The notes under the pieces are model-generated. The model had not been told where the DNA came from, did no database searches, and was given only the letters and a program-made list of their open reading frames with translations. Both the position numbers and the translations under genes were made by a program. Of a DNA stretch of 64,000 nucleotides, positions 1-64,000 are shown piece by piece; the first letter of the stretch is position 1; every line of letters begins with the position of its first letter. Source of the DNA: Antedon bifida (lineage: Eukaryota; Echinodermata; Crinoidea; Comatulida; Antedonidae); NCBI GenBank assembly GCA_963402885.1, contig OY727094.1:14262501-14326500 (forward strand), read 5' to 3'.

Positions 1-152
1 AGATAACGACATACAATTTGACTCGACCCTATTCCAAAACTTATTTTCAAACTAAAACTACACTAATACAACTACTAATTTTGCAACATCAATGGAAAAG
101 AAAACACTTTTTTTAAATAAAACAGTTCAAAGTTGTAATACAATTGCATTTC

Positions 153-520
153 TTAGTTTCCAAGACGGCTTGTGTACATTTTACAATAACTGTCAAACAC
201 AGCATAAATATCGTGAGAATTTTTATGAAATAACGTGCTTCCTAGGACATATTGAACCTTAATAGATAGGTCACCAGAAATAAAATTAACCCAAGTATCT
301 ACACAATTATTGCAATAAGATTACGATAAAGTGTTTGCAATTCTTCAATTCTAATACAATGTAACTTAATACTACAAATAAACAGGACATTTTTAACATC
401 TTCTTCACCTGACCCACAAACCTTACACTTATCATTTAGATTATCAATGTTCCACTTATTTGTAATTTTTCCAAGTGGTAAAGTGTTTGAACGAAGTTTA
501 AATTTATATAATTGTTGTGA
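153..520 (-). mobile_element. C-terminal remnant of a non-LTR retrotransposon ORF
   Basis: Read on the minus strand, about 480-310 translates to a stretch with the pattern NKWNID...CKVCGSGEEDVKNVLFIC. This CxxC...C cysteine pattern is the usual tail of ORF2 proteins in several non-LTR retrotransposon clades. After a frame break the translation continues as a hydrophobic/aromatic tail and ends at a TAA on 153-155. No reverse transcriptase core is present in the window, and the reading frame holds at least one stop and one shift, so this is a dead fragment. Its 5' part would lie at higher coordinates but is lost after about 520. The clade is not determined. Confidence 0.55.
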
Positions 521-999
521 TATAGGCCTAGCCTACATTTTTCAGTTACTGTAATTTATTTGTTCACTAACTGAACAAACTAACTAGCGGAGTATGATTA
601 ACATCCTTAATAACTCATATTAATTCATTATGTATATGAATATACATGAGGAAATACAACTTAGCATTATGAACTAAACGGTATAACACGGTATTACGGT
701 TTATTGTATAGGCCCAACTGCAGTTTTTTGGTGGTTGACGTTGATCTTTACAATACGCTAAACAAATAAAGACGTGTTCAATTTTAGAGTGTTGCATAAA
801 CTGTAAACAAAATTAATTAAAACGAAGCAGAGTCAGGTGTGAAATATGTTATAATGAAATATTATATGGAAAATTATATGTAGAAAATTATATATTAAGA
901 TGATCTTATAATGAAGAAGAAAAATATTGCATGGGCTGTCAGTATTAACACATTTTTGTTGATAAACATTTTTGTTTGTTTTTGGCATATTCAAAGTCT

Positions 1000-1210
1000 G
1001 ATTTTATTCATCTTAACTTGTTTGTGTTTTTGTGAGTCAAAACATCTTTAAACATGAGTAATAGTCACGATTCATTTTCATTTCGGCCCAACTCAGGCCC
1101 AGATTTTAATCATCTTAATTTGTTTGTGTTTTTGTGAGTCAAAACATCTTTAAACATGATATGAGTACTAGTCACGCTTCATTTTCATTTCGGCCCAACT
1201 CAGGGCCAGA
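1000..1210. repeat. Tandem duplication, about 107-bp unit, over the 3' end of the fibrinogen-domain gene
   Basis: Two near-identical copies lie side by side, about 1000-1103 and 1107-1210. Both carry the segments TTGTGAGTCAAAACATCTTT and TTTCATTTCGGCCCAACTCA. The right copy contains the last codons and stop of the minus-strand fibrinogen-domain gene; the left copy repeats that sequence downstream of the stop. The copies differ by a few substitutions and a short indel, so the duplication is recent but not brand new. Confidence 0.85.
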
Positions 1211-4200
1211 TGATCTCTAGTGTTAGTAAAACAGTTAAATGAGTTCCCATACTCTCCATTTAAATGACATGAGAAACAACTTCGAAACCACCAGGCGCCT
1301 TTAAATTGCTTGGCACATTCGTCATTCCTGTCATCATTATCTCTGTCACGTGTCGAAAAACATTGCCCTGGACCATGCTCCAATACATCAACTAAAAAAT
1401 AATAGTAAATAAATAAATTTGAATATAGTTATAATGAAATAAATATTACATACTTTCCTAAATTTGGTTAGAAACAAAGTAACGTGTTTTCTTATACAGT
1501 ATATAAAATAAATGTTTTGAGTTGAGGGTGAAAATATTTCACGAATTGAAAGATTTCTCTATTGAATTCTATTGAACTTTTCAACAAATGAAATATTCTT
1601 TCCATTCAATATACTTAATATATAAACAAGAAATATTTCTTACAAAAAACGCCGCCCGACATTTTAAAATTAATCATTGTTCTTTTGATTAATTTATGAT
1701 TAATTATTAAAAAGATGTCCTTTAATCGCAACGAAACATACAAATCACAGATAGTTCTTTAATTATGAATCACATGCCCATTTTTTCACTAGTTAATTGT
1801 ATACACAGCATTTGAAAGAAGACATGTGTACCTTTACAACAATGTATTATTTGCCAACAAATATCAATCTACTAATTAAAAAATGGCATTTAAAAATGGT
1901 CAATGTTGAACTTTAATGTGCTGTATCCTGTGTGTGTGTGACCTCAACTTGAACGGTTGTAGGCATGCAACTGAATACCCTCTAGAGACAACGTGTGTGG
2001 TACAAGTGATTACATTATATAGACCCATGCTTACATTATATTTAAGATTTAACGCCTAAGACGCATGACCCCTCCAATTATGGACCAGGCCATTCCTCAT
2101 CCAATCGGTGTACACACACTGTACAGCCTAAATGGACGCCGGGGATGTCCATGACTGACTGACGGCTGCGGCTGGCTGCCAAAGTCAGCCGTAGACATCA
2201 GGAGCGAGAACTCTGAAATCCGACGGTGGTCCAAATTGGAGGAGTACACTGCATCATGGAGTTATTTTGCTTGATCTCACTTTGTATTTTTTCTTTTTCT
2301 GTCTCAAAATGTCTTTTTTTGTAATTGTAATGCGTCCGTCTATGTTTTATGTTTTATGCTTAGGGACTACAAAGACAAGCCACTTTGGCTTCTGTGTGTC
2401 TTGACCATCTGTTGATGTTGAATAAATGTTGTTATTACTTACTTAAAAGAAGTGAAAATTCTTCCACAATCTGTTTATTCGCGTCAACCAATCAAAGGGC
2501 AAGAATCCAAAATCGTTCAACAGTGAGCCCTCATAGACTCTCTTTTCCCAGACGTTTTTTGGGTCCAGCAGCTGGGACCTATAAATTATAGTAAAGTTTG
2601 CAAATTCGCAAAACTGTCGGCTTAGATACTAAAACTACCGCTATGAAACAACTTATTAATGAATATGTCCTCATGGGACATAGCTGACTAGAGCAGCGGC
2701 GCGAAAACATTAATTATTTTATTACTCTTGTGTATTAGTTCAAAAGCATGGGCCTAGTATAGTCTAAAACTGTATTTGTGTAGAAGGCTAGGCCACTGTC
2801 CTATGTCTTCCTTCTTGGAGAAAATAGGGACTTTTAGATTTTCACGTCCGCTATGTTGACCTCTACCCTATTACGTCATTTTTAAGATATGCGCTTGTGG
2901 TAGGCGCCTGATACGTTGACTGAGCGCTTGTTCAGTGGCATTTTTACGTTCTCTCTCTGTGTGTACCAGTGAACCTATGACGTCATAACACTGCAAAAGT
3001 TTACCAAAAATCATGGCCGAGAATCTCGCGATGATTTTCTGAGAATGTAGTAAAGTGAATTTCAGTCAAAATATATTTGCAAACTGTGAATTATTGATTT
3101 TTATTGGTTATTTTAAATAAAACATTTAATAATACAGGTTGTGGCCTGGGTCTTATCACTAGGACGCCAGCCTTCGTTCAGAAAATTAAGGATCTCGGAT
3201 AGGCCTAAGCCCATGTACTTTCAACGGCCCAGCGCGGTGGAATAGCACCACAGTGAGCGCTATTATAGAGATTACAAGGTCAGATCCGAAGGTCATTACG
3301 TCATACGTTCACTACTGACACGTCAATGTATGTCCACTTAATCTAAAAGTTCTTATATCTATCGACGAGAACAGTAGACTACAACCCATGTAGACGTGAC
3401 TGTCATGTGCACGTTCACTTAATCTAAAACTCCCCAACTTGCATTTCTTTAAACCAAAAGCTGAACGTGAACCATTATTATAAATATCACTTTCCGCTAA
3501 AGGTAGAACTGATTTCAAACGGCACGTGATGCAAGGTGTATAGGCATAATATAATGATATATTCTAATTTTGACTTGTAATCAATATAATGAAAATAATC
3601 CTATACTGTCAGCAAGATTCTTCAATACATTATAGATTACATTAAAATACAATACGGGTGTAAACCTAACGTTCAGCCACTTTCATGGGATGAATAATAA
3701 TAATATGGGTTTTTTTTCATATTCCATTCTACTTAACTTTTATTGAAAGTTAGTTAATAGTGCAGGCTTAATTAATAATAACAATCTCTGCATTTACCAG
3801 TGTTGCTATTTCTTAGATTTCCAAGTTCCAAAGTGTAGTCGTCACTTTCATTCCTGATTCTGAAGGATTCGTATACTGTATAGTATGTTTCACCAGAATC
3901 CGTTTTCATATCAATTCGAAGGTTGTACTTTCCAGATGACGTCATCTCATGTATATTGTCATTCCCCAACCAGAACTCACCGCAAACATTTCCAAAACCA
4001 TGTTTATACTCCTCCCAATAACGATAAAAATCTATTGAATTATCTTCACGTCGTTGGAAAACCTAAAATATACAATAGTTCTTGTATCTCTGTTTAAAGA
4101 ATTTGGACCACAGCACAATTGAAAGAGGTTACACTCGGTATCAATTGCGGATCGTGTTACTAGCAACTATTAATAATTATGTAAATAATACAAATTGTAA

Positions 4201-6304
4201 CTATGTTCAAAATAATGTTTGTCCCAACTCTGACGAAGCCCATTTGAACTACAAAACTAATATACCTGTGAATATTGCATTGCAAGGTTTGAAATTATTG
4301 GACGAATTGAATGAATAAAATAATGGTTAAATCCAATTGACTATATACAATTGATAAACATGTTGAATAACTTTACCGTCCATCCTCCTCCATCAGTGTC
4401 CATATCACAGTATACAAGCAATCCGTTTCTACCACTTTTGGCAATTGGGTATACTCCACTTTTTCTTGACGTTTTCAAAATATCCTGGCAATCCTTCACC
4501 TAAATTAAATAAAAATACGGCAATAAAAGGCGGTTGATGAGACACGTAAATTAACTCTTAATCGTATGCCTACGATAGTAAACATTTTAATTTTTCTCAT
4601 TTATTTTGTTTTAAAATTTTTTTTCAATATGAAAAAATAAGTATTTAATTATTGCTCGATGGCTTGACTCCACAATACACAATTTGTTGAAAATGTCAAT
4701 ATCTGATAGTAATTATGTGGGAGAATTTTCCTACAACCCCCACTAGTTTTGTGCAAACCGAGGTGCACATGAGTTCCTGTCATGACTATGGTTAATTGAA
4801 GTTTTTTTCTTTTAATGAGATATTCAAATCAAAGTGTAAAAAAAACATTAACTTAAGGAGTGATAGGGACGACCGAACTAACTACGTCATGCGAATTATC
4901 AAAGCTTCTTTATTAACTACTCCCTTGGAGAAAATACGTACATTTGTTCGAAGTGAGTATACACCCTTATCTCCAGTGTTTCCGAATCTCAAACTGCCAG
5001 ATAATTCACATGATTTTGATGTGACGTCATAGCGAAATGATTGACAGTCAGGATTAAGACTCAGACACAACACAGAACATAGAGTTGCACTTCTTGTTCT
5101 AGTAGAAAACGCCAATTCAGTTCCTTCTGATTTTTGCAGATCATAATGTTTCTTGAAAATTGTAGATCGAATACAGGATTTACCTATTTTAAATAATAGT
5201 TAACGTGAAATATAACAATAAAAGAAATAATAACAAAGAGAAACACACTGTTTTAGTATTAGATTTTTTTACGGAAATAAAATAATTATTTTGTTCCGAA
5301 AATACCGTAAATTTAAAGTATTATTCAATGTACGTAATTCCATGTAAGTCGGAAGTTTAGCTCTTCATAAAAACCATCTAGCAAACATTTAAGAGGCAAA
5401 CTTAGGTGGAAATAAAGGCTCAAAATATTTATTCATAAAAAGTTCAATTAAGTGAGTTTTTCAACAATACTGCCCCACCAAGGCGAAGGAAGTATGGGAC
5501 AAGTTTGTACCATTATGTAAGCGCTATAAATCAGAAAGCAGTATTATGGCTATCTTATGGAAGTATCTTTTTCCAAGCCATTGATTAAACTAATTTATTT
5601 ATTGCAGAATTTAATCCTAAATTAAAAAAGATTCTAAGCAAAATACCAACAAATGTTTTAATTTATGATTGTTTGCATTTGTTTTCATAGAATATTATTA
5701 CATCAATAAATACAAATGTTATATGTTATAATTATAATAAAATAAAAGGTGACAGACATCGTAGATATTAGTACTGGATAATGACAATGTTCAATTGAAT
5801 ATAGGCCTGTATTTAGGTTAAAATATATTAAGTTAAAGTAGAATTATAAAATGAAACCGCACAGAATTTTAAACGACTACGAGGGATGTACAACACGCTT
5901 TTCAAAATTTGTCTATTAATCTTTTTCCATTAAGAATAATGCAAGATCTTTAGTAAATGTTAAAGTTTTAGTTGATAAGATGGAAATATAGGCCTAAATG
6001 ACGTAAAGATTTTAAATTACCAATATTAATTACCATTTTTTTTATCAAATCCCATAATTAGGCCTACAGATATAAGAAAATAACGAAAAATAATATAATA
6101 GCAAGATTGATTAAATTATCTTTTAGAATGAATAAAAACAGTGGTTAACTCCACAACAAAGGGGGGAAAAAGAACGTAAGACCTAAATATCACCCGTTTT
6201 ATATGACAATAAAAGTGTTTCGCCCTACCTGAAGTTGTGATTGGGGTAATAATAATACTGTGCATTACAAAGATAGCGATTATACGAGTAAATCCGTAAA
6301 CCAT
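1168..6304 (-). CDS. Secreted PAN/Apple plus fibrinogen C-terminal domain protein (FReD protein)
   Basis: Five coding exons on the minus strand: 6304-6229, 5183-4942, 4499-4377, 4062-3798 and 1391-1168, joined with phases 1, 0, 0 and 1, give 309 aa. Residues 1-25 are a hydrophobic signal peptide (MVYGFTRIIAIFVMHSIIIT). Exon 2 encodes a PAN/Apple-like module (about 28-106) with the cysteine pattern CSVLC...DCQSFRYD...SKSCEL. Exons 3-5 encode a fibrinogen C-terminal domain: DCQDIL and YCDMDTDGGGWT near its start, FWLGN in the middle, and the calcium loop DRDND (D251, D253) followed by CAK...GAWWFRSC...LNGEY. No membrane segment is visible, so it is probably secreted. FReD proteins often act as lectins or adhesion proteins in innate immunity or development; ligand and exact role are unknown here. 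The extreme C-terminus (LSWAEMKMKRD) is shorter than usual. Confidence 0.9.
1392..3797. other. Large fourth intron of the fibrinogen-domain gene
   Basis: A 2.4-kb intron between coding exons 4 and 5 of the minus-strand gene. It holds a GC-richer retrotransposon-like block at about 2040-2445 (listed separately) and otherwise AT-rich sequence. Around 3300-3440 a short motif with TTAATCTAAAA occurs twice. The small ORFs in it match nothing I recognise. Confidence 0.7.
2040..2445 (+). mobile_element. Probable 3' untranslated end of a non-LTR retrotransposon
   Basis: This block is richer in GC than its surroundings and ends with a TTTATGCTTAGGGACTACAA segment, a T-rich middle, and AATAAATGTTGTTATTACTT. 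That layout resembles the 3' ends of CR1/L2-type elements in marine invertebrates, but I rely on resemblance only; no coding part is attached. Confidence 0.35.
5184..6228. other. First intron of the fibrinogen-domain gene
   Basis: AT-rich intron between the signal-peptide exon and the PAN/Apple exon. The donor reads CAG then GTAGGG and the acceptor TTTAAAATAG on the minus strand. No ORF, RNA gene or clear repeat was seen inside. Confidence 0.7.
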
Positions 6305-7331
6305 TTTGAAAAATAATGCTTCTTCTTCTTTTTCTATTATCGTACTTCAACAAACGATCATTTATCTGCTGTCAAGCGAAATTTGCTGACTATCATTGGC
6401 AAAGATTTAAAATAACAGACGCTTTATAAAATTGTTTTTACTGTATATAGTCATAAATTTTGCGAGCGCGTCATTAATCCAGCTTTTAGTATATTAATCT
6501 TAGTATCAAAACAATTATCGTGCAATGTACGTTATCATTTGCTTTTATGAGTTCATCTAAGGAAGTCACCAGTACTAAAGTATAACGAAAATAAATGAGA
6601 GTTATAAATGCGCTGATTGAAGAAATTAGTAGGATTTGGTAGCCACACTTTCTTTTTGATTTAGCACAATCGAAATATTAATTTTAGTTTTTTATTCAAG
6701 ACTATTTTGGTGTTCCTTTAGAAGGACCGGCGAATAGTTTTTTCTTTCTTTCCAACAAAAAAAAACTGTCACAGAAAAGAATATGTTATTTTAAGGAAAT
6801 TAATTTCACTATTTTTTTTTTGTATAAGTTATTTTTAAATTCTACATATTTTTATAATAATAATAAAGAGATATAATAAAAAAAAAACAGCATTTTCAAC
6901 ATAATACTTAGACAATTAAAAAAACAAGATATGCTATTATACAGTCTTTTTAATAATAGGCCTATATCGATTGTAAAATAAACGATTTTACTTTCTCGTT
7001 CCTTAAGTTTATAGAAACGAATAATTTTGTCCTTATTCATGTTTACAACTGGGACAATCCGCGGTTTGTATGTCTGTGAAGTTGGTTTATTCAAATTCAA
7101 ATATTTTTTTAAAAACATATTTTAATAACAATAATTTGAGTAATAACTGTCTAATGGAGTTGTTATTTCATCAACATGTTAGCCTGGACTTCCTCTATTT
7201 CTTCCGGTCAAAGTGCAATAACATTTTATGCATTTACGCCCTCTGCGGCTAATAAATAACTAGCTTTTACGAACGTTATAACACTTGACCTACTATCATT
7301 TTCAAAATATTTTAGTATGGATCGTTAACCT
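6305..7331. other. Intergenic AT-rich sequence 5' of the fibrinogen-domain gene
   Basis: About 1 kb upstream of the minus-strand start codon. It would contain that gene's promoter and 5' UTR, but no TATA box or other element can be picked out with confidence against the AT-rich background. Several homopolymer A/T runs lie at 6755-6900. The short ORFs here look random. Confidence 0.5.
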
Positions 7332-7685
7332 TTAAAGATGTATTGTCTCCCAAAACATGAAAAATGAAGATTAATTAAATCAAACTTTGAATAGGTTATT
7401 TTGTGGTTTTAATAAAGTGAATCACTTCTGTAGAAAAAAAACTGAAAAAATAATGTTTCACTTATAAAATAACATGATAAATGGTTAAATTCAACCAAAA
7501 ATCTATTTACTGGCAGCCAATTTGACCATTAATTTTGCTTTAAATTCCAGTTTTTTCAGGAAAATAATTTTTTTTTCGATCCAATTTTTGGTCGAAGTCA
7601 ATAACTATTATGTGACATTAAAATGGCATATTCAACAACAAAAAAATTTAAAAAAATTATTTTTCAGGGGGCAATACATCTTTAA
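7332..7685. mobile_element. MITE-like element with TTAAAGATGTATTG ends, copy 1
   Basis: The left end TTAAAGATGTATTGTCTCC and the right end GGGGGCAATACATCTTTAA form an imperfect terminal inverted repeat. The whole 354-bp unit recurs in reverse orientation at 30577-30912, including internal landmarks such as TGGCAGCCAATTTGAC and ATTATGTGACATTAAAATGG. No protein is encoded. This identifies a small non-autonomous DNA element family. Confidence 0.75.
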
Positions 7686-8119
7686 CCTACTCTACCATTT
7701 GCAATCCGAAAGCCGTTCGATTAGTTTAACTACGCCTTTTAATTACTGTTTGCAGATTGCTTTTAACTTTTCGTTAGCTTTACTGCCCGTTATTTAACGC
7801 TGTCTTTCCAGGAGCATTTATTATGCCAACCAAGATGGGGATCAGTCAGGGGTGAATCAGAATGGTCTGTCTCCTGCGCGAGACCCACCTTCGGTTGCTT
7901 GGGGAAAAACGCCACTCTTGTTGGACATTTATTTTGTATCGGTTTTTGTTTCGTTCAAATGTTTTATATTCATCTCACTTTTTTCATATTGTAAGTCAAT
8001 ACTTATACAATTAATGATAACAAGCAATACTATGTTCATACTCTTAGCTCATTTGATTTAGCAATTGTTGAATACATACAATTCTGTCAAAATTTGATCT
8101 TACCTAAAACGAATATTTA

Positions 8120-8930
8120 ATAATAATAAGCATTGGCTCACAAAAGATGTAAGAAAGGAATTACTATAATTGCATCCAAAAAACAAAATCAACGAGATGG
8201 AAAAGAAAAAGATTCAAAAATGTGTAAATAAGAAAATCAAAGCATGTAAAAAAGAATATAGAGAAAAAATTGAGAACAAATTCAAATGTCGGGACACCCG
8301 TTAGGCCTGGAATGGAGTTAGGACAATTACTGGCAGGTATGGGGAAGAAAAATAATGAAATAGTTTCAAACCAAATGATTTTAATATTTTTTATTCTAGA
8401 TTTGATGAAATAAATTTTCAATGTGAAATGACTGCATCTGCTGAAGGGTTTGAAAATGAAATAATGATAAAAGTGCAATAAAAATTGATGTAGATGATGT
8501 TAAGAAACATATGGAAAGTGTAAATGTTAGTAAAGCAAAGGGTCCGGACGGTGTATCAGGGCGTTTGATTATATCATGTGCCTCTCAGCTTTCACCAATA
8601 ATAAGCCAGCTTTTCCAGTGTTCGCTGAACACGGAGGTGGTACTTAATCTATGGAAGGTCTCTGAGATAATACCTGTTCCGAAAATGTGTAACCCTAAAA
8701 TCATTAACGACTTCAGACCAGTGGCATTAACATCTGTTCTAATGAAGATTCTTGAGAAGATTGTTAGAAATCAACTAATATCTTAATGTAGTGATTTTAT
8801 GGATAATAACCAATTTGCATATCAATGTAATAGAGGGGTCGATGATGCTATTATAACCTTGTTAGACCTGGTGGTTTCACATTTAAATAAGAAGGGGACC
8901 TATAGCTATAGGTTGGTAAAAATAAATGGT
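8120..8930 (+). mobile_element. Degenerate non-LTR retrotransposon, pre-RT and N-terminal RT region
   Basis: Plus-strand translation gives a lysine-rich pre-RT segment (KHWLTKDVRKEL...KKEYREKIENKF) and then, at 8511-8786, an RT N-terminal segment with KAKGPDGVSG and NDFRPVALTSVLMKILEK. After an in-frame TAA the frame resumes at 8799 with NNQFAYQCNRGVDDAIITLL. These are the first conserved RT blocks of jockey/CR1/L2-type elements. The catalytic FADD block is absent: homology stops near 8915. Multiple stops and a frame change mark it as dead. Confidence 0.8.
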
Positions 8931-9868
8931 TTATTGGCATTTTGTGGAATTTATGGAAAAAATATAACAACTTTGCGAGTAATTTGCGACCAAAACTATC
9001 ACCTTTTGACTAGTGGTTGATGTTATGGTCATTTTGTTGAGTTGGTCAGAAAGGGGGTTTCCGTTGACTTCTGGAAAATGTGTCCATTAGAGTGTATAGA
9101 AATATGGGTCTTCTGAGTATTTTGACACCAATTATAATATTCCAATACATGTTATGTAATGTCCTAATTTTGACCATGTTGACCATTTTGCCAAGCATCC
9201 CGAAATTTATTTATTTATTTTTTAATTTGAAAGAGAAAAGAGACTTTGATCATTTCTAAAACCACAGGCTAAAATTCCTAAAAAATGAATTGTGAACAAA
9301 TTAAATCTTTACTTTAAAATTCTAACGTTATAGTTTTAAGACATGTACATTCATAACTTTGATCTTGAACTTACGTAATGAAACGTGTTTTGAACATGCA
9401 AATGAAGAAATAGCCTACGGTTTTGTAATAATATATTTCTTTATCCAACGTTGATACCCCTTGTACATTAACATGCAAATAAAGACATTATTTATTCCAG
9501 GTTTATAATACACAAACATGGACCAATACATTTATATGACCATCGTATAACATTGCCTTGATCTTATTGTTTCGTCTGAATGTGTGTTTGAGCTTCAACA
9601 ACTTTTTGAAATATCGGGTTTTTTAAAATAAATAATTGATATGAAATTATTTAAAAAGACACGTAGCAAATTGCGTGCCATACTTTTAAATTGACGTCCC
9701 ATAGGTTGTGCCACAAAAAACACAATTCATCATTATCAGCAAAAGATAATTTAGATTTTCAGGTAATAAACAAGTCAAACCCAATTTTTGTAATTCAGTA
9801 ATCTATAACTATTGCGGAATGATGTGTTTTTTAAACTGTGTCGATTTGATGACGAATCATCAAATTGC
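8931..9868. other. Non-coding AT-rich spacer
   Basis: No ORF of interest, RNA gene or repeat recognised between the RT fragment and the AGGCCTAG-rich stretch. Confidence 0.5.
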
Positions 9869-10170
9869 TAGGCCTAGGGGTAGGCTAGGCCTAGGCCTAG
9901 GCTAGGGCAGGCCCTACCTAGCTAGCTCGAGTGTAGGCCTAGCCTAGGCCTAGCTAGGCTATTTATATAGAGGCCCAGTACGGTCTGTAAGTAGGCTAGC
10001 TGACCATAGCTAGACCGGGTCTAGTAGGCCTAGGCCAGGCTCTAGCTAGATATAGGCTATTCCTTTTAGTAGGCCAAGGGCTAGGCTTAGGTAGGTGAAC
10101 AGATTGTCGGATCCGATCAGAGGATGAATTTTAGGTTATTGTATATTGGGCCTTATTAACCTGTCCTAGG
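9869..10170. repeat. AGGCCTAG-rich low-complexity stretch
   Basis: Overlapping copies of TAGGCCTAGG, CTAGCTAG and related palindromic words fill about 300 bp, for example around 9869-9960 and 10015-10090. The core AGGCCTA is scattered through the whole window, but only here is it concentrated. It is not a regular tandem array; it looks like local expansion of a short palindromic word. Confidence 0.7.
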
Positions 10171-11979
10171 CTAGGATCTAGCCTATATAATAGCCGCTGC
10201 TACTGCAGTTTCGCACCTAAAACTGGGCATAAGATTTTGTTGTGGTTTACGAAGATCACATTTTATTTTTATTGCAATCAATCTACAAATTCTGTTGATC
10301 GGTGTCTTGTCATAGAATGAAGTTCTGACATCTGATCTGATTGGTCGATTATTGCCGTTCCAAGTTACTGTACCCCGGCTGGAGTAAAATATATTGCCAC
10401 TGTATTATGTATAGTAAATGGAAAGTCAGCTAAATACTTAATAACTTATTGAGAGAATTTTTTTCTTTAAAATATTATTAACAATCCTTAAAGACCCATT
10501 CCCTACAATTTGTGACGTTTTGTAATTTTAAATAATGCATAAATATTACTTTAAAAACATTAAACCAGGTCATTCCTTGTCTTAAATGTATGTTATAGTG
10601 TTGTTGCATTAATTTTCTTTTTGTTTTTGCCAGACTCCCTTGATACAAATTGGGGGAAACTTTGAATTACAGAAGAAAAACAAAAATATCAATCCGCGCT
10701 CAATGCATGTTGGGATTTATAGCGGGCTGTTAAAATTATTAGAATTAACCGTATAAAGACGAAAAAAGTTATCTCAATTTGACCAATGTTATATTATTTA
10801 TTTTTACATTAAATTAGTTTTTGACCTTAAATTAGATCTGAAAAATGTAGGCAATGCCGGTACTTTAATTGGTATAAAGAAATTTAAACTCTATCATGTC
10901 AATAATAACTTAAATTTGACAAACTATGAATACACTATAGGCTACTTCTTGCAAGTTTCACTCCAGTCAGAATGAGTAAGTATGTCATATTCAACCATCA
11001 CCGACCAACAGCATCGGGCCACCGCCTCTCAGAACATACAATAACAAAAAAAGGGAATAAAAGATAAAACATAAATACAAAAGCATGGGAGTTTTAAAAA
11101 AAAGTTATCAATAGCTAACGCTACGGGAGCCTTGAAAACTCATCCATGTCATACATTTTTTGTCGCATGCAACGTGACTCTACAGCTCACTATGTGGTCA
11201 TTCGGTTGGGTGGTTTGTAGACACTGACTTGAGCATGCGACTGCAGCTTATTTGTACTGTATTGTAAAAGATATGCTAATGGCTAGGGAAACGTGATACC
11301 ATATCAAAGTTTCTGTTTAGCGGCTTGGTGTGTAAAGGAAATTTGTTGTCTGGGGAATAGACCATACTGTACAACCTGTATCTCCTTTACTACATCACTT
11401 TGAGCAGCCTGCTGGTCAAAAAAAGTCAATGGTAAACTTTGTATTGATACACCACTGGAGGGAATGTTATTTACTGTGCTATTTGCAACCAGAAGATTCA
11501 GGATGGTACCATATTTTTAGATACTTTTTAAAACAAAATCTGTTGCTTAGTTAGTCCTGGTTCTTACCCAGTTGCTTAGTAATGGTACTTTAGGCCACTT
11601 GCAATGACCAAAACACACTTCACATGGGTTTCTAAACTATCTGTGTTGCTCAGACAAACTGTCACTGCTACTAAAGTGTATTTAAAGGCATCTTTCTCTG
11701 TCCCAAACTGAACATGTAAACAATTTCTGACCACAATTTGGGAACATCAAACATCATTATTTATCCTAACACATCACTGTTGTTAGATGCATATTGCTTT
11801 AAAATAATGGTATTTTAAAAAGGTATAACTAAACTTGTGTCTCTTTTATTATGTTTTGCATCACAAACCTGAGTCGTGCCCATGAACATTGCTTTAGAGA
11901 TGGCAACAATTTACAATATTTTTCAAATATTTAATCAATTGTTTTTATTTTTTAGAATAATTATAGCTAATAAATAAAG
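10171..11979. other. Intergenic spacer upstream of DENR
   Basis: About 1.8 kb containing a short copy of the GTCGCGTG/CTACAGCTCACTATGT repeat family (11160-11250, listed separately). The promoter and possible 5' UTR of DENR should lie in the last few hundred bases. No other feature could be supported. Confidence 0.5.
11160..11250. repeat. Short copy of the GTCGC...GCGACTGCAGC repeat family
   Basis: Begins with GTCGCATGCAACGTGACTC, contains CTACAGCTCACTATGTGGTC and ends with GAGCATGCGACTGCAGC. The same three landmarks in the same order occur at 43328-43415 and, with a long insert, at 22257-22925. The outer words GTCGCATGC and GCATGCGAC are inverted repeats. Confidence 0.65.
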
Positions 11980-14900
11980 ATGGCAGACGTAGAAGCAGAA
12001 ATTTCTTATCCATTAGAAGTTGTATACTGTGGATGTGAGTGCTGTTCTCAATTATTTATTGTATGCTATAGTATAAAAATAATGAATGTTTAAGAGTGCA
12101 TGCAATGGGCCAAATACTTTGTGAAACATTTCATCTTTCACGGAATAAAATTGCATTGCACAAATACAAAATTTTTTCATTCATTTTTTTCACACCTACT
12201 GTACTCTTAACGAACATTTTTTTTTTAAATGGTGGATTTTCGACTGCGCAGTTAACAACCTTGCGTCACACTCTGACGTAAGAGTTAAGTAGTATGTCTA
12301 TTGAACATCATGTGACCCACAATCCTCCAATCAAATAAGAATCTGTTCAGGTGTATTATAATCCTATCTTAATACCATTATATGCACATAGATTAACAAG
12401 TGGGGATTTTTTAGGCCTATTATAAATGCTATATTGAAATAAAGAATGAAAATGTAGATAAAAATGTACATATAATGTTTAAAAAAAAAATTATAACTTC
12501 TAAAGTTTTGTAGAGTACCTTTAAGTTTAAATGTTAAACAAGTTCAATCTGTCATGTCATAATATTAAAGCTGAATTGGATTTTTTTTGTTTGTTTAATA
12601 ATCTTCTTTTTTTATTGTAATGATTATAGATTGTACCATGCAACCTGAATTGTGTGAATACGGTCCTGAATATGAAAAGTGTAAAGACTGGTTGCAGGAG
12701 AACTTCCCAGACATGTTTGAATCTATGATGTCGCTGAATGATGGAGATGCAGAGGGTGGTGAAAAGAAGAAAAAACAAAAACGAGGTCAGTCAAATATAG
12801 AAGGGATGATCATATCCCAGCATTTCAACTTTCAATCCCCTTTCCCGTCCATTGTAAGTCTTGAGTTTAAATGTATGTTTATTGAAATGTGCTTACCTTC
12901 AAATCCCAAGGTCTAGGGTTCAATCCTGGAAAATTGTAATTCACGATTTATTTACGGTACAGCTAGAAATTACTTCAAAAGTTTCTGCTCCGTTTATGTG
13001 AGGTACCCCACGTTTCCGCTCTATGGATGTCAGGTACTCCACTAAGTATATTATTTATTTTTTATTTTTCAAAGGAGGAAAAGGAGTTTTAAAAACCAAA
13101 AAGAAAGCAGAACCACAGACTATTACAATACGCCGACAACAAAGAAACAAAAAGAAAACCGTTACAATTATAAAAGGTCTTGTCACGCATGGTAAGATTT
13201 GTAGCAGCTCTTTATTGATTTTATATTTGTGAATAAAGAACACATAATGTAATGGAAAAAACATAAAGTTAGATTATTTTTTAGAAAGTTTAATTAAAGG
13301 ATCCATATTAGGGCATACATTTCTGCTGTTAATATAAACTATAAATCTATTTAACTGATAATAATCAAAAAGCGGAAATGAGCATCGTCAAATTAAGCCT
13401 TTTTTTTTTTAAAGTGGTGCTACAGAACTTTTTCATAAAATTATGAGATAGGAATTTTACTGATTTTCAATTATTCAAAAACCCTAACCACATAACTCTT
13501 TCTAATTAAAATAGTATATTCCTGTGTAAAATTGATTGGTCCTTCAATTTATATACTTTTTTCTATAAGGAAAGTACTTACTAATTTTCATAAATATCAG
13601 TTTCGGTGAATTTGCTATCTTATAACATTACAAGAAATGTTATAATAACCAATGCATTCTATTAGTGGCAGGTTTCCTGCTGTCAAATGTGACTGGAAAT
13701 AAATATATAGTGCCATTACTAAAAAACCTGAAATGAATTATTTTTCTATAGGAATTGAACTACCTGCGGCGGCAAAACGTTTCTCACAGAAGTTTTCCTG
13801 TGGCTCATCTGTAACTGGTGAGGATGAGATCATTATACAGGGTGATGTCACAGATGATCTCATAGACCTTCTAGAAGAAAAATACAAGGTAATCTTATTC
13901 AGTCTAATTCAATGTGATTTGTCAATCTTGAATGAATAATGCTGAGGTTGTGAGGCAGCCCACTAAATCAAAACCCTTTTATTTAGGTGTATTCTGTAAC
14001 TGGTCTATTCCCACTGCACGCATCGTGGAGTTTGGGGAGCTAGATCTGTTGATTATCTGCACAAAACAGCCTATGCAGACAGATAAACAATCAACGCCTA
14101 CTGCTTGACTAATAATGCAGAAGTTTCTTTAATATATCAGTCTGTTTAAATTTTCGTTACATGCCTGATTTAGTAATCTGGTATGATGGTACATGTGATC
14201 AAGGTAATATAGATTGGCTAGAGGGCAGACTCCAATGTTATCACAGTTAGAAAAATGATTCGATTTATAGAGAACGAACCAACAAGATGGCGGCAATTGG
14301 ATACGCCACTACGCAGTCACGCACTACTACACATGTGTTGTACGATATGCCTCGCAGCCTGTTGAGCGTATAAACACATTCTATATGATTATGATCTTGT
14401 ATACTAGAAATTATTTATTCCATTGTGATTAACAATATATTTGATTTTATAAAAAAGCAAAAATATTTGTGATTTATGTGGTCTTAATTTATTATTTTAA
14501 ATTTATATTTTTAAATTTCCAGTCAGGAGTCACCGCTCTAGCCTATCTATATAATCATTTTCCATAGCCTCTGCACATTTTCCTCACTAAAATGATTAGT
14601 ATTTTTGACTATTTGCATATTTATAAAAAACCACTAGTGAGTGACAATGCCTGTACCACCAGTCAAGAAAGAAACAGGAAATATAGCTCTTTCTAATGCA
14701 CTTTGACTTTAGGAACTTTCATAAGTGCAAATTCTGTAAAATGAAGGTACTATCAAAGGTTATTTCCAGCATATTGTGCACACCCTTATACCTATTTAAA
14801 AAGATTTTTATTTTTTGTTTTTAGGCCAAGGATTACCAATAGTAAACTAATCACTGTCCTATCAGATATAGGTGGTAATCCCCCTGATACAGGGGCTATT

Positions 14901-15147
14901 TAATGAACTACTGTAATTCACAGGGGTAAGCCCCTACTTGTTTCAAATGTTGAACTGGGTTCTTTAAAGTGCACACAGGAAAACTGTGTACACTGGACCT
15001 ACAGTTATAGTCTTTATCCGAAACTTGTCTTATTTATTATGTCATTGGCATTATATATGTTTTTCATTAAGATTCAATGTTATGAATTCATTTCTTTTCT
15101 TTTAGATTAATGAGGAATTCATTGAAGATTTAGGAATGAAAAAGTGA
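11980..15147 (+). CDS. DENR: Density-regulated protein (DENR), translation re-initiation factor
   Basis: Five coding exons, 11980-12034, 12630-12785, 13075-13191, 13752-13888 and 15106-15147, join with phases 1, 1, 1 and 0 into 168 aa. The N-terminal part carries the conserved cysteine cluster (VYCGYC...LCEY) of DENR, followed by [11 protein letters not shown] and a lysine-rich linker ([12 protein letters not shown]). The C-terminal SUI1/eIF1-like domain has [22 protein letters not shown], here split as FSCGSSVTG and [13 protein letters not shown], and the protein ends IEDLGMKK, as in the human protein. DENR pairs with MCTS1 and works on the 40S subunit in re-initiation and recycling, in the cytoplasm. 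Length is slightly below the human 198 aa because the N-terminus and acidic linker are shorter. The start codon matches family starts and is preceded by AATAAAG. Confidence 0.96.
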
Positions 15148-15224
15148 AGTCAACATTAATTTAAATGGATGAGACGTGTTGAGTGCTGTACTGAGCCACA
15201 CCCATTACCATATATGGACAAATA

Positions 15225-15480
15225 TTCAACAAGAAACATCCATCTAAAATTGCTTAACACCAGACTGCAATATAATTCAAAATGACATCAACAACTAAAC
15301 CAGAAGATGAAAAATAACACAGTGCTGTTTGTGTACTGATTTTCATATTTTGGGATCATCATTATACAGAAAATACAAAAATATAACCAGAAAGCAATAA
15401 AATTCAAAATGGCATCCATAACAACTCAATAAGAAGATGGAAAATATGAAAGATAACACAGTGTTTTACTTATTTTTATT
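15225..15480 (+). repeat. Imperfect tandem duplication in the DENR 3' UTR region
   Basis: A unit of about 130 bp occurs twice: TTCAAAATGACATCAACAAC (about 15277) and TTCAAAATGGCATCCATAAC (about 15403), each followed by a GAAGATG word and by ATAACACAGTG. The second copy overlaps the first good polyadenylation hexamer. Confidence 0.6.
15396..15401 (+). terminator. Candidate poly(A) signal of DENR
   Basis: AATAAA about 250 bases after the DENR stop codon on the coding strand. It is the first canonical hexamer in the 3' flank. Confidence 0.4.
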
Positions 15481-16879
15481 ATTTTGACTTGTCAAAAGTA
15501 AAAATATGTCTTATTGGTTTTTACAACAAATAGAATTCAGTACACCCATAATATCCTTTCATACTTTACATACTGTATGATTTAGTAAAGTTCCACTGGC
15601 CAGTAACATTAATGACGGGTATTTAAAAACTCCCAGTGACTGATTAATGGCCAGTAAAATTGAAGTCGGGGTTTAGCAAAGACAACCCATTGTTAAGCTT
15701 TGAAACCGTGTGCAAAATGTCACATTTATGCTAAAAACTCACATTTGTGCAAACTTAGGTTGTGAAAACTAGGTTTGTACAAATTTGCAAATCATTTTCT
15801 CCACAAAAAATCTAATTAAAATAAAAATAACATCTTTTCTTCTCAATAATCGATCAATACTCAAATATTCAAACCAATAATGTACTTTACCAGTTTAAAT
15901 GCATCATTTTTTAAAACATAGAACTGAGTGTTGAGTTGTAAAATTAGTAAAAAGTCATGTGTTCATAATTCTCTCCCCTCCCCCACTCTCAATCCGCAGG
16001 TCCAACATGTGCATTTTTTGCCAAGTGTAAGCAAGGCAATCTAACAAGCGTGACGTAAGGCTGAGCTCCGGAGATCTGTGGCTACAACGACACGATCAGA
16101 ATATGTACATTGTATTGACAGGGAGGAGTGAAATTACAATTTCACTCTACACTGATTGTATAGTACTGGTGGTATTTGTCGCAGCCAGACATAAGATCAA
16201 AGGAGTGTTACGAGTTCCTATCTTGGCAAAGCGAGCTCAGTGTCCTGTTTTTAGATTACCTTCGTGTAAAATATTGTTTTGTCCAGGTATAGACAAGGAA
16301 ACTAAACAATCTACTTGCGATTAAAAACTGATTGTAATTTCCTGAATTGAATACATTTCACAATGTGTTTTCAAGAATTGCCAAGCAATGGTGCTGCTAA
16401 AAATAGAACATTTTGTAGATTGTTTCTATATACTGTAGTATGCCTACTACTATAGTACAGAAAATCACATTTATTTACGAAAAATACATAATCAACCGTT
16501 GTTTTACACTATGGTCGTTAGTGAAGAAAAAACCTAATAAGGTGAATTGAAAACGAGAAACAAAAAATATAACTGAAAATGAAAATAAATACAAGAAAAC
16601 TCTTGATGCCTGACTACGCGGGCACAAAATTAATTTGGAAGAATTTTGGATTTGTTGAAATATTTTCAACTAAATTTGAATAAAAATGTACTTTTCGCAT
16701 CTGTAAACTGTTATCTGGTATGGTATGGAATAGAATTCTGATATATATTATTTTGTACTACTATTAAAATTAAAAACACTTTGGCAAAATGGGAACTACG
16801 CAGTTATTAGGCCTACCATATCTCTAACTTGTGCGAATAGTTCGCCAACTTACCCAGGTAAATAACTAAATATTGGTTC
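15481..16879. other. Spacer after DENR
   Basis: AT-rich with no supported gene. A 73-codon plus-strand ORF at 16103-16324 has no recognisable domain. The bases 15565-15710 contain two loose copies of a TTAATGGCCAGTAA-type segment. Confidence 0.4.
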
Positions 16880-17165
16880 TCACTTAAATGCAACGACGTA
16901 GACACCACGCGTGTGAGTTGACTTGTACAGTACATGCTTTGTCCCCGCGCTACAGACGCAACAAGGACGTATAGCACAACGCAAGTGAATTGACCAATCT
17001 CAGGCGATGGATTATTCTTATACTCACTTGTCATTGGTCAACTTGCTTATTGTGCTGCGTTTTAACGTCCATGCGTTGCGTCTTTAATGCTGCAGCTTGG
17101 TTCCCACTAGGACGCATCGCAAAGACGTGAGCCGCATTGACCAAATCGCAAGCGTCAGTTCGAAT
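16880..17165. mobile_element. Degenerate relative of the GCTTGGTTCCCACTAG MITE
   Basis: Contains GCTTGGTTCCCACTAGGACG at about 17095 and several GACGCAAC / TTGACCAAT / CATTGGTCAA words shared with the compact MITE at 57888-58043. The two halves, about 16880-17000 and 17030-17100, are inverted relative to each other around the TTGACCAATC...TCATTGGTCAA pair. The left terminal repeat is not clean, so limits are approximate. Confidence 0.5.
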
Positions 17166-19320
17166 AATCAATCAATTGTCCTTGACTTAAGTCTCTAGGT
17201 GGAGCTAAGTTTAGATATAACAATAAGTTGATGGAGCTGTTAAGCCAATGTAATGTATACAATAGAATAGCGGAATAATCAATAGAATACTGAGAATATT
17301 GAAAGGATGTATTTGTTCCAATGCCATTATTACTAGGCCTTGTTTAAATAAGTAGGTTTGAGATGATGACAACTATATTTGACATGTTATGAATAATAAG
17401 ACTAATGAATATACATGAATACTGCATGTTATTCATATTTACACCCTCAATCTAGCAACTTATTATTGCTAGACAGGACGGCAAAAATACATATGACGTT
17501 GAATTAGCTATAGTTGATATACAGTACCGACACAATGAAATATCAATGTTGAAAAAATGGTATTTATCCCAATGATATTATTATTGAAAAAAATGTGTAT
17601 CGTTGACTTGTAAACCCTGATGTAGAACCCATGAGTTTATCTATTCATTTAATACTTCATCGTATGGTAACACATTATGGTAAATTACAAACTAAAACCT
17701 AAACTAAAACAAATTTTTAAAAAGGGATAAGTTAATAAAACCCGAAAATGGCATAAACATCATTAAAAACATAAGTACAACGTTGCATTTACAAAAATAT
17801 ATAAAAGCAACAACAACAAAATCATTAATAATATTTTGTTGTTTTATCATTTTAGTTTGTATCACTTCTATTCTATCCTTCGTGGTTCAAGTATTTATTA
17901 ATTAGTTTCACCATAATTTCTCTATTGTTAAACACGGAAGTCATTGTACTTTTTTAAATCTATATACACATTCTGTATAAACATACATTTCTATTGTGCA
18001 CCTGGTGGTACGTCTCAGTTCATGTAACATTAATTGTTAATAGAAGAAAGCAATGATATGATGACAATTGAGTGCTTTGCTTTTCTATATATATTTTTTC
18101 TCTCTTAATAATAATATTCGTTCGTACAAAGCGCTTATTGCACAATGCTTCATTTCGTATTATTTATTTCTGTTTTCCGTCCCAGTCCATATGCTCGTAT
18201 ACGCTGAGTTGTTCTTTTCTGGGTAACCATAGCTGGTCAGTGTCCTGTACATTTTTCCCAGATTACTTAGGTGGACCTTCGGGAATCTTTCCTCCACCAT
18301 AAGTTTGTAACAGAAAAGGGTCTCGATTTATTAAAATAATAATCGTTACTCTTAAGCCTTCTTTTGGATCATCTTACATTTTATAAGAAATATCTCCAAT
18401 TCAAGTTTATTCGTCATAAAAAATATTTAGGCCTACATAGGTTAAAATACAAAAAAGCAATGTACGGATTATATATAAATAACATAATAGTATAAAACAA
18501 CCAATTCCATATAATGAGAGGGAAGTCATAATTAAATGTTTGAAAATTATTTGATCATAATCAAGTATTCGGAGTTTATTTATACAAATATGTTCAAAGA
18601 AAATAATAGATGAAAATGAAAAGGATCTAAAAAACAAAATGAAATGTAAACTAGGACTATGTCTTAATTTTAAAAAGTAGCGCACAACACACCAAGTTGC
18701 GAATGTATAACTTGCGTGTTTTTTTAATGTTTCTATGCAATGTCTGGTATATTTCAAGCACTTTTAACCGCCCACGTTTCCTTCGCAATTAATCGGTGTT
18801 CAGATACTGAATTCCCCACGCTGATTTTGTATACCTTTATATCCTGTTATGTTGAATTGGCCATGATACAATTGTATTGTGCGTTTCCTACTATACCTTT
18901 ATTTATGATTCTATCCAGTTCATTGCACGAAGTACAATGATCTGATCTATAAATACATATACCTATTTATTCCTGCATATTGATATACACCTATCATATC
19001 TGGTAAGATTTGTTTTCACCTTTTATCAATAATTAGGCCTAAACCTACGTCTAGAAAAGGATCGGTTCTATGACTTTGTGGGAGGACTGTTTTCGGCTTC
19101 CATTACCAAAAATGCGTTTCGTTGGAAGGAGGATAGCTATTGCTCAATCCCCAAATAGGTTGGTGCTCTGTAAATAAAACTGTATACCTATTTTATGTTA
19201 TCATGGAGAAATAACTAATTTCTCTATGTTTATAATCACATTATTATTCATAGTCGCTCGCTATTTTGATTACTATGATTGGTCATTTTAATACCAGGGC
19301 AATACATGCGCGCGCAGTAA
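17166..19320. other. Non-coding AT-rich spacer
   Basis: About 2.1 kb. The longest ORF (minus, 18407-18757, 116 codons) is hydrophobic and AT-driven without any domain pattern. I see no gene, RNA or repeat that I can support. Confidence 0.45.
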
Positions 19321-19379
19321 CAATCTCGGAAAAAAAAACAGGCCTCTCGTCAGTGTGTTTTCTCGGACCCCTGTGAAAT

Positions 19380-19880
19380 CTTGGGATGAATTTTGGCAGA
19401 CACAAACACATGCTGACTGACAAAAATATACCAATGTCACTGAGAAAGAAATTGTTTAACCAATGTGTGCTATCAACTATGACATATGGTTCAGAGACAT
19501 GGGCAATAACAAAGGAACTTGAACAGAAACGTACAACTACTCAAAGAGCAATGGAAAGAAAGATGATGAACTTATCGCTTCGAGACAGGGTAAATCATAC
19601 AATCATCAGAAAAAAAGACAGGTTTTACAGATATAATGGACAAGGTAAGACAGTCAAAATGGAGATGGGCTGGGCACGTGGCAAGATTTCAAGATAATAG
19701 ATGGACATACAGATTAACAGAATGGCAACCAAGGGTAGGAAAGAGGAAAAGAGGAAGACAGAAAAGAAGGTGGAGAGATGATCTAACAACCAACATTGGA
19801 ACGGCTGCAAGGACTAGGACAGCAAGAAATGTTATGAGGAGGATGATGGACTATGGATGAACTATGCCTAGATAGATAGA
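19380..19880 (+). mobile_element. 3' end of an RTE-type non-LTR retrotransposon
   Basis: Frame 1 (19386 on) reads CVLSTMTYGSETWAITKELE, the usual block after the RT core. After a frameshift near 19620-19636 it continues as KWRWAGHVARFQDNRWTYRL and RGRQKRRWRDDL, the characteristic RTE/BovB-like C-terminus, to a TGA at 19858-19860. A short AGATAGATAGAT tail follows (19870-19884), typical of the simple-repeat tails of RTE elements. It is 5'-truncated and frameshifted, so inactive. Confidence 0.85.
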
Positions 19881-20471
19881 TAGAAACTACCAATTTCGCT
19901 GAAGCAAAAAACTCAAAGATAGAGATTTTTCGCAGAAAGAGATTTGAAATACGGAATCATGCATGCGTATAAGCTGACGTTTTCGATTAGCGCTTAGTGA
20001 AAAACCGGCTTCAAACATTAGGTTTTGGTGTGTCAAATAAATTCTGGTATCTTAATCCCACCTTCATGTCTACAATATTTAATTATTGTAGAAGTGTTCC
20101 GGTTAGTCTTCTTCTGTGTTTTTGAGTTACCCTTATGTTGATTAAATACTACTAATATCATGTAAGTTATGGAATAATCATAATCTATTTTAAATATGTA
20201 ATAATTCATGGTTATCATTCATTAATCCATGGCTATTATGATTATGGAAATCCTTTAAATATCCTATTCGGCTTTTCTCAGAACTGAAACTCGGCGTGCT
20301 AAATCAAACGTTATACATACACAAAGGTAATTGTGTTCTATTTGTGTTTAGTATGCTGCTATTGTTATTGTACACACACTGGAATCAGTGACTTATAATA
20401 TTGGTTCTTTCTAGATTAGTGAATATTAAATCGAGAGAATGACAACATGATATGGATGGGTGAATTGATTG
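19881..20471. other. Non-coding spacer
   Basis: AT-rich sequence between the RTE fragment and the 38-bp minisatellite; nothing supported. Confidence 0.45.
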
Positions 20472-20813
20472 TTAATGGTGTACGTTGTTCCTAGAGTCGG
20501 TGCATGCTCTTAATGGTGTACGTTGTTCCTAGAGTCGGTGCATGCTCTTAATGGTGTACGTTGTTCCTAGAGTCGGTGCATGCTCTTAATGGTGTACGTT
20601 GTTTCTAGAGTCGGTGCATGCTCTTAATGGTGTACGTTGTTCCTAGAGTCGGTGCATGCTCTTAATGGTGTACGTTGTTCCTAGAGTCGGTGCATGCTCT
20701 TAATGGTGTACGTTGTTCCTAGAGTCGGTGCATGCTCTTAATGGTGTACGTTGTTCCTAGAGTCGGTGCATGCTCTTAATGGTGTACGTTGTTTCTAGAG
20801 TCGGTGCATGCTC
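20472..20813 (+). repeat. 38-bp minisatellite, 9 copies
   Basis: The unit TTAATGGTGTACGTTGTTCC plus TAGAGTCGGTGCATGCTC repeats nine times head to tail with almost no variation; two copies have TTTC instead of TTCC. The near-identity implies recent expansion. Confidence 0.97.
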
Positions 20814-22216
20814 TCAATACCTCTGGTGAGTCTTATTTCCTCTTTGATTTTACATAGTATTCGGAGTTACTTTATTTATGTGAGTGTTTTACTATAATAT
20901 TAATATACAGTTTAAGAGGATTGATACTAATAATTGCCTAGTCGGCCCTGTATCCAAACCTCTTTGAGTAAGTATGATCATGTTATTAGTAGAGGACGCG
21001 TAGGCCTAATTAACTGAGTTAATGAGACTTAGGGCCTATCAGTATGACTGTGTTTATAAAGTGTTGGTTAGTAGGAAGGCAAACATAATGGAAACATAGT
21101 AGGTGTTGTATTTAAATCTCTATAGTGAGATTATAATGTAGTTAGGCCTAGGTGTAAGTGCTATACCCTACATTTTAGACCTGTTAACTAAGTTATGATA
21201 ATTATATAGTAGTACATGATTTATACCAATAATTAGTTTATTATTATATAGACATAAGTCAATATCACTTCGTAAACATTCTTTCGCAATTTGTTTTTTA
21301 AGTGCTATCCAATTAATTTAAGTTATGTTTATCTTGATGTTGTTTCTCCGAATAAAGATGCTTTTGATAACATGTGCTAATGACACAGTCGGCTCACATT
21401 TATCGGAAATATATAAAGCGTTATTGGAGTTAATACCTATAGAGACTTCTCTGTTATTGAAGGCACGTTTATAAGCCTATTTTTATTCGTTATGTATGTC
21501 ACCGTACATGATCTGCAATAGTTCGGTGTAAATAGTCAAAATATATATGGATAGCCTACTGTATAACAATTTGATTAAATTAATTAAATGTGGTTTTATA
21601 AATGTGGTATTTATTATAAATGGTAATTCATAGTCGGTGTATTTTATAATACATATTTGGGACACGTGGCGTTTCATACAAAAATCGTGGATTGTGTTGG
21701 ATTATAACAAGACGCAGGCCACGTCTAGATACGGTACTACTCATACAGTAGCAGGTGTTAAAATGCTATATATTTTGTTCAATTTTATAATAAGGTAACG
21801 GTCTTCACGTACACGGATAACGAAATGACACAATTATCCTAATGGTACTGCCGACTTTTACAATAATTTACATCATAATTAGAAGTGTGTTTACACTGGG
21901 TTAAAGTAATCTCGCATAAATACCATGATTGCATTATGAACAGGATATACATTTTAAAATACGTCAGTGAAAATAAAGCTTAGTTCTCCTCTTGGACGTA
22001 ACGCAAGTACGTAAGCGAAACGAAGGTAATGTGATCACTCGCATTAGATTGTCATAGTATTGGTTAGAAAGTTCAAAGAATGGGCAACTAAAAACACCTA
22101 ATTAACCTTAAAGAGGCATACGATGATTCTTTATTTATATATATATATATTTTACTTGTGAAGTTTCTCTTTCTGTATAGCTATGAAATTATGCAGATAT
22201 TGCATGCTTGGTGTGT
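20814..22216. other. Non-coding AT-rich spacer
   Basis: No supported gene; a short TATATATATA run at about 22138-22150 and scattered AGGCCTA words. Confidence 0.45.
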
Positions 22217-23043
22217 TATAACATATGAGATCCTCCTTCGAGAAAATCATATTTTTAGTCGCGTGGACGTGACTCTATAGTTCACTATGTCGGTCGGTCG
22301 GTCGGTCTGTCTGTCGGTCCGGTATGCGTTTTATCGCTTTCTGACTTTATCCTGATATCAGTTTAATCCAGCTAAGTCAATTTTTCACAGTATATTCCTT
22401 ATGGCCAGGAATCGATGTGGTTATGCTTTCACGGTGCGCAATAAAAAATTACGTGGTCTACGCACGATTTAACGAAATCACGTTTGTAATCATATCTTCA
22501 CAACCATGAATCACAATTAAATAAAATTTGGTACTCATAAATTTCAGGGCATAAATCATCATATGGCAATACAATTACGTGCGTAGCGCATGTAACGCAT
22601 GCGTACGCGCGCTTAAAATTTTCAAAATTTATTTTCGATGAAATAAGAGTACGTTTCAGGCAATTTTAAGCGTTTACAAAATTGCGCGTTAAATGTTATT
22701 GCGCACTCTTTTTGCCCGATTTCTGTTTTCTTGACTTACTTTTCAACTCGAAATTACGTTATACGAGCACGTCAAAAGTGACAGGCTACGCACGTGTAAA
22801 TTAAAAAAATATAAATATTTTTAAAACATTTCAACATTTTTAAACATGTTCAGTAATTTCGGTCAGTTGGTAGGTTGGTCGGTCGGTCGGAAAACACTAA
22901 TGAGCACGCGACTGCAGCCATCTATATGGCCTTGTTTCTGAAGGGATTCCTATTTCCTCGAATCGCGTAGCGCTTATGGAAATTATAGTCTGGTGAGAAA
23001 AAATATTGACTATTAGGCCTAAAGGAGGATCTCAAATGTTATA
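22217..23043. mobile_element. Non-autonomous DNA element with 22-bp terminal inverted repeats
   Basis: The left end TATAACATATGAGATCCTCC and the complement of the right end TATAACATTTGAGATCCTCC differ at one base (22-bp arms). Inside are GTCGCGTGGACGTGACTC and GAGCACGCGACTGCAGCC, which are the two ends of the smaller repeat family seen at 11160 and 43328, plus a GGTCGG microsatellite near both ends of that inner part. There is no ORF. The element ends about 250 bp before the start codon of the cytokine receptor and could overlap its promoter. Confidence 0.75.
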
Positions 23044-23296
23044 GAATATCTTTTAAATAAGGCAATATCCGTTATATTACATAAAAAAGGTTACATTTGC
23101 CTTTCAATAAGAATGTTTCCAGTCACTTAGAGTTAATGTTTTTATTTTGACACTCTCATTTTAGTTTGTGTACTTCGATGATGTCATACTGTACGATTAT
23201 CATTTAGAACGATCATTCCGATCATTCATTTCGACCAATCACGTTAATACTTTGTATACTATCATTAACAACTAGCTTTTTATTGTTCCAAAGACG

Positions 23297-26200
23297 ATGG
23301 CAGAACTCTCTTACACATTAAACATTTCATTGTGGACGTTCCAGATTTGGATTATTTTGAACACTGTCTGCGCTTTCAAAGTTACATCATGTACGTAGAC
23401 ACCAACATTTTGTTTATTTTAACTATTTAAGATTAAATTCTGAGGAAACGATGGAACTTATACTTCTTATAGGTAATACACCTCTGTTTAAAAATAGAAA
23501 TATTTGCTTGATACGTTAATAAATCTTCTTTATAATGTTAAATAAATAACGACTTTCTTTTTTCAATTTTTTTCTTTAATAAACATTTTTTAATATTAAC
23601 TATTTCACTGTCGTTGTTTTGTTCTTTACAATTTTACCATTATTTTCTTTGTTGTACAGTAATTGTTGGGTGCGGACACAACTATACTATATGCTGTACG
23701 TACCTAAACATTTTTTTATTTTATTGCAGCACTTAAACTGACGCCCGTTGATCCATATTCGTTGGCCGGTTCCACCCTGAATTTCACATGTACGTTAGAT
23801 CAAACAAAAACATCGTACAATGCCTCGGATATTGAATGGAAAGTTGACGAAGTACCTATTAATTCAGGAACAAATACTGCCGTAATCTCAAGTACAGAAG
23901 CCATTCTTACCTTAACAAACCTAATCATGACAGGTCATGAACATTGGATCGAATGCTTTTTACTTGTAGAAAAACAAAATGGAAGAGTAACGACAAATAA
24001 ATCAGAATCGTCATTAACAGTTGGTAGTAAGTTAGTCAATGGCATACATAGTTTTGAAAACATGATTTGATCCCACCAAAGTTAACGATAATTGATCCAT
24101 GAAGCGAACTTACGGGTAATCATGAACGGGACCGAGGTGTATCTTGAATGTTACCTTTATGAAGTCCTAGAATCTAATTAATCACCGTTAATAAAAAGAG
24201 ATGTTGCGGCGGTGCATGTGGCGTCCCAGATTAATGATATATTTAAAACATTTGTTTTCGTCTGTTATTGTATGTGGTTGGAGACTGAGATGAGAGTTGT
24301 TATTATTGAAAGCCACTCCTTACATGTAATAAGAATCCACATAACAGATAGTTATATACCTTACTATATGTGTATCTTTTAGTCGTGCCATCGTCTCCAG
24401 CATTAAACTGCAGATCGACAAATATTGTTGATTATTGGTGTACATGGGTAACGGAATTCACCGGAGTTAGAACTGTCTATACATTTCAATTTCAGTAAGT
24501 GATTTGTATTATTGATAAATAAGAAAAAATAATTAGAATCATTGCTTTTCTCACAAATAATAAATTTCTTATACCTAAAGAAATGTTTCATTTCAAATGA
24601 AACATTTCTTTAGGTATGTCTAATACAGAATGCATGACCTTTCCTTACCTCGGCTCCATCATAACACTGTCGGATGTAGCCCTCCTCAAACCTTTGCCAT
24701 GATTCGTTTCTGTTCTGTGCTGGCCTAGCCAAAGATTGTCCTGTATTAGAAATAATGTCGTCCCTTCCCTTCTGTTGCCGGTTGTCGGCTGCCATTCTTA
24801 CTCTTCTCTTATCACAGTGTCTCGTAATGTGACACCAACCACTTGTCTGTTCATCGCTCCTTCATTAAATTCAACAGCTGTACGTGCATAATCAAATATT
24901 ATACAAAAGGACAAAGTAACAAAATAATACTATTATATTTACAGATTACTGATTACAGATTATTGATTAAATATTATTGAGTATTACTGATTAAAGATGA
25001 TTGGTTTAAGATTATTGATTAGAAATTACTGATTACAGATTACCAATTACTGATTACAGATTATTGATTACAGATTACTGATTACTGTTTACAGATTACC
25101 GATAACAGATTATTGATTACGGATTATTGATTACAGATTACTGATTACTGTTTACAGATTACCGAGAACAGATTATTGATTACAGATTACTAATTACTGT
25201 TTATAGAATTTTGATTACTAACAATTAATATGGAATTATAAATTGTTTTAATTCATAGAAACAGTTCTAATGTGTGGATCGACTGTTCTAATAAGCTAAA
25301 CGACAGCACGTGCAAAGTTTCAGAAAGTGATGAAAATCCAATGACAGCACATCTAGTACGAGTAGTTGTTGAAAATATGTTTGGTACTGCAAATACAACA
25401 TCCACATTTGATTCTAAGACTGAAGGTCTGTAGGCAAATATTTAGCACAAGTTTGGGAAATATAGATCATTACCATCAAATTATTTCATAAAATATACAA
25501 GCACCACAGACGATCAAATTTCTAATCCCTTTTACGTGACTTATGTGATTTATCCGGCGGGGATACAAGGTTTCGTTCAAAGAGCTTTTGAAGTATAAAA
25601 TAACGAAAATCATAATTTTTAATCTTAAATAATATCTAAATTGTTTGAAGATTAGCATGACGAATAAACACTAGTAAAGTTAGGTTTGCTTTTGTGTCTC
25701 CTAAATGAACTAATGTTCGGTAACCTTAGAATGTCTCAATGATTCTGTTGTTATGCTACAACCGTCTTTTGATGTACGACAGACGTTACTTATTTAAATT
25801 AAAGATTCACTGAAGTAACTCTCATGGCTGTACGCACGATCTAATCGTTAAAGATTCACTGGAGTAACTCTCATGGCTGTACGCACGATCTAATCGTTAA
25901 AGATTCACTGAAGTAACTCTCATGGCTGTACGCACGATCTAATCGTTAAAGATTCACTGAAGTAACTCTCATGGCTGTACGCACGATCTAATCGTTAAAG
26001 ATTCACTGAAGTAACTCTCATGGCTGTACGCACGATCTAATCGTTAAATATTCACTGAAGTAACTCTCATGGCTGTACGCAAGATCTAATCGTTAAAGAT
26101 TCACTGAAGTAACTCTCATGGCTGTACGCACGATATAATCGTTAAAGATTCACTGAAGTAACTCTCATGGCTGTACGTACGATCTAATCGTTAAAGATTC

Positions 26201-29200
26201 ACTGAAGTAACTCTCATGGCTGTACGCACGATCTAATCGTTAAAGATTCACTGGAGTAACTCTCATGGCTGTACGCACGATATAATCGTTAAAGATTCAC
26301 TGAAGTAACTCTCATGGTTGTACGCACGATCTAATCGTTAAAGATTCACTGAAGTAACTCGCATGGCTGTACGCACGATCTAATCGTTAAAGATTCACTG
26401 AAGTAACTCGCATGGCTGTACGTACGATCTAATCGTTAAAGATTCACTGAAGTAACTCGCATGGCTGTACGCACGATCTAATCGTTAAAGATTTACTGAA
26501 GTAACTCGCATGGCTGTACGCACGATCTAATCGTTAACACTGAAGTAACTCTCATGGCTGTACGCACGATCTAATCGTTAACACTGAAGTAACTCTCATG
26601 GCTGTACACACGATCTAATCGTTAAAGATTTACTGAAGTAACTCGCATGGCTGTACGCACGATCTAATCGTTAACACTGAAGTAACTCTCATGGCTGTAC
26701 ACACGATCTAATCGTTAAAGATTTACTGAAGTAACTCTCATGGCTGTACACACGATCTAATCGTTAAAGATTCACTGAAGTAACTCTCATGGCTGTACGC
26801 ACGATCTAATCGTTAAAGATTCACTGGAGTAACTCGCATGGCTGTACACACGATCTAATCGTTAACACTAAAGTAACTCTCATGGCTGTACGCACGATCT
26901 AATCGTTAACACTGAAGTAACTCTCATGGCTGTACACACGATCTAATCGTTAAAGATTTACTGAAGTAACTCGCATGGCTGTACGCACGATCTAATCGTT
27001 AACACTGAAGTAACTCTCATGGCTGTACACACGATATAATCGTTAACACTGAAGTAACTCTCATGGCTGTACGCACGATCTAATCGTTAACACTGAAGTA
27101 ACTCTCATGGCTGTACACACGATCTAATCGTTAAAGATTTACTGAAGTAACTCGCATGGCTGTACGCACGATCTAATCGTTAACACTGAAGTAACTCTCA
27201 TGGCTGTACACACGATCTAATCGTTAACACCGAAGTAACTCTCATGGCTGTACGCACGATCTAATCGTTAACACTGAAGTAACTCTCATGGCTGTACACA
27301 CGATCTAATCGTTAAAGATTTACTGGAGTAACTCGCATGGCTGTACGCACGATCTAATCGTTAACACTGAAGTAACTCTCATGGCTGTATACACACGATC
27401 TAATCGTTAAAGATTTACTGAAGTAACTCTCATGGCTGTACACACGATCTAATCGTTAAAGATTCACTGAAGTAACTCTCATGGCTGTACGCACGATCTA
27501 ATCGTTAAAGATTCACTGGAGTAACTCGCATGGCTGTACGTACGATCTAATCGTTAACACTAAAGTAACTCTCATGGCTGTACGCACGATCTAATCGTTA
27601 AAGATTCACTGAAGTAACTCTCATGGCTGTACGCACGATCTAATCGTTAAAGATTCACTGGAGTAACTCTCATGGCTGTACGCACGATCTAATCGTTAAA
27701 GATTCACTGAAGTAACTCTCATGGTTGTACGCACGATCTAGTCGTTAAAGATTTACTGAAGTAACTCGCATGGCTGTACGTACGATCTAATCGTTAAAGA
27801 TTCACTGAAGTAACTCTCATGGCTGTACGCACGATCTAATCGTTAAAGATTCACTGAAGTAAATATCATGGCTGTACGCACGATCTAATCGTTTCATTTT
27901 GTTGTTTTTTCAGCCGTACCTTTGTCACCATTAATTTATAGAGTTTCAGTGGGGGAATCAAACGTCATAGTATTCTGGAAATTACAAGAAGATTGCCATT
28001 ATTGTAACTCGCTATGGTTTCAACTTCGTTACAGACGTTTAAATGAAACATGGACAGAAGAGGTATGAAGTTACAATCATTTTCACTATTTGTTTTGTCA
28101 TATTTGTATCATCAGGAGACAACACATTGTGGAATAACTATCGTATATCACGAATGTACCAACTCATTAAATTTGAATGTAGTAAAATCGGCAATAAATA
28201 TATATTTATTACGTTTGTGTATAATATATATTTCAAATCGTTAAACAACATAATAATTTGTAGAATATTTTCGACTCACTTCCTTCAAAAAGATTACGTT
28301 GTTTGGCTTCATTAAACAATTCTTCAAAATATTAAAGCACGCTTTTTAAAAGATTGTTATTCCGTTATTTATTTTAATTTATTTATTAATCTAAAGGCAA
28401 ATTACTAAAAAATGACAAGACTGTAGGTATCAGTGGCTAGATCTCAAATGGAGATGAAAAATAAAATATGCAAAGACCTAAATCAAAATTTCGGGTAGTA
28501 CTTGCCCTCCATCAGCAGTGCAAGTGAAAATACTTGCAACTGATTTTGTGGTAAGCTACTGTGATGACATGACAATAATAATTCATTCATCTTCTACAAC
28601 ACATCTGAAACTTTTGACGCTCGTGATCGTACAGTTTCGTTAGAAAATGTAACGATTCTTAAACGTAACAAAATGCTTCAAAATAAAATAAGGTCATGTA
28701 GCTCCCAATGATTGACAAGGTGACTAAAAGCGAATTGTTTTTATTAGATTGAAAAACAGCATAAAAAGCAGATCATTATTGAGGAGATTACGACAGCGGT
28801 AGCTGAATATGAATTTCAAGTGCGATCAAGGTTTTCATTAGGCCTACATCACCAGTTCAGTGATTGGAGTCCAATTGTCACACTGCCCAGTGAGTTTTAA
28901 AGTCATTTGGAATACGTATACCTAGTATCTAGATCGTTTCTACAAGTTTTTAAATTGCATTCAATGTTCAAATAACCATTTGTAATGATTAGGGTCATTA
29001 CATCCAATTTTACAGCTGTCACTATAGTGTATTTAATCCACCTCGAGTTGTATCTAACTGACTTATAATAGTCGGCTAGATAGTATCTGGTGACAGCTGC
29101 AAGATAAACTTGTCATTATGTGCTCACTAATCATATCTGCATTAATAATGACCAAATGAAATTAAATATCAAAATCCTCATAATGTATATAAAAAGAACA

Positions 29201-31798
29201 GTTTACCTTCTCGACCAATATATACCGTACGTGACTAGAATATTTTCTTTTTTATTGTCTAAAAATAATGGAAAATTTGTTTTTATAGTTTCTATGGTCA
29301 TAGACGTGAACGTCACATCGTCAGAAAACGAAAACGTCTTGTCACTACAATGGGAAACACCAAATGAAGAAACTCAGTATTTATACCGCATTACGGGAAA
29401 CTATACTGGACAATCACTAAATGAAAGTGTTGAGGAAGAATTAACATTGAATAACATTGACATAAATGTGCCGTGCAACAACATCACAGAGAACACCATT
29501 GTCTATAATCTAGAGCTAAGGAGTGTTCAGGTAGACACGTTTGAAGTAGAAGTCGAAGGTCCTCCAACCAGGATATTATATGAGTTCAAATGCTTGAAAC
29601 AAGGTGTGTTGGCCTATGTCTCTTTATTATACCTAGAGGGTTCGCTTGTGCATGTATTTGGAAAACACCCATATTCGGGGTAAACTTTGTTTTCATCGTC
29701 AATAAATACTTAAACAACTAATAGTAAATAAGGGTTTCATTATATGGTTAAATCATAACCAAAAGTATGCACCAACTTTCTGTATCATTGAGTAAAGTCA
29801 GGAAATCATTTGGCTTCTTCTCAAAAGCTACGGTAATATTCTGAAAAGTGCTCAACACTTACTTTACTTTAATGTTGGCAAATTTGCATAATCTATTTTA
29901 CTTCATGACATAATGTATAACTAGAGATAGAGCCTCATATTTACCAATTTCATTTCTTTTTTAGGTTTGGTGACCGAGATACAACCCGTAACTCTGAATA
30001 CAGTTGCAGTACAATATGAGCCTAGTATGTGAATAAGCCTATTAACAACTATTACAATTTAGAATAGCACACATGTCGAGTTTAATTGCGACAATGTTAG
30101 GCCTACTTATTGTTGTTTCTCTACTACTGAATGCTTAGAAATAGCCTCACTACTGCATATAATATCTTCTTATGGCAAATTTACCAATAGCCATACGTTA
30201 ATCTGAACATAGCGTAATTTTACTACCTGCTTGAATAATATTTTGGGTGCATTTGTGTGTTCAAATTAAAGAAGTGCCTCTATTGTTTTAGATGTGATCG
30301 TATTGTTCATAATCCATATCGAGAAAAAAATGATTGTTTCTCTTGTTTTTCTTTTACAATGTTCATGTTTTCAAAAAATTTGCAACAATTCATGATCTAT
30401 TTGTTGTACTTTCAGATGAATTTATCATTCCGTTTCTTGTGGTGGGAATTATTATCTTATTTGTTATGCTGTTTTTTGGAGCTTTTAATGTGTATATACG
30501 TAAGCGAATTTTCATTGAATGGCCTGAACCAAAATTCTTCAAAGTGGTAAATATCATTATTTTTATTGCTTTTAAGTTAAAGATGTATTGTCCCCTTGAA
30601 AACATATTTTTCAAAATTTGCCATTTTAATGTCACATAATAGTTATCCTCTTTGACCAAAAAATGGACCGAAAAAAATGTATTTGCCTGAAAAATCAGTA
30701 TAGTAATTTAAAGCAAAAAATAGTCAAATTGGCTGCCAGTCAATGGTTTTTGGTTTAATTTAACAATTTATTTTTGTCATTTTGTAAGTAAGAACATTTT
30801 TTTTTCGTTTTTTTCTATGGAAGTGACTTTATTAAAACTACAAAATAACCAATCCAAAGTCTGATTTAATTAATCTTTATTTTTCAGGTTTTTGGGGGAC
30901 ATACATCTTTAAGGGTTAGGCAGCCTAGATGATTTTTATTTATTTGTCATCTTTAATAAGGATAACCCGTGTAGATCCTTCATTAAAAAATGATATTAAG
31001 GGTCCTCTAGCTAAATGATGTAGGTGTGTATTTTACGAAATTCAATCCACTTTACGTGGTAATGAAAAGTTGTTTAGAACCACGGATTCACTTTATTTGT
31101 CCTAACAGATGTGAAATAACATGTTTAATAAAGATATCTCTTTTATTTAGGAAATTAGCCCCGTTCGTCCTCGATCAGTAGAAAAGGAAGTTTTTGATGA
31201 CTTGAAGACGAAGAAGTCGGACTTACCTACATCGTACCGCAGTTCAACGAGTTCTGATCAAGGATTTCATGAGTTTAGTCCTGATTCCCAGATAGAAGAG
31301 AAAAATATTTACATGGTTGTACCGTCTATTGACCAAGTCTCACCAGTTACGAAAAGTGGTTTTATAAACTCATCACCAGTTACCACTGACAAAATGGCAG
31401 TTAAAGAGAAAAGCACGGCATACTTTCGCCTGCAACAAACAGGTGATGATGATGCACTGCAATTGTCTCCATTACTCGTGGAAAGCACAAGAAATAAGCA
31501 GGACTCAAATCCTTACACGCCAATGAGGTCAGTTTCCTCAGATAAACCTCAGAAGTCAGAAAAATGTGGAGGAGAGAACGTTACAGATCCTTACTGGAAA
31601 TTAGATGAGGTTCTACGTGTAAAAGTAGACAACGCACACGCTGGTTTGACGGAGTTTATTCCAGTCTCTACATGCGATTATTACAGCAGAGAGGAAGACA
31701 TAGGGGACATCATTGGAGAAGACGAAATTGATAATCTTCTGAATGGTATGCCACAGACAAATGTAGAACTTATTGAAGATGGCCATTTTATATTCTAG
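23297..31798 (+). CDS. Class I cytokine receptor, gp130-like (Ig + cytokine-binding module + FNIII + TM)
   Basis: Ten coding exons: 23297-23390, 23730-24023, 24383-24494, 25259-25425, 27914-28062, 28748-28889, 29289-29603, 29965-30024, 30416-30546 and 31151-31798; all phases agree and give 703 aa. Residues 1-26 form a signal peptide; 32-129 an Ig-like domain (NFTC...IEWKV...WIECF); 130-222 the first cytokine-binding FNIII domain with the hallmark LNCRSTNIVDYWCTW; 223-320 the second, with WFQLRYRR and a WSxWS-type box written FSDWS (309-313). A further FNIII domain spans 320-424, a membrane helix 447-472, then RKR and a Box 1-like IEWPEPKFF. The tail carries tyrosines at 517, 542, 579, 610 (YTPM, a possible PI3K-SH2 site), 636, 665 and 666, and no YxxQ. 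Such receptors bind helical cytokines and signal through JAK/STAT. The end of exon 2 is uncertain by one codon (alternative donor GTAAGT at 24027). Confidence 0.92.
24572..24616. repeat. Perfect 22-bp palindrome with a 1-base loop
   Basis: The left arm TACCTAAAGAAATGTTTCAT(TT) at 24572-24593 is exactly complementary to 24595-24616, with a single C between. It lies in receptor intron 3, directly next to the end of a retrotransposon fragment. DNA or RNA here could fold into a near-perfect hairpin. Confidence 0.95.
24617..24800 (-). mobile_element. RTE-like retrotransposon C-terminal fragment
   Basis: The minus strand from 24795 down reads GRDDIISNTGQSLARPAQNR and then a RFEEGYIRQC-like end. 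This matches the WRDDI...AQNR...LEEAY pattern at the very C-terminus of RTE-type ORF2 proteins, as in the fragment at 19636-19860. Only about 60 codons remain. It lies antisense in intron 3 of the cytokine receptor. Confidence 0.65.
24935..25205. repeat. Degenerate GATTACAGATT / GATTATTGATT simple repeat
   Basis: Irregular runs of GATTACTGATTACAGATTAT fill the end of receptor intron 3. The units are 7-11 bp and poorly ordered. The run ends about 50 bp before exon 4. Confidence 0.85.
25801..27893 (+). repeat. 49/44-bp minisatellite, about 44 copies, in receptor intron 4
   Basis: The main 49-bp unit starts AAAGATTCACTGAAGTAACT and ends CACGATCTAATCGTT; a 44-bp variant lacks 5 bp at its start (AACACTGAAGTAACT). 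Long and short units alternate in blocks between about 26530 and 27560, giving a higher-order pattern. Each copy contains CATGGCTGTACGCACGATC with recurring A/G variants at the CGCA/CACA position. The array ends 20 bp before the exon 5 acceptor, so the polypyrimidine tract of that splice site directly follows it. Confidence 0.98.
30577..30912. mobile_element. MITE-like element with TTAAAGATGTATTG ends, copy 2
   Basis: Inverted relative to the copy at 7332-7685. Ends are TTAAAGATGTATTGTCCCC and GGGGGACATACATCTTTAA. It begins only 30 bp after the exon 9 donor of the cytokine receptor (30546), inside intron 9, and is non-coding. Confidence 0.75.
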
Positions 31799-32610
31799 AA
31801 TTATTAAATGTTTTAGTGTACGGTACTGACTTTACTTTATTTGTATATAAAATAATTATTGGAATTAGGCCTATATTTTGTCTCGTTAGTCACAGGCTAA
31901 ATTCTAATTTCATGATGAAACATGATGAACTAAACAGGCGTCTCCTTCCAAAGAACTAAATCGTTAATGATATTTTTTTCCATTGACTAGAGGTTATATC
32001 CTTATTTAACCTTTTGAAGACGTGATCCGTTTCCCATACGGGGTAATTTACTCTCCCAGGACGCGAGGCCCGTATATGTACGGGTTGACTTTTGGGGGTC
32101 ACTGAAATTGCACTTTTTGAGCATTTGACTTTGACCTAGGTAAAAAAATGACATTTTTCGGAAGGCAGAAAGTAGTTGCAGAAAGTTACAGTTAAAAATG
32201 TATTTTGAATTTGAATTAAAAATACCTTATTTTAGCCTCAGTGACTTGGGGTAGAAACCTCGCGTCTTCAAAGGGTTAATCTTTATTTATAACCTAAGAA
32301 GGGTGTATATATATAAACTCAGATCTCGGATATATATCTAAGATCTCGGATATAGGCCTATATGAGTTTCTAGATTCATCTAGAAAACTCATAGGCCAAC
32401 ATCTGTGTTTTTCTAGATTTAATTTAGAATACTCAGATTTTCTGAGATTGTTTCCATTTTCTAGAATTAGAAAACACGGGATCCATATTAACCAGAGGGT
32501 ATATGTCTAATCGAAAGCTCCTAAGTATACAAGGAAAATCATGCATATATCTTTATGAAACGAATTAATGGTAATGTTTTAATTAGAACAATAAATAGTT
32601 ATATTGTAAA
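31799..32610. other. 3' flank of the cytokine receptor
   Basis: Probable 3' UTR and spacer. An ATTAAA lies at about 31803, right after the stop; no canonical AATAAA was found close by. The stretch 32300-32470 is rich in AGATCTCGGATAT and TCTAGA words that can pair with each other, resembling the AGATATCCGAGTTTTT words at 46750-46900 in the GST gene. Confidence 0.5.
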
Positions 32611-33415
32611 CGAGTTCTAACTATACCATAGGTAAACTAAAGTAATCTATTCCTCATTCGGAGTGTGGGCCAGGCCTAGTACTGCTGCAGTAGTATTATG
32701 ATACTTAAACGAGTTCTAACTATACCATAGGTAAACTAAATTAATCTATCCCTCATTCGGAGTGTGGGCCAGGCCTAGTACTGCTGCAGTAGTATTATGA
32801 TACTTAACCGAGTTCTAACTATACCATAGGTAAATTAAATTAATCTATCCCTCATTCGAAGTGTGGGCCAGGCCTAGTAGTGCTGCAGTAGTATTATGAT
32901 ACTTAACCGAGTTCTAACTATACCATAGATAAACTAAATTAATCTATCCCTCATTCGGAGTGTGGGCCAGGCCTAGTACTGCTGCAGTAGTATTATGATA
33001 CTTAAACGAGTTCTAACTATACCATAGGTAAACTAAATTAATCTATCGCTCATTCGGAGTGTGGGCCAGGCCTAGTACTGCTGCAGTAGTATTATGATAC
33101 TTAAACGAGTTCTAACTATACCATAGGTAAACTAAATTAATCTATCGCTCATTCGGAGTGTGGGCCAGGCCTAGTACTGCTGCAGTAGTATTATGATACT
33201 TAAACGAGTTCTAACTATACCATAGGTAAATTAAATTAATCTATCCCTCATTCGGAGTGTGGGCCAGGCCTAGTATTGCTGCAGTAGTATTCTGATACTT
33301 AAACGAGTTCTAACTATACCATAGGTAAACTAAATTAATCTATCGCTCATTCGGAGTGTGGGCCAGGCCTAGTACTGCTGCAGTAGTATTATGATACTTA
33401 ACCGAGTTCTAACTA
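32611..33415 (+). repeat. 99-bp satellite, left arm, about 8 copies
   Basis: The unit begins CGAGTTCTAACTATACCATA and ends ATTATGATACTTAA(A/C); the spacing between starts is 99 bp (32611, 32710, 32809). Each unit contains TACTGCTGCAGTA, a 13-bp interrupted palindrome, and GGCCAGGCCTAG. Copies differ at a few diagnostic sites (CCCTC/CGCTC, ATTATG/ATTCTG). The array stops mid-unit at a TA where a 3.85-kb element is inserted, and resumes on the far side. Confidence 0.98.
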
Positions 33416-33417
33416 TA

Positions 33418-36400
33418 CCCAGCTAGCAATGACACGTTGGGCCGACGTTGGTTTAAGGTCAACAGTTACGTTGGCCCAACAGCTCTATTCGACGTAGGCC
33501 CGACGTAATTTTTTCCATCGGCCCTTAGTGGGCCCAACGTGTTGGTCAGACGTTGGTACAACGCGTTGGGCCAACGTCGGTAAAACGTCATTGTTTACGT
33601 TGGCTTATGAACTTTCTGCGACGTAGGCCCGACGTAGCTTTTTCCATCGGCCCTTGGTGGGCCCAACGCGTTGGGTAGACGTTGTCCCAACGCGTTGGGT
33701 AGACGTTGTCCCAACGCGTTGGGCGAACGTCGGTATAACGTCAATGTTTACGTTGGCTTATCAACTTTCTGCGACGTAGTCCCGACGTATTTTTTTCCAT
33801 CGGCCCTTAGTGGGCCCAACGCGTTGGGTAGACGTTGTCCTAACGCGTTGTACCAACGTTGGTATAACGTCTTTGTTAACGTTGGCTTATTAACGTTCTG
33901 CGGCGTAGGCCCGACGTAATTTTTTACATCGGCCTTTAGTGGACCCAACGCGTTAGACAGACGTTGACGCAACGTCATTGTTGCCATCTTTGGCCTAACG
34001 CGTTGGACAAACGTTGACCCAACCTCTTGGTTTAACGTCGGCTGAACGTCATAGAATACGGTATCCCAGCTTTTGATGACGTTGGTGTAGTAGAATCAGT
34101 ACATTAGATACATTTTGCAGCCCAATATTAAACTAATTGGTTTGTAGAGTTTTGCAACTAAAACCCGATAAAAACAGGCAATACCAATATTAACAAAAGT
34201 ATTATGTTAAAACAACGTTTTAGCTTTGGATATTTTCAGTTACAGTTGTAACTAAAACTATTTAAAAACAGTTGATAATACGCAAGACGCAGATATATGT
34301 TAAATAATGTTTTTACTAAATATATCCTATTATTAACAGATACCGTAGAGACAAAACAATTTAACTACAATTATACAACATCTGTTTCCTAATAGAACAA
34401 ATACGGTTTAATTTTAAAGACATAAAGTACTGTAGGTCTACATTTTATATTACTGTATAACTTTACTATTCTATACAAAATACAATAAATACATATTAAA
34501 ACAACAATATTTTTTACTTAATTTCAGTCATACCAGTCAGTAAAGACCAGTGTATTTTTCTTTGGCTTAAGACACGTTTATACTGTACAGTACTACGATA
34601 AGTAGATAAACATACTGTACATTTTTCTTACGGAAAACAAAAGAAATCGACAAGGTTTTCAACCTAGAACTATGGGATAACTATTTATGCCATTTATGTC
34701 TTTGTATTGTGGTCAATAAGAACAATAACATTATTATCACGATATTATTGCTCTTACTAAAACTGACGTCATCTGATTCATTGTGAAAATATTATTTTCA
34801 TGAAAGACAGCATAGGCCTAAATGGTTATCCTACAGTTCTAGATTGAAAATGTAATAAAGAATTCTAAGGTTATTAATGTACTGTATATACCTATATAAA
34901 CACAAATGTTTGTTTCTTATTAAGATCTACCTTAAGTAGGCCTACTTCTTTTTATGTTACAATTACAATTTGCAACACTGTACATAATTCGAACTTCAAA
35001 TAGTTCTAGTTGTGTTTCTCATTCTAATTCAACATTAGTGTCCTTATCAAATTTAAAAAGTACATATCACATCGCACATAAGATACATTGTTCTACGACT
35101 GTAAAGCAGAGTGACGATTGTACCATTTTCGGTATAAATTGTTGCCACGTCATCCGGTCTTGTACTGGTATATTTCTGTAAAAAAATTATTAACGATATG
35201 ATAGAAATGTGTTTATGATATGATGATGCTAAAAATGCTGTGTTCCAATTAAAAGAGGGATAAATTATATTTTGCTTAAATTGTCAGTGTAGTAGGCTAC
35301 ATCTTAGCTTCATAAAACTACAGACAGGCATGCAATATCAAATGGCGATTAATAAAAATAATATGGGATTATATTTAGCAGTATTAAGATCCTATCCTAT
35401 AACTATAACATAGAAATGAATACATATTACAATACTCTAATAATGACAAGAGGTATAAATTAATCAATACGTATTTATTTTATTTTACGAATATTTTGAT
35501 ATTCAAGGTAATAGCTATATTTTAAGTAACGTATTTAAACATCAAAACTATAAAGAAGTGGTAGTGTTATGCGCGATTTGAACGATCACTCAGAGGTATT
35601 ACAAGAGGAGATTATGAATATATAGGCCAACAGTACTGTTACACCGGTTCACTCAATGGCAAAACGGTGATGTAAAAACTTGCATATATATCAATTGTAC
35701 GATTTGTAATCAACGAAAACATTGTAAACTAACATAAAGTTTAAAAATACAAAATCTTACCAGCAAAATAATAACAAGCAACATTAACTGAAGAGCAAGA
35801 TGATAGCAGTTACCAATTCAAAATTCAAATGGAGACTTCCGTCGTTAGGCAAAGTACAGTTAAGTGAATGGAATGTGACCTAGGTTCTCCCATTAGAGTA
35901 ATTAATGTCACTCGTAGTGGCTAAAACAATATAATTAATAGTTTTTATAAGAGGAGGGCTCTCTGTATTCTGGTTCCCTGGTTTTAGTTATATGGTATAC
36001 CTGAGTACATCTCACTGAAGAGTCCTTAATTACAAATTTTAACTCCAACTACACGATGCTTCTATTTGAGTCGATGTCCAAGAGTTGGGATGACGTATGG
36101 AATCCAACCGAATGTGTAACTATCAGCCAATTATAATATGTTTGACGTTTGGATGACGTTGGATCAACAACTTGCAGATGATGTAGACATGCACCTATTT
36201 TTTTTTCAAACTTCAAACGTTGGGTCGACGTTAGAATTATACACATTGTTAGCCGATGTCGGCACAACGTGAAAAAATGACTATAGTGCGTACGGTCGAT
36301 TTGCTAACGTTGATCCAACGACTATGGAGACGTTAAATCAATGGAAATTTGTCAAATTGCCAACGTTGCGACGACGTTTGAACTACATGTCAAGTAGATG

Positions 36401-37269
36401 ACATTAGACAGCACTTGTTTGTAAAAATCCAAACGGTGGGCTGACTTTAGATTTCCTACGCAATTGTTAAAACTATTAGCCGACGTCGGCGCAACGTGAA
36501 AATATGACTATTATTGCGTCGACATTTGCTAACGTCGAAACAACGACTACAGCGACGTTAAATCAACAGGAATTTGCTGACTTAGAAAATTGTATGTAAT
36601 TCCAACGTTTCGACGACGTTTGAATTTTGACAACTTTTAGCCAACGTTGGCGCAACGTGCCCACGATTTTTCGACGTTGGACTGAGGTTGGATCAACAAC
36701 TTGTATGACGTTAGACATGCACCTATTTTGTGTTAAAATTCCAACGTCGGGTCAACGTTAGAATTCCTACACAACTGTTACAACTATTAGTCGATGTCGG
36801 CGCAACGTAAGAAAATGACTAGGCAGCGTCGACATTTGATAACGTTGAGCCAACAACTAATAGCGACGTTAAATCAACGGAAATTTGCCGACTTAAAAAG
36901 TTGTAATACAATGTCAAATTGCCAACGTTGCGACAACGTTAGAATTTGGACAACTGTTTAAAACTTTTAACCAACGTTGGTACGACGTGTCAAAAACAAC
37001 TCTAATATGTTGACGTTTGTAGACGTTGTGCCAACCAATGATAACGACGTCAAACAGACGTTGGATTTATGTTATCCCAAGGCACATTTGTCGGCACATT
37101 TTTCAACGGAAATACGACGTTGGCAAGACGTTAGACTAACAACCATAAAATTCACGACTTATAGTAAACGTTGTCATAACGTTGTAACAACGTCGGTAAT
37201 TTGCCCGCGACTTTGTCGACGTCTGCCAACGCTTGCCGACGTCGAGCCAACGTCAAATTGCTAGCTGGG
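33418..37269. mobile_element. 3.85-kb DNA element made of CAACGTTGG-type arrays, inserted in the satellite
   Basis: Ends read CCCAGCTAGCAAT and its exact complement ATTGCTAGCTGGG (right, with one offset T), and the flanking satellite is cut so that TA is present on both sides, consistent with a TA target duplication. The outer parts (33418-34060 and 36060-37269) are dense with CCAACGTTGG, GACGTTGG and CAACGCGTTGG words in longer repeats; the left block has a period near 130 bp marked by GACGTAGGCCCGACGTA. The middle (about 34060-36050) is ordinary AT-rich DNA with no transposase. It is therefore probably non-autonomous. TA duplication would suit Tc1/mariner-like or a few other superfamilies; I do not assign one. 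Confidence 0.88.
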
Positions 37270-37271
37270 TA

Positions 37272-38131
37272 CCATAGGTAAATTAAATTAATCTATCCCT
37301 CATTCGGAGTGTGGGCCAGGCCTAGTACTGCTGCAGTAGTATTATGATACTTAACCGAGTTCTAACTATACCATAGGTAAATTAAATTAATCTATCCCTC
37401 ATTCGGAGTGTGGGCCAGGCCTAGTACTGCTGCAGTAGTATTCTGATACTTAAACGAGTTCTAACTATACCATAGGTAAACTAAATTAATCTATCCCTCA
37501 TTCGGAGTGTGGGCCAGGCCTAGTACTGCTGCAGTAGTATTATGATACTTAAACGAGTTCTAACTATACCATAGGTAAACTAAATTAATCTATCCCTCAT
37601 TCGGAGTGTGGGCCAGGCCTAGTACTGCTGCAGTAGTATTCTGATACTTAAACGAGTTCTAACTATACCATAGGTAAACTAAATTAATCTATCGCTCATT
37701 CGGAGTGTGGGCCAGGCCTAGTACTGCTGCAGTAGTATTCTGATACTTAAACGAGTTCTAACTATACCATAGGTAAACTAAATTAATCTATCGCTCATTC
37801 GGAGTGTGGGCCAGGCCTAGTACTGCTGCAGTAGTATTCTGATACTTAAACGAGTTCTAACTATACCATAGGTAAACTAAATTAATCTATCCCTCATTCG
37901 GAGTGTGCGCCAGGCCTAGTAGTGCTGCAGTAGTATTACGATACTTAAACGAGTTCTAACTATACCATAGGTAAACTAAATTAATCTATCCCTCATTCGG
38001 AGTGTGGGCCAGGCCTAGTACTGCTGCAGTAGTATTCTGATACTTAAACGAGTTCTAACTATACCATAGGTAAACTAAATTAATCTATCCCTCATTCAAA
38101 GTGTGGGCCAGGCCTAGTAGTATTCTGATAC
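37272..38131 (+). repeat. 99-bp satellite, right arm, about 8.7 copies
   Basis: Same unit as 32611-33415 and in the same orientation; it resumes exactly where the left arm stops (ACCATAGGTAAATTAAATTA). The last copy is truncated to GGCCAGGCCTAGTAGTATTC before unique sequence starts. Confidence 0.98.
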
Positions 38132-38974
38132 TTTCAGAATGGATGTTTTTTGTTTGTTTTCTGTACTGTATGTATCTTTATATGGATATTTTAATCAGAA
38201 TGAATTAAAGGTGAACATGTAAATATATTGTAACCTATGGCGACATAATACGTAATCATTTACATTCTCATCATTGTCAAAACAGAAAAGAACTTGGTGA
38301 GGGTAAAACTAAATGCGGATCATGCAGAAGCCTGTATACAAACATCACTAATGTAACAATTGTGTTAATCTGATTCCGAAATATGTCCAAGTTATCCAGA
38401 GAAGGACAAAATAGTCAAGACTATTAAATTGTGGACTTCGGACGGTATCGAACGTTTAAAAGAGTGTTTAGATTGTACTGATTGGCAAGTATTTTATGAG
38501 TCGTCATCAAATCTAAACAAAACGGTGGATGTTATAACATCATATGTAATAGTAATACCTAAAAAAGAGGTTGTCGTTTTTGCAAATAATAAGCCGTGGG
38601 TTACGAAAGAGTTGAAAGACATATTAAATTTAAAAAACCGGATTTTTTACCAAGGCACCACTCACGATAATAAGCAAATAAACAAAGAAGTTAAAGACAT
38701 GTATAAAAGAAAAATTGAAAATAAGTTTAGTAGTAGATGTATTCGTAGTGCTTGGCAAGGAATTAAACATATTGCGTCTATAAACACAGTTGATAAAACA
38801 CAAAGAAATAAAATAAATGTAGAGGGTATTGATGACCAGGCTTTGCCAGATAGATTAAACGACTTCTTTGCTAGGTTTGAAAAACCAGCCGATTCTGCTA
38901 CTGTCCCTAGGTGGTATCTGTATAACTATAGCAAGTTATCCACGTTGCTGTCTGCATAAATGCTGTACTTTTAA

Positions 38975-39370
38975 GCCTATTTTTCTGTCGACCTTATTCG
39001 ATGCTATTGTTAAGCCTGTTTTCCTGTCGACGTTAGTCGACGCTACCGTTAACAATAATCGGCGATCATCTACGTAAACATTGAAATGTTAACGATTTAC
39101 AGGAAAAGGTACTCGCTATTGTCATCGTTTCAACTTGATCATTTTCAAACGATCGTCGTTGAACTGTTAACGATCAACGACGATAGCGTAGAATAACGTC
39201 GACAGGAAAATAGGCTTCACCAATAATCGGCGATCTTCTAATGTTAACGATTTACAGGAAAAGGTACTCGCTATCGTTATCATTTCAACTTGATCATTTT
39301 CAAACAATCGTCGTTGAACTTTTAACGATCAACGACGATAGCGTAGAATAACGTTGACAGGAAAACAGGC
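38975..39370. mobile_element. TTAA-flanked foldback element with a nested copy of its own family
   Basis: The outer copy starts GCCTATTTTTCTGTCGACC after a TTAA and ends GTTGACAGGAAAACAGGC at 39370. Inside it, at the internal GTTAAC, a second complete copy (39014-39215) is inserted, with TTAA on its left and a slightly altered TTCA on its right. Family ends are GCCTGTTTTCCTGTCGACG and its complement. TTAA targeting is typical of piggyBac-like elements; no transposase is encoded. Confidence 0.75.
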
Positions 39371-39539
39371 TTTAACACCGTGCACTGTGATGTAGCACAG
39401 AGTCTGTTGACAATTTACAATGAGTTTATTACCTTAATTATTTTCTATTATAAAACATTACTTCCTAAAATTACTAAATCTAACCCTCTAAATAGTCTCC
39501 CTTAACTATTAAAAAATTTAAAAATTTAAAAAAAAATGC

Positions 39540-39625
39540 ATGTCCTTGGTAGATCTTGAACCGAGGGCTCCAGTGTGCAACGTTAAAGCGTTTGCCACTA
39601 GACCAAACAGGTTGGCAAATGCTGT
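39540..39625 (-). repeat. tRNA-derived SINE-like or tRNA pseudogene fragment
   Basis: On the minus strand the order is GGTCTAGTGGCAAACGC (A-box-like), a short anticodon-like region, and CTCGGTTCAAGATC (B-box-like), spaced as in a tRNA promoter. The T stem does not pair well, so it is not a functional tRNA. It is followed by an A/T-rich tail. It lies inside the remains of the non-LTR element. Confidence 0.4.
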
Positions 39626-39717
39626 TTGTGTTTACTCTATATAGTGCCCTCTATAATATATGTACGTTAAAAGTATAGCATTTATGCAGACAGCATCATA
39701 CACTTTATATAGTTATA

Positions 39718-39748
39718 TCAGGGAAGAGTAATTTAACTCTTCCCTGGT
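39718..39748. repeat. Short hairpin CAGGGAAGAGT...ACTCTTCCCTG
   Basis: Two 11-base arms flank AATTTA. A similar design (GCAGGGAGAT...ATCTCCCTGC) occurs at 43833-43875. Confidence 0.7.
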
Positions 39749-41613
39749 TATATAGATACATACCTATTGACAGTAGCAGAATCGGGAACTGTTGGCAATA
39801 ATGAGCCGCATGTAGATGAAATTATTATTTCTGAGGATCATGTTAGAACATTACTCAGGAATATAAATGTAAATAAGAGTTCTGATCCCGATGGTACTAA
39901 GGGCAGAACATTGAATTCGTGTGCGGATCAGCTCAGTGGAAGTCCTTCGGTACCTCTTCCAGACCTCTCTAAACCAGTGTGTAGTTCCTAATCTTTCGAT
40001 TATAAAACCTATTCCTAAACAGACTGTCAACTGAACAACTGAATGATCTGCGCCTATTGCCTATCTCTTGTTATGAAAATAATAAAAGATAGTTAAAACC
40101 TACATCATGTCTGTTGTAGAGTCTAAACTCGATCCACTGCAGTTTGCATACAGGTCTGGAAGAGGTTTGAGGATGCCAAGCTTGTATTAAACACATTGTA
40201 CAAGCATCTTGAACTGCCTCGATCTCACGCTAGAATGCTATACGCCGATTTCTCTTCTGCCTTCAATACCATGCACCCTTATATTTTAGCAAACAAATTA
40301 ATTTCAAATTTTGGTTTTCAACGTGATTTTGTATTATGGATTATAAGTTTTTTTACGAACAGGTGTCATAGGGTCTTAATTAACCAAAGACACCCGAATG
40401 TACCTATGACAAGTATTGGATCTTCCCAGGGTTGCGTCCTCTCTCCTCTCCTGTATATTATATACACGGATGACTGTCGCAGCAAACAAGACAATAGTCA
40501 TCTTGTCAAATTTGCTGACGACACTGTTTTGTTGTCTCTCCTTCAAAATTCACAGGACGGTCATGTTTCCGCTTTAGATGATTTTATCCAATTTTGTGGA
40601 AACTTCTACTTGGAAATCAATGTGACCAAAACCAAGGAGATAATTGTAGATTTTAGGAAGGAGAAAGAAGCAGCCCTCGGGTGGGTTTCCATCATAAATG
40701 ACGAACCAGTCGATATTGTCCATTCCTTTAAATACCTAGGTACTATATTTGAGGACAATCTCGGCTGGGAATTAAATACAGAGGCAATAGTAAAGAAAGG
40801 ACACCAGAGACTTTTTCTGTTAAGGAAGCTGAACAATTTTAATGTCGATAAAGTAATTTTTAGGGGTTTTTATAATTCCTTTATTGAGAACGTTTTAACT
40901 TTTTCCTTTATAATGCTGGTTTTTTAGTCTTAGGGTCAAAAAGAGAAACTCACTACAAAGAATTGTAAGTTCTAAATTAATAGGTTGTAGCTTATCTTCT
41001 TTCTGTGACATGCAAACTCTAGAAAAAAAGTAGAGCTATTCTAAAAATGTTAACCATGCCTACTTGTTCAGTGATTTCGAGCTCATGCCTCATGGGCGTC
41101 GCTTTCGATGCCCGTCATGCCCGTCAAACTGGAAAAGGAATTTGCCAGTGGCCATCCGACTCTTAAATTCTTGAACTTTGACTCTTGTTTATTGTACTGT
41201 GCATTGTAATATTTTGTATATTTTGTAAGATCATTTTAATCCAGACCTTTTATTTGAATTGCCCCGTGTGGGATGATTAAAGAATTCAACAACCAACGTA
41301 ACAAACTCCATTAACCACCAACGTAACAGTTAAAAAAAGGCTAAGAAATCTTAGACTTTAAAAACCATCATATTTTTTGTTAAGAAAGTTGACAATTTTC
41401 AAGTTCAGTTATGTTTTTCTGTTTTCCCACCAGTCTCTTTCATTTTTCCCATCATTTCATTCATTCTACTACAACCATTTTTTATCCTGTTACTTTCCTG
41501 TACTGGTATATGGCGGATACATTACTGTAAGTCCATTTGGAAGTTACAGTATATCCTTTCTTTTTACAAGTCGTATTTGACAACCTTCTCGTCGGTATGG
41601 TACCCGCTGTAAA

Positions 41614-41802
41614 GCCTGTTTTCCTGTCGACGTTATTTGACGCTATCATCGTTGATCGTTAACAGTTCAACGACGATCGTTTGAAAACGATCAAGTTGAA
41701 ATGATAACGATAGCGAGTAATCGTTAACATTTCAATGTTTACGTAGAAGATTGCCGATTTTTATTAACGATAGCGTCGACTAACGTCGACAGGAAAACAG
41801 GC
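41614..41802. mobile_element. TTAA-type foldback element, solo copy
   Basis: 189 bp starting GCCTGTTTTCCTGTCGACG and ending CGTCGACAGGAAAACAGGC, followed by TTAA (preceded by TAAA). Internally it is rich in complementary AACGATCAACGACGAT-type words. It belongs to the same family as 38975-39370. Confidence 0.8.
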
Positions 41803-42539
41803 TTAAGTAGCTAGTATTGCGACTAGTGAAACTGATGTGGAAAGGGCTACGGAAGAACAGGAACCAGTAGAAGGTATCTAGCGCATGGCTCACCGGAGTG
41901 TGGACACGCCCTGGCCTTGTATCAATTCCTGTCCCACCTACTGTATGGGCAAATAGGCCCGCATATGGATAAAATAAGCCCACATATGGGTAAAAAAGGC
42001 ACACCTATGGGTCATTAGCACCCACTGCCTTAAGGATTAGGCTAGGTAAAGCTAAAGGCTAAGGGAGTTAACCCCAACAGAAAACTGAAACAGGATCGCA
42101 TCATCCTGCTATTGACGTCAACTAATGATAGCAAATCAATGCTGAACCAACCCTGTACCAAATGTATAGCATTGCTCTCCTTTGGAATTCTCAGTAAAGT
42201 CAGAGAGAGGACTCGTGGCGCTTGGGTAACCCATGGATTCTTAACATCACCCAGGCAAACACACACCGGAAAAGAAAACTCTGGCATCTGAGGATGGAAA
42301 CAAATCGAGAAGTAATTGTTACGAGTTATAAGTCTAGATTGTATTGGCGTGACATTTGGACGCAACGAATTATTTCTGACGGTAGGAGGGGTTATTTAAT
42401 TCCAGTGATTAGTTACCGCCTGCCTCAAGCTGAGCAGCCCTTGGCCAATTAGGTACTGATCCGTCATAGTCTGCCTTCTCTGATTGGGTGGTTAGAGATT
42501 AGAGCCTGCAAACTTGACAAGTAGACCGCACTATAACAC

Positions 42540-43070
42540 TGAATGCTGAACTGAGAAAAACATCGATAATCGATCAAGAATTACAGCGATTAAATATCGA
42601 CATAGCAGCACTCCAGGAAACCAGAATTCCTGGCTTAGGTTCAATTGCAGAAAAGAACTATAGGTCTACCCTTTTCTGGAAAGGTGAAAATAATGGAGAG
42701 AAACGAGTAGATATATCCTGCCATTTATAGAACTACCTACTGATGGAAATGAACGGACGATCTCGAACCTTCACACCAATCTTGGAGTCGTTAGCCTAAT
42801 TAATATCTATGCTCCGACTATGCAAGCTCCGACGGAAGTAATTGGTGGGTTCTATACTCAATTAGATCAAGCTGTCATGAAGATCCTGAAAAATGAACAA
42901 CTACTTATCTTTGGAGATTTCAATGCACGTGTTGGGGCAGATTTTCTGTCTTGTCCCCTCACAAAGGATGTTTTGGTGTTGGGAAATTAAACAGTAATGG
43001 ACGTAGACTCCTTGAATTCACTGCACATCTAACGCCGGTAAAAAGGACAAACAGCATAGATTTCAGTCTG
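42540..43070 (+). mobile_element. RTE-like retrotransposon, endonuclease domain fragment
   Basis: Plus-strand translation gives LNIDIAALQETRIPGLGS, then GVVSLINIYAPTMQAPTEV and LLIFGDFNARVGADF, the APE-type endonuclease blocks. After a frame change VGKLNSNGRRLLEFTAHL follows. The RT part is absent. The preceding 42040-42540 may be its 5' region, but that part is not diagnostic. Confidence 0.8.
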
Positions 43071-43327
43071 AGTTCCAGAAAAAATTACTAAACACAAAAA
43101 ACACAGACAATGTTAACCATCAATGGCAAAACATCAGCAAGGCCATACACATTACAGCAATTCTATCTTTTGGGAAACAAAACCCCAATTTTAAAGGTAC
43201 GAAGATTCTGCCACTGTGCTAAATCCGCTTCGAGAAATCAAAAGACAAGCATTCCTTCGCAACAAATATCATCCTCCTACCAGAGGATAAATAATAGTGT
43301 TAATTTTAACTAAATTTATTTATTTTT

Positions 43328-43415
43328 TAGTCGCGTGCAAAGCCACTCTACAGCTCACTATGTCGGTCGGTTGGTCGGTAAACACTAACGTGAGCATGCG
43401 ACTGCAGCCATGTAT
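43328..43415. repeat. Short copy of the GTCGC...GCGACTGCAGC repeat family
   Basis: Landmarks GTCGCGTGCAAAGCCACTC, CTACAGCTCACTATGTCGGT and GAGCATGCGACTGCAGCC, as in 11160-11250 and 22257-22925. Confidence 0.7.
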
Positions 43416-43769
43416 ATGGCCTCGTTTATATCATACTGACAACGTTGGTGTGTCTATCCTTCAATGTGTTGATCTTTAGACGTATGGTGTGTTGATTTAC
43501 AGCTGAAAATGTAAATTTCAATCTTAAAACTTCAGCTTATTTTAAATTATCTGTCTTAGTCCGACGGGCAATAAATGTTGTATCCGTAAGACACACATTG
43601 TATTCCGTATGGAAACCTTATTGTGATGAAGCCGTTCCATTTCCATTTGTATATGTCTGTCCAAATACTTTAAACTTCAATGGCTGGACACTGTTTGATA
43701 GAGAATAGACAAACACAAACGGACGGAAACTGAAGTTTAAAAAAAAAGATTTTTAACTTCATGAATTTT

Positions 43770-43985
43770 CTACTGTTGTTACGTTAGTCTGTTGTTTTGT
43801 TAAGCATGGTTAATGAAGTTTGTTACGTTAAGCAGGGAGATTTTATTTTTATTTTACATCTCCCTGCGTTAAGTTACGTTATTAACCTGTTGTTTAAAAA
43901 CTGTTGTTACGTTGGTGGTTAATGAAGTTGGTTACGTTAGTGGTTAAACTGTTGTTACCTTAATGGTTGATTGTTATTATTATGG
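43770..43985. repeat. Irregular TGTTGTTACGTTA-rich block with a hairpin insert
   Basis: Repeated words (GTTGTTACGTT, GGTTAATGAAGTT, TTACGTTAGTGG) form a loose tandem block. A GCAGGGAGAT...ATCTCCCTGC hairpin (43833-43875) interrupts it between two GTTAA words. Confidence 0.55.
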
Positions 43986-44498
43986 GGCATGTTTATAGTC
44001 TGATGGGAGTGCAACTCTCTCAACGTTGACAGGAAAGAAATGTGATGGTAATTATTTATAATCACACGTTTTTAACCGGTTGTTTTGTTTTTTTTTGTTT
44101 TTTGTTTTTTTTGTTTGTAGCGAAAACAGAACCTAATAAGAGCCCACATTTAAAAATGCATGACCTCCACTATAACGATACGGTAATAATGTATACAAAA
44201 AATATAAATAATTATGACGACAATTTTTGTTTACAATTACACAACCGTAACTGTTAATTCAAACAAACTTCTATTATTTAGGCTCTCTTATTTGTGAAAA
44301 ACGGAAGGAGATTACAAGGTCAAATGTACAAAAGAAGTTGATATGGTTGAATAATCAGATCACGCTCATGAATGATATTCAATTGACTCTTTGCACGAAC
44401 TTCGTTGACATTAGCATTGCTGCCGCTCCAGTCACTTGATAATACCAGAGAGTTGCAACTCCCTGATAATACTGTAGAATTAAATTGTTCTACTAAAG

Positions 44499-47400
44499 CT
44501 AAAGATGGCTTTCCATTATCTCAACCTAGTCGTGCCGTAGTATTGTTTTGCAAATATAACAAGATACCCTACCATGAGAAAGTCATCGACTTGGCAAAAG
44601 GTATGCTTTTTTATTTTAGTCACTGTTAAAATATACTGTTGCTTTAAACGTATCCGGACAACTACCCCTAGACAATTACCACCCGAACAACTACCACCCG
44701 AACAATTACCCCCATAGGACAACTACCCCTAGACAATTACCACCCGGACAATTACCACCCGGACAATTACCCCCATAGGACAACTACCCTATAGGACAAT
44801 TACCCATAGGACAAGTACCACCCGGACAATTACCACCCGGACAATTACCCCCATAGGACAACTACCACCCGGACAATTACCCATAGGACAAGTACCACCC
44901 GGACAATTACCCATATGACAACTACCACCCGGACAATTACCCATAGGACAACTACCCTATAGGACAATTACCCATAGGACAACTACCACCCGGACAATTA
45001 CCCCCATAGGACAACTACCCCCCCCCCCCCCCACCCATGTATGCTGCCTTGGCAAGTGAAACATATTTTTTAGAAACAGCACTCTAATAGATCACATTCC
45101 AAGTTATCGTAGCATTTCTCAGCTCAAAAAGAAAAAATGAGTTGACGGCACGTATGTCCACCTTAAAAATCCTGAATCAGGGTGATGACGGAGAGGGGAA
45201 AAAATAAGAACCCCTTCACTTTGCGTCCAAGACCAAGACCTCCTCACCTCTATTATGAATACACATGTGCACATGAAATAGTTATATGGAGTTTCTAAAA
45301 ATACCCAGACAAATTTGCTTAATCATGCTTGAGTCAGTGATTTTCATTTATTCATAGGAACAAGGTTTACAATGAAAACCCTATAGTATGCCTGGTTTGA
45401 TAATCAGGTCTACAAATATTATAGGTCTAATTATCGATGTTACAGGTCCCTTTGCTGTGGTTTTTAATAATAGTCAACATTTCAGAGCCACTAAATATTT
45501 GTTATCTCAAGGATAATCAAAATTGCGGAAAGAATCAGCAAAAAGAATATTGTAATTTTAAACATTCATTTCATTATATAATTATTCATACATTTACTAC
45601 AATACTCCAATTATGTAGGTTGTCCAGAATATAATTCTTCGTGATTTAAGGTCCGGTTATACTACGAAAGATAACGAACGACGATAATATATAAAACAAA
45701 GATATTTATTTTAAAAATAAAATTAGAAAATTTTCGAAACTATAACACTTATGCTGCTGTCTTTGGCCTAAAATAAGATTTTTTTTTTAATCAAATGAAA
45801 ATGACGTCATGATCAATAAGAACAATAAAATTGTGATATCGTCACGATAGTATTGCTATTACAAATCATGACGTCATTTAATTGAACGAAAATAGAAAAA
45901 TAGCAAAATGTATATTTACCTTTGTAATCGTCCTAGTACAATGAGCCTTTATTGACTGAATGTAGTCCACTGTCTTAAAAGTTGTTTAATTATTTTCAAA
46001 AATTGTATTAGACATTTTGTATATACTGTAGAAAATAATAACGTATAATGTTGTTTGACAGGTGAGCATAGAATGCCGGAATACACTGCAATCCAGCCAG
46101 CTCAGTCAGTACCAGCAATTAAAGATGGTGATTTCACACTTGGAGAAAGGTATGCCTTACTCCCCTTGTCCAACCTTGTAGGCTACATTGTAAAGAATAA
46201 AGCAAGTGTGAAGAAGTTTTTTTTTTTAATTTTATGGATCATTTTCTCCAATATCCCCTAATTGCAGGTGATACAACACAGAAATTACAAGTTGACAACA
46301 TAGTGTTTACTAACGAACACTTTCCCATATCTATAGGCCTAAACATTTTAAACTTGGTAACGACAGTCTATAAATAATAAGGCCCTTTTGAATTCTGGTT
46401 TGTTTCTTTGTAGTACTGCAATAGTGAGATATCTGGCGGCAAAATACAACGTAGCAGATCATTGGTATCCTAAAAATATTGAGACTCGGGCTGAGATTGA
46501 TGCCTACTTAGCCTGGCAGCATACAGGTATTAGGAAAGCGGGAATTAACGTCATGGTGAATGAGGTAAATAACAATGTAATGTTTCATTTCAATGTTATG
46601 CTGCTAATGTGTGGTATGAAGAACTAACATTACGGTCATATGACTAAATTCGGGAAGATGACGTAATTAAAGGGAAAATGGGCTGGAATAAGGCGAAACC
46701 TAAGTCAGTGTCCTAAACGTTATTATTTTTCATAAATATTGTTACTCAAAAACTACAGTCATATCCGAGTTTTTAGATCTAGAAAAGCCAGATATCCGAG
46801 TTTTTCAGATGTATCAAAAAAGATATCCGACTTTTGTAGATCTAAAGAAGATATCTGAGTTTTTATAAGAAGAAGAAATCTCTAGAAAAGTTAGATATCC
46901 GATATCATAATTTAAAAGTAAAGTTTAAAACATACATAACTCATGCAACCATAAAAAACGCTTGTTACAAAAACGACGGCTAGATCAATGAGATATACGG
47001 GAGCAACTTAAAACCTACACAACCAGTCAAAATAAGACCACTGTTATATTTGTATACAGATATTTGTTCCAAAACGTACCGGGAAACCAAAAGATCAGGA
47101 GGCAGTCGACAAGTTTGTCAAAGAAGCTGAAGAGTCCATCGGCAAGATAAATAGGTTATTTCTCAAAGGAAAACGGTTCTTGTGTGGAGACGAGATATCT
47201 GTTGCTGACTTGTTTGCTATTTGTGAGGTAATCACTAGATTTAAAAGAAATTTAGGTTGTGGTTAATATTTTGGTTTGGCATGCGCAGAATCAGATAATG
47301 TGCATGTTACCTCAATACAAAAATAAGTAATTCGAAATTATGATCATTTTCCTCCATAGTTGTACATAATGTACCATACATTCCACTGTCTGAATCAAGT

Positions 47401-50400
47401 ATCGTTCATTTAATGTAGGCCACTATGTAATTTCGTGTCATTTTTTTGTTAAAAGCAAAATTCCAGCTGATTTAGTATCTTTAGGATGTAAAGTAATGAA
47501 AAAAATATGTTGCCATTTTTTTAAAAAAGCTTAAGGGTGTCAAATCCAAGATGGCCGCCAATACGTAAAATATCCAATAAATGTACCATATTGGACAAAG
47601 TAACACCCTTTATGAATAATATTTTAAGTTCATATGGGTTCTCTGCTATATAAGAATTATTATAAACCTATATTCATTAGTATTCTGACATTTTGAATTT
47701 CAAAATGGCCGCCATTTTTTTTAAATGGATTAAATTTCTTATTAAAACATGTGCAAGTTATGACGTTGATTGAAATCACATAAAATGACAGGCCTATGAC
47801 AACAACATTGGTGATTAACACAAAATGGCGGCCATTTTGAATTTCAAAATGGCCACCATTTTTTAAAAAATGGGTTAAATTTCTTATTAAAACATGTGTA
47901 AGTTAAATAAAATTAGATTGAAATACACAAAATGATATGCTTATGACAACAACATGATGATTAACACAAAATGTTGACCATCAGGAGGTCTGAACAGTAC
48001 ACTTCTTCAAATTAAAACATCTCATAAACTTCTTCAGTTAAATGACAACTAACTCTGCCAAAGTCCTTCAATGAAATATTTCTAATCTTGAATGCGATAC
48101 AGTAAATTGACCTTCCTTCGTTTTCTACTACTGTATCCATCAAACTTCCACAGACTGATCTGCGATCCCAACAAGCTTGTTCAGAAACAAATTGGCAAAA
48201 GTACTGAAATACATCATTTCACCGCCAAATAATCTCTATAGGAGTCCTCTTTTACTTTAATAAGTTTGTCACCTGTATTCACCGTCATATATATTTTTTG
48301 CCAATATTCATCTTTTTCTTAGGATCCCATATAGACAGTTTGCCTTCTACAAGACTTTTACTAATCCCTCAAACATTTTCTGTCCAATTTCATCATGCCA
48401 TGGCCAACAAACACCTTTGTGCAAATTGCAGCATTCTTCATTAATCGGGATATCATCTCTCTTTAAATGTTGGCTTTCAAACTCATCAACTAGCTTTGCC
48501 AGCTCTGATGAAATCATTAATTTGTGTTATTCCAATGATACCACGCTCAATGACCCTGATCAATTGATGTAAACCCAGCAAGTCCCACACATACATGTCC
48601 TCTCATAAACTCCAATATCTGTAATTTGTTTCAGTAATCTGTTGAAATTGATACAGCGGAAGTAACCGGTCGTAGTTCAGGTGGTCATGAGCGAAGAAAT
48701 ATTTGATAAAAGGATGTGTACTTTTCATGTGTGCAGATATCGTTTTCTTGTGTCTCGGACATATATAGGAATATAGTTTAACCACATCATTTAGATTTCG
48801 TAGACTCTCTGTATCCAAGTTAATATCTTTATGATCAGCCTCTTTCAAACAAAATGATACTTCACTTAGAATCTCTTTCTCTGTCTGCATTTGTAGAAGC
48901 AAGTTGTAGAGAGAAAGCAGAATTAGTGTGCTTCTGTCCTTCCTTCGTTTTCTACTACTGTATCCATCAAACTTCCACAGACTGATCTGCGATCCCAACA
49001 AGCTTGTTCAGAAACAAATTGGCAAAAGTACTGCAATACCTCATTTCACCGCCAAATAATCTCTATAGGAGTCCTCTTTTACTTTGATAAGTTTGTCACC
49101 TGTATTCACCGTCATATATATTTTTTGCCAATATTCATCTTTTTCTTGGTATCCCATATAGACAGTTTGCCTTCTACAAGACTTTTACTAATGCCTCAAA
49201 CATTTTCTGTCCAATTTCATCATGCCATGGCCAACAAACACCTTTGTGCGAATTGCAGCATTCTTCATTAATCGGGATATCATCTCTAAGATGTTTTCCA
49301 TCTAAGATATTTGTGTCACTGGTTGTATAGGTAATACAAGTTCAGTTTCAACAAAAGCACTGGCCTCAACACTATTTTCACAATGCTACAGTCCAAAAGT
49401 CATGTAGTTTACCGGGTCGACATAATAATTGCTTCTTGATGTCATCTCTGTCCACCTCCACTCATCTCAGGCAAGAGTCATCACCAGGCATTTTTGTCTT
49501 TCCCTAGTACATGAGTTTTTATACCACAACCATGTGCACTCATCAAACCAGTGTATAATGGTGGTCTATCTGTAGGGGTATATATCTAATGAAATCGGTT
49601 GAGATTGTAGAAGATGAGAAGTAGGAGTTAATGCTGCCTATGAATAACCTTGTGAATGAGCTGTATCTTTATTTCCTTCAAGCTTCTGCCAAAAGTTGAC
49701 AGGTTGAAAACTTACCAACCATACTGGTGACTATGGCCCTGAAGGACATTGAATTACATAGCAATAACGCATTTATTATTTAACATCATATTTATACAGG
49801 ATTTCACAATAAGGTATAAATGCACTTGTTTTATATTGTGGTCCTGTCTCCTGTCAAGTTTCAGTTTCATGAAAAGAAATGAGATCTGTAATTTAGACTC
49901 TATATATAAATTATGGTTAATTCTGACATAGGCGAGCACAATGGAAAAACTTTGGAACAAATCTCTGCCTTGGATACCTACCTGAACTATCTCAGATGTA
50001 CCGCGAAATGTAAATTTAATAACAGTTTTTACTATTACGATATTGTTCCATATTTCTATCTTAGGAATATATTATAAAGAGTTTTAAAACAAAATTTCTG
50101 ATTTCATCGGTAGATTTTCAACTCAATTTCAATTGTACGCGGTCAAAGTAATTTCCGGGTTCACGATGAGTTCACAGGTTCACCTTGCAACTACACAATT
50201 ATACTATTTGTAATAGAATTCATCACACTGTTAACTACAATTTACCAAGCATTTGTTATTATTTTTTACCACTTTTCATATATATTAGAAGATTGCATTT
50301 GATCATAAATGTTACGATATTATTAAAACTAAAAAATCCCTCGAATAAGCATCTCCCTCAAATGAACTCTGCCTCCGCCCTATAAGGGCCCTACAAAACA

Positions 50401-53400
50401 ATAAACACTATACTTTAAAATGTTATTAATCATCTAAGACACTGTGATACAGAGTAGGTTTAGTTTTTCGAATGTCAAGCATTTTCAATAATGGTAACCG
50501 ACAGAAAACGTACAAAGAGAACGTCCTTCTAAAACCTTTTTACCCGAGTCATTATCATTCCGAGAACCATCGTTTACACTCCTAGCCCACCCTCTAGTTA
50601 GACGTAATTGTTGATGAATATTTGATATAAATTGGTAAGTTGTTCCATACTTTTGCAACTCCAAATTTGAACGATTAGTTAATTTAAGAGTCATAGTGGG
50701 TATTATATATCTGTTATATAGAGAACATTGACAACTTTAGACAGCCTTATATTTAGACAATCCTGTGAGAAGTGACAATTTTAGAACATTGTGTACCAAC
50801 AACAATTTATGCACACATATTTAAAAAAAATTATTTAAAGAATTTAATTTTTAGTGGCGGCCATTTTGAAATCCAAGATGGCCGACAGATTATCGCTTTA
50901 CATAGTTAAGACTGTATAATGGGTACAGTAATACCATCAAAACGGACTTGTTCCACATTCATAATTTGTATTATTGGTGATATTCTGATTTTTAATAGGG
51001 TTATTTGAATGCTGGCGGCCATCTTGAATTTGGTCCTTTAAATGTCTTTTGAAAAAATGGCAACATATTTTTTTTCATTCCTTATATTATCAAGATATGA
51101 AATAAAGTTAAAGTTTGCTTTTAACAAAAAATATACACGACATTCATATAAACGACATACCAGCCTACACTAATTAGGCTATTCATCAACCATCAATGGA
51201 CAACCTTCCGACGGAGCTATAGTTCATTTTATACGATACATTCCCATTGTCCAAATCATCCTATCGCTCTTTATTCATCAACCATCAATGGACAACCTTC
51301 CGACGGAGCTATAGTTGATTTTATACGATACATTCCCATTGTCCAAATCATCCTATCGCTCTTTATTCATCAACCATCAATGGACAACCTTCCGACGGAG
51401 CTATAGTTCATTTTATACGATACATTCCCATTGTCCAAATCATCCTATCGCTCTTTATTCATCAACCATCAATGGACAACCTTCCGACGGAGCTATAGTT
51501 GATTTTATACGATACATTCCCATTGTCCAAATCATCCTATCGCTCTTTATTCATCAACCATCAATGGACAACCTTCCGACGGAGCTATAGTTTATTTTAT
51601 ACAATACATTCCCATTGTCCAAATCATCCAATTGCTCTTTATCCATAACCTATTAACGGACAACATTCCGACGGAGCTAGCTAATTTTATACGATACATT
51701 CCCATTGTCCAAATCATCCTATCGCTCTTTATTCATTAACCATCAACGGACAACCTTCCGACGGAGCTATAGTTGATTTTATACGATACATTCCCATTGT
51801 CCAAATCATCCTATCGCTCTTTATTCATCAACCATCAACGGACAACCTTCCGACGGAGCTATAGTTGATTTTATACGATACATTCCCATTGTCCAAATCA
51901 TCCTATCGCTCTTTATTCATTAACCATCAACGGACAACCTTCCGACGGAGCTATAGTTGATTTTATACGATACATTCCCATTGTCCAAATCATCCTATCG
52001 CTCTTTATTCATCAACCATCAACGAACAACCTTCCGACGGAGCTATAGTTGATTTTATACGATATATTCCCATTGTCCAAATCATCCTATCGCTCATTAT
52101 TCATTAACCATCAACGGACAACCTTCCGACGGAGCTATAGTAGTTGATTTTATACGATATATTCCCATTGTCCAAATCATCCTATCGCACTTTATTCATC
52201 AACGGACAACCTTCCGACGGAGCTATAGCTGATTTTATACGAGACATTCCCATTGTCCAAATCATCCTATCGCACTTTATTCATTAACCATCAACGGACA
52301 ACCTTCCGACGGAGCTATAGTTGATTTTATACGATACATTCCCATTGTCCAAATCATCCTATCGCTCTTTATTCATTAACCATCAACGGACAACCTTCCG
52401 ACGGAGCTATAGTTTATTTTATACGATATATTCCCATTGTCCAAATCATCCTATCGCTCTTTATTCATCAACCATCAACGGACAACCTTCCGACGGAGCT
52501 ATAGTTGATTTTATACGATACATTCCCATTGTCCAAATCATCCTATCGCTCTTTATTCATTAACCATCAACGGACAACCTTCCGACGGAGCTATAGTTTA
52601 TTTTATACAATACATTCCCATTGTCCAAATCATCCAATTGCTCTTTATCCATTACCTATTAACGGACAACATTCCGACGGAGCTAGCTGATTTTATACGA
52701 TACATTCCCATTGTCCAAATCATCCTATCGCTCTTTATTCATTAACCATCAACGGACAACCTTCCGACGGAGCTATAGTTGATTTTATACGATACATTCC
52801 CATTGTCCAAATCATCCTATTGCTCTTTATTCATTAACCATCAACGGACAACCTTCCGACGGAGCTATAGTTGATTTTATACGATACATTCCCATTGTCC
52901 AAATCATCCTATCGCTCTTTATTCAACAACGGACAACCTTCCGACGGAGCTATAGTTGATTTTATACGATACATTCCCATTGTCCAAATCATCCTATCGC
53001 TCTTTATTCAACAACGGACAACCTTCTGAAGGAGCATGGTTTGATTTTATAAGATGCATTTTTGTCATATCATTGTTTATTCATCAACCCGAAACAATAT
53101 ATCGATTAAAAAAACGAAATTCTTGGAAATATTTGGAGTTTATGTTACATGATTAGTGCATGCATTAGTAAGAAAAAATTTCATTCGTTCCAATTAAAAT
53201 ATTTCATTATAGTATTATAGTATATTCCATTATAATAGTAGTATTTTTAAAATTCTTTCAGCTTGTTCAACCGTTGGCCTGTCCATCTGGTAAAGGTTTA
53301 CTGAAGAACCAGCCGGAAATTGCTGACTGGATGAAACGTGTGGAAGACAAATTGAATCCAGATTACGATGAATTGAATAAACCACTGAAAGCAGTTTGCC

Positions 53401-53408
53401 AACAATGA
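44499..53408 (+). CDS. GSTT-like: Theta-class glutathione S-transferase (5' exon not located)
   Basis: Five exons were joined: 44499 or 44505 to 44600, 46062-46149, 46414-46564, 47060-47227 and 53262-53408, with phases 1, 2, 0 and 0 and a TGA stop. The N-terminal thioredoxin-like domain shows LSQPSRAVVLFCKYNKIPY (theta-class catalytic serine region), then SVPAIKDGDFTLGESTAIVR with the glutathione-binding VPA and ES residues. The C-terminal helical domain has AYLAWQHTGIRK and ISVADLFAICELVQP. It would conjugate glutathione to electrophiles in the cytosol. The identified part is about 217 aa; the family is about 220-240 aa, so only the first few residues (MxLxLYY-type) are missing, on an upstream exon I could not find before 44499. 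The last intron (47228-53261) holds a 3.76-kb transposon and a 92-bp satellite. The gene converges on OGFOD2 with 741 bp between stops. Confidence 0.9.
44651..45033 (+). repeat. GGACAATTACCACCC / CCATAGGACAACTACC short tandem repeat
   Basis: Irregular 14-17-bp units in GST intron 1 (after the first recognised exon), ending in a run of 14 C. Two unit types alternate without a fixed order. Confidence 0.9.
45648..45905. mobile_element. MITE-like block with inverted TGACGTCA palindromes
   Basis: AAATGACGTCATGAT (45799-45813) and its exact complement ATCATGACGTCATTT (45865-45879) flank AATAAGAACAATAAAATTGT...ATTGCTATTAC. A related sequence is at 34709-34790 (CAATAAGAACAATAACATTA ... CTGACGTCAT). 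The left part starts GGTCCGGTTATACTACGAAA. No complete terminal repeat was found, so limits are approximate. Confidence 0.45.
46750..46905. repeat. AGATATCCGAGTTTTT repeat in GST intron
   Basis: Four to five imperfect copies of AGATATCCGAGTTTTTAGAT with TCTAGAAAAG spacers. The words resemble those at 32300-32470. Confidence 0.6.
47411..51174 (-). mobile_element. 3.76-kb DNA transposon, family X, copy 1 (in GST last intron)
   Basis: It is bounded by TAATGTAGGCC on the left and GGCTGGTA-type sequence ending GCCTACACTA on the right, so both ends read TARTGTAGGCY inward; ATT lies on both sides as a 3-bp target duplication. The subterminal regions share TTTTTTGTTAAAAGCAAA and many ATGGCGGCCAT words. 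The same element occurs inverted at 56467-60170. The coding strand is minus: a 132-codon ORF (49001-48603) contains TESLRNLNDVVKLYSYICPR and HPFIKYFFAHDHLNYDRLLP, a pattern I associate with transposon-derived proteins but cannot name. The remainder is broken, so the copy is likely dead. A 350-bp segment is duplicated inside (48114-48463 and 48939-49288). Confidence 0.88.
48114..49288. repeat. 350-bp direct duplication inside transposon copy 1
   Basis: 48114-48463 and 48939-49288 are nearly identical; both start CCTTCGTTTTCTACTACTGT and end TAATCGGGATATCATCTCT. Transposon copy 2 has the segment once (about 59140-59530, reverse orientation). Confidence 0.85.
51181..53035 (+). repeat. 92-bp satellite, about 20 copies, next to transposon copy 1
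   Basis: The unit contains ACCATCAATGGACAACCTTC, CGACGGAGCTATAGTTGATT and CATTCCCATTGTCCAAATCA; starts are 92 bp apart (51181, 51273). It begins 4 bp after the ATT target duplication of the transposon. A distinctive variant pair (ATCCAATTGCTCTTTATCCAT followed by AACATTCCGACGGAGCTAGCT) occurs twice, about 51620 and 52630, showing multi-unit duplication. The ORFs in it are by-products. Confidence 0.97.
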
Positions 53409-54149
53409 ACTAAATAGGCCTCTGTAAGAGATGGCCGTTTATGTTCTTTCTATCATTTTCCAACAACTAAAGTAGTTTAAGTTTCTTTCATTGTTGTTTA
53501 TTAAACATTTCCAACAATATGTTACAATTAGTTCTTCTTTCGTTTTATTAAAACATTTTTCTAACAATTTTACAATTAGTTCTTTATTTTCGTTTGTTTA
53601 TTAAAACATTTTCCATCAACAATATATTAATTACTTTTTATAAATTATTAAACAATAATTAAGCTTATTTTCAAGGAGTTTTTTGCACAAGTGCCACTAG
53701 TTTGGAACCAGCTTTCACTCCATACCCGTCAATGTAAATCTCTTAAGTAAATCAAGTAACTTCTAAAATCTCACCTTTTTAATAATTCTTGTTGGTCTTT
53801 TAGCGCTGTAAAACATCAGTAAATAGCGCTTTATAAAAGTTTATTATTCTTTTAAATATATAATATATATTTATAATAATATACTAATGTATATACAGTA
53901 CTATAATAGTTCTCTTTAATGGAGACTATGTTTTCCCATATTCTATCTCCTCCTAAACCTCACAGTCGACACACTTTTTCAAACAAAAAACGCTTCAAAC
54001 CAATGTCTCTGCTACATCTTTATGCCTTAACCATTCTTGACATCCTTACATGTCACATAGTTAGGTCGCAGAGAGGTCATAATTACACATGTCCATTGGA
54101 AGAATCTTGTAAATATATTATTTGAGTTGTAAAATTTTTGACCTATGCA
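53409..54149. other. Intergenic region between convergent GST and OGFOD2 genes
   Basis: Both 3' UTRs must fit in these 741 bp. ATTAAA occurs at about 53503 for GST, and TTTATT at 53840-53845 (AATAAA on the minus strand) could serve OGFOD2. AT-rich; no other gene is supported. A 68-codon ORF at 53919-54125 is not convincing. Confidence 0.5.
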
Positions 54150-57100
54150 TTATAAAGTACAACAAACATCGACAGTTGTATTTTCTGGTTGAGTGAATCC
54201 ATCTCCGAATCCAACAGTCTTAATAAGTTCAGGTTTATTATCACACATTGGACACACTTTATTCCTTATTTTGGAAGATCGCATCCAAATAATTAGATTG
54301 TACCGTTCACCATCTGCTACTGGAAGAGCACCGTGCATGTGTTGTCCTCGATGAATTAAACCATACGTTGGCTTGTGGCAATATTCAGTACGCTGTGGTT
54401 CTTCTATTCCTCGTTGCTGTTAAAAACAACACAAAATTAACAAACCTGCTATGTTGCTATATAAAAGACAACCATGTCAATTCAACAGAGGTATACAAAA
54501 GCCAAAATGGAAGCCTAGTGTGCAATATTTTATATGACTAATGTTAGACTGGCTTTAGACTGCCACCAGGAAATGACATTAAGAACATCTTGTCTTGAGT
54601 CCTTATCATGTGTATGAACAGAAAAGTTCAGGTACTCAAAACAAGCATCTGAGGGTGGTTGGGAGAATATATACAATATGATTGTCACCAATATAGCTAC
54701 ATTTTACATTATTCGGGTCATAATAACAAAATTGTATTCGGGTCATAAAAACAAAATTGTATCGGTCATAATAACAAAATTGTATCGGTCATAATAACAA
54801 AATTGTATCGGTCATAATAACAAAATTGTATCGGTCATAATAAAAAAATTGTATTCGGGTCATAATAAAAAAATTGTATCGGTCATAATGAAAAAATTGT
54901 ATCGGTCATAATAACAAAATTGTATCGGTCATAATAACAAAATTGTATCGGTCATAATAACAAAATTGTATTCGGGTCATAATAACAAAATTGTATTCGG
55001 GTCATAAAAACAAAATTGTATCGGTCATAATAACAAAATTGTATCGGTCATAATAACAAAATTGTATCGGTCATAATAACAAAATTGTATTCGGGTCATA
55101 ATAACAAAATTGTATCGGTCATAATAACAAAATTGTATCGGTCATAATAAAAAAATCATATTGGTCATAAAGTATTACTTAAAATAGAATGTAAACCATT
55201 TAATTATGGTGTTCAGTGCCAAAATTATACAAATCGTTGCTTTGTTTTTTATAACCGGATACATTCAGGCATTGTTTTTACTTACATGACGCATGCCTCC
55301 AAAATACAATGAGCCCTCAGTGAAATCACTTGTAAGTGATATATTAAGAGTGACCTCTGCATTATCATAATGATAGTTAAGATCCAAATCTTCTCCAATC
55401 TTGTACTTTACAACAAAAGCTTTGTGAGAGTCTAACAAGTCTCCACCACAGTCTGGATACAAGAGCCTAGCGAGTGGAGTTATGTAATTCTGACGTAAAG
55501 GTGTGATGAAGTAGTCATCAAATCCCAATTCATTCATTAATACCTACAACAAAATACATTTTGAGAATTTTAAGCAGGTCTATGCTTTACTAATAGTAGT
55601 GGCTTTTATTTTATTTTTATTTATTTTCAATCCTTCTACATAACAAAGAAATCAAATAAATTATTTAAAAACAAAATCAATATCAAGAAGTGATAAAATA
55701 CAGTAAAAATCACAATGCTTGGTCAATTGTAGATCATGGAAATCAATGAATTCTACTACATATTATACAAATGTGTTATAATACAATATTGTGTGTAATG
55801 CATGTGGTGGCATTTATTTGAGGAAAAAAGTAAAGGTTATGGGCTGTTTATGAGAGGGCATTTATACCAAATGATGTTGTATGGGGTAGGGGGAGTTAAT
55901 TTGAGGTGGGGGTTTGAGTAGTTTATGCAAAGCAGGGCATTTATGGTAACCACACTTACACCATAATTGTTCATTGTATTTGGTCTTCCTTTTGGTAAAT
56001 CTGTGTTTTCAAAATGTTCTATTTCTTCTTTAAATGAATTACAAAACTCTTCAGTAAAAATTGGAAAAGAGTAAATACGCTCTCCTACATAAAAAAAACA
56101 GTTAAATGTGAAACATGAAACGTAATTACAGTAAATATGCAAGTTTTTGAATGCCATTTTGAGTTATAGAACTTCCATGGTTCACAAAATAACAATGCAA
56201 AAACATGTAATTTTACCATTTTCTGGGTGCTTGACTTTCCTTTAATGTGTTTGAAATATGCCTTTTTGTCAAATAGTTTTAATCATATAGGAAAGCCTAC
56301 TATACTAGTGTGGAGCTTTGATTTTTATCTTTTTCGATTACTGTTCAATGGCAGAATGAGCTTCACAATGTACAGTTATTATATGGCAATCAGAGAATCT
56401 TTTACTAACTTTTTATAGAATTTGATTACAATAGGTCAACTATCAACAAACCTTTTTCAGTACTTATAATGTAGGCTGGTATGTCGTTTATATGAATGTC
56501 GTGTATATTTTTTGTTAAAAGCAAACTTTGACTTTATTTCATATCTTGATAATATAAGGAATGAAAAAAAATATGTTGCCATTTTTTCTAAAGAAATTTA
56601 AAGGACCAAATTCAAGATGGCCGCCAATACTCAAATAACCCTATTTAAAACCAGAATATCACCAATAACACAAATTATGAATGTGGAACAAGTCCGTTTT
56701 GATGGTATTACACATTATACAATCTTAACTATGTATAGCGATAATCTGTCGGCCATCTTGGATTTCAAAATGGCCGCCACTAAAAAATAAATAATTTTTG
56801 TTGTTTCAACACAATGTTCTAAAATAGTCACTTCTCATAGGATTGTCTAAATATAAGGCTGTCTAAAGTTGTCAATGTTCTCTATATAATACCCCTACTA
56901 TGACCCTTGAATTACCTAATCGTTCAAAGTTGGAGTTGCAAAAGTATGGAACAACTTACATTGATATCAAATATTCAGCAACAATTAATTCTAAATCTAA
57001 ATTATAGATCTCATTTCTTTTCATAAAAGTGAAACTTGTATTTCAATGTTTGTATCTCAGACAGGACCACAATATAAAACAAGTGTATTTATACCTTACT

Positions 57101-60100
57101 GGCAATTATACCCGCCACAGGGCGGCTTTCTAAATTAGTTTAAAGCCTTCTCAGACCCCAGTGTCCCTATACCCGCCAACCTCCACCCCCCTTCAATAAC
57201 ATCCCACACTCTTTTTTAAAAACAAATTCTTCCCAGGACAAATGTCAATTCAACTTTAGGGTTAGGGGTATACATAGCTATGATAGGCCTATGTTTTAAG
57301 TACGTTGTAAACTGTGTAAATGAATAGGTGTCATATTGGCTGATATATATAATTTAGATACTGCGGCCTCCAGCCTTCTTTCTCCTATCACCATCCCAGC
57401 CACAAAAACAAACTCCTCCCATGGACAGTTCAAATGTAGTAACTTTTCCTAGTACAATTCCAATCATGTTATACTTCATTACGCCAGTATTTCCGCCCCT
57501 CTTCCTCCCTCCCAACACATCCCAGATACTGGGTGATTGTGTTTAAGACGTTTCCAGTACAAATTATGTTAGCCATCACTACCAACTCATAATCCCTCAG
57601 TGCCTGTTTTCAGATGTAGTTTAAAACATTCCCAGTACAGTTTCGGTCTTGGTGACAGGCATACATCCCCACCCCCTTTCCAGGGCTAATTAAAATACTT
57701 TATAACAATTTCCTACCACACAGTTCTGGTCAATTTGATAGCTTACTACCCCTAGCCTAAGCAAAATTAAATTCCCGGTACAATTGCGGTCATTTTGATA
57801 CCTCATATGCATGGTTACGTGCTGAAACAGAACTAACATCGAAAGTGAGGAAAAGTGGGCCATTTTGACCACATTTTGGCCCCTAATGCTTGGTTCCCAC
57901 TAGAGACGCAACAAAACGACGTAACGCAACGTAAGGGATTTGACCAATCACAAGCGATGGATTTATTTGACGGTCGCTTGTCATTGGTCAACTGGTTTGC
58001 GTTGCGTCTACGTCCTTGCATTGCGTCCTAGTGGGAACCAAGCTTAACTTAGATCCTAGATGGCGGATAATGTTCAAATTAGAACTTTCCCGGTACAATT
58101 CTGGTCATTTTGATACCCAATATGTAAGGTTATGTGCAGTAACAAATATTTGTATAACGCACAAACAAACAAACGTACAAACTCTCTAACTTATAATATA
58201 GATTGTGAAATCCTGTATAAATATGGTGTTCAATAATAAATGCGTTATTGCCATGTAATTCAATGTCTGAAACTTCAAGGCCATGGTCACCAGTATGGTT
58301 GGTAAGTTTTCAACCTGTCAACTTTTGGCAGAAGCTTGAAGAAAGATACAGCTCATTCACAAGCTTCATGGGCAGCATTAACTCCCACTTCTCATCTTCT
58401 ACAATCTCAACCGATTTCATTAGATGTACCTTAAAGTTGACCACCATTATACACTGGTTTGATGAGTGCACATGGTTGTGGTATAAAAACTCATGTACTA
58501 GGGAAATACAAGATAATGCCTGGTGATGACTCTTGCCCGAGATGAGTGGAGGTGGACAGAGATGACATCAAGAAGCAATTATTTCGACCTGGTGAATTAT
58601 ATGGCTTTTAAACATGTAGCATTGTGAAAATAGTGTTGCGGCCAGTGCTTTTGTTGTATTGTATTACCTATACAACAGTGACACAAATATCTTAAAAACT
58701 CTGCTTTCTCTCTACAACTTCTGACACTTTTCTCGAAAAAATTCAGACAGAGAAAATGATTCTAAGTGACGTATCATTTTGTTTGAAAAACGCTGATCAT
58801 AAAGATATTAACTTGAATACAGAGAGATGTGGTTAAACTATCCCTATATATGTCAGAGACACAAGACAACGATATCTGCACACATGGAAAGTACACATGC
58901 TTTTATAAAATATTTCTTTGCTCATGACCACCTGAACTATGGCCGGTTACTTCAGCTGTATCACTTTCAACAGATTACTGATATTGGAGTTTATGAGACG
59001 ACATGTATGTGTGACAAAGGGAATTGCTGGATTTACATCAATTGATCAAGGTCATTGAGCATGGTATCATTGGAATAACACAAATTAATAATTTCATCAG
59101 AGCTGGCAAATCTAGTTGATGAGTTTGAAAGCCAACATTTAAAGAGAGATGATATCTTGATTAATGAAGAATGCTGCAAATCCCACAGAGGTGTTTGTTG
59201 GCCATGGCATGATGACATTGGACAGAAAATGTTTGAGGCATTGGTAAAAGTTTTGTAGAAGGCAAACTATATGAGATCCTAAGAAAAGGATGAATATTGG
59301 CAAAAAATATATATGACGGTGAATACAGGTGACAAACTTATCAAAGTAAAAGAGGACTCCAATAGAGATTCTTTGTCGTATCACATAGTCAGCTGGTACA
59401 GTACTGTATATAAGAACGTATGAGCATTTGGGGGTGAACTGAGGTATTGATTGCAGTACTTTTGCCAATTTGTTTCTGAACAAGCTTGTTGGGATCACAG
59501 ATCAGTCTGTTGAAGTTTGATGGATACAATAGTAGAGAACGAAGGAAGGTCAACTTACTATATTGCATGCATAATATATGCATTCAAGACAGCGCACTGA
59601 TTAGAAATAATTATTTCATTTGGCAGAGTTAGTTAATCACCATGTTGTCATAGGCATATCATTTGTGTCATTTCAATCTAATTTAATTTAACTTACACAC
59701 GTTTTAATAAGAAATTTAACCCTTTTTAAAAAAATGGCGGCCACCATTTTGTGTTAATAACCGTGTTGTTGTCATGGCCTATCATTTTATGTGATTTCAA
59801 TCAACGTCATAACTTGCACATGTTTTAATAAGAAGTTTAATCCATTTTTTTAAAATGGCGGCCATTTTGAAATTCAAAATGTCAAAATACTAATGAATAT
59901 AGGTTTATAATAATTTTTATATAGCAGATAACCCATATAGCATTAATTTAAACTTAAAATATTATTCATAATGGGTGTTACTTTGTCCAATATGGTACAT
60001 TTATTGGATATTTTACGTATTGGCGGCCATCTTGGATTTGACACCCTTAAGCTTTTTAAAAAAAATGGCAACATATTTTTTTTATTACTTTACATCCTAA

Positions 60101-62930
60101 AGACACTAAATCAGCTGGAATTTTGCTTTTAACAAAAAAATGACACGAAATTACATAGTGGCCTACACTATTATGAGTTTTATCAAACTTTGCATTGATG
60201 CATTTTTCTGCTTGCTATGTTCAACCAACTCCAGAAATGTTAGGCTCAGAAATGAAATCTACAACAATTTTAACGAGAAAATATAATACCATAAAGAAGA
60301 AAAACTTTCCAACAATTTTAAATATTTTTAGTCAAGATATTTAACTAAAAATATAACTAAAGGGGGAAGTTGTTCTTGTCAGTTGTAGTGAGACAAGTAG
60401 TCAAGATAAACGTTTGTTGTAATAGTTGGTCTTTACAAAATCAGACATGCATTCATAGTTGTATTCCGTCAGCAAGGTGTAGTTAACAGGTAAAATATTC
60501 TTTTCATTTTTGTACTACTTAATTCCATACCTGTAGTTTGTATATCTCTTGATTGAGTGGTGTGTAATGTTTTAAAATTGTCTCTTTTCTCTTTAAATAA
60601 TCTCGGCCAAGTAATTTTCTACGTTCTACTTCTGTTTTAACCTGAAATGAATTGTTAGTGAGATAACATGTGTTTAATGGTATGAAATAAAATAAAGAAA
60701 ATATAGTTTTGCATTTGAAAGTCCCACTATGAGGAAAATTGTCTGCATGAGCCAAATTCTGTTTTATTCCTAGAAGAGTTTATTGACAATTCACATTTAC
60801 TGATATATGTTTATAATATACTAATTATCACAACTTGTCTTCATTCATAACTTGTCTACGTTTCTTGTTTGTTACCATTATTCTGCTACACATATACAAT
60901 TATTCTGCTACACATGTACCGTATTCTGCTACACATGTACAATTATTATACTACACAGGCACTGTATTCTGCTACACAGGTAATGTAATCTGCTACACAG
61001 GTACCGTATCCTGCTACACAGGTACCGTATTCTGCTACACAGGTACCGTATTCTGCTACACAGGTACTGTATTCTGCTACACAGGTACCGTATTCTGCTA
61101 CACATGTACCATATTCTGCTACACAGGTACCGTATTCTGCTACACATGTACACTATTCTGCTACACAGGTACCGTATTCTGCTACACATGTACCATATTC
61201 TGCTACACAGGTACCGTATTCTGCTACACAGGTACCATATTCTGCTACACAGGTACCATATTCTGCTACACAGGTACCGTATTCTGCTACACAGGTACCG
61301 TATTCTGCTACACAGGTAACGTATTCTGCTACACATGTACACTATTCTGCTACACAGGTACCGTATTCTGCTACACATGTACCATATTCTGCTACACAGG
61401 TACCGTATTCTGCTACACAGGTACCGTATTCTGCTACACAGGTACCGTATTCTGCTACACAGGTACCGTATTCTGCTACACATGTACACTATTCTGCTAC
61501 ACAGGTACCGTATTCTGCTACACATGTACCATATTCTGCTACACAGGTACCATATTCTGCTACACAGGTACCGTATTCTGCTACACAGGTACCGTATTCT
61601 GCTACACATGTACACTATTCTGCTACACAGGTACCGTATTCTGCTACACATGTACCATATTCTGCTGCACAGGTACCGTATTCTGCTACACAGGTACCGT
61701 ATTCTGCTACACATGTACACTATTCTGCTACACAGGTACCGTATTCTGCTACACATGTACCATATTCTGCTACACAGGTACCATATTCTGCTACACAGGT
61801 ACCGTATTCTGCTACACAGGTACCGTATTCTGCTACACATGTACACTATTCTGCTACACAGGTACCGTATTCTGCTACACATGTACCGTATTCTGCTACA
61901 CATGTACCGTATTCTGCTGCACATGTACCATATTCTGCTACACATGTACCGTATTCTGCTGCACATGTACCGTATTCTGCTGCACAGGTACCGTATTCTG
62001 CTGCACAGGTACCGTATTCTGCTACACAGGTACTGTATTCTGCTACATATGTACCGTATTCTGCTACACATGTACCATATTCTGTTGCACAGGTACCGTA
62101 TTCTGCTACACATGTACACTATTCTGCTACACATGTACTATATTCTGCTACACATGTACCGTATTCTGCTACACATGTACCGTATTCTGCTACACATGTA
62201 CCATATTCTGCTGCACAGGTACCGTATTCTGCTACACATGTACTATATTCTGCTACACATGTACCGTATTCTGCTGCACATGTACCGTATTCTGCTACAC
62301 ATGAACTGTATTTTGCTACTTGTACCATTATCAGCCAGATAACTTAACATAATTACATAAATTAAAACATCAATTACTTACGACTCTCAGAACGTCTGTG
62401 AATCCTTCTTCATTGTCACACCCTTTGTTTTTAAGAATCTACAAAATAATACAAACAATTCACATTTTATTATTAATATTATATGTACTATACAGTAGCT
62501 CCAATTTGAAGCTTGTTTCTCTCCATTTCCCATTCACATTTAAATTACATACCATATATGTACTCACTCAGTGTTTCAACGGAGCACTTACGGAAACTAC
62601 TACCATCATAATGTATAATTTGTTAATTTTGACCTGTGCATGTAAATTATAAAAATACTGCATACCCTAGACTAAAGGCCTAGGTCTAGGGTAGGGTTAG
62701 TTTAGACAGGCCTACTAGTTCTACTTAACTAGGCTCTGCTGTCTAGGCCTAGTAGCCTAAGTGTCTAGTTAAAAAGAAGATTTGGTAGCAACAGGTTTTA
62801 CCGGTTTCCAAATATCAGCAAATATTTTATCATCTATATACGTCACATGCAGTTTAAACTTAGGTAAAAATATGTTATGGGTGTAGTAACAGCTACAAAC
62901 ATAGAAGCTCTTTCTATCATCAAGACTCAT
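54150..62930 (-). CDS. OGFOD2: 2-oxoglutarate/iron oxygenase domain protein 2, exon 4 interrupted by a transposon
   Basis: Seven exons on the minus strand: 62930-62802, 62438-62382, 60641-60531, exon 4 in two pieces (60258-60171 and 56466-56452), 56084-55960, 55543-55286 and 54416-54150. With the transposon and one copy of its TTA duplication left out, the phases agree and 348 aa result; human OGFOD2 has 350. The N-terminus has FYVCSCYYTHNIF and FKLHVTY; the middle has VKTEVERRKLLG and LPKGRPNTMNNYG. The oxygenase core shows YPDCGG, DSHKAFVVKY, the iron motif HYDNAE (H232, D234), HRGQHMHGALPV with the distal His and ERYNL with the 2-oxoglutarate Arg (R298), and ends KVCPMCDNKP...GFGDGFTQPE. 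The family is predicted to hydroxylate an unknown substrate. In this sequence the in-frame read enters the transposon and meets a stop after three codons, so no full protein can be made from it as assembled. Confidence 0.93.
54711..55169 (+). repeat. 23/26-bp minisatellite in OGFOD2 intron 6
   Basis: The units CGGTCATAATAACAAAATTG+TAT (23 bp) and a longer form with ATTCGGGTCAT alternate about 20 times. Located between exons 7 and 6 of OGFOD2. Confidence 0.95.
57099..58203. mobile_element. 1.1-kb insertion nested in transposon copy 2
   Basis: The flanks TATACCTTACT and AGATTGTGAAATCC are adjacent in copy 1 (49795-49815, reverse orientation) but separated here. The insert starts GGCAATTATACCCGCCACAG and ends ACAAACTCTCTAACTTATAA. 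It encodes nothing recognisable, contains several TTCCCGGTACAATT-type words, and holds a small MITE at 57888-58043. The class is unknown. Confidence 0.7.
57888..58043. mobile_element. 156-bp MITE with perfect 16-bp terminal inverted repeats
   Basis: Ends are GCTTGGTTCCCACTAG and its exact complement CTAGTGGGAACCAAGC. Inside, GACGCAACAAAACGACG and TTGACCAATCACAAGCGA pair with CGCTTGTCATTGGTCAA and TTGCGTTGCGTC, so almost the whole element can fold on itself. A larger relative is at 16880-17165. Confidence 0.92.
60871..62331 (+). repeat. 21-bp tandem array (TTCTGCTACACAGGTACCGT+A), about 68 copies
   Basis: Fills most of OGFOD2 intron 2 (60642-62381). Positions vary in step: CAGGTACC/CATGTACC, CCGTA/CCATA/CACTA, CTACACA/CTGCACA. 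The recurrent five-to-six-unit order of these variants between 61100 and 61860 shows expansion in larger blocks. Because 21 is a multiple of three and the unit lacks stops in several frames, long false ORFs run along both strands. Confidence 0.98.
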
Positions 62931-64000
62931 TATATTTTCTAGGCCTACGTAACTGTATGCTTACTGTTCTGTAGCAAGCTTGGCTTCTATCTTGTTGATT
63001 GATTGATCGCAAAAATCATAACAAAAAAACATGTGTAATTATAGCTGTTGTTTATTTTAAGGTCATCGAGTCATAACAGAGAGGGCGGTACACAGCGGTT
63101 TTTTTCAGAGCCATATTGAGAGAGTTACGACTTCGAATGGATTAGAAGCCATGTTTGTGTCCAACTATTCCTATGTAGCGTATGGAGTTGAGTCTTTTGT
63201 TTTGAAAATGTATAACGTTCAAAAGGCTTTAATTATCGAATTTAATATCAAAACAATCAATTTGATTAAAGGTTTTTGTTAAAATAATAAAAAAATTATA
63301 AAGTTACTGCGAACATGATTTAAAACAACAAAAATAGCAATTTCGGAACGGCTCTGGTTGTGCGCTCCATGCACGCTCTACGCGTGCGCGTTTAGTTTGT
63401 ACAGCGATTCTCTATAGTAATGCATTGTTTTTACATTTTGTTGTTTAAAATCATGTTCGCAGTAACTTTATGATTTCGTTATTATCTTACCAAAAACCTT
63501 TAAACAAATTGATTGTTTTGATATTAAATTCGATTTTTAAAGCCTTGTGAATGTTATACAATTTTTAAGCAAATGACTCGACTCCATACGCTACATAGGC
63601 ATAGTTGGACACAAACATGGCCGGCGTGCACACCACGTGACTTTCTAAAATCTGTGAACGCAATGCCGTAACTCTCTCTATATATGGCTCTGGTTTTTTT
63701 ATTTTTTTATTAGGAGGAGCTGAGGCTACTTTAAGCCTATTTTCCACTAGGCGAATTTTTTCGCGCGAATCGAAAGCGTCATGCTATGCGCATGCGTATT
63801 CGAGTTTCTGTCTGTCATACTCCCTTCTTCGACGAATTCTAGTTCCTTTGATTTTTCGCTTCAGCGAAATTTACTAGTTCGAATTGTTTCTACTTTTTGC
63901 GAAGCGAAAACTTCTCAACCAATCACAGAGCTGCTCGAGAAATGAGTTGTCAAATCGTCCGGCGGCCCGGATTTCTCAAATTGTTCATACGGACGACCTC
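62931..64000. other. Upstream region of OGFOD2
   Basis: Contains the presumed OGFOD2 promoter and a large imperfect foldback (63107-63690). A CG-rich stretch with GCGCGAATCG and GCGAAGCGAAAAC words lies at 63740-63960. No further gene is supported; the window ends here. Confidence 0.5.
63107..63690. repeat. Foldback repeat, arms about 240 bp, upstream of OGFOD2
   Basis: The left arm (63107-63345) and the complement of the right arm (63425-63690) share CAGAGCCATAT, GAGAGAGTTACG, ATGTTTGTGTCCAACTAT, ATGTAGCGTATGGAGT and GTTACTGCGAACATGATTT. The loop of about 80-110 bp contains GCGCGTTTAG. Both arms can be read outward as VSNYxYVAYGVESF, but that frame has no splice signals and a stop soon after in the right arm. 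Confidence 0.8.

Follow-up and report, generated by a model that had tools for sequence, protein, structure and literature searches.

A transposon sits inside a coding exon of OGFOD2 in a 64,000-nt stretch of the crinoid Antedon bifida genome (C7:14262501-14326500, hereafter the window), and the question that this locus raises is whether the insertion has removed the animal's only copy of the gene or one copy among several. We searched the 315.6-Mb genome (27 contigs) for further copies of the gene and of the element. Positions below are those of the window unless a megabase position on C7 is given.

Structure of the interrupted OGFOD2 gene

The gene model occupies the minus strand from 54149 to 62930 and consists of seven exons, which encode 348 aa once the element and one TTA are removed. 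These are exon 1 (62802..62930, 129 nt, beginning with ATG), exon A (62382..62438, 57 nt), exon B (60531..60641, 111 nt), exon C, exon D (55960..56084, 125 nt), exon E (55286..55543, 258 nt) and exon F (54149..54416, 268 nt, with the stop codon at its end). Exon C is split into a 5' part (60171..60258, 88 nt) and a 3' part (56452..56466, 15 nt), each including the target-site duplication (TSD). The gene that carries the insertion is OGFOD2, as shown by its domain and by full-length alignment: the joined peptide (217 aa tested) matched the OGFOD2-like domain PF25238 of Pfam with an E value of 7.7e-40, and the best protein match of the 348-aa model was an OGFOD2-like protein from 'Antedo...' (98% identity over 100% of the length, 8 of 348 residues differing), followed by a protein of the crinoid Anneissia with 75% identity. 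Tandem arrays with 21-, 23- and 92-bp units lie within or beside the gene (60879-62319, 54716-55170 and 51180-53015) and vary between copies.

Exon C, the fourth of the seven, spans 56452-60258 with the element included and has AG as its acceptor and GT as its donor. The element itself occupies 56467..60170 (3,704 bp; ends TAATGTAGGC...GCCTACACTA), with borders that were set against 22 other full-length copies, and it is flanked by TTA on the left (56464..56466) and on the right (60171..60173). Once the element and one TTA are taken out, exon C measures 100 nt and its frame continues through the neighboring exons of 57, 111, 125 and 258 nt. When the element is kept, the frame reads ...LIKLIIV and then TAG, which falls just inside the element, about one third into the protein and upstream of the oxygenase core residues; skipping of exon C causes a frameshift with stops. 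The initial annotation had described all of this, namely a transposon inside an OGFOD2 coding exon, a TTA duplication on both sides, a 100-nt exon that fits the phases of its neighbors, a product that aligns with OGFOD2, a frame that ends at TAG and a frameshift upon skipping, and its description was accurate, for the element right to the base. Judging from the sequence, the element-bearing copy is most likely null.

A copy with this structure could still yield a near-normal protein if the element were spliced out as an intron, in the manner of an introner. Seven stop-free, in-frame donor/acceptor pairs were present in the stretches that we scanned, and the best of them, formed by the terminal inverted repeat (60166) and the TSD edge (56462), would add a single codon. 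However, this pair scored -1.1 (donor) and -4.9 (acceptor) with consensus splice-site matrices, compared with 0.9 and 0.5 for exon C's own sites and 2.1 to 8.3 for the other native sites tested with the same matrices. Introners are spliced out via sites at their own ends. The in-frame pair at the ends of the element here is weak, and we regard rescue by splicing as highly improbable.

The element family and the age of the insertion

The genome contains at least 24 places where the element is nearly complete (40 of 3,220 candidates scored). We aligned 23 full-length copies, including the window copy and the locus designated L002, from a total of 27 family loci; the alignment was made without L022, L026, L027 and L028, which are truncated or have an unlocated right end. 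Terminal inverted repeats are present (150-nt arms 75% complementary, with TAATGTAGGC/TAGTGTAGGC ends), and an exact 3-bp TSD flanks 20 of the 23 copies, the exceptions being L005, L011 and L016, the last of which has no left end. Thirteen different triplets occur among these 20 duplications: TTA five times, ATT three times, TAT twice and ten others once each.

Since a family with at least 24 near-complete places is repetitive, the element might have been placed in exon C by misassembly. Against this, the TSD is exact and the same insertion anatomy recurs in 20 of the 23 copies. Furthermore, the window element carries one private substitution and one private deletion, and thus is not merely the sequence of another copy. 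Misassembly appears to be the least probable of the explanations considered here, with very little to be said for it.

The window element contains no ORF of more than 120 aa from stop to stop, and its ORFs gave weak hits or none in Pfam, with nothing credible for the three tried; it therefore looks non-autonomous. A 134-aa ORF (48606-49007, minus strand) of a second element copy in the window gave no protein match at E <= 0.001. The window element resembles non-autonomous cut-and-paste DNA transposons found in exons in its inverted ends, short exact TSD, empty paralog sites and many near-identical copies, but its ends (5'-TARTGTAGGC) and variable 3-bp TSD matched no named superfamily. PIF/Harbinger elements, which have a TWA TSD, share with it a 3-bp duplication, which is TTA at the window copy. 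However, just 6 of the 20 TSDs were TTA or TAA and the ORFs tried held no transposase domain, and the variety of the 3-bp duplications (13 triplets across 20 of the 23 copies) argues against an assignment to PIF/Harbinger from the TTA alone. CACTA/EnSpm elements, whose termini begin 5'-CACTA or CACTG, likewise have a variable 3-bp TSD, and a CACTA motif occurs at one end of our element; here, however, TARTG stands at the 5' end and CACTA at the 3' end, opposite to the arrangement in CACTA elements, and we did not assign the element to this group.

The nearest relative of the window element was L002 (C8:29359513), which differs from it by one substitution and one indel, both of them private to the window copy. 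Nine substitutions are common to these two copies and occur in none of the other 21 that were aligned. Given this distance and the nine common substitutions, L002 is the probable source of the window element or a sibling from a common source. By comparison, 0.24% separates the next closest pair of elements, and the other copies have between 0 (L019) and 57 private substitutions each. The initial annotation had suggested a young or segregating insertion, and the separation from L002 agrees with youth, indicating that the insertion is very recent. From the one-substitution distance to L002, we infer that it may still be segregating.

OGFOD2 copies on C7

The 86-aa exon E was used as the query for the genome copy search (15 of 15 candidates scored), in which copies without exon E would escape. 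It gave 14 matches, all on the minus strand of C7 between 11.61 and 17.77 Mb (a span of 6.2 Mb), with 95-100% identity and no stops; neighboring copies are 0.16-1.25 Mb apart. OGFOD2 thus appears to have undergone amplification: in this one assembly, a single strand of C7 carries no fewer than 14 copies or remnants.

We read the stretches of all 13 other copies for the state of exon C. It was an uninterrupted 100 nt in ten, seven of which are identical to the window exon C minus the element and one TTA, and it carried a 5-nt deletion (95 nt) in the copy at 15.730 Mb. Upstream of exon E, we did not find it within 6.4 kb in the copy at 16.189 Mb or within 3.7 kb in that at 16.996 Mb. The uninterrupted exon in 10 of 13 other copies, together with the at least 24 nearly whole element places, argues that the interrupted exon C is not a chance reading.

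The initial annotation read the insertion as a probable null allele in a gene that is intact otherwise. This picture, taken as that of a single gene, is not supported by the 14 exon E matches on C7, five of which belong to full-frame copies, one of these identical to ours in its exons. The alternative given in the initial annotation, that another OGFOD2 copy exists, is supported. With thirteen more copies or remnants on the same chromosome, an unbroken twin among them, the insertion would disable a spare copy of OGFOD2 and not the animal's only one.

The arrangement is similar to segmentally amplified gene clusters with pseudogenes, in which near-identical copies, intact and broken, are mixed on one strand of one chromosome, but here neighboring copies are separated by 0.16-1.25 Mb. 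In one open-access library, we found no report of such amplified clusters for OGFOD2 and no paper that combines OGFOD2 with 'transposon insertion'. It is an ordinary process for a transposon to hit a member of an amplified gene family; the amplification of OGFOD2, with a copy number known from this genome alone, seems less ordinary.

A twin copy at 16.362 Mb

At 16.362 Mb, a distance of 2.04 Mb from the window copy, lies a copy that is identical to it at 1,048 of 1,048 exon nucleotides, and the two differ at 1 of 2,423 bp of repeat-free gene body and at 4 of 3,928 bp when flanks are included. This twin is a direct empty site for the insertion in exon C. The next nearest copy in the distance lists is 1.19% away, and such closeness would also be expected if the two copies were alleles of one locus that the assembly had placed 2 Mb apart, which would make the insertion an ordinary heterozygous allele. 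However, this explanation accounts for pairs only and not for 14 copies at distances of 0.9-3%, and an identity of 99.96% would mean a very low allelic difference for a broadcast-spawning echinoderm. The flanks also diverge more, with 18 mismatches per 500 bp in two bins at 42.2-43.2 kb and 90 in the outermost bin.

In addition, the window contains a diverged second member of the element's family (47411..51172, minus strand; TSD ATT), which lies in the GST gene, in an intron by position. It is 87-89% similar and older-looking. Its site is a single ATT, precisely empty, in the 16.362-Mb twin, though it is filled in the 14.154-Mb copy, a pattern that likewise counts against allelism. We consider it improbable that the window copy and its twin are two alleles, and prefer to regard them as separate members of the array.

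A 3.44-kb stretch upstream of OGFOD2 (63604 to 67043 in extended window coordinates) is absent from the twin. Within it, at about 65900-66900 (L009), are ORF pieces that we take to resemble a PIF/Harbinger transposase. We did not count this difference as another insertion: clean element borders are missing from the junction, and the twin may equally have undergone a deletion.

Intact and broken copies

Five of the 14 copies (16.362, 14.154, 12.865, 11.614 and 15.275 Mb) retain the complete set of seven exons and a frame of 348 codons up to the stop, with GT/AG borders. Two of these five have changes at residues that are invariant among 13 aligned proteins (G181R and C318F at 11.614 Mb, R283Q at 15.275 Mb). 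The other nine are broken, the window copy by the element. In the copies at 16.189 and 16.996 Mb, exons 1 to C were not found. At 13.072 Mb, the exon C acceptor is AC, and at 16.776 Mb, exon F was not found within 4.0 kb. The copy at 15.730 Mb combines the 5-nt deletion in exon C with a partial exon D; that at 15.433 Mb has 8-nt and 1-nt deletions, and its exon F was not found within 3.5 kb; that at 17.771 Mb has an 11-nt deletion in exon F; and that at 15.014 Mb has a 15-nt deletion in exon E, a 2-nt deletion in exon F and TT as the exon 1 donor.

Pairwise comparison of the five full-frame copies (10 pairs) gave a mean pN/pS of 1.11, each pair differing by 0 to 3 synonymous changes. We thus saw no sign of strong constraint on these copies, though the changes are few, and this average suggests that some of them may also be non-functional.

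The explanation that we consider very probable, taken as a whole, joins these observations. OGFOD2 has multiplied to no fewer than 14 copies or remnants along 6.2 Mb of one chromosome, partly alongside GST and DENR. A 3.7-kb DNA transposon, which apparently lacks an intact transposase gene and was presumably moved by a transposase from elsewhere, very recently entered the fourth exon of one copy and duplicated TTA. Transcripts from this copy would run into the TAG just inside the element, and those that skip the exon would be out of frame; splicing presumably offers no rescue. The remaining unbroken copies, the exon-identical twin included, would be expressed and supply the protein.

On the sequence, we judge the insertion to have newly created a null in a single member of a crinoid gene array that is amplified and decaying. 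The case is clean and datable: a transposon has broken one gene of a young array, and the genome also contains its probable sister element along with several empty sites. It also calls for caution, since a 'null allele of a conserved gene' seen in one window can be one spare copy among many. The OGFOD2/GST amplification may merit more attention than the insertion.

Neighboring genes and the history of the block

A GST exon (47036..47260, plus strand), from a gene that we take to be of the theta class, has eight close copies on C7, all with an OGFOD2 exon E at a distance of 3.1-22.6 kb, and a remote match with 28% identity. A DENR exon (12602..12910, plus strand) has three copies on C7, which lie 29-43 kb from an OGFOD2 copy. 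GST and DENR thus appear to have been partly co-amplified with OGFOD2, and their copy numbers and distances suggest that nested blocks were copied and no single fixed unit. Between the window and the 14.154-Mb copy, we counted about 17 substitutions in 45.25-51.17 kb, yet about 1.5% in the OGFOD2 part. Such mosaic identities likely reflect exchange between copies.

One could go further and propose that the OGFOD2-GST block is a rapidly turning-over crinoid amplicon, in which exchange between copies and fresh transposon hits make and remove functional copies, possibly with dosage selection on an otherwise single-copy, poorly characterised oxygenase. We offer this as a speculative and rather unlikely extension.

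Elsewhere in the window, ORFs at 23700-31800 (plus strand) appear to resemble a gene of the cytokine-receptor type; three ORFs gave no match in Pfam. A piece of a gene with a fibrinogen C-terminal domain lies at 3775-5199 on the minus strand.
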